DNA from: Polynucleobacter finlandensis
GTDB lineage: Bacteria; Pseudomonadota; Gammaproteobacteria; Burkholderiales; Burkholderiaceae
DNA: 64,000 bases
Direction: 5' to 3'
Assembly: GCF_018881755.1 (NCBI RefSeq)
Contig: NZ_JACVPS010000011.1
Location: 35,655-99,654, forward strand
The notes beneath the pieces were generated by a model that searched no databases, was not told where the DNA came from, and was given only the letters and a program-made list of their open reading frames with translations. Below, one piece after another: positions 1-64,000 of this stretch (positions are counted from its first letter, which is position 1; every line of letters starts with the position of its first letter). Both the position numbers and the translations under genes were made by a program.

Positions 1-25
1 CTTTCTTCATCCACTGGCCAATAGC

Positions 26-66
26 TTGATTTGGATCAAATCGAAGATTTCTGGCCTAAGCATAAT
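26..66 (+). promoter_or_regulatory. FNR box and predicted promoter of usp
   Basis: A perfect FNR/Anr palindrome TTGAT-TTGG-ATCAA lies at 26-39. A -10-like CATAAT at 61-66 puts the predicted transcription start near 73, so the box is centred at about -40.5, close to the class II activator position (-41.5). An FNR protein with matching recognition residues is encoded at 60947-61720. The promoter positions are inference from spacing. Confidence 0.7.
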
Positions 67-98
67 GAAGTTAATTACACATTTTCTAGGATGAAGTC

Positions 99-905
99 AT
101 GTTGAAAAATTTAATGGTGCATTTAGATCAAAGCCCTCGCTGTGAGGCTCGTTTGAAAATAGCTACCGCTTTAGCAAAAGCAAATGGCGCCAGATTGGTT
201 GGGGTATTTGCCCAAAAAGGACCCTCTAAGCTTGTCGGTAGCATGGCAAGCTGGCCCCCACAAGAGTATGTTGAGGCTAGCCAAGAGAGCAAAAAGACAT
301 TTGAATCTGCAACCCAAGGATTAAATGCTGAATGGGTAGACATCAATCGAGGAAGTGACTCTGCTGTTTTGGCTCTGGTTTCGGAGAAGGCAAGGTATTT
401 TGATTTAGTCATCATGGGGCAATATGAGGAATCAGGCCTTAATTTTGTCCCAGCCGAGCTTGTTGAGGAAGTATTAACCAACGCAGGCCGTCCTGTACTC
501 ATCATTCCGTATGTTGGTGAATTCTCTGGCTCATTTAAACATCCATTAATTGCTTGGAATGCATCGAGCCAAGCTGCTCATGCATTAAATGATGCTCTTC
601 CATTGATATTAAATTGTGACCAAGCCGTTGTCTTGGCTTTTGATTCCAGCTTTGACCGAGCAGAAGCATCCTGTAAAGAGGTTGCCGTACAACTCTCATG
701 CCATGGCATCAAATCTAAAACAGAGGCCATGATCATTGATGATATTGGCGTGATGGATATGCTACTCAACAACGCCTGTGATCAAGGTGCTGATTTACTG
801 GTTATGGGTGCTCATAGTCATATCGGCTTCCCATTCATCAGTCGGGGTGCTGGTACAAGACATATTTTGAAAACGATGGTTCTGCCGGTTTTAATGTCTA
901 GCTAA
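99..905 (+). CDS. tandem-domain universal stress protein (UspA family)
   Basis: A cytoplasmic protein of 268 residues made of two Usp (alpha/beta, Rossmann-like) domains, about residues 1-140 and 148-268. The second domain ends in the usual nucleotide-loop region (MGAHSH followed by RGAGTRHIL), then a final hydrophobic strand (VLPVLMS). The first domain keeps the shape (MGQYEESG, then VLIIPY) but has a degenerate loop. Such tandem Usp proteins usually help survival under starvation or low oxygen; the biochemical role is unknown. It is monocistronic, followed by a terminator at 955-980. The FNR box upstream predicts induction when oxygen is low. Confidence 0.85.
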   Translation: MLKNLMVHLDQSPRCEARLKIATALAKANGARLVGVFAQKGPSKLVGSMASWPPQEYVEASQESKKTFESATQGLNAEWVDINRGSDSAVLALVSEKARYFDLVIMGQYEESGLNFVPAELVEEVLTNAGRPVLIIPYVGEFSGSFKHPLIAWNASSQAAHALNDALPLILNCDQAVVLAFDSSFDRAEASCKEVAVQLSCHGIKSKTEAMIIDDIGVMDMLLNNACDQGADLLVMGAHSHIGFPFISRGAGTRHILKTMVLPVLMSS

Positions 906-954
906 ATATTTTTTTGTTGTTTGTTGGAAGTCTCCTTACTGCTTTGGCAGTTTT

Positions 955-980
955 AGCCACCTCCGGGTGGCTTTTTTCTT
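955..980 (+). terminator. Rho-independent terminator after usp
   Basis: A seven-pair stem AGCCACC/GGGTGGCT-type hairpin (955-961 with 966-972) and a TCCG tetraloop are followed by a run of six or more T residues. Confidence 0.85.
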
Positions 981-1092
981 GGCGCAAAGCAGTCATCCGA
1001 TGCGATGTTGATTTTTAGGTGATACTAAGAGTTAGTAACTAGTAGAATTTAAAAATACGATAAAAATGAGTTTTAACTCATACGGAGATCAT

Positions 1093-2136
1093 ATGAAAAT
1101 CACTTACAAGATATTTGCTTTACTGATTTCTTTCGTTGGGATTGGTCAGGTATTTGCTGCCGGAAAAATTCAAATGAATGAATACATGGTGCAAAGCGAT
1201 ACACTTGGCATTTCACTTTACGTACGCAATAAGCACTTAACTGGTATGAAGAAATTCACAGCAGAGAAAACGCTGCTGTATGTGCATGGCTCTACATATC
1301 CAGCAGAAACTGCTTTTGATTTATCGCTAGGCGGAACCTCTTGGATGGAGTACATGGCATCGAGAGGCTATGACGTTTGGTTGGTTGACTTGCGCGGTTA
1401 TGGAAAATCAACTCGCCCACCAGAGATGGATCAACCTGCAGAACAAAACGCACCTCTAGTGCGAACCGATGTTGCTGTGAGCGATGTTTCCAGTGCTGTC
1501 GATTACATCTTAAAAAAGCGCAATATTCAGAAGATGAATTTACTCGGCTGGTCATGGGGTACAACCATTATGGGTAAGTACACTACTGAACATAATGAGA
1601 AAGTTAATAAGCTAGTCCTATACGCACCTCAGTGGTTACGTCAGGGTGGTGCACCATTAACGGATAAAGGCGGTGCACTTGGGGCATATCGAGTCGCATC
1701 AATTGCTGATGCTAAAAATCGCTGGTTAACTGGTGTTCCAGAAAATGCCAAAGCCAGTTTGATTCCAGAAGGTTGGTTTGAGAAATGGGCTAATGCGACT
1801 TTTGATACCGACCCTTGGGGCAAGACGCAGACACCTAAGAAGTTACGAGCACCTAACGGAACAGTGCAAGATGCGCGTGAGTACTGGACTGCTGGTAAGC
1901 CTGTCTATGAGCCAAAAGATATTCGGGTGCCTGTAATGTTGGTTCATGCTGAGTGGGATGCTGACTTACCTAGCTACATGATGTATGAATATTTTACTAA
2001 GCTAGAAAATGCGCCATACAAGGAAATGCTCCAAATCAGTGAAGGTACTCACACCATCATCATGGAAAAGAATCGTATGTTGATGTTTGCGGGAGTGCAG
2101 GAATTCTTGGATAGCGGCTTTAAGCCAGAGAAGTAA
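1093..2136 (+). CDS. secreted alpha/beta hydrolase
   Basis: An exported alpha/beta-hydrolase-fold protein. The start at 1093 is preferred over an in-frame ATG at 1066 because GGAG sits just upstream (1084-1087) and a clean signal peptide follows (MKITYKIFALL...VFA). The nucleophile elbow is GWSWGTT, the acid is probably in the HAEWDADLP segment, and the catalytic His is in EGTHTII near the C-terminus, so a complete Ser-Asp-His triad is present. An LRGYGKS segment before the elbow is typical of the family. Substrate unknown (ester, lactone or peptide). It stands alone between a terminator and a convergent gene. Confidence 0.8.
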   Translation: MKITYKIFALLISFVGIGQVFAAGKIQMNEYMVQSDTLGISLYVRNKHLTGMKKFTAEKTLLYVHGSTYPAETAFDLSLGGTSWMEYMASRGYDVWLVDLRGYGKSTRPPEMDQPAEQNAPLVRTDVAVSDVSSAVDYILKKRNIQKMNLLGWSWGTTIMGKYTTEHNEKVNKLVLYAPQWLRQGGAPLTDKGGALGAYRVASIADAKNRWLTGVPENAKASLIPEGWFEKWANATFDTDPWGKTQTPKKLRAPNGTVQDAREYWTAGKPVYEPKDIRVPVMLVHAEWDADLPSYMMYEYFTKLENAPYKEMLQISEGTHTIIMEKNRMLMFAGVQEFLDSGFKPEK

Positions 2137-2151
2137 GTATTTAGCTGAAAC

Positions 2152-2175
2152 GCTAGCCGTCTTCGGGTGGCTAGC
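2152..2175. terminator. hairpin between convergent genes
   Basis: A perfect seven-pair stem GCTAGCC/GGCTAGC encloses a ten-base loop, between the hydrolase and the minus-strand gene. There is no T-run on the plus side, so terminator function is only possible. Confidence 0.4.
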
Positions 2176-2551
2176 CTTCAATAATAAATTCTGCGTTAAG
2201 CGGTCGCACACGCTCATCAACATAGTAGCCGCCATACTCACCATACCTTAGGTACTTGCGAGTGCAGTTCATGCACTCGTAGATATCGCACCTGGTGTAA
2301 GGGTGGTAGCCAATAGCTATTGGTGCATCAGCAGACCATGAGTTTGTCCCATGAGGGTGGTATTCCTCCCAAGTTTCTGGCTTGTCTTCATCCCGTAGTG
2401 TGCCAATGATTTTTAAGAGCTTCAGGTCAAAACTTCCAGGTACAGACTCCCACCCCGGATTCATCAGCGCATTGCAAGTGCCGCATTCCGAGCTTGCCTG
2501 ATTTAAGCGCGCAAGCTCTAAGAGCTCACTTGAGCGTGTAATTTTGAGCAT
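2171..2551 (-). CDS. hypothetical protein with Cys pairs
   Basis: A 126-residue protein I do not recognise. It has no signal peptide or membrane segment. Visible features are a CGTC pair near residue 23, a CDIYECMNC cluster near residues 90-97 and several aromatic residues at the C-terminus (YGEYGGYYV). The spacing of the four to five cysteines suggests a zinc-binding knuckle, which is inference. It stands alone, converges on the hydrolase and has no obvious ribosome binding site. Confidence 0.6.
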   Translation of the reverse strand: MLKITRSSELLELARLNQASSECGTCNALMNPGWESVPGSFDLKLLKIIGTLRDEDKPETWEEYHPHGTNSWSADAPIAIGYHPYTRCDIYECMNCTRKYLRYGEYGGYYVDERVRPLNAEFIIEG

Positions 2552-2677
2552 TCGTTAGTTTGAGCTAAAAGGGTAAATCATAGGCTGAATTTAGCCTTAA
2601 AGTTTAGGAACAAGACAATATATTTGCGTTATATTGACATGGTTAAAACTATATAAATAAATTCAGGAGATTTGTTA

Positions 2678-3346
2678 ATGAGCACAACTGGGATTGAAAT
2701 TCATCCAAGAAAAGAAGCCTTTCAAGAGGGCATCTCCGCTCTAACGGGGCTGGCAACCTCAGTGGTGAGTGATGTCATGGGCAGGACGATTGGCGCAGTC
2801 AGTATTCTCCCGGTGAATAAATCTTCTGTCTCCGTTTGCGGTAATGCCGTAACAGTTAGCGTTCGTGCTGGGGACAATCTTTTAATTCATAAAGCCTTGC
2901 AAATCCTAAAACCAGGTGATGTCTTGGTAGTGGATGGTGGTGGCGATATAACGCGTGCCCTGTTTGGGGAAATCATGATGACGGTTGCCAAATCGAAAGG
3001 TGCGATTGGCTGTGTCTTTGATGGTGCTATTCGTGATGTGGATGCTTTTGAGAAACACAAATTCCCATGCTGGGCTCGTGGCGTGAATATGCGCGGCCCT
3101 TATAAGGATGGCCCTGGATCGATTAATACCTCAATTAGTATTGGTGGCATGGTCGTCAATCCGGGTGATGTGATTTTGGGTGACTGCGATGGCATTATTG
3201 CTCTATCTCCAAACATTGCACTCGAAGCTGCCAAGTTGGGTAAAGAAAAAGAAACGGCTGAACGCAAAACCATTCAATCCATTTTGGATGGTCAATATAA
3301 CGATGCTTGGGTGGATGCCACTTTAAAACAAAAAGGCGCCCTATGA
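2678..3346 (+). CDS. RraA-family aldolase-like protein (LigK/HMG aldolase type)
   Basis: Member of the RraA-like fold, which covers 4-carboxy-4-hydroxy-2-oxoadipate (CHA)/4-hydroxy-4-methyl-2-oxoglutarate aldolases and the RNase E regulator RraA. ATG at 2678 is chosen because AGGAGA ends eight bases upstream; a TTG at 2672 is also in frame. Seen: the metal-site motif GAIRDVDAF (Arg-Asp pair that binds divalent metal and substrate) and the C-terminal GDCDGIIAL. About 222 residues, normal for the family. It is the first gene of an operon that also holds a LigJ-like hydratase and a second RraA-family gene (7117-7788), so a catabolic aldolase or decarboxylase role is likelier than RNase E control. 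It overlaps the next gene by ATGA. Confidence 0.75.
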   Translation: MSTTGIEIHPRKEAFQEGISALTGLATSVVSDVMGRTIGAVSILPVNKSSVSVCGNAVTVSVRAGDNLLIHKALQILKPGDVLVVDGGGDITRALFGEIMMTVAKSKGAIGCVFDGAIRDVDAFEKHKFPCWARGVNMRGPYKDGPGSINTSISIGGMVVNPGDVILGDCDGIIALSPNIALEAAKLGKEKETAERKTIQSILDGQYNDAWVDATLKQKGAL

Positions 3347-4290
3347 AAAAAGCCCTATTTACTTTTGCTTTAAGTATCCTAGCGATCAATGCCATTGCCG
3401 CATATCCAGATAAGTCCATTAAGTTTTTGGTTCCGTGGCCTCCAGGCGGCGCAACGGATCAGGTGGCGCGTATCTTGGTTCAACCCTTAACAAAAGAGCT
3501 GGGCGTTTCAGTATTTGTTGAGAACAAGGGTGGGGCAGGCGGGAACATTGGCACCCAAGCTTTTGTACAAGATAAACCTGATGGTTACTCTATTTTGATG
3601 GCCACGAGCTCTACCAATGCTGCTGGCCCTCACTTATTTGCGAACCAGGGATTTGATGCCGCTAAAGATTTCACGCCAGTAGTGCTGGTCTGCACGATTC
3701 CAAACATCATGGTCGTGCCAGCTGCATCACCCTGGAACAGCATGAAAGATCTCATGACTGATGCGAAGCAGAACCCTGGAAAGTTTACTTATGGCTCGGC
3801 TGGTATCGGCGCCTCTCAGCATTTGGCTGGAGCGCAATTTAAAACGGTGACTGGTTTGGATATTCGTCACGTTCCCTATAAGGGGAGTGGTCCGGCAGCA
3901 GTAGATTTGATGGCTGGGCATATTGACATGATGCTGGATACTGGGTCACTCAATAATATTAAAGCGGGGAAGCTGAAGGCCCTTGGTGTAGCTGCTGATA
4001 AACGTATTCCTGAATTACCTAATGTACCCACGATGAAAGAAGTAGGTGTGCCGATGGTAGCTAATGCCTGGTATGGCGTCATGCTCCCAGCTGGAGCCCC
4101 AAAAGATATTACCGAAAAACTGAATGCAGCTTTTAATAAAGTGCTGAGGGATCCTGAGGTGAAGCAGCACCTTCAATCCATAGGTGCACAGGTTGATGGT
4201 GGCTCTGTTGCTGATTTCACAAAGTTTTCTCAATCAGAGATTAAGCGTTACGAAGGTATTGTCAGAATGTCAGGGGCTCCTAGAGAGTAA
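3343..4290 (+). CDS. Bug-family (TctC) periplasmic receptor 1
   Basis: A tripartite tricarboxylate transporter type binding protein of about 315 residues with an N-terminal signal peptide (MKKALFTFALSILAINAIA). Family signatures are WPPGGATDQVAR in the first lobe, NKGGAGGNIGT at the ligand-closing loop, and HVPYKGSGPA in the hinge region. The start overlaps the stop of the upstream aldolase (ATGA), so the two are translationally coupled, and only two bases separate it from the next receptor. The context suggests capture of the carboxylate processed by the ligJ/ligK-like genes. No TctA/TctB membrane partner is encoded in this window. Confidence 0.9.
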   Translation: MKKALFTFALSILAINAIAAYPDKSIKFLVPWPPGGATDQVARILVQPLTKELGVSVFVENKGGAGGNIGTQAFVQDKPDGYSILMATSSTNAAGPHLFANQGFDAAKDFTPVVLVCTIPNIMVVPAASPWNSMKDLMTDAKQNPGKFTYGSAGIGASQHLAGAQFKTVTGLDIRHVPYKGSGPAAVDLMAGHIDMMLDTGSLNNIKAGKLKALGVAADKRIPELPNVPTMKEVGVPMVANAWYGVMLPAGAPKDITEKLNAAFNKVLRDPEVKQHLQSIGAQVDGGSVADFTKFSQSEIKRYEGIVRMSGAPRE

Positions 4291-4292
4291 AA

Positions 4293-5261
4293 ATGATGAA
4301 GAAGATGATCTCCAATGTTTTATTGTTTTGCGGGTTTCTATTCTCAGTCCATTCGATGGCTCAGGACTATCCGAATAAACCAATTAAGGTTCTGGTTGGG
4401 TATGCGCCAGGTGGCGCGGTAGATTTAGTTGCCAGAAGTTTGGGACAAAGTCTTTCTGGCTCAATGGGGCAAGCTTTTGTCATTGAAAACAAGCCAGGTG
4501 CTGGGACTAATATTGCGGTTAAGCAATTGATTGATAGCCCGCCAGATGGATATACGCTGATGGTTGCAGCCAATGCCTTAGCTGCCAATATGGCTCTTTA
4601 TAAACCTCAGCCATTTGATGTCGATAAAGACATCACCCCAATTGCAATGATTGGTAGCGTCCCGGTAGTGATAGCTACAACTGCTGGAAGTAAGTATCAA
4701 AAATTATCAGACCTGATTAAAGCGGCAAAGGCAAATCCGGATTTCATTACCTACGGGTCACCAGGCAATGGCGCAACCCCACACATGGCCATGAAATTCT
4801 TTGAGCAGGCTGCTGGAGTTTCCTTTAAGCATGTCCCATATAAAGGGGGCGCACCCGCCATTACAGACTTAATCGGAGGCCAGTTAGATTTGGTCGCAAT
4901 GAATATGCTTGAAATTGCTCCTCAGGTTAAAGCTGGAAATCTTAAAATCATTGCAGTGATGAGCGCTAAGCGCTCCCCATTATTTCCAGGTGTACCTACA
5001 ATTGCAGAATCTGGATTTCCTGGATTTGAGGCTTCTGTTTGGTATAGCTTAATTGCGCCTGCTAAAACACCAGCAGGGATTGTGAAGACATTGCACACAG
5101 AGGTAGAGAAAGCACTCAAATCGAAAGACATGATTGAGCGTTTAACTTCGGTTGGCGGCGAGGTCAATCCCGGTAGCACTGCGCAATTTACAGCCTTTCT
5201 TAATTCAGAGCGCAAGCGTTACGAAAAGCTGGTTCGCGATGCCAATATTCAGCCTGATTAA
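4293..5261 (+). CDS. Bug-family (TctC) periplasmic receptor 2
   Basis: A 322-residue Bug protein; ATG at 4293 or 4296. The signal peptide ends SMAQ, and the mature part begins DYPNKPIKVLVG, the usual Bug N-terminus. It has YAPGGAVDLVAR, NKPGAGTN and HVPYKGGAPAI. It is only distantly similar to receptor 1 by eye, so it is a diverged paralogue rather than a recent duplicate. It probably recognises a related ligand in the same uptake step. Followed after 18 bases by a different type of binding protein. Confidence 0.9.
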   Translation: MMKKMISNVLLFCGFLFSVHSMAQDYPNKPIKVLVGYAPGGAVDLVARSLGQSLSGSMGQAFVIENKPGAGTNIAVKQLIDSPPDGYTLMVAANALAANMALYKPQPFDVDKDITPIAMIGSVPVVIATTAGSKYQKLSDLIKAAKANPDFITYGSPGNGATPHMAMKFFEQAAGVSFKHVPYKGGAPAITDLIGGQLDLVAMNMLEIAPQVKAGNLKIIAVMSAKRSPLFPGVPTIAESGFPGFEASVWYSLIAPAKTPAGIVKTLHTEVEKALKSKDMIERLTSVGGEVNPGSTAQFTAFLNSERKRYEKLVRDANIQPD

Positions 5262-5279
5262 TGCCCAGAAAATAAATTG

Positions 5280-6062
5280 ATGAGATATCGTTTTTTCTGG
5301 GGCAAGGTGTGCGGATTCGTTTTTTCACTCATCCTCTGCGCTTGCTCCACTGCACCGCAAAACTCTATAGCCCCTCAAGGGGAATTAAAGATGGGCCTCT
5401 ATAAAGGCACACCAACTTCAATCTTGCCAGCTAAATTAGCCAGTGGCGATCCTCGGGGAATCGGATATGAATTAGGCGGAGATCTCTCCACCAAGTTAGA
5501 TGTTAAATACTCTCCAGTAGTTTTTGAAAAGAATGCTGATGTTCTGGCAGCCGTGAAAAAAGGTGAGGTCGATTTAGTGTTTACGAATGCCAGTGCTGAT
5601 AGAGCGCAATATATTCAATTTTCAAAGACGGTGATTCAGATTGAAAAGGGATATTTAATTGGCCCTCGAAGCAAAATTAATTCACCTTCTGAGTTGAATC
5701 AACAGAAAGTCAATATTGGCTATAGTATGGGCAGCAACTCTGCGCGAGAACTCCCAGGCCTTATTCCGAATGCCACACTGGTACAAACCACGTCGACGAA
5801 GCAAGCTATTGAGCTTCTCAAGTCTGGTGAACTCGATGGTTTTTCAAGTAATAAAGCGATTCTGTATGAAATGGCGGGAAGCACACCTGGATCGAGAGTG
5901 CTGCCAGTAGTTATTGGCTATGAAAACCTTGCTTTAGGAACGCCTTTAAATAGAAATGGCACGACAGAGCAGTTAAATCTCTTTGTTGATGAAATAACTG
6001 CCTCAGGGAAATTAAAGGCGATTATTGAGCGCTCCGGTATTCAAGGTCTTGCTGCAAAATAA
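5280..6062 (+). CDS. periplasmic binding lipoprotein, SBP_bac_3 type
   Basis: About 260 residues. ATG at 5280 is favoured over TTG at 5277. The N-terminus has a lipoprotein signal with a candidate lipobox (LCAC, followed by STAPQ), so it is probably attached to a membrane lipid. The mature part has the two-lobe layout of amino-acid/polar-ligand binding proteins of ABC systems: GELKMGLYKGTP at the start, KKGEVDLVFTNAS in lobe I and SGELDGFSSNKA in lobe II. No ABC permease or ATPase is adjacent, so it either pairs with a distant transporter or acts as a sensor or accessory binder. It sits mid-operon. Confidence 0.75.
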   Translation: MRYRFFWGKVCGFVFSLILCACSTAPQNSIAPQGELKMGLYKGTPTSILPAKLASGDPRGIGYELGGDLSTKLDVKYSPVVFEKNADVLAAVKKGEVDLVFTNASADRAQYIQFSKTVIQIEKGYLIGPRSKINSPSELNQQKVNIGYSMGSNSARELPGLIPNATLVQTTSTKQAIELLKSGELDGFSSNKAILYEMAGSTPGSRVLPVVIGYENLALGTPLNRNGTTEQLNLFVDEITASGKLKAIIERSGIQGLAAK

Positions 6063-6085
6063 AATGATAACTAGAGAGATGCAGA

Positions 6086-7105
6086 ATGATCATTGACTGT
6101 CATGGGCACTACACCACAGCGCCAAAATCTTTAAAAGCATGGCGTGACGCGCAAGTTGCCAACTTAAGCACTCCTGAGCTTGGTCCAAAAGTATCAGACC
6201 TCAAGATCAGTGATGATGAAATCCGAGAATCAATAGAGCAGAATCAGTTGGCAAGGATGCGTGAGCGCGGCATTGATGTCACCATTTTCTCGCCCCAAGC
6301 CAGTTTTATGACACACCATATTGGTGATTTCAATACATCAGCAACCTGGGCCGCTATCTGTAATGAGCTTTGCTATCGAGTGACTCAGTTATTCCCTCAG
6401 CATTTTGTAGGCGCTGCAATGCTCCCGCAATCACCTGGTGTCGATATCAGCACCTGCTTGCCTGAAATGCGTAAGTGCATTAATGAGTATGGATTTGTGG
6501 GTATTAACCTCAACCCCGATCCTTCTGGAGGGCATTGGCGCGATCCGCCCTTAAGTAATGCCTACTGGCATCCTATTTTTGCAGAAATGACCGCATTGGA
6601 TGTACCTGCCATGATCCACGTCAGTACCAGCTGTAATGAGTGTTTTCATACGACTGGTGCACATTATTTAAATGCAGATACCACAGCATTTATGCAGTGT
6701 TTAACTTCTGATTTGTTCGAGAAATTTCCAAAGCTACGCTTTTTGATTCCACATGGCGGCGGGGCTGTTCCTTACCACTGGGGGCGCTTTAGAGGCTTGG
6801 CTCAGGATATGAATATTCCAGACCTCAATCAGAAGCTTCTGAATAATATCTACTTTGATACTTGTGTTTACCATCAACCAGGTATCAATTTATTGACTGA
6901 AGTAATTCCGGTGAAAAATATTTTGTTTGCCTCGGAAACCTTTGGTGCCGTGAAAGATATTGATCCTGATACTGGATTCTATTTTGACGATACGCGTCGT
7001 TATATCGATGAAGTGAAGTCATTGAGCGAGAAGGATCGATCAATGATCTTTGAGGGTAATGCTCGAACAGTATTTTCTAGAATCAACTTCAGAATTCCTA
7101 AGTAA
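6086..7105 (+). CDS. ligJ: LigJ-like 4-oxalomesaconate hydratase / amidohydrolase_2 family
   Basis: A TIM-barrel metal-dependent hydrolase of the amidohydrolase_2 group, 339 residues. The N-terminus MIIDCHGHYTTAPKSL carries the HxH metal motif and closely resembles LigJ of the protocatechuate 4,5-cleavage pathway, which hydrates 4-oxalomesaconate to 4-carboxy-4-hydroxy-2-oxoadipate. Further expected metal or substrate residues are in MIHVST, IPHGGGAVPYHWGR and FASETFGA. A RraA/LigK-family aldolase, which would cleave the product to pyruvate and oxaloacetate, follows after 11 bases and strongly supports the assignment. The family similarity is certain; the exact substrate is inferred. The upstream ring-cleavage dioxygenase (LigAB or gallate dioxygenase) is not in the window. 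Confidence 0.75.
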   Translation: MIIDCHGHYTTAPKSLKAWRDAQVANLSTPELGPKVSDLKISDDEIRESIEQNQLARMRERGIDVTIFSPQASFMTHHIGDFNTSATWAAICNELCYRVTQLFPQHFVGAAMLPQSPGVDISTCLPEMRKCINEYGFVGINLNPDPSGGHWRDPPLSNAYWHPIFAEMTALDVPAMIHVSTSCNECFHTTGAHYLNADTTAFMQCLTSDLFEKFPKLRFLIPHGGGAVPYHWGRFRGLAQDMNIPDLNQKLLNNIYFDTCVYHQPGINLLTEVIPVKNILFASETFGAVKDIDPDTGFYFDDTRRYIDEVKSLSEKDRSMIFEGNARTVFSRINFRIPK

Positions 7106-7116
7106 AAAGGCTTTAG

Positions 7117-7788
7117 ATGACATCCCAAGAATTTGATCAAAAATATAGACCTCGCCTAGAAAAGTTAGCAACATCCAATCTCAGTGACGCCCTCGATAAG
7201 CTGGGAATTTCTGCGGCGGTGATTGGGATTCTTCCTCAGTGGGGCAAGACGAAGGTAGTTGGGAGAGCGATAACCATTCGCATGATTGCCGCGGGAGCTG
7301 TTGAAAGTAAGACGCATTTGGGCGTAGATGCCATTTTTTCAGCTTCACCCGGCGATGTGATTGTGATCGATAACCGCGGGGACCTAAACAATAACTGTTG
7401 GGGTGAGATTCTCTCCATGGGTGCGCTTAAAAAAGGGATTTCAGGGGTGGTGGTTGATGGGGCTGTACGTGACGTTGATACCTGTGAAGAATTCGGCTTT
7501 CCAGTGCATGCACGGGGAACAGTACCCATTACTGCCCGTGGGCGCATTGTGCAAGAGGCATGGAATATCCCAGTCAGAATTGGCAATATCCCAGTTATTC
7601 CTGGAGATGTCATGGTTGCTGATGTGAATGGTGTAGTGGCTATTCCAGCTGCAAAACTTGAGCTAGTTTTGGATGCAGCAGAAGCCATTGCCAAGAAAGA
7701 GCTCGCCATGGTTGAGGCTTTAAGACAAGGCCAGTCAATGATTGATGTCGATAAGCAGTTTAATTACGAGCAAATGCTCAAGCATTAA
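7117..7788 (+). CDS. RraA/LigK-family 4-carboxy-4-hydroxy-2-oxoadipate aldolase-like protein
   Basis: A 223-residue RraA-fold protein. It keeps the metal/substrate motif VVDGAVRDVDTCEE and the glycine-rich GEILSMGALKKG, which fits class II pyruvate aldolases of the LigK/HMG aldolase group. The late motif reads ADVNGVVAIP, with Asn where the first paralogue (2678-3346) has Asp. Placed directly after the LigJ-like hydratase, it is the better candidate of the two for cleaving 4-carboxy-4-hydroxy-2-oxoadipate. Expected products are pyruvate and oxaloacetate. RraA function is not favoured because of the operon. Confidence 0.75.
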   Translation: MTSQEFDQKYRPRLEKLATSNLSDALDKLGISAAVIGILPQWGKTKVVGRAITIRMIAAGAVESKTHLGVDAIFSASPGDVIVIDNRGDLNNNCWGEILSMGALKKGISGVVVDGAVRDVDTCEEFGFPVHARGTVPITARGRIVQEAWNIPVRIGNIPVIPGDVMVADVNGVVAIPAAKLELVLDAAEAIAKKELAMVEALRQGQSMIDVDKQFNYEQMLKH

Positions 7789-7812
7789 TTCATCTATACG
7801 AGAGGGCGCCCA

Positions 7813-8799
7813 ATGTTGCCAAGATCCAAGCTTAGAAAATCTTTACTAGATTTGAGTTTGTCTTTAGTCGTTTATTTTGGTTTCATTGGTGGGGCATATG
7901 CCGAGTACCCATGCTCTGTCGTGAAGATTGTCTCTCCATATCCGCCTGGTGGTGCCAGTGATGTTCTGGCGAGGATCTTAGTCCCGGGACTCACGAAGCA
8001 ATTGGGCGTCAATATTATTGTCGAAAATAAGACTGGTGCAAGTGGCAATATTGGCACTGAATTTGTCAGCAGTGCTGCAGGAGATGGCTGCACTTTATTG
8101 CTGGGGAATAGCACAGGCATTGTGATCAACAGAAATTTATACAAGCTCAGAAGCGATCCTATTCTCAGTCTGAAGCCAGTTGTTGAAGTTGCGGCAGTGC
8201 CAATGGTCTTATATGTCAACTCATCCGTCCCTGCAAATTCTTTCGCGGAGCTGATTGCTTTAATTAAAAAAGAACCAGGCAAATATAGTTTCGCTTCTCC
8301 AGGTAGTGGTAGCACCCATCATTTATTAGGTGAGTTATTAAAGCTCGAGCAAAAGCTGGATATGACGCATATTCCTTATAGGGGTTCAGGCCCTGCTATT
8401 GCTGATGTCTTAGCAGGTCAAGTGCCTATGGCCTTTGAATCGACCGGTGCCATGGTGCCTCATCTGAACAGCGGCAAGGTTAGAGCCTTAGCTACAACAG
8501 GATCCGTTAGGGCAAAAAACTTACCAGATGTTCCCACAATGAAAGAGCTTGGCTATCCAAAATTTGTAGTTGAGAACTGGTATGGAATTTTTGTTCCTGC
8601 TAAAACTCCAACATCACTGGTGAATATCTTAAATAAAGAAATCAACAAGATTCTAGTCTCGGCTGAAGTTGCTGAAAGCTTAGCAAAAATGGGCTCCATT
8701 AATAGCGAGCAAACACCTGAACAGTTCGCTGCATTTATAAAAAAGGAAATCCCTTATTGGGAGCTGCTAGTTAAGCAGTCGGGCGCAACGGCTGACTAG
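7813..8799 (+). CDS. Bug-family (TctC) periplasmic receptor 3
   Basis: A 328-residue Bug protein with a longer, positively charged signal peptide (cleavage near GGAYA). It shows SPYPPGGASDVLAR, NKTGASGNIGT and HIPYRGSGPA. Unlike the other receptors here it has two cysteines in the mature N-terminal lobe (EYPCSV and GDGCTLL), which could form a disulfide. It is the last gene of the operon that starts at 2678, and its end overlaps the convergent MFS gene by four bases. Confidence 0.9.
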   Translation: MLPRSKLRKSLLDLSLSLVVYFGFIGGAYAEYPCSVVKIVSPYPPGGASDVLARILVPGLTKQLGVNIIVENKTGASGNIGTEFVSSAAGDGCTLLLGNSTGIVINRNLYKLRSDPILSLKPVVEVAAVPMVLYVNSSVPANSFAELIALIKKEPGKYSFASPGSGSTHHLLGELLKLEQKLDMTHIPYRGSGPAIADVLAGQVPMAFESTGAMVPHLNSGKVRALATTGSVRAKNLPDVPTMKELGYPKFVVENWYGIFVPAKTPTSLVNILNKEINKILVSAEVAESLAKMGSINSEQTPEQFAAFIKKEIPYWELLVKQSGATAD

Positions 8800-10406
8800 C
8801 TTTTGAGCGCAGAAGCAATGCGTCTAGTGAGCTTGGGAGGGCTAGAGTCAATATGAAAGCGATGCCGCTCTTCTTGCATGGCTAGGTCATCGGCTGTGAA
8901 GCGGTCAAATCGTCTGAGATAGTCGGCCCAAGTCTCAAATACAAAATATTCCAAGAACTTGCCGGCATGCTCGGCATCTTCAAACAGACTCCAAGATAGC
9001 GCCCCTTGTTTGAGCCTGGATCTGCGAGTCTTGGCCATGAGTTTCTTAAATTGCTCTACATGCCCTTTGTTGACGTGATACTCCATGGAGATCATGACAG
9101 GACCTTCATCGGGGTCGATATCTCGAGATGGATGTGGGCGCTCAATTGGGCAAACAGGCGTTAAGTCTTCTACCTCATGGCCATTGACAGGATGCTTGCG
9201 AATCAAGACTAGCATTACCAATCCAAATACTGCACTTAAGCAAATGCTTACGGTGACATTATGTGCGGTAGTGATCTTCCCCCAAACAAATGCTCCAAGT
9301 GCGCTACCCCCCATGAGGCTCATTTGATAAAAGGACATCCCGCGCGCGCGAATCCAATTGGGAAGTGACAATTGTGAGGCGGTACTCAGTGAATTGCCAA
9401 CAGAGAACCAAGACATTCCACACATCACCATCAGTGGAGCTGCGTACCAAATATTGGGAACTAACACTACTCCAACGGAACTCAATGAAAGAAAGATAAT
9501 TCCATAGGTAGCTAGTTGATTTGGGTTCCAGCGCGCTCTGATAGTTTGAAGTTGCGAGCCAACCAGAATGGCACCAAATCCGAGGCACGATAGCAATAAG
9601 GTAAAGGTATTGGCATTGCCATGAAAGTGATCTTTTGCAATGACTGGAAGCAGGGCAAGCAAACTCGAAGACTGCATAAAAAATAAGAATGATCTCAGCA
9701 GAATTGAACGCATCGGCTTGGATTGCCTGATGTATTGAGCTCCAAGGCGCATGGCACCGAAGAAGCGTTCACCTGGCAGGGTAGAAACATAACTCTCATT
9801 TTTCCAGCGGACCACGATCCATATCATCCCCAAGGAAAGAATCATATTGAGGGCAAATACAAACTCAGTACCGATACTCGCAATAATGAGTCCAGCAATC
9901 AGCGGGCCCAAAATGCGGGATGCATTCATGGCGATGGAGTTGAGCCCCAAAGCAAGATGAAGTGAATCTCGTGGCACAAGATCGGGAACAATTGCCGCAT
10001 AGACTGGCCAGCGCATTGCCAAACCGATGCCATTAATAAAGGTCAGTATTAATAAGAATGTAGGATTAAGCAGGTCGAATGCTGAAGAGAAAAATAATAA
10101 GGTGGCATTGAGAGCTAACCAGAGTTGCGTAAAGACCAGAAAATGCTTGCGATTCAAAATATCGGCCAGAGCCCCGCTAGGAACACCCAATAAAAGTACC
10201 GGTAGATTTGCGGCGGTTTGTACTAAGGCGATCAATGTCGCCGAGGTGGTCAACGAGGTCATCATCCAGGCCGCGGCTACATCGTTGGTATACATGCAGA
10301 CGTTGGCAACTAGCCATGTAGACCATAGCGCTCGAAAAACAGGAAATGACTTTAGTGGAGCCAACCACCCAGGAACTTTGCTTGGTAGTAGGGTATTTAT
10401 GCTCAT
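8796..10406 (-). CDS. MFS exporter with C-terminal monooxygenase-like domain (MFS_3/EntS type)
   Basis: A 536-residue protein. Residues about 20-415 hold roughly 11-12 membrane segments of an MFS exporter, with FRALWSTWLVANV at the first helix and an MFS loop-like DILNRKH after the second. Residues about 430-530 form a soluble tail (MISMEYHVNKGHVEQFKKL to FDRFTADDLAM) that looks like a ferredoxin-fold antibiotic-biosynthesis-monooxygenase domain. That fusion occurs in the MFS_3 'transmembrane secretion effector' family. The cargo is unknown. It may be co-transcribed from the minus-strand genes starting at 12949, 66 bases separating it from the binding protein. Confidence 0.85.
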   Translation of the reverse strand: MSINTLLPSKVPGWLAPLKSFPVFRALWSTWLVANVCMYTNDVAAAWMMTSLTTSATLIALVQTAANLPVLLLGVPSGALADILNRKHFLVFTQLWLALNATLLFFSSAFDLLNPTFLLILTFINGIGLAMRWPVYAAIVPDLVPRDSLHLALGLNSIAMNASRILGPLIAGLIIASIGTEFVFALNMILSLGMIWIVVRWKNESYVSTLPGERFFGAMRLGAQYIRQSKPMRSILLRSFLFFMQSSSLLALLPVIAKDHFHGNANTFTLLLSCLGFGAILVGSQLQTIRARWNPNQLATYGIIFLSLSSVGVVLVPNIWYAAPLMVMCGMSWFSVGNSLSTASQLSLPNWIRARGMSFYQMSLMGGSALGAFVWGKITTAHNVTVSICLSAVFGLVMLVLIRKHPVNGHEVEDLTPVCPIERPHPSRDIDPDEGPVMISMEYHVNKGHVEQFKKLMAKTRRSRLKQGALSWSLFEDAEHAGKFLEYFVFETWADYLRRFDRFTADDLAMQEERHRFHIDSSPPKLTRRIASALKS

Positions 10407-10472
10407 AAACCCTATATTACTTGAGCTCTACAAATAGCGTATTGCCACTCACGCTCTAATGGTACTGCAGGC

Positions 10473-11228
10473 TTATCTTTGAATAAGGTCCATACCGCTA
10501 TTTTGTATGGCCTGCGTGGCTTGTTGAGAGGTCAGTAGTTGGATTAATTGCTGGGCAGGTTTAGTCTCTTTTGATCCTGTCACAATTGCGGCAGAAAAAG
10601 TCTGTATTAGTTGCACCTCTTTTGGGAGTCGACCGATATAGTCAATCCCAGCAATATTGACCAACTCGCTTGTCGGCTGAATGGCCATCCCCACCTCTTT
10701 TGCAGCCAACATCGTAGTGGCTTCTTTGCCTCGCTCGGTTACCTTAACGGATATCAGATTGGTAAGACCAAGACGTGGAAAAAGTTCATCAACTAAGTAG
10801 ATGCCACTAGTGCTCCCAGGTACTACGATCAATTTTGTATCGATGAGACTTTGTTTTAATTCTGCAACTGTGCTGATCTTGGGTTTTACTGCTCCCGTCG
10901 GAATTGCTGCACCCAATGGCGCGGTTGCTAAGTCAACATCTGTTCCTGGAATGATTTTTCCAGCCGTCATTAACTCTGCAAGACCTTCTCTGGATAGGAT
11001 AACCACATCTACACTTGCACCCTTATCAAGTTGGGCTTTGATCGTTTTGGGACCAGAGCCCTGTGATGCGCCTGATAGGGTGGTGACAGTCACCCCTGAT
11101 GCTTTTTCAAATTGCGGCAGCATTTTTTGATAGGGACCACTAAAGCCACCAGAGATCATGACGGTGAGTTGTGCCATTGCTGATGTGCTGAGAAGTATGG
11201 TGGCAATGCTACTGAGAATGTATTTCAA
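10473..11228 (-). CDS. ModA-like extracellular solute-binding protein
   Basis: 251 residues with a clear signal peptide (ending SAMAQ). The fold pattern matches type 2 periplasmic binding proteins of the molybdate/sulfate group: MISGGFSGPYQKMLPQFEKASG at the N-terminus, VDVVILSREGL and VVPGSTSGIYLVDELF. No ModB/ModC-like transporter is nearby, and the oxyanion-binding Ser/Thr pattern of true ModA is only partly kept, so the ligand is unknown; an organic ligand is possible. Follows the NHL protein by about 13 bases in the same direction. Confidence 0.7.
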   Translation of the reverse strand: MKYILSSIATILLSTSAMAQLTVMISGGFSGPYQKMLPQFEKASGVTVTTLSGASQGSGPKTIKAQLDKGASVDVVILSREGLAELMTAGKIIPGTDVDLATAPLGAAIPTGAVKPKISTVAELKQSLIDTKLIVVPGSTSGIYLVDELFPRLGLTNLISVKVTERGKEATTMLAAKEVGMAIQPTSELVNIAGIDYIGRLPKEVQLIQTFSAAIVTGSKETKPAQQLIQLLTSQQATQAIQNSGMDLIQR

Positions 11229-11241
11229 TCTTTGCCTTTAA

Positions 11242-12327
11242 TCACTTTGATTTAGTAAATCGTTGAGCGCGTTTGCCAGTATCAACTTCAGTGGTGTAAA
11301 CACTTCCATCAGAATCCACGGCGATGTTATGCACCCAATGGAAGTCGCCAGCATTTCGGCCGCTTCTTCCAAAGGAGCCCATTTTTTGACCGGTCTCGCG
11401 AACAAGTACAGTGACCTCATTATTGGTGCCATCGGCAATGAGGATGTATTTTTGGCTAGCATCGGATGGAATGAGATCCCATACGGAACCAGATCCCTTG
11501 GTTTCAGTTTCGTAAGCCATCTCACGAATGAATTTCCCGCTCTTCTCAAATACTTGAATGCGATTATTGGCACGATCACATACTAAGAGTGTGTTGTCTT
11601 TCATCAAGCGTACACAATGCACTGGGTTAGCAAATTGTGGTGACGTAGGATTGAAATTAGCCATCTTTTCATCGCTCGGTACGTTGCCATAAGCACCCCA
11701 ATGACGCTTATAAGCTCCAGTATTTGAATCAAAAACAATGACACGCTTATTAAGATAACCGTCCGCAATATAAATTTCATTAGCAGCGGGATCTACATTC
11801 ATATGGGCGGGGCGACCGAGCTGAGTCGTGTTATTGCTACCCAAACTTTCTCCTTTGCCACCAATCTGTAGGAGAAATTTTCCTTGTGGCGTGAACTTCA
11901 AGATCATATGATCAGTGACATCATTGCCGCCGACCCAAACATTTCCACTAGGCTCTATGTAAATACCATGCTCATTTTTAGGCCAGTCATAACCGGCTCC
12001 TGGACCACCCCAAGCATGCAATAGATTTCCTTGCTTATCAAACTCCAGAACGGGTGGTGCAGGTACGCAGCACTTAGACCGACGAGGGGTTAATGTGGCA
12101 CCCTTTTCATCATCGGTGACAGTGAGTGGGCGATGAATGATCCAAATGTGATCGTTCGCATCTGTAGCAACTCCTGACACTTGACCCAAAATCCAATTGT
12201 TCGGCAAAGGCTTGGGCCAGTAAGGATCAACTTTGTATTGGGGTGCCTTGCTTGCCGATTGCGCATACGCGCCGCCACAAATAGCAATGAATAGAATGAG
12301 GAAAATACTACGAATATAGGTGTTCAT
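11242..12327 (-). CDS. secreted NHL-repeat beta-propeller protein
   Basis: About 361 residues from the ATG at 12327. An upstream in-frame extension is rejected because a signal peptide (MNTYIRSIFLILFIAI...AYAQ) starts here. The mature protein has repeated NHL-type blades: GQVSGVATDANDHIWIIHRP, GIYIEPSGNVWVGG, MNVDPAANEIYIADG and NIAVDSDGSVYTTEV. It resembles the peptidyl-hydroxyglycine lyase-like NHL proteins common in beta-proteobacteria, but lyase activity cannot be claimed. Probably a periplasmic six-bladed propeller binding or processing a metabolite with the adjacent cupins and binding protein. It starts ten bases after the cupin stop. Confidence 0.75.
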   Translation of the reverse strand: MNTYIRSIFLILFIAICGGAYAQSASKAPQYKVDPYWPKPLPNNWILGQVSGVATDANDHIWIIHRPLTVTDDEKGATLTPRRSKCCVPAPPVLEFDKQGNLLHAWGGPGAGYDWPKNEHGIYIEPSGNVWVGGNDVTDHMILKFTPQGKFLLQIGGKGESLGSNNTTQLGRPAHMNVDPAANEIYIADGYLNKRVIVFDSNTGAYKRHWGAYGNVPSDEKMANFNPTSPQFANPVHCVRLMKDNTLLVCDRANNRIQVFEKSGKFIREMAYETETKGSGSVWDLIPSDASQKYILIADGTNNEVTVLVRETGQKMGSFGRSGRNAGDFHWVHNIAVDSDGSVYTTEVDTGKRAQRFTKSK

Positions 12328-12337
12328 ATTGTTCTTC

Positions 12338-12949
12338 TTAGCGTGTCGCAGGTTTTGATAAATACTCTTTCGATTGCGCCTCACCTTTTAATGGGGTAAC
12401 TTTGTCGGGGTCAAAGCGAATCATCAGATAGTTAATGTGGTCATCAATCTTGGTGAACCAGTGCCCAGTTCCCGCAGGAATGACTACAACATCCCCTGGC
12501 TTTAGATCACGAGAGATGCCATTTAAAATCTCAGTCCCGTTATTTCCAGGACCATTAAATTCAACCACGGTCTTTTGTGTAGCTGGTCTGCGTTGTCTAT
12601 TGGTAATGTCTGGCCCGAGAACCAATGTGCCAGATCCCGAAATGATGTGATACACCTCGCTAATTTGATCATGCTCTGCCACAGAGTCTGGACTGGGCGC
12701 ATCAAGCTTCCCACGGTAGACCATGCCGATACCCACTCTAGCTTTGCCAATGTCAATATCACGCACCTGCTGATCAATATGCCTTTCTTCGATTGCTTTT
12801 TTCGTATAGGCATTGAGCTCATCGACCGGAATAAAGGTTCCTGGACACATATAACAACTTGGCTGAGGATCTGTTGGATTTACTTTTCCTTGGGCGAGCA
12901 AGGAAGTGCTAGCCATGAGCGCGAGCGCGCCACAAAGTACGTATTTCAT
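12338..12949 (-). CDS. secreted cupin-domain protein
   Basis: 203 residues with a signal peptide (ending SLLAQ). A CYMC pair lies shortly after the mature N-terminus and may bind metal or form a disulfide. The cupin core runs about residues 85-185: motif 1 around AEHDQISEVYHIISGSG (two His and a Glu) and motif 2 around GDVVVIPAGTGHWF. All metal ligands look present, so a mononuclear metal site is expected. First gene of a minus-strand operon with the NHL protein and a binding protein, divergent from another exported cupin at 13110. Substrate unknown. Confidence 0.8.
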   Translation of the reverse strand: MKYVLCGALALMASTSLLAQGKVNPTDPQPSCYMCPGTFIPVDELNAYTKKAIEERHIDQQVRDIDIGKARVGIGMVYRGKLDAPSPDSVAEHDQISEVYHIISGSGTLVLGPDITNRQRRPATQKTVVEFNGPGNNGTEILNGISRDLKPGDVVVIPAGTGHWFTKIDDHINYLMIRFDPDKVTPLKGEAQSKEYLSKPATR

Positions 12950-13109
12950 ATTGCCTCCTGTTATGACTTCTTTTTATGCTGAGAAGCTTAGCGCAAAACA
13001 AGCGTCTATAAGCTTAGCTCAGGGGTAATCCCTTAGGGAGCTTTGCTATTTGGCATGTTAGATTGGCTCAAAAGGCAGCAACTAAAAATAACGATATTTG
13101 GAGATGATG

Positions 13110-13598
13110 ATGAAGCTATTGAATTTTTGTAAAGTAACTTTTTTAGCCCTAGCAGCAGCTACGACGACATTCTCAGTTCAGGCCCAAAGCGGTCCAAAGG
13201 ATTTTGTCGTCGTCAAACCGGACCAGGTGGTTTGGGGTGATGCTCCAGCTGGCGTGAAAACAACCGTTTTATATGGCGACCCTAATAAACCCGGCATGTA
13301 TGTCGTCAGAAATATATTCCCCACTGGAATCATGAGCACGCCGCATTTCCACACACAAGATCGTTTTGTCACAGTGATCAAGGGGACTTGGTATGCAGGC
13401 ACTGACGCTAGTTGGGATCCAGCTACGACGGTTGGCTTACCAGCCGGCAGCATGATGTTTCACCCGGCAGGGGTAGTGCACTTTGATGGCGCCATTAAGG
13501 GCGATACTGAAATTCAGATTATCGGCATGGGACCGGTTTCGACTACGTCGGTATATCCGAATGAAGGACGATTCGGCAAGCCGCACAAGCTCAATTAA
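13110..13598 (+). CDS. secreted cupin-domain protein
   Basis: About 162 residues. Three consecutive ATGs occur at 13104, 13107 and 13110; the last is preferred for its distance from GGAG (13100-13103). The signal peptide ends SVQAQ. The cupin core contains TPHFHTQDRFVTVIKGTWY (metal ligands His, His, Asp/Glu region) and PAGSMMFHPAGVVHFDG. It resembles the single-domain RmlC-like cupins that are often secreted in Burkholderiales. It faces the other cupin gene across a 160-base divergent promoter region. Confidence 0.8.
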   Translation: MKLLNFCKVTFLALAAATTTFSVQAQSGPKDFVVVKPDQVVWGDAPAGVKTTVLYGDPNKPGMYVVRNIFPTGIMSTPHFHTQDRFVTVIKGTWYAGTDASWDPATTVGLPAGSMMFHPAGVVHFDGAIKGDTEIQIIGMGPVSTTSVYPNEGRFGKPHKLN

Positions 13599-13694
13599 TT
13601 TCCCCTAGTGGTATATCTCTATAAGAAAGCTGCTGATTCAAGAGTAGATTGGATTGAGATCAAGATGCATCATTGAATAAAAGGAGCTTTCTTT

Positions 13695-14264
13695 ATGAGC
13701 AAGAAACCATTTGATTTAAATGTGATGGCAAATCAACAAAAGGTAATCAAGACTTCCAAGGCTGTAGGCCTGGTTGCTGCTGAAAGTGCTCAAGCGATTG
13801 CTCAGATTAATCAGAAAGCCGCTCAAGAGTTAGCTGCACTTTTTCAGAAAAAAGTGACAGAGCTATTAAAGACCCAAGATCCAAAGGCTGCATTTGATCA
13901 TGTGCATGCTGAAGTGTTGCAAGATGCCGCCAAGGAGGTTTCTCAATATCAGGCTCAGTTAATGGATGTGCTGAGTAGTGGTAATAAGGAGCTCAATCAA
14001 ATTGCCGAATCTATGATTGAAGAGTCTAAGGTAGATCTGATTCATTTCGTCAACGAAGCCACAAATAATGCGCCCCCTGGATCTGAGGCTTATGTCTCTG
14101 TATTTAAGACCTCTTTCAATACAGCCTTACAGAATTTTGAATTAGTGAGAGCTGCAATGGCAGATTCGTTTAATAGCTTTGAAAAGAGCGTTGAAAACGT
14201 ATCTAACCTTGGTAGTTCGCAAGCCAAGAAACCTGTAAAAGCCGCCACTAAAAAGGGTGCATAG
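13695..14264 (+). CDS. phasin family protein
   Basis: 189 residues, mostly amphipathic helix rich in Ala, Gln and Lys, with the phasin pattern at its N-terminus (KPFDLNVMANQQK, AAESAQAIAQINQKAAQEL) and a Lys/Ala-rich tail (KKPVKAATKKGA). Phasins coat polyhydroxybutyrate granules and influence their number and size. The Lys-rich tail resembles DNA- or granule-binding tails of PhaM/histone-like phasins, which is only a comparison. No polyhydroxyalkanoate synthase is in the window. A ribosome binding site (AAGGAG) lies at 13680-13685. Confidence 0.8.
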   Translation: MSKKPFDLNVMANQQKVIKTSKAVGLVAAESAQAIAQINQKAAQELAALFQKKVTELLKTQDPKAAFDHVHAEVLQDAAKEVSQYQAQLMDVLSSGNKELNQIAESMIEESKVDLIHFVNEATNNAPPGSEAYVSVFKTSFNTALQNFELVRAAMADSFNSFEKSVENVSNLGSSQAKKPVKAATKKGA

Positions 14265-14355
14265 GGTTCAAACGGCCCCATGATGACGAGGCATCACGTG
14301 TTCACTGTTCTTAAGGTATGATATTTTTTTAAATAAAAAATATATAAGGTGACAC

Positions 14356-15336
14356 GTGACAACTGCTCGAATAGTAAGCCTCAATGAACTGGGAAGCGCT
14401 GACGTAATCAAATTGATTGATAAGGAATTGCCTGCACCTGGAAAAGGTGAGGTGCAACTGCGCCAAACGGCGATTGGATTTAATTTTATTGACGTTTACC
14501 AGCGCTCTGGCGTCTATCCCTTGGAGCTGCCTACCGGGCTTGGACATGAAGCCGTCGGCGTAGTCGAGGCGCTTGGTGAGGGCGTAATAAGATTTAAGGT
14601 CGGCGATCGCGTGATGTATATGAATGCAGGTATTGGCGCTTACGCTAGCCACCGTAATGTGTCAGTCGATAAATTGGTTCCTGTACCAAGCAATGTTTCT
14701 GATGAGGTGGCAGCTGCTGTTTTCTTCAAGGCCATGACTGCTCAGTATCTCGTGCAAAAAACCTACAAAGTAAAAGCGGGTGATGTGGTTCTGATTCATG
14801 CGGCTGCTGGCGGTGTTGGACAGATTGTTGCTGGTTGGGCAAAAGCCTTGGGCGCATTTGTGGTGGGTACTGTTGGGTCACAAGCCAAGGTCGCAGCAGC
14901 GAAAGCTGCTGGATGCGATGCAGTGGTCGATTACTCGCAAGCAAATTGGGTTGAAGAGGTGTTAAAGGCTACAGGTGGACGTAAGGCTAATGTGGTTTAT
15001 GACTCCGTAGCTAAAGATACTTTTTTAGGTTCCTTAGATTGTGTTGCGCCATTTGGTACTTTGGCACTATTTGGCGCCGCATCAGGTCCTGCTCCTGAGA
15101 TTCAACCGGAGATCTTGAATAAGAAGGGCTGCCTGTTTTTAACAAGACCTTCGGTGTTCCCGCATAACGCCACCCCTGAGTTGCTGCAAGAAAATGCCCG
15201 TGCTGTATTTGAGGCAATTGCCAGTGGCGCTGTCAAAGTGCAGATTGGCGCTCAATTTAGCTTGGAGCAGGCTGCAGATGCCCATAAAGCTGCTGAGGGT
15301 AGAAAGGTATCAGGCGCCATCATCATGATCCCTTGA
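14356..15336 (+). CDS. NADPH:quinone oxidoreductase (QOR, zeta-crystallin-like)
   Basis: 326 residues of the zinc-free medium-chain dehydrogenase family. GTG start at 14356. The GroES-like N-terminal domain includes NFIDVYQRSGVYPL and GHEAVGVVEALGEG; the Rossmann domain has the NADPH loop AAAGGVGQIVAGWAKALGA. It lacks the structural-zinc cysteines of alcohol dehydrogenases, as expected for QOR. It reduces quinones by one or two electrons using NADPH in the cytoplasm. Single gene followed by a good terminator. Confidence 0.85.
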   Translation: MTTARIVSLNELGSADVIKLIDKELPAPGKGEVQLRQTAIGFNFIDVYQRSGVYPLELPTGLGHEAVGVVEALGEGVIRFKVGDRVMYMNAGIGAYASHRNVSVDKLVPVPSNVSDEVAAAVFFKAMTAQYLVQKTYKVKAGDVVLIHAAAGGVGQIVAGWAKALGAFVVGTVGSQAKVAAAKAAGCDAVVDYSQANWVEEVLKATGGRKANVVYDSVAKDTFLGSLDCVAPFGTLALFGAASGPAPEIQPEILNKKGCLFLTRPSVFPHNATPELLQENARAVFEAIASGAVKVQIGAQFSLEQAADAHKAAEGRKVSGAIIMIP

Positions 15337-15366
15337 TGAGCTGCTGACATCCTGCTTTGATGCACT

Positions 15367-15397
15367 AGGCCTCGTACTTGTACGGGGCTTTTTCTTT
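15367..15397 (+). terminator. Rho-independent terminator after the quinone reductase
   Basis: The stem GCCTCGTA/TACGGGGC (one G-T pair) at 15369-15388 has a short CTTG loop and is followed by TTTTTCTTTT. Confidence 0.8.
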
Positions 15398-15450
15398 TAA
15401 AGTCTCTAGTTGTAATATGTATGCTTAGTCCAATAAATCTAGGGGAAACA

Positions 15451-16560
15451 GTGAAGAAGACATTCATTAAACAAATTTTGGCCACAGCTCTTGCAGCCTC
15501 TTTAGCGTTTACTTCTTTTGCAAGCAATGCCTGCACCAGCTTTTTATTAAAAGGTAGCGATGGCGGATTTGTATATGGGCGCACGATGGAATTTGGTTTA
15601 CCGCTTAAATCCCAATTGACGGTCATGCCTAGAAATTTAGCGGTTCCTGGAGTGGGGATTGATAGTAAGCCTGGCTCGGGCTTAAATTGGACTACAAAAT
15701 ATGCTGTCGTCGGCATGAATGGCTTGGGTATGCCTGTATTGGTTGATGGCATGAATGAAAAAGGCTTAGTGGGTGGCCTACTGAATGCCCCTAACACTGC
15801 GGTCTATCAAGTCGTCAGTCCAGCTGATTCTGCTAAGAGCATCGCCTCCATTCAGATGCTGATGTACGCCCTTACAAATTTTGCTACGGTTGATGAGGTT
15901 AAAGAAGGCTTTAAAAAGATTTATGTGAATCGCTCCATCATTCCTGCGTATAACAATAGTTCAGCTCCGGTGCGCATGACTTTGCATGATGCAAAAGGCA
16001 AGAGTATTGTGATTGAATATCTTAAGGGTGAGCTAGTTGTTACCGACAATCCTACTGGCGTAATGACAAATGATCCAGCCTTTAGAGATCAGTTAAATAA
16101 CATTGGTAATTACGCAAATCTCACCAATGTTGAAAAACCGGCGATGGTAATTAATGGCGCAACGTATGTGCCACCAAGCTCTGGTAGTGGCTTGCATGGC
16201 TTGCCAGGCGATTACTTAAGTCCAAGTCGTTTTATTCGGGCGCTATTTTTATCTAAGTCAGCCCCTACTACCTATACCACTGCAAAACAGACCAATACTG
16301 CCTGGCATATCTTGGGAAGCTTTGACATCCCTCCGGGCGCAATTAGTTTGCCGGCAAGCAATGCCTATGGTGGTGGTGCAGGTGGCATAGAGATTACTGA
16401 GTGGACAGTTGTGGCCGATAACAAAAACATGATGTATTACGTCAAAATGTTTGAGACAACCAATGTGCAATCTTTTGATCTGAAGAAAATGGATTTCAAT
16501 GCAAAAGAGGTGAAGTACTACAGCCTAGATAAGCCGCAGTCATATATCTCAGTAAATTAA
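15451..16560 (+). CDS. linear amide C-N hydrolase (choloylglycine hydrolase / penicillin V acylase family)
   Basis: An exported Ntn-hydrolase. GTG at 15451 (after GGGGA) is preferred over the ATG at 15421 because it gives a normal signal peptide (KKTFIKQILATALAASL...SNA) cut directly before Cys, the catalytic N-terminal nucleophile (CTSFLLKG). Supporting family residues: YGRTMEFG (Arg contacting the nucleophile), GMNEKGLVGGLL, and VMTNDPAF (Asn of the oxyanion hole). Members hydrolyse amides such as bile-salt conjugates, penicillin V or acyl-homoserine lactones; in an aquatic bacterium quorum-signal or N-acyl amide turnover is plausible but not shown. About 369 residues. Confidence 0.85.
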   Translation: MKKTFIKQILATALAASLAFTSFASNACTSFLLKGSDGGFVYGRTMEFGLPLKSQLTVMPRNLAVPGVGIDSKPGSGLNWTTKYAVVGMNGLGMPVLVDGMNEKGLVGGLLNAPNTAVYQVVSPADSAKSIASIQMLMYALTNFATVDEVKEGFKKIYVNRSIIPAYNNSSAPVRMTLHDAKGKSIVIEYLKGELVVTDNPTGVMTNDPAFRDQLNNIGNYANLTNVEKPAMVINGATYVPPSSGSGLHGLPGDYLSPSRFIRALFLSKSAPTTYTTAKQTNTAWHILGSFDIPPGAISLPASNAYGGGAGGIEITEWTVVADNKNMMYYVKMFETTNVQSFDLKKMDFNAKEVKYYSLDKPQSYISVN

Positions 16561-16572
16561 AGATAAGAGGCG

Positions 16573-16986
16573 ATGATGAAGCTGATTTTGAAGTTCGCGG
16601 TTCTGTGCGCTTGCCTCATCCCTTGCTTAACAGTATTCGCTCAGCTGCCCAGTCCGCAATACTCTGAGGGTGTTGCGTACATCTCTGGTGGGGTTGGTGA
16701 AGAAGAGTCTATTGCGATTTTGTCTGAGGCTAAACAATGGCCGTTAATGCTGGAGCTTTCTCAGATTGAAAATGGACGAGGAATTTGGATCTTTGGCGCT
16801 AGTATCAAGATTGCTAATACACAGAAAAAAATCATCTTTGATGCTCAGGCAGATGGCCCTTATATATTGATCAATATTGAGCCTGGCGAATATATTTTGC
16901 AAGCAAGCTATCAGGGCGTTGAACAAAAGCGAGCACTTTCTATAAAGGCTGGCCAGCCACAAAAGGCATCCGTCTTCTGGAAGTGA
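16573..16986 (+). CDS. secreted hypothetical protein, carboxypeptidase-regulatory-like fold
   Basis: 137 residues, beginning with a signal peptide (ending TVFAQ). The rest looks like a small beta-sandwich with GVAYISGGVGEEE and the late DGPYILINIEPGEYILQASYQG, a pattern typical of carboxypeptidase-regulatory/transthyretin-like domains. Function unknown. It begins 12 bases after the amidase and is probably co-transcribed with it. Confidence 0.65.
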   Translation: MMKLILKFAVLCACLIPCLTVFAQLPSPQYSEGVAYISGGVGEEESIAILSEAKQWPLMLELSQIENGRGIWIFGASIKIANTQKKIIFDAQADGPYILINIEPGEYILQASYQGVEQKRALSIKAGQPQKASVFWK

Positions 16987-17129
16987 TGCCTGAGATTGAT
17001 TTTTAATCTTTGAGTGCAATCAAATTCTAAGCCTTCAAGCTTAAATTGTTGCGCTGCCATATAAGCTAAGTACTCTTTTCTGAGCTATAGTTTTAGAAGA
17101 TTTATAAAAATACAACTGGAGACTGATTT

Positions 17130-17987
17130 ATGCGTATTCATTCATTGAAAAGTTCTGTAGGTGCCACCCTCATTGCGGGCTTATTACTGGCTTTGACATC
17201 TAGCGTACAAGCGCAGGCACCTGCAACAAGTGGCGCTCAAGGAAAAACCGAATTATTGTGGTTGGGGCAGGCGGGCTTTCGGATTAAGAGCCCTAATGGC
17301 AAGATGATTCTGATTGACCCATGGATTACTGGTGGGCCTAAAACACCCCCAATGTATAAAACTGATTTAGCTGCGATTGGGCCAATCGATTTGTTATTGG
17401 TAACGCATGCACACGTTGACCATCTTGGTGATGCTCCAGCGATTGCCAAAATGAATAACACCAAGCTTTATGGCCCCGCCGATATGGTGACACCTTTAAC
17501 TACCTTGGGAATTTTGCCGCCAGATCTTGGACATCGTTTTAATAAGACTGGCAGTGTCACTCCATTACCAGGCATTAAGGTAACTGCAGTCCAAGCAGAG
17601 CATTCTTCATTATTGGTTTGGAAAAATCCAGCCACTGACAAGATGGAATCTCATCCTGCTGGTGAGCCAATGGGTTATATCATCCAACTAGAGAATGGCT
17701 TCAAGATTTGGCATATGGGTGACACAGGTCTCTTTAGTGATATGAAATTCATTAGCGAGCATTACAAACCTGATCTGGTATTGATTCCGATTGGTGGCAA
17801 TTTCACGATGGCGCCAGAAGATGCTGCTTATGCATTGCGTACTTGGGTTAAGCCGAAGATGGTGATCCCAATGCACTATGGTTCCAATCCGATGACCAAG
17901 GGCACGGTAGCTGAATTCCAAGAGGCGATGAAGGGAAGCTCTATCAAGATTATTCCTATGACAGAGGGTGAAACAGTTCAGTTTTAA
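17130..17987 (+). CDS. secreted metal-dependent hydrolase, metallo-beta-lactamase fold (UPF0173-like)
   Basis: 285 residues with a signal peptide (cut near SVQAQA). The metallo-beta-lactamase motif THAHVDHLGD (HxHxDH) is intact; later ligands are in VQAEHSS, HMGDTGLF and IPMHYGS. The order matches the UPF0173/UlaG-like hydrolases, which are normally cytoplasmic, so a signal peptide marks this as a periplasmic form. Two metal ions are expected; the substrate is unknown. Followed by a strong bidirectional terminator. Confidence 0.85.
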   Translation: MRIHSLKSSVGATLIAGLLLALTSSVQAQAPATSGAQGKTELLWLGQAGFRIKSPNGKMILIDPWITGGPKTPPMYKTDLAAIGPIDLLLVTHAHVDHLGDAPAIAKMNNTKLYGPADMVTPLTTLGILPPDLGHRFNKTGSVTPLPGIKVTAVQAEHSSLLVWKNPATDKMESHPAGEPMGYIIQLENGFKIWHMGDTGLFSDMKFISEHYKPDLVLIPIGGNFTMAPEDAAYALRTWVKPKMVIPMHYGSNPMTKGTVAEFQEAMKGSSIKIIPMTEGETVQF

Positions 17988-18005
17988 TTTGCTTCAGCTT
18001 CAGTA

Positions 18006-18036
18006 GAAAAATCCTGCGCAAGTCGCAGGGTTTTTC
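18006..18036. terminator. bidirectional terminator between convergent genes
   Basis: CCTGCG (18013-18018) pairs with CGCAGG (18024-18029); flanking A-run before and T-run after make it work on both strands, between the hydrolase and the IlvD/Edd gene. Confidence 0.85.
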
Positions 18037-18047
18037 TTTATACGGCC

Positions 18048-19787
18048 TTAGAAAATATCTGGCTCTGGAACGGGTGCCCCAAATCCAGTTTCCAGAAAAT
18101 CAAAGTCACAGCCATCTTCGGCCTGAAGGATATGTTTGCTAAACATCCAGCCGTAACCACGCTCATATTTGGGTGGTGGTGGTATCCAGGCTGATTTTCT
18201 GGAGGCTAATTCAGCATCAGAAACTTCCAAATGAATTTTTCTCGCATCAACATCTACCGTGATGAGATCACCCGTCTTTACAAGAGCGAGCGGACCACCA
18301 ATATAGGCTTCGGGAGAGGCATGCAAAATACACGCGCCGTAACTTGTACCGCTCATTCGTGCATCGGAGAGTCGGAGCATATCTCGCACTCCTTGCTTAA
18401 CGAGCTTAACTGGTATTGGTAGCATTCCCCATTCTGGCATCCCAGGGCCACCCTTGGGCCCTGCGTTTCTGAGGACAAGAATATGATCTTCGGTAACGTC
18501 GAGGTTTTCATCTTCTACTGCTTTTTTCATTTCGGGATAGCTATCAAACACTAAGGCAGGCCCAGTGTGCTTCAAGAATTTTGCAGCACAAGCGCTTGGC
18601 TTAATGACGGCGCCGCCCGGTGCAAGATTGCCCCTGAGAACTGCAAGAGCACCTTCTTGATAAATGGCAATATTTAATGGGCGGATGACATCATCATTGT
18701 GTACTTGCGCATGCTCAATATTTTTGCCTAATGTTGTTCCGGATATCGTCATCGCATTGAGATCTAAATGCGACTGCATCTGTTTCATTAGCGCTGGCAT
18801 TCCACCGGCGTAATAAAAATCTTCCATGAGATATTTCTCGCCACTAGGGCGAATATTGGCAATAACTGGGACCTTTCTACTTGCAGTATCAAAGTCATCA
18901 AGCGTAATCGTGCAGTCTTTTCCAGCTCGGCGTGACATCGCCACTAGGTGGATGATGGCATTGGTACTGCATCCCATTGCCATTGCGACGGCGATGCTAT
19001 TGATGAAGTTTGCTTTAGTCAAAATCTTTGCGGGCGTGAGGTCTTCCCAAACCATATCCACTATTCGTCTGCCACATGCAGCTGCCATGCGTGGATGACT
19101 TGCATCTGCCGCAGGAATACTTGAGGCGCCTGACAATGTGAGGCCTAGAGCTTCGGCAATTCCCATCATGGTTGCTGCGGTTCCCATAGTCATGCAGGTG
19201 CCATGGCTGCGGGCAATACCACCTTCAACTTCAAGCCATTGGGCTTCTGAAATTTTTCCTGCTCGACGCTCATCCCAATATTTCCAGGCATCAGAGCCAG
19301 AGCCCAGTATTTGTCCTTTCCAATTGCCTCGCAACATCGGTCCAGCAGGCAAGTAAACAAATGGCAGACCAGCTGATAGAGCGCCCATAATTAAGCCCGG
19401 CGTTGTCTTATCGCATCCGCCCATTAGTACTGCACCATCAACAGGGTGGGAGCGAATGAGCTCTTCTGTTTCCATAGCTAGCATATTGCGATAGAGCATG
19501 GTGGTAGGTTTTACATACTGTTCTGCTAGTGAGATTGCAGGGAGCTCTAGTGGAAATCCACCGGCTTGTAAAACCCCTCGCTTGACGTCTTCTACACGCT
19601 GTTTAAAGTGGGTGTGGCAGGGGTTAATATCAGACCAAGTATTGATGATGGCAATAACCGGTTTTCCAGACCAATCCTCCGGTCCATATCCCATTTGCAT
19701 TGCTCGTGAGCGGTGTCCGAATGAGCGCAGATCATCTGGTTCAAACCATCGTGCGCTGCGTAGTGTCTCTTTAGTCTTTTTTGTCAT
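18048..19787 (-). CDS. IlvD/Edd-family dehydratase (sugar-acid dehydratase type)
   Basis: 579 residues, cytoplasmic iron-sulfur dehydratase. The cysteines expected for the cluster are in NPCHTH, MGGCDKTTPG and HGTCMTMGTA. Compared with true dihydroxy-acid dehydratase (IlvD), the segment RSARWFEPDDLRSFGHRSRAM at the start and the WIPPPPKYERGYGWMF tail are typical of the L-arabonate/pentonate dehydratase branch. So a role in sugar-acid catabolism is likelier than isoleucine-valine synthesis, although the substrate cannot be read from sequence. It is divergent from a Bug receptor, and the 138-base gap probably holds both promoters. Confidence 0.8.
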   Translation of the reverse strand: MTKKTKETLRSARWFEPDDLRSFGHRSRAMQMGYGPEDWSGKPVIAIINTWSDINPCHTHFKQRVEDVKRGVLQAGGFPLELPAISLAEQYVKPTTMLYRNMLAMETEELIRSHPVDGAVLMGGCDKTTPGLIMGALSAGLPFVYLPAGPMLRGNWKGQILGSGSDAWKYWDERRAGKISEAQWLEVEGGIARSHGTCMTMGTAATMMGIAEALGLTLSGASSIPAADASHPRMAAACGRRIVDMVWEDLTPAKILTKANFINSIAVAMAMGCSTNAIIHLVAMSRRAGKDCTITLDDFDTASRKVPVIANIRPSGEKYLMEDFYYAGGMPALMKQMQSHLDLNAMTISGTTLGKNIEHAQVHNDDVIRPLNIAIYQEGALAVLRGNLAPGGAVIKPSACAAKFLKHTGPALVFDSYPEMKKAVEDENLDVTEDHILVLRNAGPKGGPGMPEWGMLPIPVKLVKQGVRDMLRLSDARMSGTSYGACILHASPEAYIGGPLALVKTGDLITVDVDARKIHLEVSDAELASRKSAWIPPPPKYERGYGWMFSKHILQAEDGCDFDFLETGFGAPVPEPDIF

Positions 19788-19925
19788 TTGTTTTATTTCT
19801 TATATAAATGCTTCTATATTAGTACCGTAGGCGGGGGAGGGTATATCAGCACTTGTTTTCTGAGTTATACCTATTTACCCTTCAAATTCTAGTCTGATAT
19901 TTAATAAAACTATGGAGATGACTTG

Positions 19926-20945
19926 ATGACCGTATTTATGGCCTTTTTTAGGGCGCTGATATGCGCTAGCGTGTTTTCAGTTTCCGCTTCTATCGCATTT
20001 GCCCAGGCAGACTACCCAAATAAACCGGTGAAGATTATTGTTCCATTCCCTGCTGGCGGAACTACGGATGTCATGGCTCGTATTTCTGCGGATCAGCTCA
20101 CCAAAATCTTTAAGCAAGCTTTCATTATTGAAAATATTGGCGGTGGCGGCGGCGTGATTGGTGCTGAACGTGGAGCCAATGCTACTCCTGATGGATACAC
20201 CTTGGTCATGACTGGTGTTGGCCAAAATGCAGTGGCTCATGGTTTAGATCCAAATCTGAAATACGACTCCCTAAAAGATTTTGCAAATATTTCTTTAATT
20301 GATTTGGGCCCAAACGTGCTGGTGGTGAATCCGGATCGTCCATTTAAAACCTTAAAAGATATTGTTGATTACGCCAGAGCTAATCCAGGTAAGCTGGATT
20401 ATGGGTATACCTATGCATCATCAGGTCATATGGCGATGGAATTACTTCGACAAACAACTAACAATTGTGGCGATCCCAAAAAGAAAAATAATTGTGGACC
20501 GCTACCGATTGTCGGAATCCCTTATCGTGGCGGCGGCCCCTTGATGAATGCAATCCTTGCTAATGAAATTCCGATGGAATTTATTAATCAAGATGCAGCG
20601 CTTCCATATGTGCAGGCTGGTAAATTACGTCCAATTGCTGTGAGTAGTTTGCAACGTAATCCCTTATACCCAAATGTGCCAACAGTATCGGAAAGTGGTT
20701 ATCCGGGATTCCAGGCTTTATCTTGGGCAGGGATTAGCGCCCCTAAGGGAACGCCCAAGATTGTTTTAGATAAGTTGGAAGCAGCCATGATTCAGGCAAT
20801 GCAAGCGCCAGAGGTTAAACAGCGTTTGGAGTCAGTTGGATTTGTTATTCCACCCCTAGGCTCAAGCGCATATAACAACTTCCTAAAGTCGGAAATCGAT
20901 CAGTGGGTCACCCTAATTAAAAAGGCTGGTATCAAGCCAGAATAA
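19926..20945 (+). CDS. Bug-family (TctC) periplasmic receptor 4
   Basis: About 339 residues with a signal peptide ending AFAQ, then ADYPNKPVKIIVPFPAGG. It carries an unusual insertion before the hinge motif: a Cys-flanked, Lys/Asn-rich loop (TNNCGDPKKKNNCGP), then IPYRGGGPL. The two cysteines are well placed for a disulfide-closed loop near the binding cleft. Divergent from the IlvD/Edd dehydratase, which suggests that it may capture that enzyme's sugar-acid substrate. ATG at 19926 rather than TTG at 19923. Confidence 0.9.
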   Translation: MTVFMAFFRALICASVFSVSASIAFAQADYPNKPVKIIVPFPAGGTTDVMARISADQLTKIFKQAFIIENIGGGGGVIGAERGANATPDGYTLVMTGVGQNAVAHGLDPNLKYDSLKDFANISLIDLGPNVLVVNPDRPFKTLKDIVDYARANPGKLDYGYTYASSGHMAMELLRQTTNNCGDPKKKNNCGPLPIVGIPYRGGGPLMNAILANEIPMEFINQDAALPYVQAGKLRPIAVSSLQRNPLYPNVPTVSESGYPGFQALSWAGISAPKGTPKIVLDKLEAAMIQAMQAPEVKQRLESVGFVIPPLGSSAYNNFLKSEIDQWVTLIKKAGIKPE

Positions 20946-20968
20946 TCAGTAACAAGGGGTTAATATGC

Positions 20969-20993
20969 TTTTGAGTTCTATTAGGACTCAAAA
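20969..20993 (+). terminator. hairpin after Bug receptor 4
   Basis: TTTTGAGT(T)C pairs with G(G)ACTCAAAA in a ten-pair stem with a TATTA loop. No long T-run follows beyond the stem, so terminator strength is uncertain. Confidence 0.5.
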
Positions 20994-21083
20994 TTCATAC
21001 TGCAGTGCACTAAAGTTTGTTCTATATCAAATTGCTTGCTCCATGGTTGACCGATACTGAGGGTTAACCATAGATCGATCGCC

Positions 21084-23774
21084 ATGGACAAACATTACCT
21101 TTCTTACTTATTTCAGCCAAAAAGCATTGTGGTGTTTGTTGGCGATGCCGATGATCCAGTTCTGTCGAGTCCTTTTGCCAAAGGTTTGACTGAAGACTTG
21201 AGTGCCCAGAAATTTAAGGGCTCCATTCAGTACCTCAATATTTATGCCCCCGACACTCTTTTAGAGTTGGGTAAGCTAAAGGCCGAATTGGCCATCATCA
21301 CTCTGCCGCATGACAGAATTCTGGCCGCTTTAGATATGGCCGCTCGTATTAAATGTAAGGCTGCACTGGTTATTGGCACGGGAGTATCTGCTGGACTTGC
21401 TACAGAAATTCATGAGGCTGCACGTCGTCACGGCATTCATCTTCTGGGACCAAATAGTTTAGGTTTCCAAATGCCCGCACTGCAACTCAATGCTAGCGTG
21501 ATCGGACCCATGGCTACAGCTGGCCCATTGGGTTTGATTTCTCAGTCGGGAGCTTTAACGGCATCGATCTTAGATTGGGCAAAGCAAAATCAAGTAGGGT
21601 TTTCAAATGTCGTCTCATTGGGGCCAAACTCCGATGTGGATATTGCTCAAGTACTCGACTACCTGGCCTCAGACTCACGCACTCATAGCATCGTGATTTA
21701 TCTAGAGGGTATTTCTAATGCGCGTGGCTTTATGAGTGCATTGCGCTCTGCTGCGAGAGCAAAGCCTGTGGTGATCCTAAAGGCCGGCAGAAAATCAGCT
21801 GCTAACCTAGCAGCCCAAACGCATAGCGGCGCCATTGTTGGTAGTGATGAAGTATTTGATGCAGCATTACGACGTGCTGGTGCTGTCAGAGTGCGCTCTT
21901 TTGTAGAATTATTCTCGGCCGCGAAATGTCTGGCCTCACGCTATCGTCCGGTTGGTAAACATTTGGCAGTCATTACGAACGGTGGAGGCCCAGGTGTATT
22001 AGCGGCAGATTGGATTAATGAGATTCACCTGCAATTAGGCATGCTGTCGCCTGAAGCGATTGCAGCATTAAAACCCCTCGTTTCTTCAAACGCATCTCTT
22101 GTCGATTTAATTGATCTTTCTGAAGAGGCGACGCCAGAGCAATATCGCGCTGCGATAGAGGCAGCCAATAAAGAACGTGAGATCGACGGCCTATTGGTGA
22201 TTTACTCGCCTAAGCTAGGTGTAGATGGTTTAGCGATTGCACAGTCCATAGTCGATGTCAAATCCAAGATCGGTAAACCATTACTCTGTTGTTGGATGGG
22301 GGACTCTTCAGTCGTGAGTGCGCGCGATCTGATTGCGAACGCCAATATTCCGAGTTTTAGAACGCCGGAAGCCGCAGTGGGTGCTTTTGGAAATATCGCT
22401 AGCTTCTATCAAAACCAACGTTTACTTCAGCAAACACCACCACCTCTCTCTCATTTAGCTCAACCTGATGTTGAAGGAGCTCGCTTGTTGATTGAGAACG
22501 TTCTCGCCGAGCGGCGCAATATCTTGACGGAGATGGAATCTAAGGCACTACTTGCAGCCTTCCATATCCCAGTCACACAAACTATTTTGGCAACTAGCTC
22601 AAACGAGGCCATGATGATTGCAACGCAGTTAGGTTATCCCGTTGCCTTGAAAATTGATTCACCGGATATTAGCCATAAGTCTGATGTGAATGGTGTAGCG
22701 CTCAATATTATGAATGCCGCCGGAGTACGTGATGTCTACAACAGCATCATTGAATCCGTTTCAGTGCTAGCCCCTAAGGCACGGATTAATGGTGTCACAG
22801 TGCAAAAGATGGCGCGTAGCAAAAGAGGGCGCGAACTCTATATTGGTTTGGTAACAGATAAGCCCTTCGGGCCAATGATTGCCTTTGGCGCCGGTGGCAC
22901 CATGATTGAGTTACTAAATGATCGAACCATGGAGCTACCGCCACTGAATCAATATTTGGCGCACCGGATGATCGAGCGTTCACGCGTTGCTGAAACTTTA
23001 GGAGAGTGGCGTGGCGCCAGCGCTGTAGATGTAGCGGCACTTGAGCAAGTGCTTTTACGCGTGTCTGAGATGGCCTGCGAGTTACCTCAACTGCGCGAGA
23101 TGGATATCAACCCAATTATTGTTGATGAAGCTGGCGCTGTAGCAGTAGATGCGCGGATTGTGATTGAACGGCCACCTCAACCAGTAGATGGAAAGTCACG
23201 GGTATACAGTCATCTGGCGATTCTCCCTTACCCATTGCGCTATGAGCAGGTTTGGCCCATGAAGGGTGGTGGCGAGTATGTCATTCGACCTATACATCCA
23301 GATGATGCCGATATGTTGCAGCAGTTGGTGGCTGGACTATCACCAGAGAGTCGGTACTTCCGTTTTGTGGCGACTATTTCTGAACTCTCACCAGCAATGC
23401 TTTCTCGGTTTACATTGATTGACTATGACCGCGAGATGGCGCTAGTTGCAGTATTAAAAGAGCGCAAAGTGAACGAAGAGGGCGTCTCGATTGAAACCCA
23501 AAGAATTATTGGGGTATCGCGCTACATCACCAATCCTGATGTCGTAAGCTGTGAGTTCTCTTTGTTAGTTGCCGATGAATTTGGTGGCAAAGGCTTGGGT
23601 TCACGTCTGATGTTGAGCATCATGGACGTTGCCCGCGACAAAGGCTTAAAAGAAATTGATGGCCTGGTTTTGGCTAACAATCATGGAATGCTCAAATTAA
23701 TGACGGGTCTTGGGTACAAAGTAAAAGAATTTGAAGAAGATCCTGATTTTAAAATTGTGACCCATACCCTGTAA
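21084..23774 (+). CDS. ADP-forming acyl-CoA synthetase / GNAT acetyltransferase fusion (Pat type)
   Basis: An 896-residue cytoplasmic protein. Order: CoA-binding Rossmann domain (about 1-130), succinyl-CoA-ligase-like domains (about 145-450) with AQTHSGAIVG around residue 246, the position of the phosphorylated His in active ligases, an ATP-grasp domain (about 475-710) and a GNAT domain (about 730-890) starting YVIRPIHPDDADM and containing GKGLGSRLM for acetyl-CoA. Proteins of this layout include the Pat/YfiQ lysine acetyltransferases that silence acetyl-CoA synthetase. The His is present here, so ligase activity cannot be excluded. Single gene. Confidence 0.85.
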   Translation: MDKHYLSYLFQPKSIVVFVGDADDPVLSSPFAKGLTEDLSAQKFKGSIQYLNIYAPDTLLELGKLKAELAIITLPHDRILAALDMAARIKCKAALVIGTGVSAGLATEIHEAARRHGIHLLGPNSLGFQMPALQLNASVIGPMATAGPLGLISQSGALTASILDWAKQNQVGFSNVVSLGPNSDVDIAQVLDYLASDSRTHSIVIYLEGISNARGFMSALRSAARAKPVVILKAGRKSAANLAAQTHSGAIVGSDEVFDAALRRAGAVRVRSFVELFSAAKCLASRYRPVGKHLAVITNGGGPGVLAADWINEIHLQLGMLSPEAIAALKPLVSSNASLVDLIDLSEEATPEQYRAAIEAANKEREIDGLLVIYSPKLGVDGLAIAQSIVDVKSKIGKPLLCCWMGDSSVVSARDLIANANIPSFRTPEAAVGAFGNIASFYQNQRLLQQTPPPLSHLAQPDVEGARLLIENVLAERRNILTEMESKALLAAFHIPVTQTILATSSNEAMMIATQLGYPVALKIDSPDISHKSDVNGVALNIMNAAGVRDVYNSIIESVSVLAPKARINGVTVQKMARSKRGRELYIGLVTDKPFGPMIAFGAGGTMIELLNDRTMELPPLNQYLAHRMIERSRVAETLGEWRGASAVDVAALEQVLLRVSEMACELPQLREMDINPIIVDEAGAVAVDARIVIERPPQPVDGKSRVYSHLAILPYPLRYEQVWPMKGGGEYVIRPIHPDDADMLQQLVAGLSPESRYFRFVATISELSPAMLSRFTLIDYDREMALVAVLKERKVNEEGVSIETQRIIGVSRYITNPDVVSCEFSLLVADEFGGKGLGSRLMLSIMDVARDKGLKEIDGLVLANNHGMLKLMTGLGYKVKEFEEDPDFKIVTHTL

Positions 23775-23826
23775 GTATGGTTAATATGACTACTGAACTT
23801 TTAATCTACCTTTAATGATCAATATT

Positions 23827-24282
23827 ATGAAAACACTGCTACTTGCTGGATTACTGAGCTTAACTTCTTTGGCTTATGCTGCCGATGCCCCCATGGTGAA
23901 CCCCCACGGTAGTTCGCCGCACGGGGCGGTAGCTAGCGCCGCTGAGATCGGCGATGTCAATGTGACTAAGGCTGTGGGTCAAAATGCCTATACGGTTGCC
24001 GAGATCATCGACCAATCCAAAAGCCTCAAGGACAAGCCGGTGCTGGTGCGGGGCAAAGTGGTTAAATTTAGCCCAGAGATTATGGGTAAAAACTGGATTC
24101 ATTTGCGGGACGGATCTGGTACTGCTGCAGCCAAAAACAATGACTTGGTACTTACCACCAAGGATCAGGCTAAGGTAGGCGCTGTAGTGACGGTGAAGGG
24201 CATCTTGCGTACTGACAAAGATTTTGGTCACGGTTACGCCTATGAAGTCATTATTGAAGATGCTTCAGTGAGCTCTAAATAG
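23827..24282 (+). CDS. periplasmic OB-fold protein
   Basis: About 151 residues with a signal peptide (MKTLLLAGLLSL...AYA). An ATG four codons upstream (23815) is also possible. The mature protein has a low-complexity start (NPHGSSPHG) and then an OB-fold-like region: PVLVRGKVVKFSP, NWIHLRDGSG, VVTVKGILRTDKDF. Similar secreted OB-fold proteins occur next to cytochrome or nitrite-reductase genes (NrfJ-like), but the ligand is unknown. Single gene. Confidence 0.7.
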   Translation: MKTLLLAGLLSLTSLAYAADAPMVNPHGSSPHGAVASAAEIGDVNVTKAVGQNAYTVAEIIDQSKSLKDKPVLVRGKVVKFSPEIMGKNWIHLRDGSGTAAAKNNDLVLTTKDQAKVGAVVTVKGILRTDKDFGHGYAYEVIIEDASVSSK

Positions 24283-24309
24283 CCTAATAGCTAACTACCC
24301 GCTATAAGT

Positions 24310-24323
24310 TTGAGCTATATCAA
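24310..24323 (+). promoter_or_regulatory. imperfect FNR-like site
   Basis: TTGAG-CTAT-ATCAA differs from the FNR consensus at one position. A TACATT at 24345-24350 would place the box about 40.5 bases before the start of transcription of the gene at 24374. Low support. Confidence 0.35.
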
Positions 24324-24373
24324 TATCTAGCAAGATATAGGGAGTACATTTTTCAAGACCAGTAGGAGTCTGA

Positions 24374-24940
24374 ATGTACCTCTTTTTTGAACCGACCTTA
24401 GATGATCGCAAGCGCACCCTTGAGGTAGCCTTGCTCTCTATTTATGGTTTATCAGAGCAACCCATCCCCACTTATTTTTGCGATAACGCCTTCTGTTCCA
24501 GAAAGCCTATCAAGAGTTTTAACCTGATTGAGTTATTAAAGTACTGCTGGATTCATCAGTTTGATAAACCAGCACTGTTAGTAGCCTTACCGATAGAGTT
24601 GGAATCCGATACAGCACTCATCCAGCAGTTTGGTGACGCTTACTTGGGGTGCATATCTGGCGCTATTAAAAAGGGTGAGCTACAGAATTTAGCGCTCACC
24701 TATCGCAAGCTAGTGCAGGTAGAGGGCAGTCGCCGGTTTTTCTCAGTACCAAGCTTTGTAGTGGAGGAGCGCCTCAAGCAGACCCCTTTCACCGAAATGG
24801 AAATTAAGTCCTTAGTAAAGCTGCAAGATAAAAATCTGAAGTTAGTTGATCAGTTAATTCAGAAAAAAGTAGATGAACTAAAACGTGAGCTCAGTGTATT
24901 ACCCAACATCCTAAAAAGAGGGATTGGGTCAAGGGCTTAA
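24374..24940 (+). CDS. hypothetical protein
   Basis: 188 residues, not recognised. It is soluble, with no signal or membrane segment. Seen: an FCDNAFC Cys pair near residue 35, a hydrophobic core (ALLVALPIELE), and a charged helical C-terminus (LKLVDQLIQKKVDELKRE) that may form a coiled coil. It lies directly before a Cys-rich small gene on the other strand and the sensor kinase region. A possible FNR-like site upstream hints at control by oxygen. Confidence 0.6.
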   Translation: MYLFFEPTLDDRKRTLEVALLSIYGLSEQPIPTYFCDNAFCSRKPIKSFNLIELLKYCWIHQFDKPALLVALPIELESDTALIQQFGDAYLGCISGAIKKGELQNLALTYRKLVQVEGSRRFFSVPSFVVEERLKQTPFTEMEIKSLVKLQDKNLKLVDQLIQKKVDELKRELSVLPNILKRGIGSRA

Positions 24941-24958
24941 AGCAGGCCAATCTAAAAA

Positions 24959-25159
24959 CTAGGCTATGTCACCAAACTTGCAGGCTGGATTGGATGGGCT
25001 ATAGGTTTCATTGCCCCTAGCGCCCGCTGATTCTTTAGAGAAACAGCCAGCTAGTGGGCAGGCATCATCATCGAGGCACTCATGAAATGCAATGCAATTC
25101 TCTTGGGTGATATCGACACGCACAGCCTCATGTAAGCGAGGGCACATTAATGTTTTCAT
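24959..25159 (-). CDS. small Cys-rich protein
   Basis: 66 residues from the ATG at 25159, which has AAGGA about nine bases upstream; a longer start at 25180 lacks a site. Six cysteines (MCPRLH, ENCIAFHEC, DDACPLAGC, NPACKFG) and two or more His suggest a metal- or cluster-binding peptide. No export signal. Family not recognised. It lies between an unknown gene and the promoter of the sensor kinase, in the opposite direction to the kinase. Confidence 0.6.
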   Translation of the reverse strand: MKTLMCPRLHEAVRVDITQENCIAFHECLDDDACPLAGCFSKESAGARGNETYSPSNPACKFGDIA

Positions 25160-25262
25160 CTTATCTATCCTTTTATGCAAATGGGATCACACTCTGGTGA
25201 CATTCAGTATAAGAAGAGTGATTGGACTTGCAAATGGGCTAATAGAGATTTCAGCCCATTTG

Positions 25263-25276
25263 TTGATATGGATCAA
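25263..25276 (+). promoter_or_regulatory. perfect FNR box before the sensor kinase
   Basis: TTGAT-ATGG-ATCAA, perfectly symmetrical. It ends only 27 bases before the kinase ATG (25304), so a class II activation geometry (-41.5) would place transcription start inside the gene. Repression, or control of the divergent Cys-rich gene (its start codon is about 104 bases away), is therefore as likely as activation. Confidence 0.65.
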
Positions 25277-25303
25277 ACCCCTTCAATCGGTTAAGATAAA
25301 ACC

Positions 25304-27334
25304 ATGAATTTTCATGGGCGTCCTGCCTATCCCATCGGCTTTTTTGCCACCATCACCATTGTTATCGTGGCTGTATCTACGAGCCTGTTGTTATGGGACT
25401 TGCGTAAACGAGAGTTGACCCACACCCGTATGGAGACGATTGGGGTTACCAAAATCTTTGTAGAGCAGACCGAGCGCAGTTTTGAGAGTGCCGATCTTGT
25501 CTTAAGGGGCGTACAGGATCGATTGAACTCAACATTTGGTGTTCAGTTTCCTCTGGATAGTCTCGAGGTTCATTTATTGCTTGGCACCCGTGTCCTAGGA
25601 ATGCGGCAGCTAGATGCATTGTTTTTGATTGATCCGAATGGAAGGTTGGTTAATTCTTCCGCTGAATTTCCTAGCAAGAAGATATCTGTAGTTAATCAAG
25701 ATTACTTTAAAGCATTTGCTAATAAAAAAGATGGCGGGCTTTTTATCGGCAAGCCATTTCGTGATGCGCAGAAAAAAGAATGGACCTTGTATCTTGCGAG
25801 AAAAATTCAAGATCAAGATGGTGCTTTTAAGGGGATAGTCGTTGGCGCAATTGATATTGCCCATTTCGAAGATATTTATCAATTGTTGAAGTTGGATTAC
25901 CCTCGGCCAGTTTCACTGTATCGCGATGATGGTGTTTTGTTAGCAAGCTTTCCCCATCGAGAAAGTCTCATGGGTGAGAGGGCTCCTGAATTAGGAGAGT
26001 ATCTGCCCGTCATTGAATCGGGAAAGATTGAATTTTCTAGCCATAAAAAGAGTAATGGAGAAGCTGAGTTATTCGCCTTGGGTGCCGTTCCCAAGTTCCC
26101 ACTATTTATTTCAGTGACCAATGATGAGGAAGAGGCGCTGGCCTCATCACGTGAGACGGCTATTCCAATTGTGATGAGCGCTGTATTGGTCAGTCTTTTT
26201 ATCATCGCCGCCGCCGGCTTATTGATCCGTGAAGCGGTGCGTCAGCAGAAATTGGCTGATCAATTAGGCGCTGCACATAACCGCTATCAGCATACGATTG
26301 AATCCGTAATGGATGCCATCATTGCGGTAGATGAAGAGCAAAATATCATTTTGTTTAATCCATCAGCTGAACGCATGTTCGGCCTTAAGGCTGTTGATGT
26401 GATAGGCGAGTCTTTACTGGTGCTATTGCCAGAACGTTTTCGTGGCGCCCATCATTCGCATGTACAGAAATTTAAGAAAACAGATAGTGGCTCTCGCACT
26501 ATGGGGCCACAGCTCGGGATTGTCGGGCTGCGCGCTGACGGCACCGAGTTCCCAATTGAGTCCACTATTTCTCAGACGGTGATCAACGGTAAAAAGCAGT
26601 TGACTGCGGTACTCCGAGACGTGACTGAAAGACGTCAGGCCGAGACTGAGTTGCGTGAGATGAATCTGCAACTGCGCGGATTGTCAAAGGCTTTAGAAAA
26701 TATTCGTGAGCAAGAAAGAACCAGAATTGCTAGGGAGTTGCATGATGACCTGGGTCAGCAGCTTACTGGGCTAAAGCTTGAGCTCGCATGGTTAAGCACT
26801 CGCGTGAAAGACGGGCACGCTCTCCCGGTAGATCGAATTACTGAAATGAAGCAGCAATTGGATGGCGCCATTGCATCTGTTCGTCGCATCTCTACAGAAT
26901 TACGCCCCATTATTTTGGACGACTTAGGATTTGAAGAGGCTGTTAAGTGGCTGGTTGGCGAATTTACCAAACGCACTCATATTCCGGTTAATTTAGAGCT
27001 TAAAGAGGAAGTCCGAGTCAGCAATACCAACTTAGCAACTGCGCTGTTCAGAATTGTTCAGGAATCCTTGACGAATATTGCACGACATGCCCAAGCCACT
27101 GCAGTCAATATTTCTCTTGATAAAGATAACGGCCATTTAGTGCTCCTCATTTCTGATGATGGTGTAGGTCTCCCTCCAGAATTGCAATCCGGAGGATTTG
27201 GTTTGGTGAGCATGCGCGAAAGATCCAATGCTTTGGGCGCCAAATTTACTATTAGCAACGGTAAACTGAAGGGCGTTACTATTCGAGTGGAATTTGCACT
27301 TGATTCACCGATCTTTACTGAGGCCAATGCATGA
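25304..27334 (+). CDS. membrane sensor histidine kinase (NarX/DegS-type HisKA_3)
   Basis: 676 residues. Order: membrane helix about 11-31, extracytoplasmic sensor about 36-283 (Cache-like by pattern: RNSSAEFP-type segments, QDYFKAFANKKDGGLFIGKP), second membrane helix about 285-307, PAS domain about 325-440 (IIAVDEEQNIILFNPSAERMFG), HisKA_3 dimerisation domain with RELHDDLGQQL and phospho-acceptor His480, and an ATPase domain about 575-665 (N box QESLTNIARHAQ, SDDGVGLPP, GGFGLVSMRERS). It phosphorylates the response regulator whose start overlaps its stop (ATGA). Neighbouring heme genes suggest it senses an electron donor, acceptor or redox signal. No clear Shine-Dalgarno sequence precedes the ATG. 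Confidence 0.85.
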   Translation: MNFHGRPAYPIGFFATITIVIVAVSTSLLLWDLRKRELTHTRMETIGVTKIFVEQTERSFESADLVLRGVQDRLNSTFGVQFPLDSLEVHLLLGTRVLGMRQLDALFLIDPNGRLVNSSAEFPSKKISVVNQDYFKAFANKKDGGLFIGKPFRDAQKKEWTLYLARKIQDQDGAFKGIVVGAIDIAHFEDIYQLLKLDYPRPVSLYRDDGVLLASFPHRESLMGERAPELGEYLPVIESGKIEFSSHKKSNGEAELFALGAVPKFPLFISVTNDEEEALASSRETAIPIVMSAVLVSLFIIAAAGLLIREAVRQQKLADQLGAAHNRYQHTIESVMDAIIAVDEEQNIILFNPSAERMFGLKAVDVIGESLLVLLPERFRGAHHSHVQKFKKTDSGSRTMGPQLGIVGLRADGTEFPIESTISQTVINGKKQLTAVLRDVTERRQAETELREMNLQLRGLSKALENIREQERTRIARELHDDLGQQLTGLKLELAWLSTRVKDGHALPVDRITEMKQQLDGAIASVRRISTELRPIILDDLGFEEAVKWLVGEFTKRTHIPVNLELKEEVRVSNTNLATALFRIVQESLTNIARHAQATAVNISLDKDNGHLVLLISDDGVGLPPELQSGGFGLVSMRERSNALGAKFTISNGKLKGVTIRVEFALDSPIFTEANA

Positions 27335-27978
27335 AGTACGAAGTATTAGTTGCTGATGACCACGCCATCATTCGTGATGGCCTGCGCAAGATATTGGCAG
27401 ATACGGATGATTTGGTGGTGGCTGGTGAGGCCGCTAACGGTAATCAAGCCTTGGAGAAGGTACGTGAGCGCGATTGGGCTATGGCAATTTTGGACTTATC
27501 CATGCCTGGCAGAAGCGGTATTGAATTGATCAAGCTCATCAAGGCTGAGCGTCCTAAGTTGCCAATCTTGATATTCAGTATGCACCCAGAAGAACAATAT
27601 GCAGTGCGGGCTATTCGGGCGGGCGCCTCTGGCTATCTGTCGAAAGAAGAAGATAGTGATAACTTCTTACCTGCAATCCGTAGAGTGGCAGCAGGCGGCA
27701 TGTTCATTAGCCCTAAAGTCGCTGAATTACTAGCTGCGGATGCCTCTCCTGGGGCCGCACACACACATGCACATAGCAAACTTTCTAATCGGGAACATGA
27801 GGTTCTGGTCCGCATTGTTAAAGGAATCAGCCTGACTGATATTGCGGATGAGTTCTCGCTCAGCATTAAGACTATTAGCACCCACAAAACCCACATTCTT
27901 TCAAAGTTGGGTTTAGCGAGCCAGGCTGACCTGATTCGCTATGCCATCGAGCATAAATTGCTCGATTTAGACAAATAA
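27331..27978 (+). CDS. NarL/FixJ-family response regulator
   Basis: 215 residues: receiver domain about 1-120 with Asp residues DDH near the start, phospho-acceptor Asp55 in AILDLSMPG, the switch residue region ILIFSMH and Lys in GYLSKEE. A linker rich in Ala/His follows (AAHTHAHSK), then a LuxR/NarL helix-turn-helix about 150-210 (LSNREHEVLVRIVKGISLTDIADEF...KTISTHKTHI). Cognate partner of the overlapping kinase. Such proteins bind 7-2-7 inverted heptamers as dimers, and a cluster with this layout lies directly downstream at 27998-28058, before the cytochrome operon. Confidence 0.9.
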   Translation: MKYEVLVADDHAIIRDGLRKILADTDDLVVAGEAANGNQALEKVRERDWAMAILDLSMPGRSGIELIKLIKAERPKLPILIFSMHPEEQYAVRAIRAGASGYLSKEEDSDNFLPAIRRVAAGGMFISPKVAELLAADASPGAAHTHAHSKLSNREHEVLVRIVKGISLTDIADEFSLSIKTISTHKTHILSKLGLASQADLIRYAIEHKLLDLDK

Positions 27979-27997
27979 GCAGAAATAAGCAGATTTG

Positions 27998-28058
27998 TCC
28001 TATCTCCTATAGGAATATTCCTATAGTTATTTACCTTAGCAATCCTATATCTATAGGA
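27998..28058. promoter_or_regulatory. cluster of inverted TCCTATA heptamers (predicted regulator operator)
   Basis: Within 61 bases: TCCTAT(C) at 27998, TCCTATA at 28005, 28019 and 28043, and the complement TATAGGA at 28008 and 28052. They build a perfect 20-base palindrome (28007-28026) and a 7-2-7 inverted repeat (28043-28049, 28052-28058) with a two-base spacer, the arrangement used by NarL-family dimers. A -10-like TAAAAT at 28071-28076 lies just downstream, so the 7-2-7 copy would overlap the -35 region (centre about -32.5). Confidence 0.65.
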
Positions 28059-28132
28059 CGCGTCAAAAAATAAAATTCTCCTTAAGTAATGAAGCCTTGG
28101 GTATTCCCGAGCCAGAACTAAAGGAGAATTAA

Positions 28133-28489
28133 ATGACGCAAGCTAAACAAATCATCCGCACTGTAGCAATCGCTGCTGCAGCTTTGGCATTCACATCAAT
28201 CGCGCACGCTGCCCCTGATGCAGATGCTGCTAAAGCACTGGCCAAGCAAAACAACTGCTTCAAATGCCATGCGGTCGATAAAGATAAAGATGGCCCGTCC
28301 TATCACAGCGTTGCCGAGAAATACAAAGGCAAACCAGGTGCTGAAGCCAAATTAATCAATCACATTACTTCTGGTGAAAAAGCAAAGTTCCCAGATGGTC
28401 ATGAAGAAGAGCACAAGATTGTAAAAACATCCCCACCAAAAGATCCAGAGCAGATTAAGAATTTGGTTCAGTGGATTTTGGCTCAGTAA
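28133..28489 (+). CDS. monoheme c-type cytochrome (MtoD-like by position)
   Basis: 118 residues with a signal peptide (ending AHA), so periplasmic. One heme motif NNCFKCHAV at residues 42-46. There is no Met after the initiator, so the usual His/Met ligation is impossible; the sixth ligand is probably a His (candidates in SYHS, NHIT, DGHEEEH). The C-terminal helix (PEQIKNLVQWILAQ) is typical of class I cytochromes. First gene of the heme operon, with AAGGAG before the ATG. By position it could be the periplasmic shuttle, as MtoD is proposed to be in iron oxidisers; orthology is inferred only from context. Confidence 0.8.
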   Translation: MTQAKQIIRTVAIAAAALAFTSIAHAAPDADAAKALAKQNNCFKCHAVDKDKDGPSYHSVAEKYKGKPGAEAKLINHITSGEKAKFPDGHEEEHKIVKTSPPKDPEQIKNLVQWILAQ

Positions 28490-28543
28490 GAACCAAACAA
28501 AGAAATAAGAACTCACTCGAAATCGTAAGCACGAGGAAAGCAA

Positions 28544-29521
28544 ATGAAGATCTTCAAAAAACTTCTAGTAATTAGCGCGGTAATGGGTGCCATTGGTTTG
28601 GCGCCCGTTGCATTTGCACAAAATAACTTGCCTGATTTAGGTCAGTCAAAAGCGAACATTGCAAAAGCCGCATTTAAAGAAGATGCCAAATGCACCAAGT
28701 GCCACGACGAGAGTGAAAATGCTCCTGTACTGTCTATTTATCAAACCAAGCATGGTGTGAAGGGTGACGACCGCACACCAAGCTGTACGTCTTGTCATGG
28801 TCAAAGTGACAAACACTTGGCTGGCGATAAAGACGGCAAGGGTCGTCCATCACCAGATTTTGTCTTTAAGAAGGGCGTTTACGATAAGAGCGCAAGTCAA
28901 GATCGTATGGATCGCTGCCAAACTTGCCACAAAGGAGAAAAGCGTACTAACTGGAACGGCTCACAGCACCAGGTGAATGATGTGGCCTGTAACGATTGCC
29001 ACGTAGTGCATAACCCAGTAGACAAGGTCAGGGTTAAAAAGACTCAAACTCAGGTTTGCTATACCTGCCATAAAGAACAACGTGCAGATAGCTACAAAAC
29101 ATCTACCCATCCAATTGAAGTAGGCAAAGTAGTGTGCTCCGACTGTCACAACCCACATGGTTCTGCAGGCCCATCATTACTCAAGAAAAATACTCTGAAT
29201 GAAACCTGCTTCCTTTGCCATGCAGAGAAACGCGGCCCAGTATTGTTCGAACATCAACCAGTGGTTGAGAACTGTGCAAACTGCCATACGCCTCATGGCT
29301 CGAATATCAGTCCATTGCTGAAAGATCGTCCTCCATTCTTATGCCAGGATTGTCATGATGGCCCACACGCTAGTCCTAGTGCATACGGTCCTAATATCAC
29401 CGGCGTTCAGGGTGGGTATCAAGGCAAGCCAAGTGCAAACGGTATGGGTAGAGCTTGCATGAATTGTCACGTAATGGTTCATGGCTCCAATAGTCCTGCT
29501 GGTGGATTCTTCCAACGTTAA
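28544..29521 (+). CDS. mtoA: decaheme c-type cytochrome, MtoA/PioA/MtrA (DmsE) family
   Basis: 325 residues with a signal peptide (ending AFAQ). Ten CXXCH motifs can be counted: CTKCH, CTSCH, CQTCH, CNDCH, CYTCH, CSDCH, CFLCH, CANCH, CQDCH, CMNCH. Length and heme number match the MtrA/MtoA/PioA family, in which the heme wire sits inside an outer-membrane barrel and carries electrons across it. The barrel gene follows after 29 bases. No longer N-terminal extension like that of PioA is present, so it is closer to MtoA/MtrA in layout. Whether electrons flow inward (iron oxidation) or outward cannot be decided from sequence. Confidence 0.85.
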   Translation: MKIFKKLLVISAVMGAIGLAPVAFAQNNLPDLGQSKANIAKAAFKEDAKCTKCHDESENAPVLSIYQTKHGVKGDDRTPSCTSCHGQSDKHLAGDKDGKGRPSPDFVFKKGVYDKSASQDRMDRCQTCHKGEKRTNWNGSQHQVNDVACNDCHVVHNPVDKVRVKKTQTQVCYTCHKEQRADSYKTSTHPIEVGKVVCSDCHNPHGSAGPSLLKKNTLNETCFLCHAEKRGPVLFEHQPVVENCANCHTPHGSNISPLLKDRPPFLCQDCHDGPHASPSAYGPNITGVQGGYQGKPSANGMGRACMNCHVMVHGSNSPAGGFFQR

Positions 29522-29550
29522 TGAACACAGTTGATCGATAAGAGGCTTGT

Positions 29551-31971
29551 ATGAAAAACAGATCTAAATTTAATTTACGGCTAAGCGCAATTACTGTAGG
29601 TGTGCTTGGGTTGTTTGCGGTAAGTTCTGCGATGGCAGATGATGAGGAAATTAAGGCGCTAACTCAGCCCAAAAGTTCAGTCCAGGTGGAGATGATTGGG
29701 GTTGATCAAAACTCTGCCAAGTTCGGTGAATACAACGGCCTAGCTGGGCATCCATCTGGTGCCTATCCAAATGGCGGATTTAGTGTCAAAGGTGGTAATG
29801 GTTATACCAATAATGAGCAGGGTGACACCACTCGTTATTCAGTCACTGGTGAAAATTTAGGCCTAACATCGCGCTCTGCTAACGCCTCTATTGCGGAACA
29901 GGGTAGCTGGAATTTTGGAGTTAACTTTGACCAACTTCAGCACAATATTACGAATACATATCAGACCCCATATAACGGATCTATGGGGGGTAATACCTTT
30001 ACCTTGCCAAGCAACCTTTCATCACCTAATGGTCTTGATAAAACGCAGCCAGGTAGTCAACCATTTTCACCAGCCGGAGTTGGTACAAACAAATCGGTAG
30101 TAAGTTCAGATTTACAAGGTATGGGTATTTCAACTACTCGATATAACACCACGCTTAACGGTACTGCGATTGTTGATAAGAGCCTTAATTTCACATTTGA
30201 ATATAATAATTTGGTTCAAACGGGCGCCAAATTGATGGCTTTTGGCGGCTCTACTTATGGGAATGGAACAGGTTCAAATAGCGGTAATGCTCAAGTTGTA
30301 TCCATCCTACCGAATCCAACGAATTATCAAACTGATACTCTGAATTTGGCAGTTAATTGGAAGGGTGAGAATTCATTTGTAACTGCCTCGTATTTTGGAT
30401 CTTTCTTCAAAGATAATTACAACTCTGTTAATTGGCAGGCTTTTAGTACAAATGCATCGGGCTCGACAGCACTTACCCCAATGCAGACGATGAGTACGGC
30501 CCCAAGCAATGCCTTTAATCAATTAAATTTAAACGGCGGATATGATTTTTCATCGAAGACTAAATTAACAAGCAATATTTCAATTGGTCAAAATACTCAA
30601 AATCAAGGTTTCGGTGGCACATATGATGCTGCCATGGTGACCCCAAGCCAAAACAGCACTTTGAAGTCTGCATATGCTTTACCTACTTCTTCAATGAATG
30701 GCTTAGTCAATACAACTCATGCGGATATTAAACTTACGGATCAATCTGTTAAAGATTTGAACCTGTCTGCAAGCGCAAAGTATGACGAAAGAAATAATTT
30801 AACCCAGTCCAATATATATAACTTCTCCTCATTGAGCGGGACTGCGGGTCTGTATCCCAATACTCCTTTGAGTAATAAGCAGCTCCAACTGGCATTGGGT
30901 GGAGACTATCGTTTGACTAAAGATCAAAAACTGAATTTGACTTTGGCAAACAATAATATTGAACGCTGGTGTAATCAGTATGGGGCAGCAAATAGTTTGG
31001 GTGGAAATGCAGCCAACTATCCAGGAGGCACAAATTGTGTCAATGCCACCAGCAGTAACGAAAACGTGGCGAACTTAGCCTATAAACTAAAGGCAAATGA
31101 AGATTTAAATTTTAAAGCGATAGCCGGTTATAGTAATCGAAAAACGCAGTGGAATCAGCAGGCATTAGCAGCATTTGTGGATAACAACATTAATGGCAGT
31201 AGTAGTTATGCTCCTGGCTACAACGGCGCTAATGCAATCGGCTTCCAGCCTTACTTCGAAGCTTCTCGCAAGCAATTCTTGGGCAAGGCAAATGCTAATT
31301 GGCAAGCGACTGAAAATCTTGGCATTACCTTGGGTGGAAAATATACGAATGATCTCTATCCTGACTCTACATATGGCGTTCAAAATGGTAATTCTTGGAG
31401 CTTGAATTTAGATGGTACATATGCTTATGCTGAGAAGGGCACAGTTTCTGCTTATGCTACGCAACAAAATCAATTCCGAACAATGACTAACTTGCAAAGT
31501 ACTACAACGGGTGCTTGGAATAATTCATTGACAAACAAGGCTACTACTGTAGGCGTAGGCTTTAAGCAGGCTGACCTTATTGAGGGCAAATTGACTCTAA
31601 CAGGTGATGCCACAATGTCTTTTGCTGCGTCACAATACAGCACAGGAATTCCTTATGCGGTTGCTGGAAGTGGTTCTGGAATTGCTACGGTAGCGGCGGG
31701 CTGTTCCGCCCCAAACTCAGTATATAACTGTGGCATGTTGCCTGCCATCCAGAATAATCTGGGGATCATTAAGTTGGGGGGTAGTTACCAGGTTGATAAA
31801 AATTCAAAAGTTGGGTTGATGTACTGGTATCAACATCTGTATAGCAATGATTACTATTACAACGCTTATCAGTATGGAAGCGCACCAACTGGTGTAATGC
31901 CAACAAACCAAACAGCCCCAAGTTATAACGTAAATGTATTCGCAGTTAATTACACCTACACCTTTGATTGA
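29551..31971 (+). CDS. mtoB: outer-membrane beta-barrel of porin-cytochrome complex, MtoB/PioB/MtrB family
   Basis: 806 residues with a signal peptide (ending SAMA). The rest is an alternating polar/hydrophobic pattern rich in Asn, Thr, Ser, Tyr and Gly, ending VNYTYTFD, the usual last barrel strand with terminal aromatic-Asp. Length fits the 26-28-strand MtrB/PioB barrels. No CXXC pair near the mature N-terminus is seen. Internal cysteines lie in two pairs (CNQY...GTNC and CSAP...YNC), probably in surface loops. It sheathes the decaheme cytochrome encoded just upstream. No outer-surface MtrC/OmcA-type cytochrome is present, as in MtoAB and PioAB systems. Confidence 0.8.
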   Translation: MKNRSKFNLRLSAITVGVLGLFAVSSAMADDEEIKALTQPKSSVQVEMIGVDQNSAKFGEYNGLAGHPSGAYPNGGFSVKGGNGYTNNEQGDTTRYSVTGENLGLTSRSANASIAEQGSWNFGVNFDQLQHNITNTYQTPYNGSMGGNTFTLPSNLSSPNGLDKTQPGSQPFSPAGVGTNKSVVSSDLQGMGISTTRYNTTLNGTAIVDKSLNFTFEYNNLVQTGAKLMAFGGSTYGNGTGSNSGNAQVVSILPNPTNYQTDTLNLAVNWKGENSFVTASYFGSFFKDNYNSVNWQAFSTNASGSTALTPMQTMSTAPSNAFNQLNLNGGYDFSSKTKLTSNISIGQNTQNQGFGGTYDAAMVTPSQNSTLKSAYALPTSSMNGLVNTTHADIKLTDQSVKDLNLSASAKYDERNNLTQSNIYNFSSLSGTAGLYPNTPLSNKQLQLALGGDYRLTKDQKLNLTLANNNIERWCNQYGAANSLGGNAANYPGGTNCVNATSSNENVANLAYKLKANEDLNFKAIAGYSNRKTQWNQQALAAFVDNNINGSSSYAPGYNGANAIGFQPYFEASRKQFLGKANANWQATENLGITLGGKYTNDLYPDSTYGVQNGNSWSLNLDGTYAYAEKGTVSAYATQQNQFRTMTNLQSTTTGAWNNSLTNKATTVGVGFKQADLIEGKLTLTGDATMSFAASQYSTGIPYAVAGSGSGIATVAAGCSAPNSVYNCGMLPAIQNNLGIIKLGGSYQVDKNSKVGLMYWYQHLYSNDYYYNAYQYGSAPTGVMPTNQTAPSYNVNVFAVNYTYTFD

Positions 31972-32011
31972 TACCTTCGGAATACCTTTAAATAAAAGAA
32001 CGGATTAAATT

Positions 32012-32608
32012 ATGGAAACTAAACAACCAGGTGCATTAAAGCGTTTTTGGGCTTTCGTTAAGAAACCTAGTGCCAAGTATTCCATACTGGCCATTTTCTC
32101 CGTTGCTTTTATCTCGGGTATTTTGTTCTGGGGTGCATTCAATACTGGAATGGAAGCGACTAATACTCTGGCTTTCTGTACCACTTGCCACGAGATGCGT
32201 GACAACGTGTATCAGGAATACAAAGAAACGATTCACTATAGCAACCGTACTGGTGTACGTGCTATTTGTTCTGATTGCCATGTGCCAAAAGACTGGACTC
32301 ATAAGATGATTCGCAAGTCACAGGCTGCATTTGAAGTTTGGGGCAAGATTACGGGTTCTATCGATACGCGTGAGAAGTTCGAGGCTAAGCGTATGGAGTT
32401 GGCTAGCCACGAATGGGCGCGTATGAAGGGGAATAATTCACGCGAATGCCGTAACTGCCATGATTTTGATGCGATGAGCCCAGAATTGCAGAAGCAGACG
32501 CCTTATAAGAAGCATATGAAGGCAAAAGAGTCTGGCAAGACCTGTATTGACTGCCATAAGGGTATTGCGCATCAACTGCCTAAAGAGTATGAAGAGTCTG
32601 ACGATTAA
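32012..32608 (+). CDS. tetraheme NapC/NirT-family quinol-linked cytochrome (CymA-like)
   Basis: 198 residues: a single N-terminal membrane helix (about residues 22-45, ILAIFSVAFISGILFWGAF) and a periplasmic domain with four CXXCH motifs (FCTTCHEM, ICSDCHVP, CRNCHDF, CIDCHKG). Members exchange electrons between the membrane quinone pool and periplasmic partners. As last gene of the operon it completes a chain: quinone pool, NapC/CymA-type cytochrome, periplasmic monoheme or decaheme cytochrome, outside. A stem-loop follows at 32638-32670. Confidence 0.85.
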   Translation: METKQPGALKRFWAFVKKPSAKYSILAIFSVAFISGILFWGAFNTGMEATNTLAFCTTCHEMRDNVYQEYKETIHYSNRTGVRAICSDCHVPKDWTHKMIRKSQAAFEVWGKITGSIDTREKFEAKRMELASHEWARMKGNNSRECRNCHDFDAMSPELQKQTPYKKHMKAKESGKTCIDCHKGIAHQLPKEYEESDD

Positions 32609-32637
32609 GGTTTGACAGCCTGTTAAGGCTCTTGGAC

Positions 32638-32670
32638 AATGGCTGGGATGGTTCAATCCCGGCCATTTTC
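32638..32670 (+). terminator. strong hairpin between the heme operon and ccmA
   Basis: AATGGC(T)GGGAT pairs with ATCCC(G)GCCATT (12 pairs, GGTTCA loop) and a TTTT run overlaps the 3' side. The ccmA start is only about six bases later, so it may attenuate read-through into ccm rather than fully separate the operons. Confidence 0.65.
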
Positions 32671-32675
32671 TATTC

Positions 32676-33329
32676 ATGACTACTCATATTTCAGAACCTC
32701 CTAATTTGTCTTTGAAGCCATCCTCACTTCGCGCCAATGCATTAACCTGCGTTCGGGGTGAGCGCACCCTTTTTACGGGTTTAGATTTGGAAGTTTCTGC
32801 TGGTGAGTGGTTGCATGTTCGTGGCGAAAATGGCATTGGTAAAACTAGCCTGTTGCGCCTCTTGTCTGGTTTAACAAAACCTGCGGCAGGTGAAATCTTT
32901 TGGAATGAGCAATTGATTTCTGCTGATCCTTCTGAGTACCATCGCAATCTTCTCTTTTTAGGTCACCGAGATTCTCTCAAGGAAGATCTCACTGCGCTTG
33001 AAAATCTTTCCATTGCCACGGCATTGGATGGGATAGCTGTTACTGAAGATAAGATCTTGCTGGCCTTGCATCGCTTTGGTTTAAGGGGGCGAGAGGATTT
33101 GCCCGTTAATTGTTTATCAGCTGGCCAAAAGCGTAGGGTGCTTCTGGCCAGATTGCTGTTGCGCCAGGCAAAACTGTGGATTTTGGATGAGCCCTTTAAC
33201 GCTCTAGATGTGCGTGCTGTTGAGATGCTCTCCGAATTAATCTTGGAACACATTGCTTCTGGCGGCATGGCAATCATGACTAGTCATCAAGAGATTCCGA
33301 TGCCGAACGGCAGGGTGGTCCAGCTATGA
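32676..33329 (+). CDS. ccmA: cytochrome c maturation ABC ATPase CcmA
   Basis: 217 residues. Walker A GENGIGKTSL, signature LSAGQKRRVLLARL, Walker B LWILDEPFNALD, and a switch His in MTSHQE. It works with CcmB and CcmC to release heme-loaded CcmE. First gene of a complete ccmABCDEFGHI order; the stop overlaps ccmB (ATGA). Placement next to a 16-heme gene set suggests joint supply of heme attachment. Confidence 0.95.
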   Translation: MTTHISEPPNLSLKPSSLRANALTCVRGERTLFTGLDLEVSAGEWLHVRGENGIGKTSLLRLLSGLTKPAAGEIFWNEQLISADPSEYHRNLLFLGHRDSLKEDLTALENLSIATALDGIAVTEDKILLALHRFGLRGREDLPVNCLSAGQKRRVLLARLLLRQAKLWILDEPFNALDVRAVEMLSELILEHIASGGMAIMTSHQEIPMPNGRVVQL

Positions 33330-33991
33330 GCGCATTCTTAGCCATCATTCGCCGGGACTTGCTCTTGGTAATGCGCCGCAAGAGCGAAGTACTCACTATC
33401 TTGTTCTTCTTTGTGATTGTGACTAGTCTGTTTCCGCTGGGCATTGGGGCGGATACAGCGCTTCTGCGTAAGATTGCCCCTGGGGTGATTTGGGTCACTG
33501 CCTTGTTATCGACCATGTTGGGCCTACAACGCCTTTTTGCCACGGATTTTGCCGATGGGACCCTGGAACAAATGGCACTTTCACCAACTCCATTGGCCCT
33601 GCTCGTGGGGGGTAAAATTGCTGCACACTGGTTGGTATGCGGTTTGCCATTGGCCTTATTGGCACCGGTGATCGGCATTCAGTTTGATCTGGATGCCAGC
33701 ACCTTAGGAACTGTGATTTTGACACTATTAATAGGTACACCGATTTTGTCTTTGATTGGAGCGATTGGCGCTGCATTGACCCTGGGTGTGCGTGGTGGTG
33801 GCGTCTTATTAAGTCTTTTAGTTCTCCCTCTCTACATTCCGGTGCTCATTTTTGGCGCTGGTGCTGTCTATGCGCAAAGTGTTGGGCTTGATGTGGGTGG
33901 ACATTATTCGTTATTAGGCGCTTTGCTAGTCTTGGCTTTATTTTTTGCTCCCTGGGCAACCACCGCTGCAGTAAGGATTGCAATCGAATGA
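33326..33991 (+). CDS. ccmB: cytochrome c maturation permease CcmB
   Basis: 221 residues, six membrane segments predicted by eye. The N-terminal amphipathic stretch FLAIIRRDLLLVMRRKSEVL and the central FADGTLEQMALSP are characteristic of CcmB. It forms the membrane part of the CcmAB transporter. Overlaps both neighbours by four bases. Confidence 0.95.
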   Translation: MSAFLAIIRRDLLLVMRRKSEVLTILFFFVIVTSLFPLGIGADTALLRKIAPGVIWVTALLSTMLGLQRLFATDFADGTLEQMALSPTPLALLVGGKIAAHWLVCGLPLALLAPVIGIQFDLDASTLGTVILTLLIGTPILSLIGAIGAALTLGVRGGGVLLSLLVLPLYIPVLIFGAGAVYAQSVGLDVGGHYSLLGALLVLALFFAPWATTAAVRIAIE

Positions 33992-34764
33992 GTTCTATTC
34001 TTGATAGTCGTTCTGGCCGCACTAACCAGTTAGTCAATTGGTTTAAGTTTTCCAGTCCCGCCACTTTTTATCCATTAGCCGGGAAACTCATTCCATTCTT
34101 TTGGGCGCTCGCAATCATTTTCGGTATTGCTGGTTTATGGATTAGCTTCTTCGTTGCGCCAGTAGACGCAGTGCAAGGACAAGGCTACCGCATCATTTTT
34201 GTCCACGTACCAGCTTCGTGGATGTCGATGTTTATCTACATCATGATGGCGATTTGGGCTGGCTTAGGGTTAGTGTTTAATACGCGCCTGTCTGCCATGA
34301 TGGCTCAAGCTTTAGCGCCTACCGGTGCGTTAATGGCCTTCATATCACTGTGGACTGGTGCTTTCTGGGGTAAGCCCATGTGGGGTGCTTGGTGGGTATG
34401 GGATGCCCGCCTCACTTCTGAACTCATTCTTCTCTTTTTATACCTTGGCTTTATGGCCCTGCAGGCCTCGATTGATGATCCACGTCGCGCAGATAAAGCG
34501 GGCGCCATTTTGGCTTTAGTTGGTGTAGTCAATGTTCCAATAATTTACTTTTCGGTGAAGTGGTGGAATACCTTGCATCAAGGCGCATCGGTTTCTATTA
34601 ACAAATCACCCTCAATGGCGCACACCATGTTGTGGGGAATGCTCTTAGTGGCTTTGTGTTTCTGGATGTATTCGATTGCGATTGCGTTGATGCGAGTGCG
34701 AACGATTATTTTGGAGCGTGAGTCTCACTCTGATTGGGTGAGAACTTTGGAAGGGGTGAAGTAA
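33988..34764 (+). CDS. ccmC: heme handling protein CcmC
   Basis: 258 residues, six membrane segments. The tryptophan-rich WGAWWVWDARLTSEL motif of the heme-handling superfamily is present, with flanking periplasmic His residues (HVPASWM and NTLHQGASV). CcmC presents heme to CcmE in the periplasm. ATG overlaps the ccmB stop. Confidence 0.95.
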   Translation: MSSILDSRSGRTNQLVNWFKFSSPATFYPLAGKLIPFFWALAIIFGIAGLWISFFVAPVDAVQGQGYRIIFVHVPASWMSMFIYIMMAIWAGLGLVFNTRLSAMMAQALAPTGALMAFISLWTGAFWGKPMWGAWWVWDARLTSELILLFLYLGFMALQASIDDPRRADKAGAILALVGVVNVPIIYFSVKWWNTLHQGASVSINKSPSMAHTMLWGMLLVALCFWMYSIAIALMRVRTIILERESHSDWVRTLEGVK

Positions 34765-34766
34765 TC

Positions 34767-34955
34767 ATGTGGAATTCACCGGCGGAATTTTTTGCTATGG
34801 GCGGATACGCCTTATATGTATGGAGTAGCTTTGGAGTCTGTGCTTTGATTTTGGTGCTTGAGCCCATTGCCATTAATGCGCGTCGTAAAAAGATTGTGCA
34901 AAGATTGCAGCGCGAGATTCGTGCTGAGAAATTCGATAAAGAAGGAATGAAGTGA
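34767..34955 (+). CDS. ccmD: heme exporter accessory protein CcmD
   Basis: 62 residues, ATG at 34767, two bases after ccmC. One membrane helix (about 12-36) followed by a charged cytoplasmic tail ([14 protein letters not shown]), as in CcmD. The conserved Tyr of the periplasmic end may be in GGYALYVW. Needed for release of heme-CcmE. Its stop overlaps the GTG of ccmE. Confidence 0.85.
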
Positions 34956-35383
34956 AACCAAGACATAAACGGGCGCTGATGATTGTTGGTGCCTTAGCGA
35001 CATTAGCCATTGCTGCAGTTCTGATTCTCAATGCATTAAATAGCAATATTGCCCTCTACGTCACTCCTAGTGAAGTTGCTGCTGGTAAAGCGCCCAAGGG
35101 TCAAACATTCCGCATTGGCGGTATGGTGAAAGATGGCTCACTCAAGCGCGATGAATTGGTGGTGCACTTCATCATTACTGATTTGGTTCAAGAGATTCCT
35201 GTTTCTTATAAAGGCATTCTTCCGGATTTGTTTAAAGAGGGCAAGGGCGCTGTTGTCCAAGGCAAGTTGGATCCCGATGGACAATTCGTTGCTAGCGAAG
35301 TGCTTGCTAAGCATGATGAGAATTACATGCCGCCAGAGGCAAAGCATGCTTTAGAGCAAGCGCAGAAAAACGGAGCCAAATAA
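34952..35383 (+). CDS. ccmE: periplasmic heme chaperone CcmE
   Basis: 143 residues, GTG start overlapping ccmD. N-terminal membrane anchor (about 9-27) and an OB-fold domain. The heme-binding His is in [12 protein letters not shown], giving the HxxxY pattern of class I CcmE proteins. It carries heme covalently to the CcmFH ligase. Confidence 0.95.
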
Positions 35384-37305
35384 TGGAATACTCAATGATT
35401 CCGGAGATCGGCCATTTCGCGTTAATCCTCGCTCTTGGCGTTTCAATTATTCAAGGTGTGTTGCCTTTGATTGGCGCCCAACAAGGTCGTCGCGAATGGC
35501 TAGTATTGGCTAGACCTGCAACCCAGATTTCTTTTGTGCTGTTGGCGATTTCATTTGCCATCTTAGCTTGGTGCTTTTATGTCAATGATTTTTCTGTCCT
35601 CTATGTGGCAGAGCACTCCAACTCACAACTGCCGACTGTTTATCGCTTAGGCGCTGTTTGGGGTGGTCATGAAGGTTCTCTATTGTTGTGGATCTTCTTA
35701 TTAACAGGCTGGGCCTTTGCGGTTGCGCAACTCTCTAAAACATTGGATGAGTTCATGGTAGCCCGCGTGCTGGGCGTGTTGGGTTTAGTCGCAACAGGAC
35801 TCTTGCTATTCGTGTTGGCTACTTCAAATCCTTTTGAGCGTTTATTGCCTGCAGCACAAGATGGCCGTTCTTTAAACCCACTCTTGCAAGATCCAGGTTT
35901 AGTGTTTCATCCGCCAATGCTCTATATGGGCTATGTTGGTTTCTCAGTAGCCTTTGCTTTTGCAATCGCCTCTCTGTTGTCTGGCAAGCTTGATGCCGCT
36001 TGGGCACGTTGGTCGCGTCCATGGACAACTACCGCATGGATCTTCCTAACACTCGGTATTGCGCTCGGCTCATGGTGGGCTTACTATGAATTAGGTTGGG
36101 GCGGTTGGTGGTTTTGGGATCCGGTTGAGAACGCTTCATTCATGCCGTGGTTGATTGGCACTGCTTTATTGCATTCCTTAGCGGTGACTGAGAAACGCGG
36201 TGGCTTTAAAAACTGGACAGTACTTCTAGCCATTATTGCTTTCTCAATGTCCTTGCTCGGAACCTTCTTGGTGCGTTCTGGTGTTCTGACATCAGTACAT
36301 GCCTTTGCTACCGACCCACGTCGCGGCATCTTTATTTTGATTCTGCTTTCTTTGGTAGTGGGCTCATCCTTGTTCCTGTATGCCTTAAGAGCCCCAAAGA
36401 GCACATTGGGCGGTGCCTTCTCTTTGATGTCACGCGAAACATTAATGCTCTTGGGTAACGTTTTCTTGGTAGTGGCTGCAGGCTCTGTGCTCCTGGGAAC
36501 CTTATATCCATTGCTGATTGATGCCTTGAATCTTGGCAAGATCTCCGTAGGCCCCCCTTACTTTAATGCGGTCTTTGTACCGATCATGGTTCCCGTTCTG
36601 TTCTTGCTGGCGATTGGTCCGTGGGCCAATTGGAAGAGCACCAATCTCAATGCATTGCTTAAGCGCTTATGGTTAGCAGCAGTCGTTGCAGTCGTTGCAG
36701 CCATCTTGATTCCACGCATGATGGGTGAATTCACGATCTTGACTGCATTAGGCTTCTTGCTTTCATTCTGGATTATTGCTTCCGGTGTATTGCAAATCAT
36801 TCGGCAGTTCAAGGTTGGCAAGCCGACTCGCTCCTTTATTGGTATGCAATTAGGTCACATTGGTATTGCAGTATTTGTGATTGGCGTCACGATGGTGGGC
36901 GCATACCAAGAAGAAAAAGATGTGCGCATGGCGCCTGGCGATACAGTGTCAGTTGGTGGTTATCAGATTCGGTTAGTGGAAGTGCGTCCTGCTCAAGGGC
37001 CTAACTATCAAGCCACTCGTGGCACCTTTGAGTTAGGTCGTCATGGTAAGACCGAAGAGGTTTTATATCCTGAGAAGCGCAATTACGATTCATCGACGAT
37101 GCCAATGACTGAGGCGGCTATTAACGCAGGCTTGACACGGGATATCTATATTTCTCTTGGCGAGCCTTTGGAAGGCAATGCTTGGGCTGTACGCGTTTAC
37201 TACAAACCATTTGTCGATTGGATTTGGGGCGGCTGTTTATTAATGGCTTTAGGGGGCCTATTCGCAGTATTGGATAAGCGCTATCGTCTGCGCCTCAAGA
37301 AATAA
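35383..37305 (+). CDS. ccmF: cytochrome c heme ligase CcmF
   Basis: 640 residues, about 15 membrane segments. WGGWWFWDPVENASFMPW is the heme-handling WWD motif; conserved His are in WGGHEGSLLLW, FHPPMLYMGY and LLHSLAV. Joins heme to apocytochrome CXXCH motifs together with CcmG and CcmH. ATG overlaps the ccmE stop by one base. Confidence 0.97.
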   Translation: MEYSMIPEIGHFALILALGVSIIQGVLPLIGAQQGRREWLVLARPATQISFVLLAISFAILAWCFYVNDFSVLYVAEHSNSQLPTVYRLGAVWGGHEGSLLLWIFLLTGWAFAVAQLSKTLDEFMVARVLGVLGLVATGLLLFVLATSNPFERLLPAAQDGRSLNPLLQDPGLVFHPPMLYMGYVGFSVAFAFAIASLLSGKLDAAWARWSRPWTTTAWIFLTLGIALGSWWAYYELGWGGWWFWDPVENASFMPWLIGTALLHSLAVTEKRGGFKNWTVLLAIIAFSMSLLGTFLVRSGVLTSVHAFATDPRRGIFILILLSLVVGSSLFLYALRAPKSTLGGAFSLMSRETLMLLGNVFLVVAAGSVLLGTLYPLLIDALNLGKISVGPPYFNAVFVPIMVPVLFLLAIGPWANWKSTNLNALLKRLWLAAVVAVVAAILIPRMMGEFTILTALGFLLSFWIIASGVLQIIRQFKVGKPTRSFIGMQLGHIGIAVFVIGVTMVGAYQEEKDVRMAPGDTVSVGGYQIRLVEVRPAQGPNYQATRGTFELGRHGKTEEVLYPEKRNYDSSTMPMTEAAINAGLTRDIYISLGEPLEGNAWAVRVYYKPFVDWIWGGCLLMALGGLFAVLDKRYRLRLKK

Positions 37306-37339
37306 TTCAACATATTTACTTACGAATAGATCAGTCAAT

Positions 37340-37870
37340 ATGAAAGCAAAATTTGTTATTCCACTAATACTCTTTATTGTATTGGTGGGATTCTTGGCAG
37401 TTGGCTTAAATCGTGATCCACGTGAAGTGCCGTCACCCTTAATTAATAAGCCTGCACCTGCATTTAAGGTTTCTCAGTTAGCGGACCCAAGCAAGTCATT
37501 TTCTCCAGAAGATCTAAAGGGGCAAGTGTGGGTTTTAAATGTTTGGGCTTCTTGGTGTGTAGCTTGCCGTGAAGAGCATCCGATGTTGGTTGAGATGAGT
37601 AAGTCTCAAGTGGCGCCTTTAATTGGACTTGATTACAAAGACAAGCGTACTGATGCGATGGAAATGCTGGCAAGACAAGGTAACCCATACAACTTATCGG
37701 CATTCGATAATGATGGCCGCGTTGGTATTAACTATGGTGTATATGGTGTTCCTGAAACTTACGTGATTGATAAAGCGGGGATCATTCGCTTTAAGCAAAT
37801 TGGTCCAATTACCAAAGAGGTGTTGGAGAAGTCGATGTATCCCATCATTGCTCAGTTGAAAAAGGAATAA
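37340..37870 (+). CDS. ccmG: thiol:disulfide oxidoreductase CcmG (DsbE)
   Basis: 176 residues: membrane anchor at the N-terminus (about 6-23), then a periplasmic thioredoxin fold with active site WASWCVACREEHP and the cis-Pro region YGVYGVPETYV. Reduces the cysteines of apocytochromes before heme attachment. Length is typical. Confidence 0.95.
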   Translation: MKAKFVIPLILFIVLVGFLAVGLNRDPREVPSPLINKPAPAFKVSQLADPSKSFSPEDLKGQVWVLNVWASWCVACREEHPMLVEMSKSQVAPLIGLDYKDKRTDAMEMLARQGNPYNLSAFDNDGRVGINYGVYGVPETYVIDKAGIIRFKQIGPITKEVLEKSMYPIIAQLKKE

Positions 37871-37873
37871 GCA

Positions 37874-38353
37874 ATGAATATTAAATTCATCAAACTTCAG
37901 CAATTTCTATCTTGTATCTGTTTGGCGTTATTTATTCATATTGCGCATGCAGATGAAGCTACCCCTTTAGCTTCCGATCCAGCGCTAGAGCAACGGTTGG
38001 TTTCTATCTCAGAAGAGATGCGTTGCTTAGTGTGTCAAAACGAATCTCTCTCAGGATCACGTTCAGAACTAGCGCAAGACCTTCGTCGAGAAATTCGGGA
38101 TCTAATTAAGCAAGGCAAGACCGATGCAGAAATCAGGACCTTTATGGTCGATCGTTATGGCGATTTTATTTTGTACCGTCCGCCGGTCAAGCCCACTACT
38201 TGGTTGCTGTGGATTGGACCATTTGTTTTGATGTTTGCAGGCATTGTGGCGCTGTTGATGTACTTACGTCGCCGAAACACTCAAGTGGCCACTACCTCAC
38301 TTTCTGATGATGAAAATAAGCGCATAGATGCTCTATTGCGAGATGACAAATGA
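37874..38353 (+). CDS. ccmH: cytochrome c maturation protein CcmH (CcmL)
   Basis: 159 residues. Signal peptide (ending AHA), then the CcmH/CycL domain with active site MRCLVCQNESLSGS and a C-terminal membrane helix (WLLWIGPFVLMFAGIVALLM) with a basic stop. This is the short CcmH form; the TPR part is the separate ccmI. Its stop overlaps the ccmI start by four bases. Confidence 0.95.
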   Translation: MNIKFIKLQQFLSCICLALFIHIAHADEATPLASDPALEQRLVSISEEMRCLVCQNESLSGSRSELAQDLRREIRDLIKQGKTDAEIRTFMVDRYGDFILYRPPVKPTTWLLWIGPFVLMFAGIVALLMYLRRRNTQVATTSLSDDENKRIDALLRDDK

Positions 38354-39564
38354 TTACTTTTTATATTGCCGCCATTGTTTTGGTTTTACTCGTTCTAGCA
38401 GCCTTGTTTCGCCCATTCTTTTGGAAGACGACTGTTCATCACGCTTCTCGCCAACAGTTAAACGCAGCCATCTATAAAGAAGAGATTGCTAAGCTTGAGA
38501 AAGAGCGTTCTGAAGGTTTGATTGATGGCGCAACTTATGAGATCTCTCATGCAGAGATGCGTCAGCGTTTATTTCAGGACACTAGCGAGGATGATGGCGT
38601 GGCGGTATTAGGTTCTCCCAAGAAAACCATCATTGCGCTGACCATTTTTATTCCAGTGATTGCTGCTGCGATGTATTTTTGGTTAGGTAGCGCTCAGCAG
38701 ATCGCTGATGGTGGCGCTAAGCAACAGGTCGCTCAACAAGATGTTGAGAAGATGGTGGCTGGATTGGCGGCTAAGATGGAGCAAGATCCAAGCAATCTAA
38801 AAGGCTGGGCAATGCTAGCCCGTTCCTATAAGGTGATGGGCCGTCCAAAAGACGCTGAAAAAGCCTACGACCGTGCAGGCTCCTATTTGGATACCGACCC
38901 CCAATTGTTGGCTGATTATGCAGACGTGTCTGCCAGTAATGCCAATGGTAGTTTTGAAGGTAAACCTCAGGCAATTATTAATAGAGCTTTGAAGGCTGAT
39001 CCCAATAACATGATGGCGCTTTGGTTGGCTGGTACCGCTGATTACAATCGGGGTGATTACAAAGGGGCCGTACAAGTTTGGGGTCGCTTAGCGAAGTTAC
39101 TGCCTGCTGATTCTGAAGACATGAAGATGATTCAGGGCTCTATTATGGAAGCTCGCGGTAAGGCTAATTTGCCTCCGGAGCCTTTAGTAAGTCAAGCGAC
39201 ATCCCCTGTTGTTGCTGTGAGCGGTAAAAATATTAATGGCACTGTTGAAATCAACCCTGATCTCAAATCCAGAATCAAACCAGACTACATCGTGATGGTG
39301 ATTGCTCGTGCTCCTGGCGCCCGTATGCCGGTAGCCATTATGCGAGGTAAAGCTGCTGATCTTCCTCTGCGTTTTGTCTTGAACGATGCCCTGGCAATGA
39401 CTCCAGATGCCCTGATCTCCAATCTGAGCGAAGCAACGATCGAGGTGCGGATCTCTAAATCAGGCCAAGCTAAGGCTGAACCCGGGGATTTGTATTCTGA
39501 GATCCAGACGGTGAAGGTTGGCACGAATAATCTGAAGGTTGTGGTCGATCAAGTTAGACCTTAG
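38350..39564 (+). CDS. ccmI: cytochrome c maturation apocytochrome chaperone CcmI
   Basis: 404 residues. Two N-terminal membrane helices (about 2-20 and 95-115) with a cytoplasmic loop, then TPR-like repeats (NLKGWAMLARSYKVMGRPKDAEKAYDRA, MALWLAGTADYNRGDYKGAVQVW) and a C-terminal beta domain (GTVEINPDL, YIVMVIARAPGARMPVA). Holds the apocytochrome C-terminus for the ligase. Last clear ccm gene. Confidence 0.9.
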   Translation: MITFYIAAIVLVLLVLAALFRPFFWKTTVHHASRQQLNAAIYKEEIAKLEKERSEGLIDGATYEISHAEMRQRLFQDTSEDDGVAVLGSPKKTIIALTIFIPVIAAAMYFWLGSAQQIADGGAKQQVAQQDVEKMVAGLAAKMEQDPSNLKGWAMLARSYKVMGRPKDAEKAYDRAGSYLDTDPQLLADYADVSASNANGSFEGKPQAIINRALKADPNNMMALWLAGTADYNRGDYKGAVQVWGRLAKLLPADSEDMKMIQGSIMEARGKANLPPEPLVSQATSPVVAVSGKNINGTVEINPDLKSRIKPDYIVMVIARAPGARMPVAIMRGKAADLPLRFVLNDALAMTPDALISNLSEATIEVRISKSGQAKAEPGDLYSEIQTVKVGTNNLKVVVDQVRP

Positions 39565-39590
39565 TGAATATCTCAAACCAAGATCGGATA

Positions 39591-40076
39591 ATGAGGTGCC
39601 TAGCTGTTGCCCTCGGTCTTGTTTTTGGCTTAATCCTTACTACTGGAGTTCTAGCTCAGAGCCCTAATAAGTTCGAAGCAAAGCTTATTGGCAGGTGGGT
39701 AGTAGATAGTCAGACCATGTGTGCTAATCCTAAATTCAAGGGCGCTGGCGTTTACTACTTCTACGATAAAGCCGGTAAGCTTGTTAATGAGCTCAGGCTA
39801 CCAAGCAATAATCAGGTTCAAGTGGTTCGGCGTGGCACCTATAAATCCATCGATGTGTTTGATGAATCTAGCTTAGTCATTAAGACTGTGGCTCAGTCAG
39901 AGAACTTGCAAACCAAGGAAACGTATCTCACAATATCTTTGATTCAGTTCTCAGATGACTTCCAAGTGCAATCGATCTTGGATCAGAGTATGAACGGTGT
40001 TTTCAACATTCGAGATGGCGTTGTTTTGGCAACAAAACAGAAGCAATCCCCTTTTCATAAATGCGACTCAGAATAG
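39591..40076 (+). CDS. secreted hypothetical protein after ccmI
   Basis: About 161 residues from ATG 39591, which starts a standard signal peptide (RCLAVALGLVFGLILTTGVLAQ); a GTG at 39564 overlapping the ccmI stop is also possible. The mature part resembles a small beta-barrel: LIGRWVVDSQTMC, YYFYDKAGKLVNELR, VQVVRRGTYKSIDVFDES, HKCDSE at the end. Two Cys may pair. Not recognised; co-transcription with ccm is likely from the spacing. Confidence 0.6.
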   Translation: MRCLAVALGLVFGLILTTGVLAQSPNKFEAKLIGRWVVDSQTMCANPKFKGAGVYYFYDKAGKLVNELRLPSNNQVQVVRRGTYKSIDVFDESSLVIKTVAQSENLQTKETYLTISLIQFSDDFQVQSILDQSMNGVFNIRDGVVLATKQKQSPFHKCDSE

Positions 40077-40214
40077 GCGCAGTCAAGGCTTAATTTCACT
40101 ATCTTGGTGCTACAACTAACTTGCGCTTCCAATTCTCCTGAGCATTGATTCTGAAGTACTTTTTGCTTTGTATTTCAGGCTTAAAGTAAGTCTAAAAAAA
40201 TACCAAATCCTTTC

Positions 40215-40256
40215 TTGATATGTATCAAAAGCGTTGATAGCGACTGCCTTCATCAT
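40215..40256 (+). promoter_or_regulatory. FNR box and predicted promoter of the NPD-nrdJ operon
   Basis: TTGAT-ATGT-ATCAA, perfect, at 40215-40228. A class II position (-41.5) would put transcription start at about 40263 and a -10 at 40251-40256, where CATCAT matches four of six consensus bases. I see no cobalamin-riboswitch B12-box in the leader. Confidence 0.65.
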
Positions 40257-40318
40257 GCTCTGATGGTGGAATTTTTTATAAGTCAGAGTAGGTGCCTTTT
40301 GGTGCCGGGAGTAGATTA

Positions 40319-41542
40319 ATGCAGGTCCGGGTACCAGTCAGTTTTGAGCTTCCTTTAATCAGCAGTGGCTTACATCCACTCACCATTAAGGGCAAACGCA
40401 TTCTTCCAATTGTTCAGGGTGGCATGGGTGTTGGAGTATCTGCACACAGGCTAGCTGGTGCAGTAGCTGCATGTGGTGGCATGGGCACGATCTCTTCGAT
40501 TGATTTGAGACGTCTTCATCCGGATTTAATGGAAAAGACAAAGTCTTTGCTGCCATCCCCCGAAAGCAAGGCGCTGATTAATGAAGCAAATATTGAGGCA
40601 CTTGCTAGGGAAATTCAATCTACTAAAGAAGCAGCAATGGGTCGCGGGATGATTGCAGTCAATATCATGCGCGCTGTTAATGAATATGCACCTTATGTGC
40701 AATGTTCCCTAGAAAATGGCGTTGATGCCCTAGTCGTTGGGGCAGGTTTGCCGCTAGATTTACCTGACCTTGCAAGCGATTTTCCAGATGTCGCCTTGAT
40801 TCCGATTCTTTCGGAGTCTAGAGGTATTCATCTACTCTTGCGCAAGTGGGAGAAAAAAGGGCGCTTACCTGATGCCATCATCATCGAGCATCCCCGCTTA
40901 GCTGGTGGCCACGTTGGCGCAGCAAACATTGAAGATATCCACAATCCCAAGTTCAATTTTGAAAATGTCATCCCAGAAACGCTGGCGATATTCAAAACAA
41001 TGGGATTGGAGGGCAAGATTCCATTGATACCCGCGGGTGGTATTACTAGTTACGCAGATATTAAGAGATTGCAGGATCTTGGTGCATCCGGCGTGCAGTT
41101 GGGTACCGCATTTGCAGTGACTATTGAAGGTGATGCGAGTGATAGTTTTAAAAAAGTTCTAGCAGATGCAGGTCCAGAAGATATGGTGGATTTTCTGAGT
41201 GCTGCTGGCTTACCAGCTCGAGCAGTCAAAACACCTTGGCTTAAAAAATACCTTGAGGTTCTTCCTGCTTTAAAGTCTGTAGCCAGGAAAAAACCACGCT
41301 GTACGATGATTTTTGATTGTCTGCATGATTGTGGCCTGCGTGATGGCAATGATCAGTGGGGTCAGTTCTGTATAGACAAAGTACTGGGGAGCGCTTTAGC
41401 TGGTAATGTACAGAAAGGCCTCTTTTTCCGCGGTGCAGGAACGCTACCATTTGGTAATCAAATTAAATCCGTTTCCGAATTAATCAACAAACTTTTAGAA
41501 AAATCTTTGGAGCCCGTAGCTTATGTCAATCCAGCCAATTAG
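40319..41542 (+). CDS. nitronate monooxygenase-like flavoprotein (2-nitropropane dioxygenase family)
   Basis: About 407 residues from ATG 40319 with GGGAG upstream; a GTG at 40292 is in frame but lacks a site. TIM-barrel FMN enzyme: PIVQGGMGVGVSAHRLAGAVAACGGMGTIS at the start, EHPRLAGGHVGAA at the catalytic-His loop region, and IPAGGITSYADIKRLQDLGASGVQLGTAF as the FMN phosphate site. The C-terminal part adds four clustered cysteines (RCTMIFDCLHDCGLRD...FC), not part of the usual flavin core. Its last 20 bases overlap the start of nrdJ, so the two are co-translated. Nitronate detoxification is the family activity; the pairing with ribonucleotide reductase suggests another or additional role. 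Confidence 0.75.
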   Translation: MQVRVPVSFELPLISSGLHPLTIKGKRILPIVQGGMGVGVSAHRLAGAVAACGGMGTISSIDLRRLHPDLMEKTKSLLPSPESKALINEANIEALAREIQSTKEAAMGRGMIAVNIMRAVNEYAPYVQCSLENGVDALVVGAGLPLDLPDLASDFPDVALIPILSESRGIHLLLRKWEKKGRLPDAIIIEHPRLAGGHVGAANIEDIHNPKFNFENVIPETLAIFKTMGLEGKIPLIPAGGITSYADIKRLQDLGASGVQLGTAFAVTIEGDASDSFKKVLADAGPEDMVDFLSAAGLPARAVKTPWLKKYLEVLPALKSVARKKPRCTMIFDCLHDCGLRDGNDQWGQFCIDKVLGSALAGNVQKGLFFRGAGTLPFGNQIKSVSELINKLLEKSLEPVAYVNPAN

Positions 41543-44500
41543 CACTGATGTACTTATTGAAAAATACGCCAAAGATGGCGAGTATGAACCTGACCAAATT
41601 TTTCAACGTGTTGCTAAAGGCTTGTCAGTAGTAGAAGACATTGCTATTCGTGCCGATGTTGAGAAACTCTTTTTAGAGAACCTGCGTAATGGCGCAATTG
41701 GTGCGGGCCGCATCATGAGTGCAGCCGGCACGGATATTCAGGCGACGCTCATCAATTGTTTTGTACAGCCGGTAGGGGATTGCATTCAAGGTTTTGATGC
41801 TGAAGGCTTCCCAGGAATCTATGAGGCCCTCAAGCAAGCTGCAGAGACAATGCGTCGTGGTGGCGGTGTGGGATATGACTTCTCACGCATTCGCCCAAAG
41901 GGCGCTGAGGTTAAAGGGACGGCTTCTATAGCCTCTGGCCCTTGTAGCTACATCAACGTCTTTGATATGTCTTGTTCGACAGTGGAGAGTGCTGGGGCAA
42001 GGCGTGGGGCACAAATGGGTGTTCTGCGAATTGATCATCCCGATATTTTTGAGTTCATTACCGCCAAGAGAACAACCGGTCGTTGGAATAACTTTAATGT
42101 TTCAGTGGGCGTGTCTAGTGCATTTATGAAGGCGGTAGAAGGCAATCAATCATGGGAATTAATTCATAAGGCAAAGCCAGCTAAAAATGTCATCGCTGGA
42201 GGTGCATATCAAAGAGCTGATGGACTATGGGTCTATCGCAAGGTAGACGCAAAAGAAATCTGGGAAGCCGTCATGAAGTCTGCCTATGATTTTGCAGAGC
42301 CCGGCATTTTATTTTTAGATAACATTAATCGTGATAACAACTTAAATTATTGCGAAAGCATTTCAGCGACCAACCCATGTGTTACAGCCGATACGCGATT
42401 GGCCACTCAATTTGGATTGATGCGTATAGGAGAATTATTTACCTCAGGTCAAGATCTAGAGGTGACTGTAGATAATCGCGCTTTAGGTTTAGAAGTCGGT
42501 GGTACGCAGGTAAGGAAAGCTACGCCTGCTTTTTTAACATCCCACAATGCAGAAGTATTTGAAGTCATTACATCTGCAGGCTACATTATCAAAGCGACTG
42601 CTTGGCATGATTTTTATTGCTCCAGGGGAAAGGTGAAGTTGTCTGATCTTGTTGTGGGTGATGCTCTATACATTCAATCTGGTAAAGGTCAGTTTGGTAA
42701 ATCTGGTAACAATGACTTAGGGTTATTGATGGGCTTGATTACTGGTGACGGACACTTTACTAATCGTGGGAAGGGTGTGCAAGCTGCTGTAGTTAGTTTA
42801 TGGGGCGAGGATCAAGCGCTTGCAACACAGCTTTGCGAAATCATTCAAACGCTTGTTGGTGGTCAATCAAATAATAAAAGAGAGTATCAACTGCGCCCAG
42901 TAGCCGTTCCTGAGCGGGATATGGTATTTATACGCTCGACCATATTAGCCAGAATTTTGAATATTTATGGTTTTAATGGTGAAACTAAATTAAGCGTTCC
43001 TGAGGTGATATGGAAGGGTACTGAGGAGTGTGTCAAAGCTTACTTGCGAGGTTTATTTCAGGCTGATGGAACGGTTAATGTCAGCTCCAACTCTAATAGT
43101 TGTTCAATTCGCCTAAATTCTTCTTGTGAACCATTGCTCAGTGAAATACAAATTCTTCTATCAAATTTTGGAATCTATAGCGCCATTCATTTAAGAAGAG
43201 AGTCTGCCATTAGGGAATTACCAGACGGCAAAGGAGGAAATAGGGGGTATTTGTGTCAGGATAATTTTGAGTTAGTGATTGATGGTGAATCACGAGAGCG
43301 CTTTATGCTTGAAATTGGTTTTGTGCTTCCCAAAAAAACAGAAAAATATAATGAATGGGCGAAAGATAAGGCATTGGTTAAGACGCAATCCTTTCAGTCA
43401 GAGATTATTTCAATTGAATCTGTTGGCTTTGAACCGGTATTTGATGTTACTCAAGATGACAACAACACAGTTATTTTTAATGGTTTAGTCACTGGGCAAT
43501 GTGGTGAACAACCATTACCACCATATGGTTGTTGTGATTTAGGTCCGGTCATCCTCCCGCGTTTTGTCAAAAACCCCTTTGGTTTTGCTGGCGAACCAAG
43601 CTTTGATTTTGAGGCATTCATCTCGGTTGTAAAGATTCAGGTACGGATGCTGGATAACGTTTTAGATGCTACTTACTGGCCCTTGCCTGAGCAGGCTGAA
43701 GAGGCCAGGATTAAACGTCGTATTGGTGTGGGCTTTACTGGTCTTGGTGATGCACTAGTCATGCTGAAGTTGCCATACAACGAAGAAGGTGCGCGCATTG
43801 TGGCTGCCAAGATTGCTCGCGTCATGCGCGATGCTGCATATGAGGCATCAGTAGAATTGGCAAAAGAGAAGGGTGCGTTCCCCAATTTGGATGTTGAAAA
43901 ATATCTTGGTAGTGATAGTTTTGTGAGTCGACTAGATGACAAACTAAAAAATGATATTCGTCAGTTTGGTATTCGCAATAGCCACTTGCTCTCGATTGCA
44001 CCAACGGGAACTGTGAGTTTGGCATTTGCTGATAATGCTTCTAATGGTATTGAGCCAGCATTTTCATGGGTGTATCGTCGCAAGAAGCGTGAAGCAGATG
44101 GTAGTACTAGTGAGTACGCAGTTGAAGATCATGCATGGCGCATGTATCGAGATTTGGGTGGTGATGTTGAAAATCTACCCAAGTATTTCATTTCCGCTTT
44201 GGAGATGTCCGCTACTGACCATATTGCAATGATGGAGGCCGTGCAACCTTTTGTTGATACCGCCATCTCGAAAACCGTCAACGTGCCAGCAAATTATCCT
44301 TACGATGACTTTAAGAGCCTGTATACCCAAGCGTGGCGTGCGAACCTGAAGGGCTTAGCTACTTATCGCCCGAATAGTATTTTGGGATCGGTCTTGGATC
44401 TTGGTCCTGATAAGGAAGAGCCTTCGTTATCCAATGATGATGTTGCCGACCCGATGAGAATCGTGGTGGAAAGTCGCCCTAAAGGAATCTTGCCTGCGGT

Positions 44501-45032
44501 CGCTGAAAAAATTGAATATTGGACACAAGAGGGGCATAAGACCTTATATCTCGTGGTGTCATTTATTGCGATTCCTCTGAAGGGTGAAGCTGGTGGCTCA
44601 ATTGAGCGTGCGATCGAGTTCTTTATGCCGGTTGGCCAAAATGGTGAATCGCAACAATGGATTACGTCAAGTATGCGTTTGCTTTCATTAGCGGCGCGTG
44701 GAGGATTTTTAGAGCGCGCTTTAAGTGATATGCGCAAAGTTGCTTGGGATCGAGGTGCAGTAAGACTGGGCACTTTCGAGAAAATTGATGGTACGCGCAT
44801 GCCTTTATGGCATGACTCTGAAGTGGCTGCGATTGGTTACGCCATTCAAAATATTATTGAGCGCCGTAATGGTGGCGCTACGAATGATCTTTCAGAGGCG
44901 CCTATTCGTGGAGCATCTACTCCGCCAGTGATGGTCGGGAAGAAGTGTGCTGAATGCGGTGCACACGCTGTGATCCGCAAGGATGGCTGCGACTACTGCA
45001 CCCAATGCGGACACTTAGGCAGTTGTGGGTAA
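41523..45032 (+). CDS. nrdJ: adenosylcobalamin-dependent (class II) ribonucleotide reductase, intein-containing precursor
   Basis: A 1169-residue precursor; removal of a 374-residue intein (286-659) leaves about 795 residues, normal for NrdJ. Extein motifs: AGTDIQATLINCFVQPVGDC with the reducing-disulfide Cys region, GVGYDFSRIRPKG, and SATNP-C-GEQPLPPYGCCDLG where the first Cys of GEQ (residue 660) is the thiyl-radical residue. The C-terminus carries a TSCPD-like domain and a zinc-ribbon style tail (CAECGAHAV...CDYCTQCGH). It reduces ribonucleotides without oxygen, using vitamin B12 coenzyme. Shares a transcript with the overlapping NPD gene; the FNR box before that gene predicts induction at low oxygen. 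Its stop abuts the stop of the convergent SDR gene. Confidence 0.92.
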   Translation: MSIQPISTDVLIEKYAKDGEYEPDQIFQRVAKGLSVVEDIAIRADVEKLFLENLRNGAIGAGRIMSAAGTDIQATLINCFVQPVGDCIQGFDAEGFPGIYEALKQAAETMRRGGGVGYDFSRIRPKGAEVKGTASIASGPCSYINVFDMSCSTVESAGARRGAQMGVLRIDHPDIFEFITAKRTTGRWNNFNVSVGVSSAFMKAVEGNQSWELIHKAKPAKNVIAGGAYQRADGLWVYRKVDAKEIWEAVMKSAYDFAEPGILFLDNINRDNNLNYCESISATNPCVTADTRLATQFGLMRIGELFTSGQDLEVTVDNRALGLEVGGTQVRKATPAFLTSHNAEVFEVITSAGYIIKATAWHDFYCSRGKVKLSDLVVGDALYIQSGKGQFGKSGNNDLGLLMGLITGDGHFTNRGKGVQAAVVSLWGEDQALATQLCEIIQTLVGGQSNNKREYQLRPVAVPERDMVFIRSTILARILNIYGFNGETKLSVPEVIWKGTEECVKAYLRGLFQADGTVNVSSNSNSCSIRLNSSCEPLLSEIQILLSNFGIYSAIHLRRESAIRELPDGKGGNRGYLCQDNFELVIDGESRERFMLEIGFVLPKKTEKYNEWAKDKALVKTQSFQSEIISIESVGFEPVFDVTQDDNNTVIFNGLVTGQCGEQPLPPYGCCDLGPVILPRFVKNPFGFAGEPSFDFEAFISVVKIQVRMLDNVLDATYWPLPEQAEEARIKRRIGVGFTGLGDALVMLKLPYNEEGARIVAAKIARVMRDAAYEASVELAKEKGAFPNLDVEKYLGSDSFVSRLDDKLKNDIRQFGIRNSHLLSIAPTGTVSLAFADNASNGIEPAFSWVYRRKKREADGSTSEYAVEDHAWRMYRDLGGDVENLPKYFISALEMSATDHIAMMEAVQPFVDTAISKTVNVPANYPYDDFKSLYTQAWRANLKGLATYRPNSILGSVLDLGPDKEEPSLSNDDVADPMRIVVESRPKGILPAVAEKIEYWTQEGHKTLYLVVSFIAIPLKGEAGGSIERAIEFFMPVGQNGESQQWITSSMRLLSLAARGGFLERALSDMRKVAWDRGAVRLGTFEKIDGTRMPLWHDSEVAAIGYAIQNIIERRNGGATNDLSEAPIRGASTPPVMVGKKCAECGAHAVIRKDGCDYCTQCGHLGSCG
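42378..43499 (+). mobile_element. LAGLIDADG-type intein inserted at the NrdJ active-site cysteine
   Basis: In-frame 1122-base insert (precursor residues 286-659). Block A begins CVTADTRL; block B TAWHD supplies the TxxH; two LAGLIDADG motifs, LGLLMGLITGDGHF at 399-412 and AYLRGLFQADGTV at 506-518, mark a homing endonuclease with both acidic residues; blocks F/G run VFDVTQDDNN to NGLVTGQ before Cys660. The C-terminus is Gly-Gln instead of the canonical His-Asn. The region looks AT-richer than the extein, and the frame is intact, so both splicing and endonuclease may be active. Confidence 0.92.
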
Positions 45033-45794
45033 TTAGCCCCTACCTACAAAAGGCATGTTCGTGGCCATGATAGTCATGGATAGGATATTGCTTTCAAGAG
45101 GCAGTTGAGCCATATGGAGGACTGCCTCGCCGACATGATCTACATCCATGCGGGGTTCAACTTTAATTGAGAGGTCAGCCTGAATGATGCCGTTAGCCAT
45201 ACGCTCGGTCATCTCAGTCGCTGCATTGCCAATGTCGATTTGACCGCAAGCAATATTGAAGGCGCGCCCATCTAAGGCGATCGTTTTGGTCAATCCACTG
45301 ATGGCATGTTTTGTAGCAGTGTAGGGCGCTGACATCGGGCGGGGTGCATGTGCAGAGATAGAGCCATTATTAATAATTCTGCCGCCTTGTGGAGATTGTG
45401 CTTTCATCATCCGAATGGCTTGTTGTGAACAAAGGAAGGCGCCACACAAATTGGCGTTGACGACATTCATCCACTGCTCGTAACTTAATTCTTCCATTGG
45501 AATAGCTGGGGCACCCATTCCGGCATTGTTAAAAAGTACATCAATCCGACCATAGTGTTTCTGAATTTCTGAGAACAGGGATTTAACTTGCTCTGGCTTT
45601 CCAACGTCGCATGCAACTGCGAGACAATCTGTTGCATCACCGCCAATATTAACAATGGCTTTTTGTAGCTTTTCTAGGTTGCGGCCAGTGAGAACTACCT
45701 TATAGCCGCCTTTGAGAAGTGCTTTGGCAGCAGCCCTGCCGATTCCAGCTCCAGCGCCCGTTACTAGGGCAATCTTATTTTGTACTTGGCTCAT
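45033..45794 (-). CDS. short-chain dehydrogenase/reductase (SDR)
   Basis: 253 residues. Classical SDR: NAD(P) loop [23 protein letters not shown], catalytic Ser in [21 protein letters not shown] with Tyr and Lys. Ser-Tyr-Lys triad complete. The C-terminal tail ([15 protein letters not shown]) is a familiar ending among 3-oxoacyl/quinate-type SDRs, but the substrate is unknown. Single minus-strand gene, convergent with nrdJ. Confidence 0.85.
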
Positions 45795-45924
45795 TACTGT
45801 CTCGACTATTGTTTTAAAAATGACATCTTATCGCGGATTATTTGGCTAGAGTTGATTCTTTTGTGTATTTTTGGCATGGGGGCATAATGCAAAAAAGATC
45901 AGAGATTTTATACGAGAGATTTCT

Positions 45925-47226
45925 ATGAATTTCCTACGCAAACAACTCTACAACCCTATAGCTATTGGTGTAGCGATCATTTTATTGATTGCCGCCCTAT
46001 TTGGGGTGTTGTGGGTCCTGGTACCGCCACCACCAAAGACCATTGAGATGGCCACAGGTTTTCCTACGGGCCTGTATTACCACTTCGGCGAACGTTTAAA
46101 AAGCGCCCTTGCTAAAGAGGGTGTGACACTTGATCTGAAGACTACTGGTGGGACGATTGATAACCTGGCCTTATTGGATGATCCAAGCTCTGGGGTTGAT
46201 TTTGCAATGGTCCAGGGTGGAGTCGCTGATGTTGCCAAGTACCCGAATTTGGTGTCCATCGCCGGAATGTTTTATGAGCCAATATGGATTTGGTATCGTG
46301 AGCCGGCCTTTAAATCTGATGGTGGACGATTGAGTGTCTTGAGTCAATTAAAAGGCAAGCGTGTTTCGATTGGTAATGTTGGTAGTGGCACATTGGCCTT
46401 AAGCAATGCGTTGCTCCAGGTTAGCGGCATTAGTGATGAGGAATTACATGTCGAAAAACTCAAGCCTGATGAAGCCTTGGCCAAGTTAAAAAATGGTGAG
46501 CTGGACGCGGTATTTATCGTTGCTGCAGCTGAAGCACCTATCTTGGAAAAGTTTTATACCATTCCAGGGGTCCGCTTAATGAGTTTTGAGCAGGCCGATG
46601 CCTATACGCGAAACTTACTGTATCTATCCAAGGTAAACATACCGAGAGGGGTAGTGAGCATTGCCAATGATTTGCCAAGGCAAGATATCGTGGTACTTGC
46701 ACCAACTGCAACCCTAGTAGGACACGCGGATATTAGCCCAGCTCTCGTGACTTTGTTGTTGGGGGATACATACGATATTCTGAAATCGTATTCTCGATTA
46801 CAAAAGCCTGGTGAGTTTCCATCGGGGGTAGGATTAGATTTTCCGCTTCATGCTGATGCTGATATTTATTTAAAAGATGGGCCATCATTCTTGCATCGCT
46901 ATTTACCATTCTGGACTGCGGTATGGGTCGGTCGATTTGTGAAGATTGTGATCCCGCTGCTGGTGATTTTGATTCCTTTGTTTACCTACATTCCGGCAGC
47001 TAAGAATTTAATTTTGCGGCTGAAGCTTTCTCAGGTTTACGAGGAGCTAAAGATTTTAGAAAAGAATGCCTCTAATCTCGATTTGCGTGAGAAGAATTTT
47101 AAAGATTTGGCAGCAATCGAAAAACGTGTAGCCCATATGAAGGTGGCAAGGCTAGATGCTAAGGAGTTGTATGACCTAAAAGCACACGTTGGTGACACTC
47201 GCCAGAGGTTGAATTTAATGGAGTAG
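45925..47226 (+). CDS. TAXI-family solute-binding protein, membrane-anchored
   Basis: About 433 residues; ATG 45925 follows GAGAG, and the upstream in-frame ATG at 45871 lacks a site. N-terminal helix (about 12-33), then a TAXI-type TRAP receptor domain: IEMATGFPTGLYYHFGERL, GVDFAMVQGGVADVAKYPNLVSI, SIGNVGSGTLALSNALL, KNGELDAVFIVAAAEAPI. A second membrane helix (about 348-368, IVIPLLVILIPLFTYI) and a coiled-coil-like cytoplasmic tail (LKILEKNASNLDLREKNF) follow. Usual TAXI proteins are free periplasmic; the anchored form with a cytoplasmic tail could signal. No DctM/DctQ genes are nearby. Confidence 0.8.
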   Translation: MNFLRKQLYNPIAIGVAIILLIAALFGVLWVLVPPPPKTIEMATGFPTGLYYHFGERLKSALAKEGVTLDLKTTGGTIDNLALLDDPSSGVDFAMVQGGVADVAKYPNLVSIAGMFYEPIWIWYREPAFKSDGGRLSVLSQLKGKRVSIGNVGSGTLALSNALLQVSGISDEELHVEKLKPDEALAKLKNGELDAVFIVAAAEAPILEKFYTIPGVRLMSFEQADAYTRNLLYLSKVNIPRGVVSIANDLPRQDIVVLAPTATLVGHADISPALVTLLLGDTYDILKSYSRLQKPGEFPSGVGLDFPLHADADIYLKDGPSFLHRYLPFWTAVWVGRFVKIVIPLLVILIPLFTYIPAAKNLILRLKLSQVYEELKILEKNASNLDLREKNFKDLAAIEKRVAHMKVARLDAKELYDLKAHVGDTRQRLNLME

Positions 47227-47258
47227 TGATCTGCTTGGTCACAATAATAGGAGACAAC

Positions 47259-48230
47259 ATGCTTAAAGAAACGCTAGTAAAAATAAGCGTAGCAGTGATC
47301 ATCAGTGCTTTAGCGACGGGCGTTTTTGCGCAGACTTATCCCAATAAGCCCATCAATCTTGTAGTGCCACAAGCGGCTGGCGGTACGAATGATATTGTTG
47401 CGCGATTAATCGCGCCTGGTCTGGGTGAGGCGCTAGGCGCCTCTATTGTGGTTGAGAATAGACCTGGTGCCGGTGGCAATATTGGCACCCAAAGCGTAGC
47501 GCGTGCAGCCAAGGATGGATACACACTCCTTCTGACTATCAATAGCGCACAAGCGATTAATCCAGCTTTGTACAAAAATCCCGGCTTTGATCCAATTAAT
47601 GATTTTGTACCTCTGTATTACATTGGCGCCACACCTTACGTATTAGTGGCACCACCAGGATCCCCGTTGAAAACCTTAGCGGATGTTGTTGCAGCAGCAA
47701 AGAAAAAACCCGGTGAGCTATCTTATGCGTCAGCCGGCAATGGCACGATTAGTCACTTGTTGGGTGCAATGATCAATACCAGCGCCGGTATTGAGATGCA
47801 GCACATCCCCTACAAAGGTGTAGCCCCAGCAATTAATGATGTCTTGGGTGGCCAGGTGCCCCTGGCTTTTGCAAGTCTGCCTTCAGCCCTGAATTACATC
47901 AAGGCTGGAAAACTACAGGCAATCGCTATTAGCTCTGCTAAGCGCTCTAGTGCGGCGCCAGATATTCCGACGATTGCCGAAACCTACCCTGATTGCGTGG
48001 GTGAGGTGTGGGTGGCCATTTTTGCTCCCGCAGGAACCAATGCGTTTGCCGTCAAGAAAATTCAATCTGCCATGAAGACCACCCTGGCTATGCCAGAAGT
48101 GAGAGAGAGGCTGATGGCCCAAGGTTTAGATTTGACACCGGTCCCCCCTGAAAAGTTAGGCGCACTACTAAAGGACGAGTTGGCGAAGTGGGTAAGAATT
48201 GTAAAAGCCTCGGGTGCTCAGTTAGATTGA
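47259..48230 (+). CDS. Bug-family (TctC) periplasmic receptor 5
   Basis: 323 residues; ATG 47259 follows AGGAG, the in-frame ATG at 47226 is rejected. Signal peptide ends GVFAQ, mature part TYPNKPINLVVPQAAGG, then NRPGAGGNIGT and HIPYKGVAPAI. One Cys (YPDCVG) near the C-terminal lobe is unusual. Starts 32 bases after the TAXI gene, and 14 bases before the 2OG-Fe dioxygenase. Confidence 0.9.
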   Translation: MLKETLVKISVAVIISALATGVFAQTYPNKPINLVVPQAAGGTNDIVARLIAPGLGEALGASIVVENRPGAGGNIGTQSVARAAKDGYTLLLTINSAQAINPALYKNPGFDPINDFVPLYYIGATPYVLVAPPGSPLKTLADVVAAAKKKPGELSYASAGNGTISHLLGAMINTSAGIEMQHIPYKGVAPAINDVLGGQVPLAFASLPSALNYIKAGKLQAIAISSAKRSSAAPDIPTIAETYPDCVGEVWVAIFAPAGTNAFAVKKIQSAMKTTLAMPEVRERLMAQGLDLTPVPPEKLGALLKDELAKWVRIVKASGAQLD

Positions 48231-48244
48231 CCTAAAATCAAAAG

Positions 48245-49000
48245 ATGACTATTTCAACCTTATCTCCGCCACTAACTCCCGCTAAGGAGTTAGTTCAATC
48301 TCTGCGCACTAACGGCTATGTAGTAGTTTCTGCCGAAACGGTTGCAGAGATCACTAAGACCTCGTTATCAGATCTTTTGGCCTTGAATGTTTTTTGGAAT
48401 GATTTGCCACGCGATCCCTATTTGAAAGATGGAGGTCGCTATCGTTATCGCCGTCATGCTAGTTATGAAATTAAAGGCGATGCTCTTGTAGCAGTACCTC
48501 ACCGCGCCCATTGGCAGTCAGTAGATTACAACGCCTTACATGGTGGTATTGAGCGCTGGTTCGAGCCAATGCAAGCGCCGTTAACTAGTAGCCCTGCTTG
48601 GAAATCATTATTACTTGGCATGGCGCATGTATTAAGTAGCCTCAAGCCAGTCAATACTTGGTTTGTCGAAGCGCATGAATTCAGAATTGATACCACCGAT
48701 GGAATTGGTCGCCCAACACCTGAGGGTGCTCATCGTGACGGCCATGATTTTGTAGCAGTTTTTATATTAGATCGCGTTGGTATTAAGGGTGGTGAAACAC
48801 GTGTCTTTGAAGCCAATGGTTCAGCTGGCTTGCGTTTTACGCTCAGCCAGCCTTGGTCTTTGTTGCTCATGAATGATGAGCGCATGATTCATGAATCCAC
48901 TCCTATACAGCCGGTTGGAGCGCATGGCCATCGAGATACCTTAGTGCTGACTTATCGCTCAAATGGTTTCCAGGACTCCCCAAATGGTGGGCAGCAGTAA
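48245..49000 (+). CDS. 2OG-Fe(II) dioxygenase family protein (BsmA-like)
   Basis: 251 residues, cytoplasmic. The facial-triad HxD is in EGAHRDGHDFVAV and the distal His in MIHESTPI, with Arg in HRDTLVLTYRS as the likely 2-oxoglutarate contact. The family (2OG-Fe dioxygenase, PF10014-type) includes amino acid hydroxylases such as isoleucine hydroxylases, so hydroxylation of a free amino acid is a fair guess. Follows Bug receptor 5 closely. Confidence 0.75.
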   Translation: MTISTLSPPLTPAKELVQSLRTNGYVVVSAETVAEITKTSLSDLLALNVFWNDLPRDPYLKDGGRYRYRRHASYEIKGDALVAVPHRAHWQSVDYNALHGGIERWFEPMQAPLTSSPAWKSLLLGMAHVLSSLKPVNTWFVEAHEFRIDTTDGIGRPTPEGAHRDGHDFVAVFILDRVGIKGGETRVFEANGSAGLRFTLSQPWSLLLMNDERMIHESTPIQPVGAHGHRDTLVLTYRSNGFQDSPNGGQQ

Positions 49001-49027
49001 GTCTGACTTACTGCACTTCATCCGGAT

Positions 49028-50383
49028 ATGAGCACTCTTTATCGGGTTGGTTGTGCCGCTGGATTTTCTGGTGATCGCCTCGGTGTTGCTCGAACCATCG
49101 TAGATGAATTCTTAAGATTGGGCGAGCCCGCTTGTTTGATCTTTGAGAGTTTGGCTGAAAGAACTTTAGCGCTTGCTCAGCTGGATCGTCGACAAAATCC
49201 TGCGCTTGGCTTCGAGCCTTTGTTAGCAGAAATGCTGGAACCCATCCTAGCCGATTGTTTGTTAAATAATATTCCAATTGTCGGCAACTTTGGCGCTGCC
49301 AATCCTGAGGGCGCTGCATCCCTCATTGCGAAGCTGGCTAAAGCTCAAGGTTTCCCATCCATCAAGATAGCGATTGTGAGGGGCGATGAGATTTCTGCCT
49401 CAGTTTTTATGGCTTGTCTCGATCAGCAGAGCCAAGAAGCTTTATCTAATAGTAGCCTCGTCAGTGCGAATGTGTATTTAGGTGCCCGCGAAATTGCGGA
49501 TGCATTGAATGATGGAGCGCAAGTAGTGGTCACTGGGCGGGTTGCTGATCCCGCGCTCACAGTTGGGCCCTTGATGGCCCATTTCAAAAAATCTTGGAGT
49601 GATTGGAATTTTTTAGCTCAGGCAACGATGGCTGGGCACCTGCTTGAATGTGGTGCTCAAGTTACGGGCGGTTACTTTGCAGATCCCGGGGTAAAAGATG
49701 TTCCAGGCTTAGCTAGTGTGGGATTTCCAATCATTGAATTTGATGAGTTTGGAAACTGCTACGTTACCAAGGCTCCCAATACTGGTGGCGTGGTGAGTCT
49801 CATGACCGTAACTGAGCAACTTCTCTATGAGGTCCATGACCCGGCTCGCTATCTCACGCCGGATGTGATTGCGGATATCAGCCAAGCCCAATTAGAGCTT
49901 ACCGGAGAGAATAAGGTTTTACTCAACAAGGTATTGGGTCATGAAAAGCCCGCTACCTTGAAGGCAAATATTTGTATTGATGGTGGTTGGTTGGCTGAAG
50001 CGGAAATTTCTTATGCTGGCCATCATGCTTATGAGCGTGCCCAATTGGCGGCCCAGATTATTCGCGAGAGATTGTCGGATATATTGGATTTAAGGATTGA
50101 CTATATCGGGTCTGCAAGCGTATTTCCAAGTGAAGATGGCAGTGGACCATCTTTCAGGGCGCAAGGCGGGTTTGAAGATATTCGACTACGTGTTGCTGCG
50201 GCTCATATGAATAAAGTGATTGCTAATCAGCTTTGTCGAGAGTTAACGGCGCTCTATACCTGCGGACCAGCGGGAGGCGGTGGCGTGCGCACTAGTCTGC
50301 GGCCTCGTTTAAATACTTTGGTGGCTTATGTGCCTCGTGATCTAGTGAAATCCTCTTATGAATTCTTTGCGGGTGAACAATGA
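49028..50383 (+). CDS. AtuA-like acyclic terpene utilisation protein (DUF1446)
   Basis: 451 residues. N-terminus YRVGCAAGFSGDRLGVARTIV and the motifs NFGAANPEGAASL, VVTGRVADPALTVGPL, ECGAQVTGGYFADPG, and late TCGPAGGGGVRTSLRPR are those of the DUF1446/AtuA family, linked to citronellol/geraniol catabolism in Pseudomonas but found in many other clusters. Its exact reaction is not known. The stop overlaps the next gene by ATGA, which encodes the usual small companion. Confidence 0.8.
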   Translation: MSTLYRVGCAAGFSGDRLGVARTIVDEFLRLGEPACLIFESLAERTLALAQLDRRQNPALGFEPLLAEMLEPILADCLLNNIPIVGNFGAANPEGAASLIAKLAKAQGFPSIKIAIVRGDEISASVFMACLDQQSQEALSNSSLVSANVYLGAREIADALNDGAQVVVTGRVADPALTVGPLMAHFKKSWSDWNFLAQATMAGHLLECGAQVTGGYFADPGVKDVPGLASVGFPIIEFDEFGNCYVTKAPNTGGVVSLMTVTEQLLYEVHDPARYLTPDVIADISQAQLELTGENKVLLNKVLGHEKPATLKANICIDGGWLAEAEISYAGHHAYERAQLAAQIIRERLSDILDLRIDYIGSASVFPSEDGSGPSFRAQGGFEDIRLRVAAAHMNKVIANQLCRELTALYTCGPAGGGGVRTSLRPRLNTLVAYVPRDLVKSSYEFFAGEQ

Positions 50384-50709
50384 ATTTAACTAAGACAAGA
50401 GTCCCCTTGTATGAATTGGCTCATGCGAGAACTGGCGACAAAGGGAATCGCTCAAACATTAGTGTGATTGCTTATCGGCCTGAAGATTTTGCCATCTTAC
50501 TCAGAGAAGTGACAGCTGAAAAGGTGCGTGAACACTTTTCGTTTCGAAAGCCTACAGCCGTGCAGCGATATGAATTGCCAAATTTATGCGCACTGAATTT
50601 TGTGATGGATGATGTGTTGGAGGGCGGAGTCAATCTATCTCTCAATCTCGATACCCACGGCAAAAGCCTTTCTTATTGGCTCTTAGCGATGGAGATCGAT
50701 CCGAGTTGA
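50380..50709 (+). CDS. AtuA companion, small C-terminal-like domain protein
   Basis: 109 residues, starting four bases inside the AtuA stop. Sequence AHARTGDKGNRSNISVIAYRPEDF and GGVNLSLNLDTHGKSLSYWLLAMEI matches the small domain fused to AtuA in other organisms. Split version of that two-domain protein; probably forms a complex with AtuA. Confidence 0.75.
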   Translation: MNLTKTRVPLYELAHARTGDKGNRSNISVIAYRPEDFAILLREVTAEKVREHFSFRKPTAVQRYELPNLCALNFVMDDVLEGGVNLSLNLDTHGKSLSYWLLAMEIDPS

Positions 50710-50714
50710 ATGGA

Positions 50715-51698
50715 TTACTCAGCCTCCATACCGGCATCTTTAATTGCCTTAGCCCACTTCACAGTTTCAAGTTTGATTTTCTTGTCCAGCATTTCAGGGC
50801 TGCCAGGTTGAGATTCAAATCCCAATGAAGCAAAGCGATCGACTAGATCTTTTGATTTAGCTGCCTCGTTAATAGCTTTGTTGAGTTTTGCTACAACATC
50901 CTTAGGCATGCCGGCCGGACCGAAAGCTGCAAAAAATGCAATCAACTCATAGTTTTTAATTCCCAATGATTCATTGACTGTTGGCAACTCAGGGATAGCA
51001 GGCGAGCGTTTGAGAGAAGTCACTGCAAGACCGCGCACCTTACCAGCTTGGACTTGTGGGAGCATTACTGCAAAGTCTGCAGTAAACATATTGACCTGAC
51101 CGCCAATCAAATCTGTCATCGCATTAGGCCCGCTCTTATAAGAGATTCCAGTCATCTTGATACCAGTAACGCTGGCCAAAATTTCTGAGGAAACGCGTTG
51201 GGAGGTGCTGGCATAAGCAAAAGTCATTTTCCCTGGATCAGTTTTTGCTAAAGCAACAAAGCCACCAAGTGTTTTAGCTGGCACATCATTATTAACGGCC
51301 ACGATCAGGGGTACAGACCCAAAATAACCAATGGGCGTAAATGCAGTGTCTTGGTTATAAGGTAAATTTTTGACAAGACTTTTCAGTGCCGCATTCGTAC
51401 TGTTAGTGCCAAAGAGGAGAGTGTAGCCATCTGCAGGCGCTTTAGCGACAACATCTGCGCCAATCATCCCGTTTGCACCAGGCCTGTTTTCAATCACCAC
51501 TGGCTGACCTAAGGTCTCAGCCATTTTGACTGCGAAGGCTCGACCAATTTGATCGGTGGCGCTCCCTGCTGCAAAAGGCACAATCGCTTTAATGGGTTTA
51601 TTGGGGTAGCCATCTGCTAAAACGATGTTGCTTGTCAGTAGCAGCAAGAAGGCTGCGCAGCATTGAATAAAACGATTATGGGTGTATTGGGTATTCAT
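50715..51698 (-). CDS. Bug-family (TctC) periplasmic receptor 6
   Basis: 327 residues on the minus strand, with GGAG five bases before the ATG at 51698. Signal peptide ends VLA, followed by DGYPNKPIKAIVPFAAGSATDQ, a variant with Ser in place of the second Gly of the phosphate-like loop. ENRPGANGMIG is present; the hinge motif is changed to GISYKSGPNAM. Convergent with the AtuA pair. Confidence 0.9.
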   Translation of the reverse strand: MNTQYTHNRFIQCCAAFLLLLTSNIVLADGYPNKPIKAIVPFAAGSATDQIGRAFAVKMAETLGQPVVIENRPGANGMIGADVVAKAPADGYTLLFGTNSTNAALKSLVKNLPYNQDTAFTPIGYFGSVPLIVAVNNDVPAKTLGGFVALAKTDPGKMTFAYASTSQRVSSEILASVTGIKMTGISYKSGPNAMTDLIGGQVNMFTADFAVMLPQVQAGKVRGLAVTSLKRSPAIPELPTVNESLGIKNYELIAFFAAFGPAGMPKDVVAKLNKAINEAAKSKDLVDRFASLGFESQPGSPEMLDKKIKLETVKWAKAIKDAGMEAE

Positions 51699-51782
51699 GG
51701 GGTCTCCATCTTATTTTGCCTAGTGTAGCGGTTCTTGACCCTGTTGGGGCGAGTAGAATGAACAGTCTTTTAGTGAGCCCCT

Positions 51783-53021
51783 ATGCGCTTTCGATCCGCT
51801 GGATATACCCCTCTTATGCTTATGGCGCAGACTTGTGCGCTCTTAGGCTTTGCTTGTTATGCGGTGGTGTTAACCCCTTTGCAAGACGAGTGGCAACTTA
51901 GTAATTTCCAATCAGGCTTAATCGCTAGCGCATTCTTCTTTGGTTATATGTTGGCCGTACCTCTAGCCACTGCCTTGACGGATCGAGTGGATGCACGCAA
52001 GGTGTATTTAGTCGGAGGCATCTGTGCAACCTGTGGATTATTGGGAATGGGTTTATTTGCCCATAATTTCTACACGGCATTATTTTTTATGGCGCTCAAT
52101 GGTGCAGGCCTAGCTGGCACCTATATGCCAGGCCTCAAAATTTTGTCTGATCGCATCCAGTCTGGAGAGCTCACACGACATATCGCGTTTTATACCGCTT
52201 TCTTTGGCATCGGCACTGGCTTTTCTTATCTATGTTCCGGATGGATATTGCATAGCTTTGGTTGGCGCTATGTATTTTCTGTGATTGCTATGGGGCCATT
52301 CGCTGCATTGTTAATTGTGTGGCTATTGATTCCGCCACTGCAGCATCAAAAGTGGAGTGGCCCATTACGCATTCGCATGCGCGATATTTTCCCCTTGGAT
52401 AAATGGCGTTTAGTGCTCCAGGATAAAAAGGCTTCAGGATTCATTTTTGGTTACACAGCCCATTCTTTAGAGTTGTTTGCTTCTAGAAGTTGGATTGTGG
52501 CCTTCTTTGGTTTATGCGCAGCAGTCTCTGGAGAAGCTTTCTTCCTAACTGCTACTACTTTAGCGGGTGTGATTAATTTCTGTGGAGTGCCATCCTCCAT
52601 TTTGGGTAATGAGATTGCTTTGCGTATAGGGCGTCAGAAATGGGTATGTTTTGTGATGCTTATGAGTGCAGTGATGGGTATTGCCTTGGCTTGTTCCACT
52701 GGGAAATCATGGTGGTTAATTGTTGCTCTAGCGATTGGGCATGCCATTTTCATTATGGCGGACTCCGCCACACTCACTGCGGGCTTGGTGACTAGCGCTC
52801 AGGAAAACATTAAAGGCGCAGCAATGGGTTTGCATTCCTTAATGGGTTTTGGCGGCGGATTACTCGGTCCAGCAATCTTTGGATTTGTGTTGGATTTAAC
52901 AGGTTCTAGAACTTCTCAGATCTCTTGGGTTTGGGCATATGTAGCAGTAGTGATTTGGGGTGTGCTGTTCGTAATATATGAGCGCCGCAATGGCTGGGTT
53001 GGGCAAAAGCCGACATCATGA
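51783..53021 (+). CDS. MFS transporter
   Basis: 412 residues, 12 membrane segments by eye. Loop 2-3 has ALTDRVDARKVYL, a version of the MFS motif A. Shape resembles the small-molecule transporters of the YfcJ/arabinose-type group, but ligand unknown. Its stop overlaps the ccoI start by four bases (ATGA), so the two are translationally coupled and it probably belongs to the oxidase-assembly transcript; a link to copper or a metal ligand is conceivable. Confidence 0.8.
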   Translation: MRFRSAGYTPLMLMAQTCALLGFACYAVVLTPLQDEWQLSNFQSGLIASAFFFGYMLAVPLATALTDRVDARKVYLVGGICATCGLLGMGLFAHNFYTALFFMALNGAGLAGTYMPGLKILSDRIQSGELTRHIAFYTAFFGIGTGFSYLCSGWILHSFGWRYVFSVIAMGPFAALLIVWLLIPPLQHQKWSGPLRIRMRDIFPLDKWRLVLQDKKASGFIFGYTAHSLELFASRSWIVAFFGLCAAVSGEAFFLTATTLAGVINFCGVPSSILGNEIALRIGRQKWVCFVMLMSAVMGIALACSTGKSWWLIVALAIGHAIFIMADSATLTAGLVTSAQENIKGAAMGLHSLMGFGGGLLGPAIFGFVLDLTGSRTSQISWVWAYVAVVIWGVLFVIYERRNGWVGQKPTS

Positions 53022-55453
53022 GCAAGAGTTTGAATAGTATTTGCTATCACTGTGGAAGTTCATTGCTTCCCAATGAGGCTTACTCTACAGATTTGAATGG
53101 TGTCTCAAGATCATTTTGTTGTGCTGGGTGCATGGCAATTGCGCAAACAATTCATGGTGAAGGCTTAGAAGTCTTTTATGCAAGACGGGTGCAATCGAGC
53201 GATAAGCCATCTGCATACCTTGCCTCTGATCAAATCCCTGCCAAGCTGTTGCCGTATGATGATCCATCATTGCTGGGTCGCTTCACTCGTCCGGTCGGTG
53301 ATGAGGGCGATCTTGAAACAACGCTACGTCTTGAGAAAATCAGGTGTGCTGCGTGTGTTTGGTTATGCGAGCAACACTTGCGCCGTAGCCCTGGAGTGCA
53401 AGACGTACAAATTAATTACGTCACGCAAAAGATGAAGATTATTTTTTCACCAAAGCAGGTTAGCTTGGCAAGACTTCTTTTTGAAATTGAGCGCATTGGC
53501 TATGAAGCTTGGCCATTCGAACCATCACTTTCTGTTGAGAGATCCAAGAAGGAAAAGCGCCAATTACTCACTAGGCTTGGGGTTGCTTTATTAGGAATGA
53601 TGCAGGTCATGATGTATGCGTGGCCATCATACGTTGGCGCCAATGACATCACGGTTGAATACGATTTACTATTGGGCTGGACGAGTTGGGTGCTGACAGT
53701 GCCAGTGATGCTGTATTCAGCAGGGCCAATTTTTCAGGCTGCGTGGCGCAGTGTTCAATCGTTTAGGCAAACCCACATGTTGGGTATGGATGTGCCGATC
53801 GCACTAGCTTTGGCGCTGGCATTTATTGCGGGCACGATCAATTTAGTGACAGGATCCGGTCAAAGTTATTTTGATTCGATCACCATGTTTGTTGCTTTCA
53901 TTTTGGCAGCGCGTTATGTTGAATTACTCGCAAGACAAGATGCACAGGGAGGTGCCGAGGCCTTAGCTAAACAACTTCCTGCAACGTGCGAACGCGTGCT
54001 GGATTACCCACAGGCTCAGCAGATTGAATTGGTTCCTGTTGTGAACTGTATGCCCGGTGAAATATTGAGAGTCTCTCCAGGTGAGGTGGCGCCAGCTGAT
54101 GGCATGTTGATTGCCTGTGAAAGTTCGGTAGACGAGTCTCTCTTAACTGGTGAATCAAAACCAATCGATAAAAAGATTGGTGATCGTATTTATGCGGGGA
54201 CTCACAATATTCTCAATCCCCTCATCATGAGAATAGATGCGGTAGGGCAGTCCACCAGAATTGCTGGCATTGCTTCTTTACTCGATCAAGCCTTGTTAGC
54301 AAAACCATTGATGGTGAGTCTTGCAGAAAAGTGGGCCGGCTATTTTGTGGGCTTCTTATTGCTCTGTGCTTTCTTATCATCAGCAATCTGGCTGTATATC
54401 GACCCTAGCAAAGCATGGACAGTTTTAGTAGCCGTCTTGGTAGCAAGCTGCCCTTGCGCCCTATCGCTTGCCGTGCCAACAGCGATGGCCGCAGCGCAGG
54501 GCGCTGTTACCAGACTCGGTCTATTGATTGTTCGTGGGCATGTGATGGAGGGCTTGATTAAAGCAAGTGATCTTGTGCTCGATAAGACTGGCACCTTAAC
54601 CATGGGTCAACCTGAGCTGAAAGAGATTGTGAATCTTCGCCCTGGGTATCGCCGTGAAGAGGCTTTGGCTTTAGCAACTGCTCTTGAGGGAGGTCAGCGA
54701 CATCCTTTGGCGCTCTCCTTGCTACGTGCCGCTGAACTTGAAAATCTCTCACTGCCAGTTTTATCCGGGCCCGTGATAAATCAACTCGGTAAAGGTTTGA
54801 GTTCTGGGGCCTATCGCTTGGGTAGCTCAAGCTGGATTGGTGCACATCAAGAGCTTCAGACTGAGCAATATGGTCAGGTGCACTTAGCTGACGAGCAAGG
54901 ACTGATTGCGAGTTTTATCTTTCTAGATACACCAAGAGTCGGTTTACAAGATTTTTTATCAGCCGTGCGCGCAAGAAATATTACTGTGCACTTGGTCTCA
55001 GGAGATGATCCAGCAACAGTCGCTTGGTGGGCTCAAAAAGTGGGTATTGAAAGTTATCAAGGTGGATGCACACCTGAAGATAAGTACGACTATATCGAGC
55101 GATTACAAAGTGCAGGGCGCTTTGTGTGGGCAATTGGTGATGGTGTGAATGATGCCCCTTTGTTAGCTCGTGCCGATATCTCTATTGCGGTTGGTGCTGG
55201 TGCTCCACTTGCTTCTGCTGGTGCGGATGCGATTTTGACGGCGAGCTCTCTAACGCCATTGGCAAAAATATTATTACTAGCCGATAAAACCCAAATGGTC
55301 ATTAAAGAGAATCTGTTGTGGGCTTTGATATACAACTTAGTAGCCATTCCGGCGGCAATGATGGGTTTGGTAAATCCTTGGATCGCCGGAGTCGGTATGT
55401 CTTTATCTTCCTTGGCTGTCACATTAAATGCTTGGCGTCTGAGAAAGCCTTAG
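53018..55453 (+). CDS. ccoI: copper-transporting P-type ATPase CcoI (FixI type)
   Basis: 811 residues. N-terminus has a Cys-rich segment (CYHCGSS, CCAGC), then a heavy-metal domain with RCAACVWLC. Membrane metal site SCPCALSLAVP, phosphorylation site DKTGTLT, hinge GDGVNDAPLL. It delivers copper for the Cu_B centre of cbb3 oxidase. Followed directly by ccoS and the oxidase genes. Confidence 0.95.
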   Translation: MSKSLNSICYHCGSSLLPNEAYSTDLNGVSRSFCCAGCMAIAQTIHGEGLEVFYARRVQSSDKPSAYLASDQIPAKLLPYDDPSLLGRFTRPVGDEGDLETTLRLEKIRCAACVWLCEQHLRRSPGVQDVQINYVTQKMKIIFSPKQVSLARLLFEIERIGYEAWPFEPSLSVERSKKEKRQLLTRLGVALLGMMQVMMYAWPSYVGANDITVEYDLLLGWTSWVLTVPVMLYSAGPIFQAAWRSVQSFRQTHMLGMDVPIALALALAFIAGTINLVTGSGQSYFDSITMFVAFILAARYVELLARQDAQGGAEALAKQLPATCERVLDYPQAQQIELVPVVNCMPGEILRVSPGEVAPADGMLIACESSVDESLLTGESKPIDKKIGDRIYAGTHNILNPLIMRIDAVGQSTRIAGIASLLDQALLAKPLMVSLAEKWAGYFVGFLLLCAFLSSAIWLYIDPSKAWTVLVAVLVASCPCALSLAVPTAMAAAQGAVTRLGLLIVRGHVMEGLIKASDLVLDKTGTLTMGQPELKEIVNLRPGYRREEALALATALEGGQRHPLALSLLRAAELENLSLPVLSGPVINQLGKGLSSGAYRLGSSSWIGAHQELQTEQYGQVHLADEQGLIASFIFLDTPRVGLQDFLSAVRARNITVHLVSGDDPATVAWWAQKVGIESYQGGCTPEDKYDYIERLQSAGRFVWAIGDGVNDAPLLARADISIAVGAGAPLASAGADAILTASSLTPLAKILLLADKTQMVIKENLLWALIYNLVAIPAAMMGLVNPWIAGVGMSLSSLAVTLNAWRLRKP

Positions 55454-55462
55454 ACTTGAGAG

Positions 55463-55645
55463 ATGGAAAGCTTATTTTTACTCATCCCCATATCTTTACT
55501 TTTGGTAGGTTTTTTGGTCTGGATTTTGAATTGGTCGATTAAAAGCGGTCAATTTGATGACCTAGATGGGCCAGGTCAGGCCATCTTGATGGACGATGAT
55601 CTGCCTAAGGCGGATAAAGTCCACGATCCCGCTCAAAAAGCCTGA
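55463..55645 (+). CDS. ccoS: cbb3 oxidase assembly protein CcoS
   Basis: 60 residues: ESLFLLIPISLLLVGFLVWILNWSI membrane helix and the conserved SGQFDDLDGPGQAIL segment followed by an acidic tail. Required for cofactor loading of the cbb3 oxidase. Ten bases after ccoI. Confidence 0.9.
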   Translation: MESLFLLIPISLLLVGFLVWILNWSIKSGQFDDLDGPGQAILMDDDLPKADKVHDPAQKA

Positions 55646-55690
55646 GTTTGAGCTTGTTTGGGGTTTATGGGGGGTAAAACCAATCTCTTT

Positions 55691-55732
55691 TTGATGTAGA
55701 TCAAAACTCGTTATATAGCTTAATTCGATAAT
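55691..55732 (+). promoter_or_regulatory. FNR box and ccoN promoter
   Basis: TTGAT-GTAG-ATCAA at 55691-55704 and a -10 GATAAT at 55727-55732 (five of six). Predicted start at 55739 puts the box centre at exactly -41.5, the class II activator position. Confidence 0.85.
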
Positions 55733-55785
55733 GAACCCAGTTCATTTGAATTATGTCGCTGTTTGGTCACAAAAAAGGAGAAACC

Positions 55786-57225
55786 ATGGGACTTACCGTG
55801 GGGGGTAATCAAGATACCTTCAATTACAAGGTCGTCAGCCAATTCGCCATTGTTACGGTGCTTTGGGGCATTGTGGGCATGTTGGTGGGGGTTATCCTCG
55901 CTGCTCAGCTCATTTGGCCCGAAATCACTTTTAACATCCCTTGGTTAAGTTATGGTCGTTTGCGTCCATTACATACCAATGCAGTGATTTTCGCTTTTGG
56001 TGGATCAGCGCTCTTTGCAACGTCTTATTACATCGTGCAGCGTACCTGCCAAGCGCGACTCTTCTGTGACAAATTAGCCGCCTTTACATTCTGGGGTTGG
56101 CAAGCGGTGATTGTTTTAGCGGCTGTGACTTTGCCTTTAGGCCTTTCTACCTCTAAAGAGTATGCAGAATTAGAGTGGCCAATTGATCTTCTGATTACTG
56201 TCGTTTGGGTGGCATACGCTGTGGTGTTCTTTGGGACCATCATGAAGCGCAAAACGAAACATATCTATGTTTCTAACTGGTTCTTTGGCGCTTATATTCT
56301 GACGATCGCAATTCTCCATATTTTCAACAATCTCGAGATGCCTGCAAGCATGTGGAAATCCTATTCAGCATATGCTGGTGTTCAGGATGCCATGGTGCAG
56401 TGGTGGTATGGTCACAACGCAGTTGGCTTCTTCTTAACCACCAGCTTTTTAGGCATGATGTATTACTTCATTCCAAAGCAAGCTGAGCGTCCAATCTACT
56501 CATATCGTTTGTCCATCGTCCACTTTTGGGCTTTGAACTTTACTTATATGTGGGCTGGCCCTCACCATCTGCAACACACCTCTTTGCCAGATTGGACTCA
56601 GTCTTTAGGCACTGTATTTTCATTGATTTTGTTGGCTCCTTCATGGGGTGGCATGATCAACGGCATCATGACTTTATCTGGCGCTTGGTATAAATTACGC
56701 CGTGATCCAATCTTGAAGTTCTTGGTGGTGGCTTTGTCTTTCTACGGCATGTCGACTTTCGAAGGATCGATGATGTCGATCAAGACTGTCAACAGCTTGT
56801 CCCATTACACAGACTGGACCATTGGTCACGTCCACTCAGGCGCTTTAGGCTGGGTTGCCATGATTACGATTGGTTCTCTCTATTACTTGATTCCACGCTT
56901 GGTTGGTCAAAAAGAAATGTATAGCGTGAAATGGATCGAGCTCCATTTCTGGATTGCAACGATTGGCGTAGTTTTGTACATTGCTGCGATGTGGATTGCC
57001 GGCGTGATGCAGGGTTTGATGTGGAGGGCCTTTGAGGCGGATGGTACTTTGACTTACAGCTTTGTTGAGTCTGTGAAAGCAACTTACCCCTTCTATGTGA
57101 TTCGTTTAATGGGCGGTCTCTGTTATCTCAGCGGTATGTTCTTGATGGCTTACAACGTCTTCAAAACAGTCCAGGGTAAAACTTTTATCAATGCGCCGAT
57201 TCCTTTGGCCACTGCTAACCACTAA
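55786..57225 (+). CDS. ccoN: cbb3-type cytochrome c oxidase subunit I, CcoN
   Basis: 479 residues from ATG 55786 with AAGGAG five bases before; an ATG at 55753 has no site. Twelve membrane segments. Heme and copper ligands: [24 protein letters not shown] (the His of Cu_B and the Tyr nearby), [15 protein letters not shown] (His-His pair) and HVHSGALGW. Oxygen-reducing subunit of the high-affinity oxidase. Under the FNR promoter at 55691-55732. Confidence 0.97.
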
Positions 57226-57237
57226 GAGGAGAAGAAA

Positions 57238-57888
57238 ATGTCTACCGAAAATAAATTCTTTTCCCATGGAACGCTGGAAAAGAACGTGGGTTGGTTGATC
57301 ATCGCGACAATTGTTGTTGTGTCGATTGCCGGCCTAGTTCAAATCGTTCCCTTATTTTTCCAGCACTCCACGACAGAGCCTAGCCCTGGCGTTGTGCCTT
57401 ACACAGCATTGCGTTTAGCTGGACGTGACATTTATCAGCGTGAAGGTTGCGTAGGTTGTCATTCCCAGCAGATCCGTACCCTTCGTTCAGAAGTAGAGCG
57501 TTACGGTCCCTACTCTTTAGCCGGTGAGTCTGTATATGATCATCCTTTCCTATGGGGTAGCAAACGTACTGGTCCAGATTTAGCCCGCGTTGGTGGTCGC
57601 TATTCAGATGCATGGCATCAGATTCATTTGAATAATCCACGCGATGTCGTTCCTGAGTCGAATATGCCTGCGTATCCTTGGCTTGCTAAGAACAGCGCTA
57701 ATGCTGACACCATTGCGTCCCATATGGTGGCAATGCGTCGTTTAGGTGTGCCATATACCGATGAGCAGATTGCTAATGCACCTAAAGAGCTCGAGGGTAA
57801 AACTGAACTTGATGCATTGGTTGCATACCTTCAGGGCATGGGTATCTCGCGTCGATACATCACTGTTGATGAAGTTGTTGCGAAGTAA
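57238..57888 (+). CDS. ccoO: cbb3 oxidase subunit II (monoheme), CcoO
   Basis: 216 residues. N-terminal membrane helix (about 19-41), heme motif [14 protein letters not shown], and a Met ligand later in [13 protein letters not shown]. Starts 12 bases after ccoN with GGAG. Confidence 0.97.
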
Positions 57889-57924
57889 TTGCTAATATTT
57901 TTAATTTAAAGCTATATAAATCAA

Positions 57925-58092
57925 ATGGAACAGATCACACCTTACCTCTCAGCATTTTCAACATTAATTGGCATTATCTTTTTTGTGGGAATTGTTTGGT
58001 GGGCCTGGTCTCCAAAGAGGCAGTCAGAAAACAAAGCCTCAGCGGAGCTTCCATTTGATCTTCCGGATGAATTTAGTAAGGACAAATCATGA
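57925..58092 (+). CDS. ccoQ: cbb3 oxidase small subunit, CcoQ
   Basis: 55 residues (168 bases with stop): MEQITPYLSAF start, one membrane helix (FSTLIGIIFFVGIVWWAW) and a short charged tail ending FSKDKS. Its TGA overlaps the ccoP ATG (ATGA). Typical CcoQ/FixQ: stabilises the complex. Confidence 0.9.
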   Translation: MEQITPYLSAFSTLIGIIFFVGIVWWAWSPKRQSENKASAELPFDLPDEFSKDKS

Positions 58093-59015
58093 GTGACTTT
58101 CTTGGTGGCGGCTGGAGTACCTATATCGCCTTAGTGGCATTGCTTGGTATTTTTTGGTGTATTTGGTTGTTATTCTCCCAACGCAAGGCGAAGGTTATTC
58201 ATACGGCCGACGGTGCGGTTGCAGATACAGGCCATGTTTGGGATGATGATTTACGCGAGCTCAATAATCCCTTGCCAGGCTGGTGGAAGTGGATGTTCCT
58301 GATCTCTTGCATCTTTGGTTTGCTGTATTTGGTTTTGTATCCAGGATTAGGTTCATTCCCAGGTATCTTGGGCTACAGCACTGATGGCGCCCTGATGAGC
58401 TCTATGACGACAGCCAATGATGAGTTAAAGCCTGTTTATGCTAAGTACGTGAAGATGGATGTAGTACAAGTTGCAGCCGATCCAAAAGCGCGTGAAATGG
58501 GTCAACGCCTTTTCTTGAACTCTTGTGCTCAGTGCCATGGTTCTGATGCTGGTGGAGCAAAAGGCTTTCCTAACTTAACGGATGGTGACTGGCTCTATGG
58601 TGGCTCACCAGAGAACATCAAGACAACCATTACTAATGGTCGCGGTGGTGTGATGCCTCCATTCCCACAATTGGATAGCAAGCAAATCGTTGATGTAGCC
58701 AATTATGTTCGTAGCCTTTCTGGACTTCCTGCTGATGACTTAAAAGCGGCGCGTGGCGCTGAAGTATTTAAAGCCAATTGCGTAGCTTGTCACGGTGCAG
58801 ATGCCAAGGGCAATATTGCTCTGGGATCGCCGAACTTGACTGATAAGACTTGGTTGTACGGTAGCTCCGAAGCCACCATTGTTGAAACGGTGACCAAGGG
58901 TCGTACTGCAATGATGCCTGCTCAGGACAAAGTATTAAGTCCTGAGAAGATTCAATTATTAACTGCTTATGTGTGGGGTCTATCTAACAATAAGCCAGCA
59001 CCAGCAGCTAAGTAG
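58089..59015 (+). CDS. ccoP: cbb3 oxidase subunit III (diheme), CcoP
   Basis: 308 residues: two N-terminal membrane helices (about 8-30 and 62-84), then two cytochrome c domains with CAQCH at 146-150 and CVACH at 231-235, and Met ligands in GVMPPFPQL and AMMPAQDK. The N-terminal WDDDLRELNNPLPGWW is the CcoP signature before the second helix. Electron entry subunit. Confidence 0.97.
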   Translation: MSDFLGGGWSTYIALVALLGIFWCIWLLFSQRKAKVIHTADGAVADTGHVWDDDLRELNNPLPGWWKWMFLISCIFGLLYLVLYPGLGSFPGILGYSTDGALMSSMTTANDELKPVYAKYVKMDVVQVAADPKAREMGQRLFLNSCAQCHGSDAGGAKGFPNLTDGDWLYGGSPENIKTTITNGRGGVMPPFPQLDSKQIVDVANYVRSLSGLPADDLKAARGAEVFKANCVACHGADAKGNIALGSPNLTDKTWLYGSSEATIVETVTKGRTAMMPAQDKVLSPEKIQLLTAYVWGLSNNKPAPAAK

Positions 59016-59017
59016 TC

Positions 59018-60472
59018 GTGTCTGATTCGCCAGTTGGGAAGCCTATTCCCATTAACGTCATAGAGGAATCCCTCTACGAGGTTCGAAGCAAGATTTATCC
59101 ACGTTCTGTTAGCGGGCTCTTTGCCCGCTGGCGGTATGTGCTGGTTATCGCTACCCAGCTGCTGTTCTATGGCCTGCCTTGGGTTAGTTGGAACGGTCGC
59201 CAGGCAATTCTCTTTGATTTAATTCAGCGTAAGTTTTATATCTTTGGCTTAGTTCTCTGGCCACAGGATGTGATCTATCTGACGCTCTTGCTGATTCTTT
59301 CAGCATTGGCACTCTTTCTGTTTACAGCAGTCGCTGGCCGTTTGTTCTGTGGCTATGCTTGCCCGCAAACTGTCTATACCGAAATCTTCATGTGGATCGA
59401 GCGCAAGATTGAAGGCGATCGTTTTGCGCGCATTCGTTTAGATGGTGAGGAGTGGCCTTGGGGTATTCGTAAGTGGCGTATCAAAATTACGAAGCATGTG
59501 ATTTGGCTTTTAGTGGCTTTCTGGACTGGCTTCACCTTTATTGGTTACTTCACGCCAATTGAGACTTTAGGCACCGCCATCGTCCATTTAGCGCTTGGCC
59601 CATGGCAGTTATTTTGGCTGTGCTTTTATAGTTTTGCTACCTGGGGCAATGCAGGCTTTATGCGTGAGCAAGTCTGTAAATATATGTGCCCCTATGCACG
59701 CTTCCAAAGCGTAATGGTGGATAAAGATACTTTCTTGGTGACCTACGATAAAGTGCGTGGTGAGCCTAGAGGTAGCCGAAGTAAATCGGCCGATCAACAA
59801 TCTTTAGGTTTGGGTGATTGCGTTGATTGCAGTATTTGCGTGCAGGTTTGTCCAACCGGTATTGATATTCGGGATGGCTTGCAATATATGTGCATCGGCT
59901 GTGGCGCATGTATTGATGCTTGCGATCAGGTCATGGAAAAAGTGGAGTATCCAAAGGGCTTGATCCGATATACAACAGAACGCGCGATTGAAGATAAAGA
60001 ATCGAATCAAAGTGCCATTAGGCATATCTTGCGTCCTCGAGTGTTAATTTATGCCGCCTTCATTACTGTTTTAACTGCTGCATTCTTGTTTTCGTTGATG
60101 ACGCGCAATCCATTGCGAGTGGATGTGATGCGTGACCGCGGTGCTTTGGCGCGTGAGGTGGATGGGGTGCGTATTGAAAATATCTACCGCATTCAAATCA
60201 TGAACGCTTCTGAGCATTCAATGAAGGTTGCAGTGAAGGCATCTGGTTTGAAAGACTTGAGGATTTTGAATTCTCAAGGCAAAGAAATTACGGAGATTGC
60301 AGTGGGTCCAGCAAGTAATCAGCTTTTGCCCGTGAAGATTAGCACTACGATTGGTGAGAATGATCCGGGAAATTATCCGATTCATTTTGATGTAATCGCG
60401 CAGGAGATGGACGGTGATAAACCTATCTTGAGAACTCGCGAAGAAAAATCCACTTTTATTATTCCCCGTTAG
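59018..60472 (+). CDS. ccoG: cbb3 assembly ferredoxin-like protein CcoG (RdxA/FixG)
   Basis: 484 residues, GTG start two bases after ccoP. Several membrane helices, then Cys motifs: LFCGYACPQTVYTE, CKYMCPYARFQ, and two 4Fe-4S sets (DCVDCSICVQVCPTG, CIGCGACIDACDQ). The C-terminal Ig-like domain (IEN.YRIQIMNAS) is typical. Reduces copper for oxidase assembly. Confidence 0.95.
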   Translation: MSDSPVGKPIPINVIEESLYEVRSKIYPRSVSGLFARWRYVLVIATQLLFYGLPWVSWNGRQAILFDLIQRKFYIFGLVLWPQDVIYLTLLLILSALALFLFTAVAGRLFCGYACPQTVYTEIFMWIERKIEGDRFARIRLDGEEWPWGIRKWRIKITKHVIWLLVAFWTGFTFIGYFTPIETLGTAIVHLALGPWQLFWLCFYSFATWGNAGFMREQVCKYMCPYARFQSVMVDKDTFLVTYDKVRGEPRGSRSKSADQQSLGLGDCVDCSICVQVCPTGIDIRDGLQYMCIGCGACIDACDQVMEKVEYPKGLIRYTTERAIEDKESNQSAIRHILRPRVLIYAAFITVLTAAFLFSLMTRNPLRVDVMRDRGALAREVDGVRIENIYRIQIMNASEHSMKVAVKASGLKDLRILNSQGKEITEIAVGPASNQLLPVKISTTIGENDPGNYPIHFDVIAQEMDGDKPILRTREEKSTFIIPR

Positions 60473-60501
60473 ACTTAAGGGCGGATTAGGGAGATATGAA
60501 T

Positions 60502-60690
60502 ATGACAGATCAGCAGACAATGAAACCGTGGTGGAAGCAGTTATGGCCTTGGTTATTAATTAGCGGTCCGGCAGTGGCGATGGTGGGTTGTGCCATCACT
60601 ATTTGGTTGGCAGTCAATCTATATGCCGATAAACCACTGCGTGACGGTGTTGTGAAGCAAGGCCTAAAGGTCGAACAGGTCGCAAAATGA
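60502..60690 (+). CDS. short FixH/CcoH-like membrane protein
   Basis: About 62 residues from ATG 60502 (AGGGAG eight bases before; 60496 is too near the site). WWKQLWPWLLISGPAVAMVGCAITIWLAV is a membrane helix, then YADKPLRDGVVKQGLKVEQ. Position after ccoG and the DKPLRDG segment match the N-terminal part of FixH/CcoH, but the periplasmic domain that normally follows is absent. It overlaps the next gene by four bases. Confidence 0.6.
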   Translation: MTDQQTMKPWWKQLWPWLLISGPAVAMVGCAITIWLAVNLYADKPLRDGVVKQGLKVEQVAK

Positions 60691-60950
60691 AATACCGCCT
60701 CTTGATTTGGATCATGTGGCCATCCTTCCTGGTAGCAGGATTGGCTGAGGGCTTATTGTTCAGCGTGGTCCATCCCTCTGAACTTTTATTCTTTGGCCAC
60801 CATCCTGATATTTCTGATGAGGGGATCTACACCCTTGGATTCTTTGTTATCTGGATGTTCTGTGCATTCTCGAGCGCTTTAACTGCTTATATTTTGCCGG
60901 GGATAGAAGCTCCCGCAGATGGCAAGCCGGTCGACCGCGGCTTAATTTAA
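60687..60950 (+). CDS. small membrane protein of the cco cluster
   Basis: 87 residues, two membrane helices (about 4-26 and 48-70). WIMWPSFLVAGLAEGLLFSVVHPSEL and GFFVIWMFCAFSSALTAYILPG. Family not recognised by name. Coupled to the short FixH-like gene and ends on the fnr gene (convergent, four-base overlap). Probably helps cbb3 assembly. Confidence 0.65.
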   Translation: MKYRLLIWIMWPSFLVAGLAEGLLFSVVHPSELLFFGHHPDISDEGIYTLGFFVIWMFCAFSSALTAYILPGIEAPADGKPVDRGLI

Positions 60951-61720
60951 GCTTTTTTTAGTTGGGCCTCAGGACTGCAGGCGCTGCCGCCTCGATCTGG
61001 ATTTGGGGAGCCAGCTAATTCGTATAAGCCATTCATATCGATCAGCTTGATATGACGTTGTTTGATTTGAATCAAACCAGCCTCAGAAAACCGAGAAAGC
61101 ATTCTGCTAACAGTCTCAATCTGAATGCCTAAATAGCTGCCGATCTCCACGCGACTCATGCGTAAATCAAATTCATTATTGAGGTAACCACGCGCAGCTA
61201 AACGTTGCGATAAATTCAAGAGGAAAGCAGCTAAGCGCTCTTCGGCACGCATCGTTCCTAGCGAGAGAAGGTGACGTTGATCTTGAGTAAGCTCACGACT
61301 CATGATTTTATGAAACTGTTGCTGCAGTACTGGTATCTGTTGGGCTAAATCTTCAAAAGCATCATAGCGAATGATGCAGACTTCACTTTCTTCCAGCGCA
61401 ATTGCGTCTGATTGATATTGACTTTCACCAATACCGTCTAAACCTAAGATCTCACCAGGCAAATGAAAGCCAATGACTTGTTGGCGACCGTCCTGGAGGC
61501 AGTACTCAGTTTTGAGGGTGCCAAAGCGAACGCTATAAACAGCGCTGAGCGGATCACCATGGCGATAGAGACTTTCACCTTTTTGTAGATGAACTCTTTC
61601 TTTGACTAGTGCATCAACTCTGCTGACGTCGATAGCGCTTAGACCAACAGGTAGACAAAATTGCCCTAAAACGCAAACTGAACATTTGCTGTTTGGGGAG
61701 TCTGAGGTCGTGTAATTCAT
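60947..61720 (-). CDS. fnr: oxygen-sensing regulator FNR (Anr/FixK class, Fe-S type)
   Basis: 257 residues. The four cluster cysteines are C13, C16 and C22 (SKCSVCVLGQFC) and C115 (SEVCIIRY), in the same places as in E. coli FNR. A cyclic-nucleotide-binding fold and a helix-turn-helix with IETVSRML (Glu, Ser, Arg contacts for TTGAT) follow. It should bind the TTGAT-N4-ATCAA boxes found in this window. Convergent with the small cco gene, divergent from the TauE/SafE gene. Confidence 0.95.
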   Translation of the reverse strand: MNYTTSDSPNSKCSVCVLGQFCLPVGLSAIDVSRVDALVKERVHLQKGESLYRHGDPLSAVYSVRFGTLKTEYCLQDGRQQVIGFHLPGEILGLDGIGESQYQSDAIALEESEVCIIRYDAFEDLAQQIPVLQQQFHKIMSRELTQDQRHLLSLGTMRAEERLAAFLLNLSQRLAARGYLNNEFDLRMSRVEIGSYLGIQIETVSRMLSRFSEAGLIQIKQRHIKLIDMNGLYELAGSPNPDRGGSACSPEAQLKKA

Positions 61721-61798
61721 ATTGGGTCTAATTATGAGACCAGTTTATTCTATTGGGGTGATTACTAAGCCTTTTCTTCCCTGTTTTATCGCCCTTCA

Positions 61799-62518
61799 AT
61801 GCTGACGGTAAGCCTCCTATTGGCCATTTTTTTGGGCTCCTTGGTGAGTGGTTGGCACTGCGCCCTGATGTGTGGTGGTATTGCGGCTGCGATAGAGCGC
61901 CCAGCCGTGGTTTCAGCTCGCATTAACAGTCGGTCAGAACTCTTTTTCCTCCAATTAATCATGCACTTAGGACGTTTGACGACCTATATGCTCCTTGGGA
62001 CCCTAGCTGCTTGGGTGGGGGTGGTTATCTGGCAACAAGACCTTATCCCTCTCCAGCGCCCTCTATACGCCTTTACTGCCCTTATTTTGGTGTGGATGGG
62101 GATTCGTCTGTTATGGAGGGGGCGAGCCACTCAGGCCTCTCCAGGTAGGTGGTTTGGGGCAAAAATAGCAAGCTATTGGGCCCGTTACTTTGGGCAAATG
62201 GCTAGCCGCCCCTCGCGGTGGTTTAGTGGGATGCTCTGGGGCTTGGTTCCATGCGCCCTGGTCTATAGCGTTCTTCCCTTAGCTTTTCTATCGGGTGACG
62301 TATTGACTGGTGCCGCCTTAATGCTTGTCTTTGGTTTGGGCACATTGCCGAACCTATTGCTGATCTCAAAATTTTCAGCAGCTTTGACTCAGTTTGGTCA
62401 TTACGCTTGGGTGCGGTATTTGTCTGCTGCCCTGTTTTTGATGGCTGGAGGATTTGGGCTTTATCGAGCTTGGGTTTTGCCTGAAGCTTTATTAAAGGGT
62501 GGTTTTTGTTTTTCTTAG
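61799..62518 (+). CDS. TauE/SafE-family membrane protein
   Basis: 239 residues, six to seven membrane segments. GWHCALMCGGIAAAIERPA near the N-terminus and GMLWGLVPCALVYSVLPLAF are typical of the short TauE/SafE (CcoH-adjacent) group. Such proteins near cbb3 genes have been linked to copper supply or sulfur export; not proved here. It overlaps the SulP gene by four bases at the convergent end. Confidence 0.8.
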   Translation: MLTVSLLLAIFLGSLVSGWHCALMCGGIAAAIERPAVVSARINSRSELFFLQLIMHLGRLTTYMLLGTLAAWVGVVIWQQDLIPLQRPLYAFTALILVWMGIRLLWRGRATQASPGRWFGAKIASYWARYFGQMASRPSRWFSGMLWGLVPCALVYSVLPLAFLSGDVLTGAALMLVFGLGTLPNLLLISKFSAALTQFGHYAWVRYLSAALFLMAGGFGLYRAWVLPEALLKGGFCFS

Positions 62519-64000
62519 AGGGACTTGGTGGCTGCCTGAATACCTAAACTGAGATCAGGATATAAACAGTCAGCGTTTATCTTGTCCAATAAGCCGCTGC
62601 GTTCAGCTACATCATGAGGCTGGTGAGCTAAGCCACAAATAATCAATTTAATGCAGGCAGCATCGCATAGATATTTCAATTCCATAATGGTGTCCATGCC
62701 GGACGCATCCACGTAGATCACATTTTTTAAGTCGAGTATTAAAGTTTCGCTCGGTAAATTTTTCTCTATACTTTCTAGCAACTGCACTGCGCCAAAAAAT
62801 ATAGCGCCATAGATACGGTAGGCATCAATTTCCCCTGCTCGATTTTCTAGTACTGGAAAATCTTTCAGATCAGCAGGCTCGCAACGAGACAGACTAGAAA
62901 TTCGGTAGATGAAAGTGATAAATGCAAGCAGCAGACCTATCTCCACTGCCACTGTCAAATCCAGAATCACTGTTAACCCGAAGACACACAGCATCGTGAA
63001 TCGATAAGCGAGACGAAATTGTTTCAAATCAAAAAATTTACTCCACTCACCCATATTCCAGGCGACGTACATCAGAATGGCGGCAAGACTGGCTAGGGGG
63101 ACATTCTTTGCGAGAGGCGCTGCAAATAAAATGACTAGTAGCAGAGTGAGTGCATGCACGATACCCGCAAGCGGTGTGCTGCCACCGCTTTGCAGATTGG
63201 TTACCGTTCGGGCAATTGTTCCGGTTGCTGGCATGCCGCCGAAGAACGGACTCACTAAATTGGCAATGCCTTGGGCCATTAACTCTTGGTTTGGCTCATG
63301 ACGAGCATGGATCATGCCGTCAGCCACTCTAGCGCAGAGTAGCGATTCAATCGAGCCAAGCAAGGCAAGGGTGAGGGCGGGCATGATGACAAATTGTGCT
63401 GTGTCCCAGCTCACAGGGATCCATTGAAAATGGGGGAGACCGGAAGGTAGCCCCCCAAAACGACTACCAATCGTATCCACAGGAAGATCCATCATCGATG
63501 TCATGATGGTTGCTAGTACCATTGCAACCACCGTGCCAGGTAGGTGACTTAACCAGCCTAGATGACTTTGAAATTTCCTCCAGAAGATTAGCAAGCATAG
63601 ACTTCCTGTTGCTAAAGCAAGTGCAATCAGATTCACTGTATCGGCTGCGCTATAAAGCGCTTGAATGCTGCCAAAGAAATTGGCTGGCATTTTTGGGATA
63701 GCTAGACCAAAAAAATCTTTAATCTGAGACAGTCCAATTAGGAAGGCAATGCCATTAGTAAAGCCAATAATGACGGCAATAGGGATAAATCGGACTAGAG
63801 TGCCAAGGCGAAGTAGCCCCATGGCAAACAGAAATACGCCCGACATGGCGGTGGCTAGTAATAGGTTGGCCACACCATAGCGGTCGACAATACCGTACAC
63901 AATCACGATGAAGGCACCAGCAGGACCACCAATTTGTACGCGACTGCCACCCAATAGTGAAATGAGTCCACCAGCAATAATGGCGGTGAAAATACCCCCC
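62515..64000 (-). CDS. SulP-family anion transporter, partial (5' end outside window)
   Basis: The reading frame runs to the window edge without a stop: residues upstream (GGIFTAIIAGGLISLLGGSRVQIGG, on the minus strand) continue the conserved SulP start, so the true start is beyond 64000. About 11 membrane segments, VQIGGPAGAFIVIVYG signature, and a C-terminal STAS domain (about the last 110 residues, LILDLKNVIYVDASGMDTI). Moves sulfate, bicarbonate or similar anions. Confidence 0.9.
   Translation of the reverse strand, partial: GGIFTAIIAGGLISLLGGSRVQIGGPAGAFIVIVYGIVDRYGVANLLLATAMSGVFLFAMGLLRLGTLVRFIPIAVIIGFTNGIAFLIGLSQIKDFFGLAIPKMPANFFGSIQALYSAADTVNLIALALATGSLCLLIFWRKFQSHLGWLSHLPGTVVAMVLATIMTSMMDLPVDTIGSRFGGLPSGLPHFQWIPVSWDTAQFVIMPALTLALLGSIESLLCARVADGMIHARHEPNQELMAQGIANLVSPFFGGMPATGTIARTVTNLQSGGSTPLAGIVHALTLLLVILFAAPLAKNVPLASLAAILMYVAWNMGEWSKFFDLKQFRLAYRFTMLCVFGLTVILDLTVAVEIGLLLAFITFIYRISSLSRCEPADLKDFPVLENRAGEIDAYRIYGAIFFGAVQLLESIEKNLPSETLILDLKNVIYVDASGMDTIMELKYLCDAACIKLIICGLAHQPHDVAERSGLLDKINADCLYPDLSLGIQAATKSL

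Follow-up and report, generated by a model that had tools for sequence, protein, structure and literature searches.

A Mto-type porin-cytochrome cassette of Polynucleobacter finlandensis with linked two-component system and cytochrome c maturation genes, and an outer-membrane barrel that is likely exchanged between lineages

Polynucleobacter is a widespread freshwater genus, the members of which are usually called aerobic heterotrophs. The PioABC genes of Rhodopseudomonas palustris form a phototrophic iron-oxidation operon, and the Mto cluster of Sideroxydans lithotrophicus ES-1 comprises mtoD, mtoA, mtoB, cymA/imoA and pmcA (Slit_2498-2494). In 2019, He et al. described homologues of MtrAB, MtoAB and PioAB from some Polynucleobacter of humic lakes (PMC6344600), and the Mto kind of gene is therefore already known in this genus. 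The genes described here would belong to the same conduit family in the same genus, and acquisition was already suspected in that account (PMC6344600). A regulator, an operator, linkage to ccm genes and exchange of the barrel do not appear in the available part of it (PMC6344600); the dedicated-looking two-component system with its predicted operator, the apparent movement of a block that includes ccm, and the independent variation of mtoB and the mtoA 3' end go further than what was known in 2019.

The window, i.e. the whole stretch of 64,000 nucleotides from P. finlandensis that was analysed, contains the following features.

23815-24282, + strand: OB-fold-like protein, predicted to be exported, at the left end of the present/absent cassette (PF01336 and PF16100, both below cut-off)
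24374-24940, + strand: unknown 188-amino-acid protein of the cassette (without Pfam or NCBIfam match)
25304-27334, + strand: sensor histidine kinase (dCache_1, PAS, HisKA_3, HATPase_c)
27331-27978, + strand: NarL-type response regulator (Response_reg and GerE; ATGA overlap with the kinase gene)
28009-28024, no strand: predicted operator, palindrome ATAGGAATATTCCTAT, 108 bp before mtoD (single copy, conservation in relatives)
28133-28489, + strand: mtoD, periplasmic monoheme cytochrome c (one CXXCH; PDB 4xxl, E 6e-44)
28544-29521, + strand: mtoA, decaheme cytochrome (ten CXXCH; TIGR03508, 278 bits, cut-off 192; MtrA 6r2q_A, E 2e-67)
29275-32086, no strand: stretch that corresponds in the window to the exchanged tract of contig G128_C17 (informative sites, identity profile)
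29551-31971, + strand: mtoB, MtrB/PioB-family outer-membrane barrel, hypervariable between cassette copies (PF11854, TIGR03509)
32012-32608, + strand: cymA/imoA-like tetraheme NapC-family inner-membrane cytochrome (four CXXCH; PF03264, 249 bits, cut-off 24)
32676-39564, + strand: ccmABC(D)EFGHI, System I cytochrome c maturation (names by reading the open reading frames; ccmF tree)
55753-57225, + strand: ccoN, cbb3 oxidase subunit I, outside the cassette (TIGR00780, 767 bits)

The PDB entry 4xxl, titled Cytochrome c class I in the database, is presumably MtoD. The cassette is a Mto-type porin-cytochrome conduit of the Sideroxydans type: the same four components are present as in ES-1, in the order mtoD-mtoA-mtoB-cymA (locus tags, PMC12016527), in agreement with the original prediction of a Mto/Pio/Mtr-like module. 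That prediction had been made dependent beforehand on the barrel matching the MtrB/PioB profile. The barrel scored 358 bits against PF11854 (cut-off 23) and 393 bits against TIGR03509 (cut-off 240), and its structure model aligned with MtrB (6r2q_B) with a TM-score of 0.89, so the prediction holds on this point. The cymA/imoA-like protein scored 297 bits against the narrower profile TIGR02161, under the cut-off of 310.6. No surface MtrC-like cytochrome had been noticed originally, and the search with TIGR03507 (MtrC/OmcA family) found no such protein in any of 10 Mto-positive genomes, a feature shared with ES-1. This distinguishes the cassette from the MtrCAB system of Shewanella, with which it shares the decaheme cytochrome and the barrel fold, and the possibility of an MtrCAB system was rejected. 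With PioABC it has in common a decaheme-barrel pair without MtrC, but the window genome lacks a photosynthetic reaction centre and the cluster contains no PioC-like gene. Unlike in ES-1, ccmA follows directly after cymA, in the place of pmcA, which is not adjacent to cymA within the cluster; adjacency of pmcA was not counted as defining a Mto conduit, since the Mto cluster was named before PmcA. Further differences from ES-1 are the linked two-component system and palindrome, the lack of RuBisCO, a host from a heterotroph lineage and an outward pair that appears to be exchanged between cassette copies.

All of the genes originally listed, from the kinase and regulator through the monoheme, decaheme, barrel and tetraheme genes to the following ccmA-I, were confirmed, with the genes before ccm at 25304-32608. 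These coordinates did not stand as the limits of the unit, however, because in relatives lacking Mto the present/absent stretch is seen to begin further left, at 23815, and because the ccm operon travels along with it. The OB-fold-like gene at 23815 is missing between the flanks in G011 and G085, and the gene of the 188-amino-acid protein is retained in G131, G130, G121, G094 and G140. Comparison of relatives showed a patchy distribution of the cassette among genomes of the genus.

The ccm operon, which has a ccmD-like frame in the gap between ccmC and ccmE, is in the window of the type common to Mto-positive genomes (ccmF tree). The ccmF and rpoB trees are in conflict (AU p 1.8e-53 and 2e-36), some of the groups in the AU tests of this study having been picked after the trees had been seen; for rpoB, 30 genomes were requested and 18 had a usable gene, the gene of G102, in two pieces, and that of G128, a fragment, being unused. 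This conflict suggests that the block, including ccm, has been passed from species to species at a single conserved locus. It was ruled out that ccm is there only because of Mto, since a ccmF match was found in 151 of 151 genomes. In 15 of these the match was weak only (E 8e-4 to 3e-8) and is probably to a paralogue. It is thus the type of ccm, not its presence, that is linked to Mto.

Regulator orthologues with 87-100 % identity were found in 10 of the 14 genus genomes with CymA and not in the other 4; within the genus, close orthologues were found only in Mto-positive genomes. The operator-like repeat cluster noticed originally proved to be real: TAGGAANNTTCCTA at 28010-28023 is the sole site in the window at up to 1 mismatch (0.10 sites expected by chance; at least one site in 10 of 100 shuffles), and the predicted operator is kept in relatives of the window genome. 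As ATAGGAANNTTCCTAT, it occurs in one copy per genome in 6 of 6 Mto-positive genomes compared and in none of 4 Mto-negative genomes. It failed in L038, L057 and L097, in a comparison with shuffles that preserve single-base content only. The classical NarL heptamer, which we take to be TACYYMT, was rejected as the operator, with no match in the gap between regulator and mtoD in the window and one each in the corresponding gaps of G121 and G094. Linkage to Mto and the single-copy predicted operator strengthen the earlier claim that the module has its own two-component system, which from these sequence patterns looks dedicated to the cassette.

Variation in the barrel gene and at the mtoA 3' end is uncoupled from that of the neighbouring genes. 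Barrels only 46-64 % identical to that of the window occur where cymA is 94-99 % identical. In all 15 pairs with close flanks on both sides, which are not independent of one another, the synonymous sites in mtoB approach saturation (partial genes with fewer than 40 shared codons were skipped), and in the pair G130/G128_C17 they are nearly identical though the flanks have diverged. The tract in G128_C17 covers the mtoA 3' end, the whole of mtoB and the first 75 bp of cymA, and the contig joins one lineage's barrel to another's flanks (AU p 9e-4 and 1.2e-5). G128_C17 is a 4.3-kb contig in a mixed MAG, and the window and G130 share an identical 62-bp run just right of the exchanged tract; for these reasons it may be an assembly chimera. 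The other barrel-exchange pairs are independent of it. The G128 contigs probably represent several strains within one mixed MAG, of which C22 and C160 look like fragments of one allele. G126 and G149 were excluded from the synonymous-site, loop-variability and tree-conflict analyses. The Mto contig of G126 is 3.4 kb long and that of G149 5.1 kb; the G126 barrel is nearly identical to that of G130 (pS 0.01) in a genome with a CcmF only 56 % identical to that of the window, which suggests that this contig is mis-binned, and the G149 barrel is 27 % identical to that of the window.

Local recombination in mtoB against conserved flanks, with a short MAG contig as the clearest mosaic, resembles the mosaic evolution reported for E. 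coli outer-membrane proteins, in which local recombination is combined with overall negative selection and extracellular loops are the most variable (PMC12175518). Mean pairwise difference in mtoB was 0.64 in predicted outer loops versus 0.41 in strands, a contrast equalled in 4 of 697 circular shifts (G128_C17 excluded as a near-copy of G130), and dN/dS was 0.10-0.25 in the 12 pairs, of 13, for which it was defined, i.e. negative selection overall. In contrast to the E. coli proteins, the mtoB product conducts electrons, and the tract exchanged with it extends into the gene of its cytochrome partner, taking in the 3' end. That positive selection alone made the barrels so diverse was rejected, as dN/dS was at most 0.25 and synonymous sites have diverged as well. 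A loosely constrained outer-membrane protein might also have diverged fast without exchange between lineages, as would fit a gene that is the least conserved between genera too and varies most in its predicted loops; saturated synonymous sites beside close flanks, the reverse situation in G130/G128_C17 and tree conflicts make this quite improbable.

Taken as a whole, it is moderately likely that the locus is a Mto conduit with its own two-component system and ccm genes that takes electrons inward, and that mtoB and the mtoA 3' end have been swapped by homologous recombination. The kinase would sense a cue encountered where oxic and anoxic conditions adjoin, and the regulator would bind the palindrome and turn on mtoDAB-cymA. 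The predicted donors are extracellular Fe(II) or reduced humic matter, the electrons of which would run inward through MtoA-MtoB and then MtoD, which may pass them to the high-affinity cbb3 oxidase as sink; mtoB and the mtoA 3' end would likely be exchanged between lineages by homologous recombination. Since neither RuBisCO nor a reaction centre was found in the window genome, electron uptake would supplement heterotrophy (lithoheterotrophy) rather than support autotrophy. Autotrophic iron oxidation was rejected, with RuBisCO in none of 18 genomes, as was PioAB-like photoferrotrophy for the window genome, in which PF00124 is not found; this family does occur in 80 of the 186 genus genomes. Iron-oxidising cells of Sideroxydans CL21 are reported to show a rise in mtoD and cymA/imoA (PMC12442390). 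For Trout Bog Polynucleobacter, a 2025 table counts 0-3 EET genes as oxidative and 0-1 as reductive (PMC12285243). In ES-1, MtoD is reported to bind neither MtoA nor ImoA, the partner there being PmcA (PMC13390432), which is missing from the present cluster; both points count against the inward reading.

The same proteins could work outward, from quinol through CymA and MtoA-MtoB to oxidised humics or Fe(III), easing redox pressure once oxygen is gone. Outward flow is conceivable because ImoA can oxidise quinol, replacing CymA in Shewanella (PMC13390432); humics have been proposed as electron acceptor for the EET genes of humic lakes (PMC6344600), and according to Baker et al. MtoA/PioA form no function-specific clade and MtrCAB can run backwards (PMC8805035). 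The lack of MtrC in the 10 Mto-positive genomes and of MenD over cut-off in all 18 genomes argues against it, as does the presence of MtoD, for which a potential of +155 mV is given in ES-1 (PMC13390432), and we regard outward flow as rather unlikely. Electron uptake is the direction favoured by these absences and by the nearby cbb3 oxidase, the ccoN of which lies 23 kb from the cassette. The name of TIGR03508, DmsE family, would fit extracellular DMSO respiration of the DmsEF kind; this is exceedingly improbable and was rejected, as no molybdenum reductase is linked among the proteins scanned (21084 to 45032) and the mtoA-mtoB pair sits beside mtoD, cymA and ccm.

We tentatively suggest, as a genuine possibility short of a probable one, that a fixed frame of sensor, one-target regulator with single operator, ccm and CymA moves as a block while MtoA-MtoB is traded between lineages in an antigen-like manner, because its outer loops are seen by phages, grazers or local iron or humic ligands. 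If true, no conduit for electron transfer would have been shown before to evolve in the manner of a phage receptor. With an electron-uptake cassette that is portable and can be switched, some Polynucleobacter species could draw on iron or humic electrons. An exchanged outward face with fixed regulation makes it testable what selects the outside of the wire, be it ligand, mineral or phage, a question that the available part of Baker et al. (PMC8805035) leaves open, and the single palindrome, with its predicted regulator, is ready for assay.

Outside Polynucleobacter, exchange-like pairs were L030/L051 (cymA 94 %, mtoB 27 %) and L018/L079 and L028/L079 (cymA 86-89 %, mtoB 58-59 %), the DNA-level flanks of which are already well diverged, so that barrel exchange there is suggestive only. 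The pairs L023/L025, L026/L029 and L038/L079 were concordant (mtoB 86-97 %). The OB-fold-like gene also adjoins Mto genes in L026, L029 and L094.

The genome containing the window (2.28 Mb in 41 contigs) carries the predicted electron-transfer genes in a single rightward series:

23815 (start), rightward: OB-fold-like gene
24374 (start), rightward: gene of unknown function
25304-27334, rightward: dCache/PAS histidine kinase (HK)
27331-27978, rightward: NarL-type response regulator (RR), ATGA overlap with the kinase
28133 (start), rightward: monoheme cytochrome
28544 (start), rightward: decaheme cytochrome
29551-31971, rightward: MtrB/PioB barrel
32012-32608, rightward: NapC/CymA tetraheme cytochrome
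32676-39564, rightward: ccmABC(D)EFGHI

The predicted model of the barrel (mean pLDDT 77.5) had a target-normalised TM-score of 0.89 to the MtrB chain 6r2q_B, the second-ranked chain reaching only 0.43. The monoheme cytochrome matches 4xxl (E 6e-44), the MtoD structure, an entry labelled Cytochrome c class I in the database. The order mtoD, mtoA, mtoB, cymA is identical to that of the first four genes of the cluster in Sideroxydans lithotrophicus ES-1 (MtoD Slit_2498, MtoA 2497, MtoB 2496, CymA/ImoA 2495, PmcA 2494; as given in PMC12016527 and PMC13390432), but in ES-1 pmcA follows cymA, whereas ccmA has that place in the window. The original prediction of an Mto/Pio/Mtr-like porin-cytochrome module thus agrees with both barrel fold and gene order, and its remark that a surface MtrC-like cytochrome is absent extends to all ten Mto-carrying genomes searched, none of which has an MtrC/OmcA-family protein. 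At the level of sequence, all features tested, PmcA excepted, fit an Mto conduit. Genes of the MtrAB/MtoAB/PioAB family had already been described for some Polynucleobacter of humic lakes (He et al. 2019, PMC6344600).

The OB-fold-like predicted exported protein (23815-24282) has counterparts next to the Mto genes of three further loci, two from Polaromonas and one from Gallionella (L026, L029, L094; 56-61 % identity), and may be an accessory of Mto-type clusters. Further rightward, at 41523-45032, lies a B12-dependent ribonucleotide reductase (NrdJ-like) which appears to carry an intein (TIGR01445, residues 286-365); the alignment to the G128 gene covers the full 1169 amino acids, and the G131 copy is a 794-amino-acid frame.

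CymA was matched at E ≤ 1e-60 in 14 of 186 genus genomes, and PF11854 was found in 12 of the 151 genomes of an earlier search set. For two of the 14, G126 and G149, the match comes from contigs (3.4 and 5.1 kb long) that may be mis-binned. In G176 there is an additional CymA/NapC gene (76 % identical; L177, G176:C15:16000-35999), beside which no other window gene was matched on the 20-kb stretch. Photosynthetic reaction centre genes occur in 80 of the 186 genomes and were not found in the window's genome; only three CymA-positive genomes have them, G179 and the perhaps mis-binned G126 and G149. RuBisCO was found in none of 18 genomes searched, nor was MenD over the cut-off; all 18 have weaker MenD matches, which probably represent other thiamine-diphosphate enzymes. 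At 23 kb to the right of the cluster there is a gene for a cbb3 oxidase. For Trout Bog Polynucleobacter, a 2025 table in PMC12285243 lists an EET-positive share of MAGs of 0.43, the EET genes numbering 0-3 (oxidative) and 0-1 (reductive).

In the proposed scheme, the Cache/PAS sensor of the kinase would detect a cue of the oxic-anoxic boundary, and the regulator would bind a palindrome upstream of mtoD and turn on mtoDAB-cymA, with System I attaching the haems. Electrons from Fe(II) or reduced humics would enter at the outward haems of MtoA within MtoB and be carried by MtoD to a cbb3 oxidase, with CymA serving as a side route or for flow in reverse. The chief uncertainty in this inward flow concerns MtoD; the ES-1 protein (+155 mV) was reported not to interact with MtoA or ImoA (PMC13390432). 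That the conduit runs outward instead is considered rather unlikely.

The regulator belongs to a large family, some member of which is present in all 151 genus genomes. Matches at 89-100 % identity were confined to eight genomes, all of them Mto-carrying, and the best match beyond these reached 46 %; with G176 (87 %) and G179 (93 %) added, an orthologue is present in 10 of the 14 CymA-positive genomes. None was found in G051 and G128 (both fragmented MAGs), G126 or G149. The regulator gene adjoins mtoD on one contig in eight loci (the window, G131, G130, G121, G094, G092, G176 and G179), which strengthens the claim that the module has its own two-component system. Among named genomes of 585 relatives, a regulator with >50 % identity was found at 22 of the best 80 MtoA loci; the other 58 had none on the stretch examined, some contigs being short. 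The proposed search for conserved gene order was likewise positive, HK-RR-mtoD-mtoA-mtoB-cymA-ccm recurring in the Comamonadaceae loci L018, L028, L030 and L038. A regulator paralogue (46 % identical) is present in the window's genome (C13:7203-7823), and likewise in G094 and G083.

The palindrome ATAGGAANNTTCCTAT was found with 0-1 mismatch in the RR-mtoD gap, 107-119 bp 5' of mtoD, in eight of nine Polynucleobacter gaps read, the ninth (contig G128_C22) being interrupted by the contig end. Genome-wide, with one mismatch allowed, it was present as a single copy in 6/6 Mto-carrying genomes, always in this gap, and absent from the 4/4 genomes without Mto searched whole; a reversed control pattern occurred once in G094, three times in G176 and not in the remaining genomes. 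At ≤2 mismatches, TAGGAANNTTCCTA was found in 19 of the 22 gaps from the best 80 loci (18 of 21 once L042, the G179 contig and hence Polynucleobacter itself, is set aside), 14 of the 22 having 0-1 mismatch; it was missing from L038, L057 and L097. For the five gaps with two mismatches, composition shuffles equalled the match in 0-9 of 500. The two-component system looks, judging from these patterns, like a dedicated switch that would act on the palindrome as its predicted operator. A second conserved stretch, TCCTATATCTA (28045-28060), lies about 20-25 bp past the palindrome in the gaps of Polynucleobacter and may be a further half-site; some gaps of other genera contain CCTATAT-like copies.

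In two genomes without Mto, ccmA is preceded by an acyl-CoA-synthetase-like gene and about 120 bp (G011) or by a TctC-like gene (G085); in the window this site holds 8.8 kb, running from the OB gene through cymA. The complete genomes G131 (with Mto) and G060 (without) have the genes on both sides of the locus in common. In between, G060 has ccm only; G131 has the Mto cassette and ccm, and in addition three genes which are likewise found flanking ccmI in the window. In an rpoB tree of 18 genomes G131 adjoins G060 (100/100) and G176 lies far out, whereas in the ccmF tree G131 and G176 group with the other Mto-carrying genomes plus G011 and G085 (100/98 with outgroups, 97/95 without). A G131+G060 clade was rejected by ccmF (AU p 1.8e-53), and rpoB rejected the carriers of Mto-type ccm as one clade (AU p 2e-36). 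The locus comparisons and this tree conflict indicate that transfer between species moved Mto jointly with this type of ccm, at a conserved site; G011 and G085, through loss or otherwise, carry Mto-type ccm but no Mto.

Within the block, median amino acid identities (16 cassette copies, many partial) were 53 % (mtoB), 77 % (mtoA, last third), 89 % (mtoA, remainder), 87 % (mtoD), 94 % (cymA), 79 % (ccmA), 91-93 % (ccmB, C, E and F), 90 % (RR) and 75 % (HK). Synonymous-site divergence (pS) of mtoB was 0.66-0.73 in all 15 pairs with cymA pS <0.45 (91 pairs have cymA). The reverse was seen between G130 and G128_C17, a contig of a mixed MAG, with pS of 0.02 for mtoB yet 0.46 for cymA and 0.52 for ccmA. 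At sites differing between the window and G130, this contig resembled G130 at 836 and the window at 10 within 29275-32086, compared with 14 and 105 downstream and 29 and 41 upstream. Since a 62-bp run identical between the window and G130 ends at 32148, G128_C17 could itself be chimeric through misassembly. The cymA+ccmA tree, weakly resolved with zero starred branches, rejected G130+G128_C17 (AU p 9e-4) and a clade of G094, G051 and G140 (p 0.002), which have one barrel type in common; the mtoB tree rejected a pairing of the window with G128_C17 (p 1.2e-5) and likewise the flank group of window, G128_C17, G051 and G140 (p 6e-6). The outward face, mtoB with the mtoA 3' end, thus appears to have been swapped apart from the rest of the block.

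Nonsynonymous divergence of mtoB tracks that of mtoA (rho 0.78 for the N part, 0.65 for the C part) and not that of cymA (0.06) or ccmA (0.08), which suggests that the MtoA-MtoB pair tends to remain matched; synonymous sites gave no such contrast (mtoB-cymA 0.52, mtoB-mtoA 0.18-0.23), mtoB being near saturation. The predicted extracellular loops of mtoB vary most (difference 0.64, against a strand value of 0.41; a contrast this large arose in 4 of 697 circular shifts), the loop sides being assumed from alternation counted from the barrel C-terminus. Trees of MtrA and MtrB are described as rarely departing from the cluster tree, and the pair as structurally tied (Baker et al. 2022, PMC8805035); the present pattern, at finer scale, fits this tie because the exchanged tract takes in the mtoA end. 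Mosaic evolution is known for E. coli outer-membrane proteins (PMC12175518). Among titles and abstract openings of open-licence journal papers, no report was found of a two-component system for mto or of mtoB allele exchange, the search on mtoB wording being uninformative; in the open-licence literature searched there was no paper linking MtrB with a phage receptor, and no mtoA paper among the matches listed for mtoA with a regulator. As far as that literature was searched, the two-component system and the allele exchange are not in print. In the Comamonadaceae locus L051, the regulator is 94 % identical to that of L032 and cymA 94 % to that of L030, but the barrel just 27-30 %, possibly through replacement by a distant MtoAB type.
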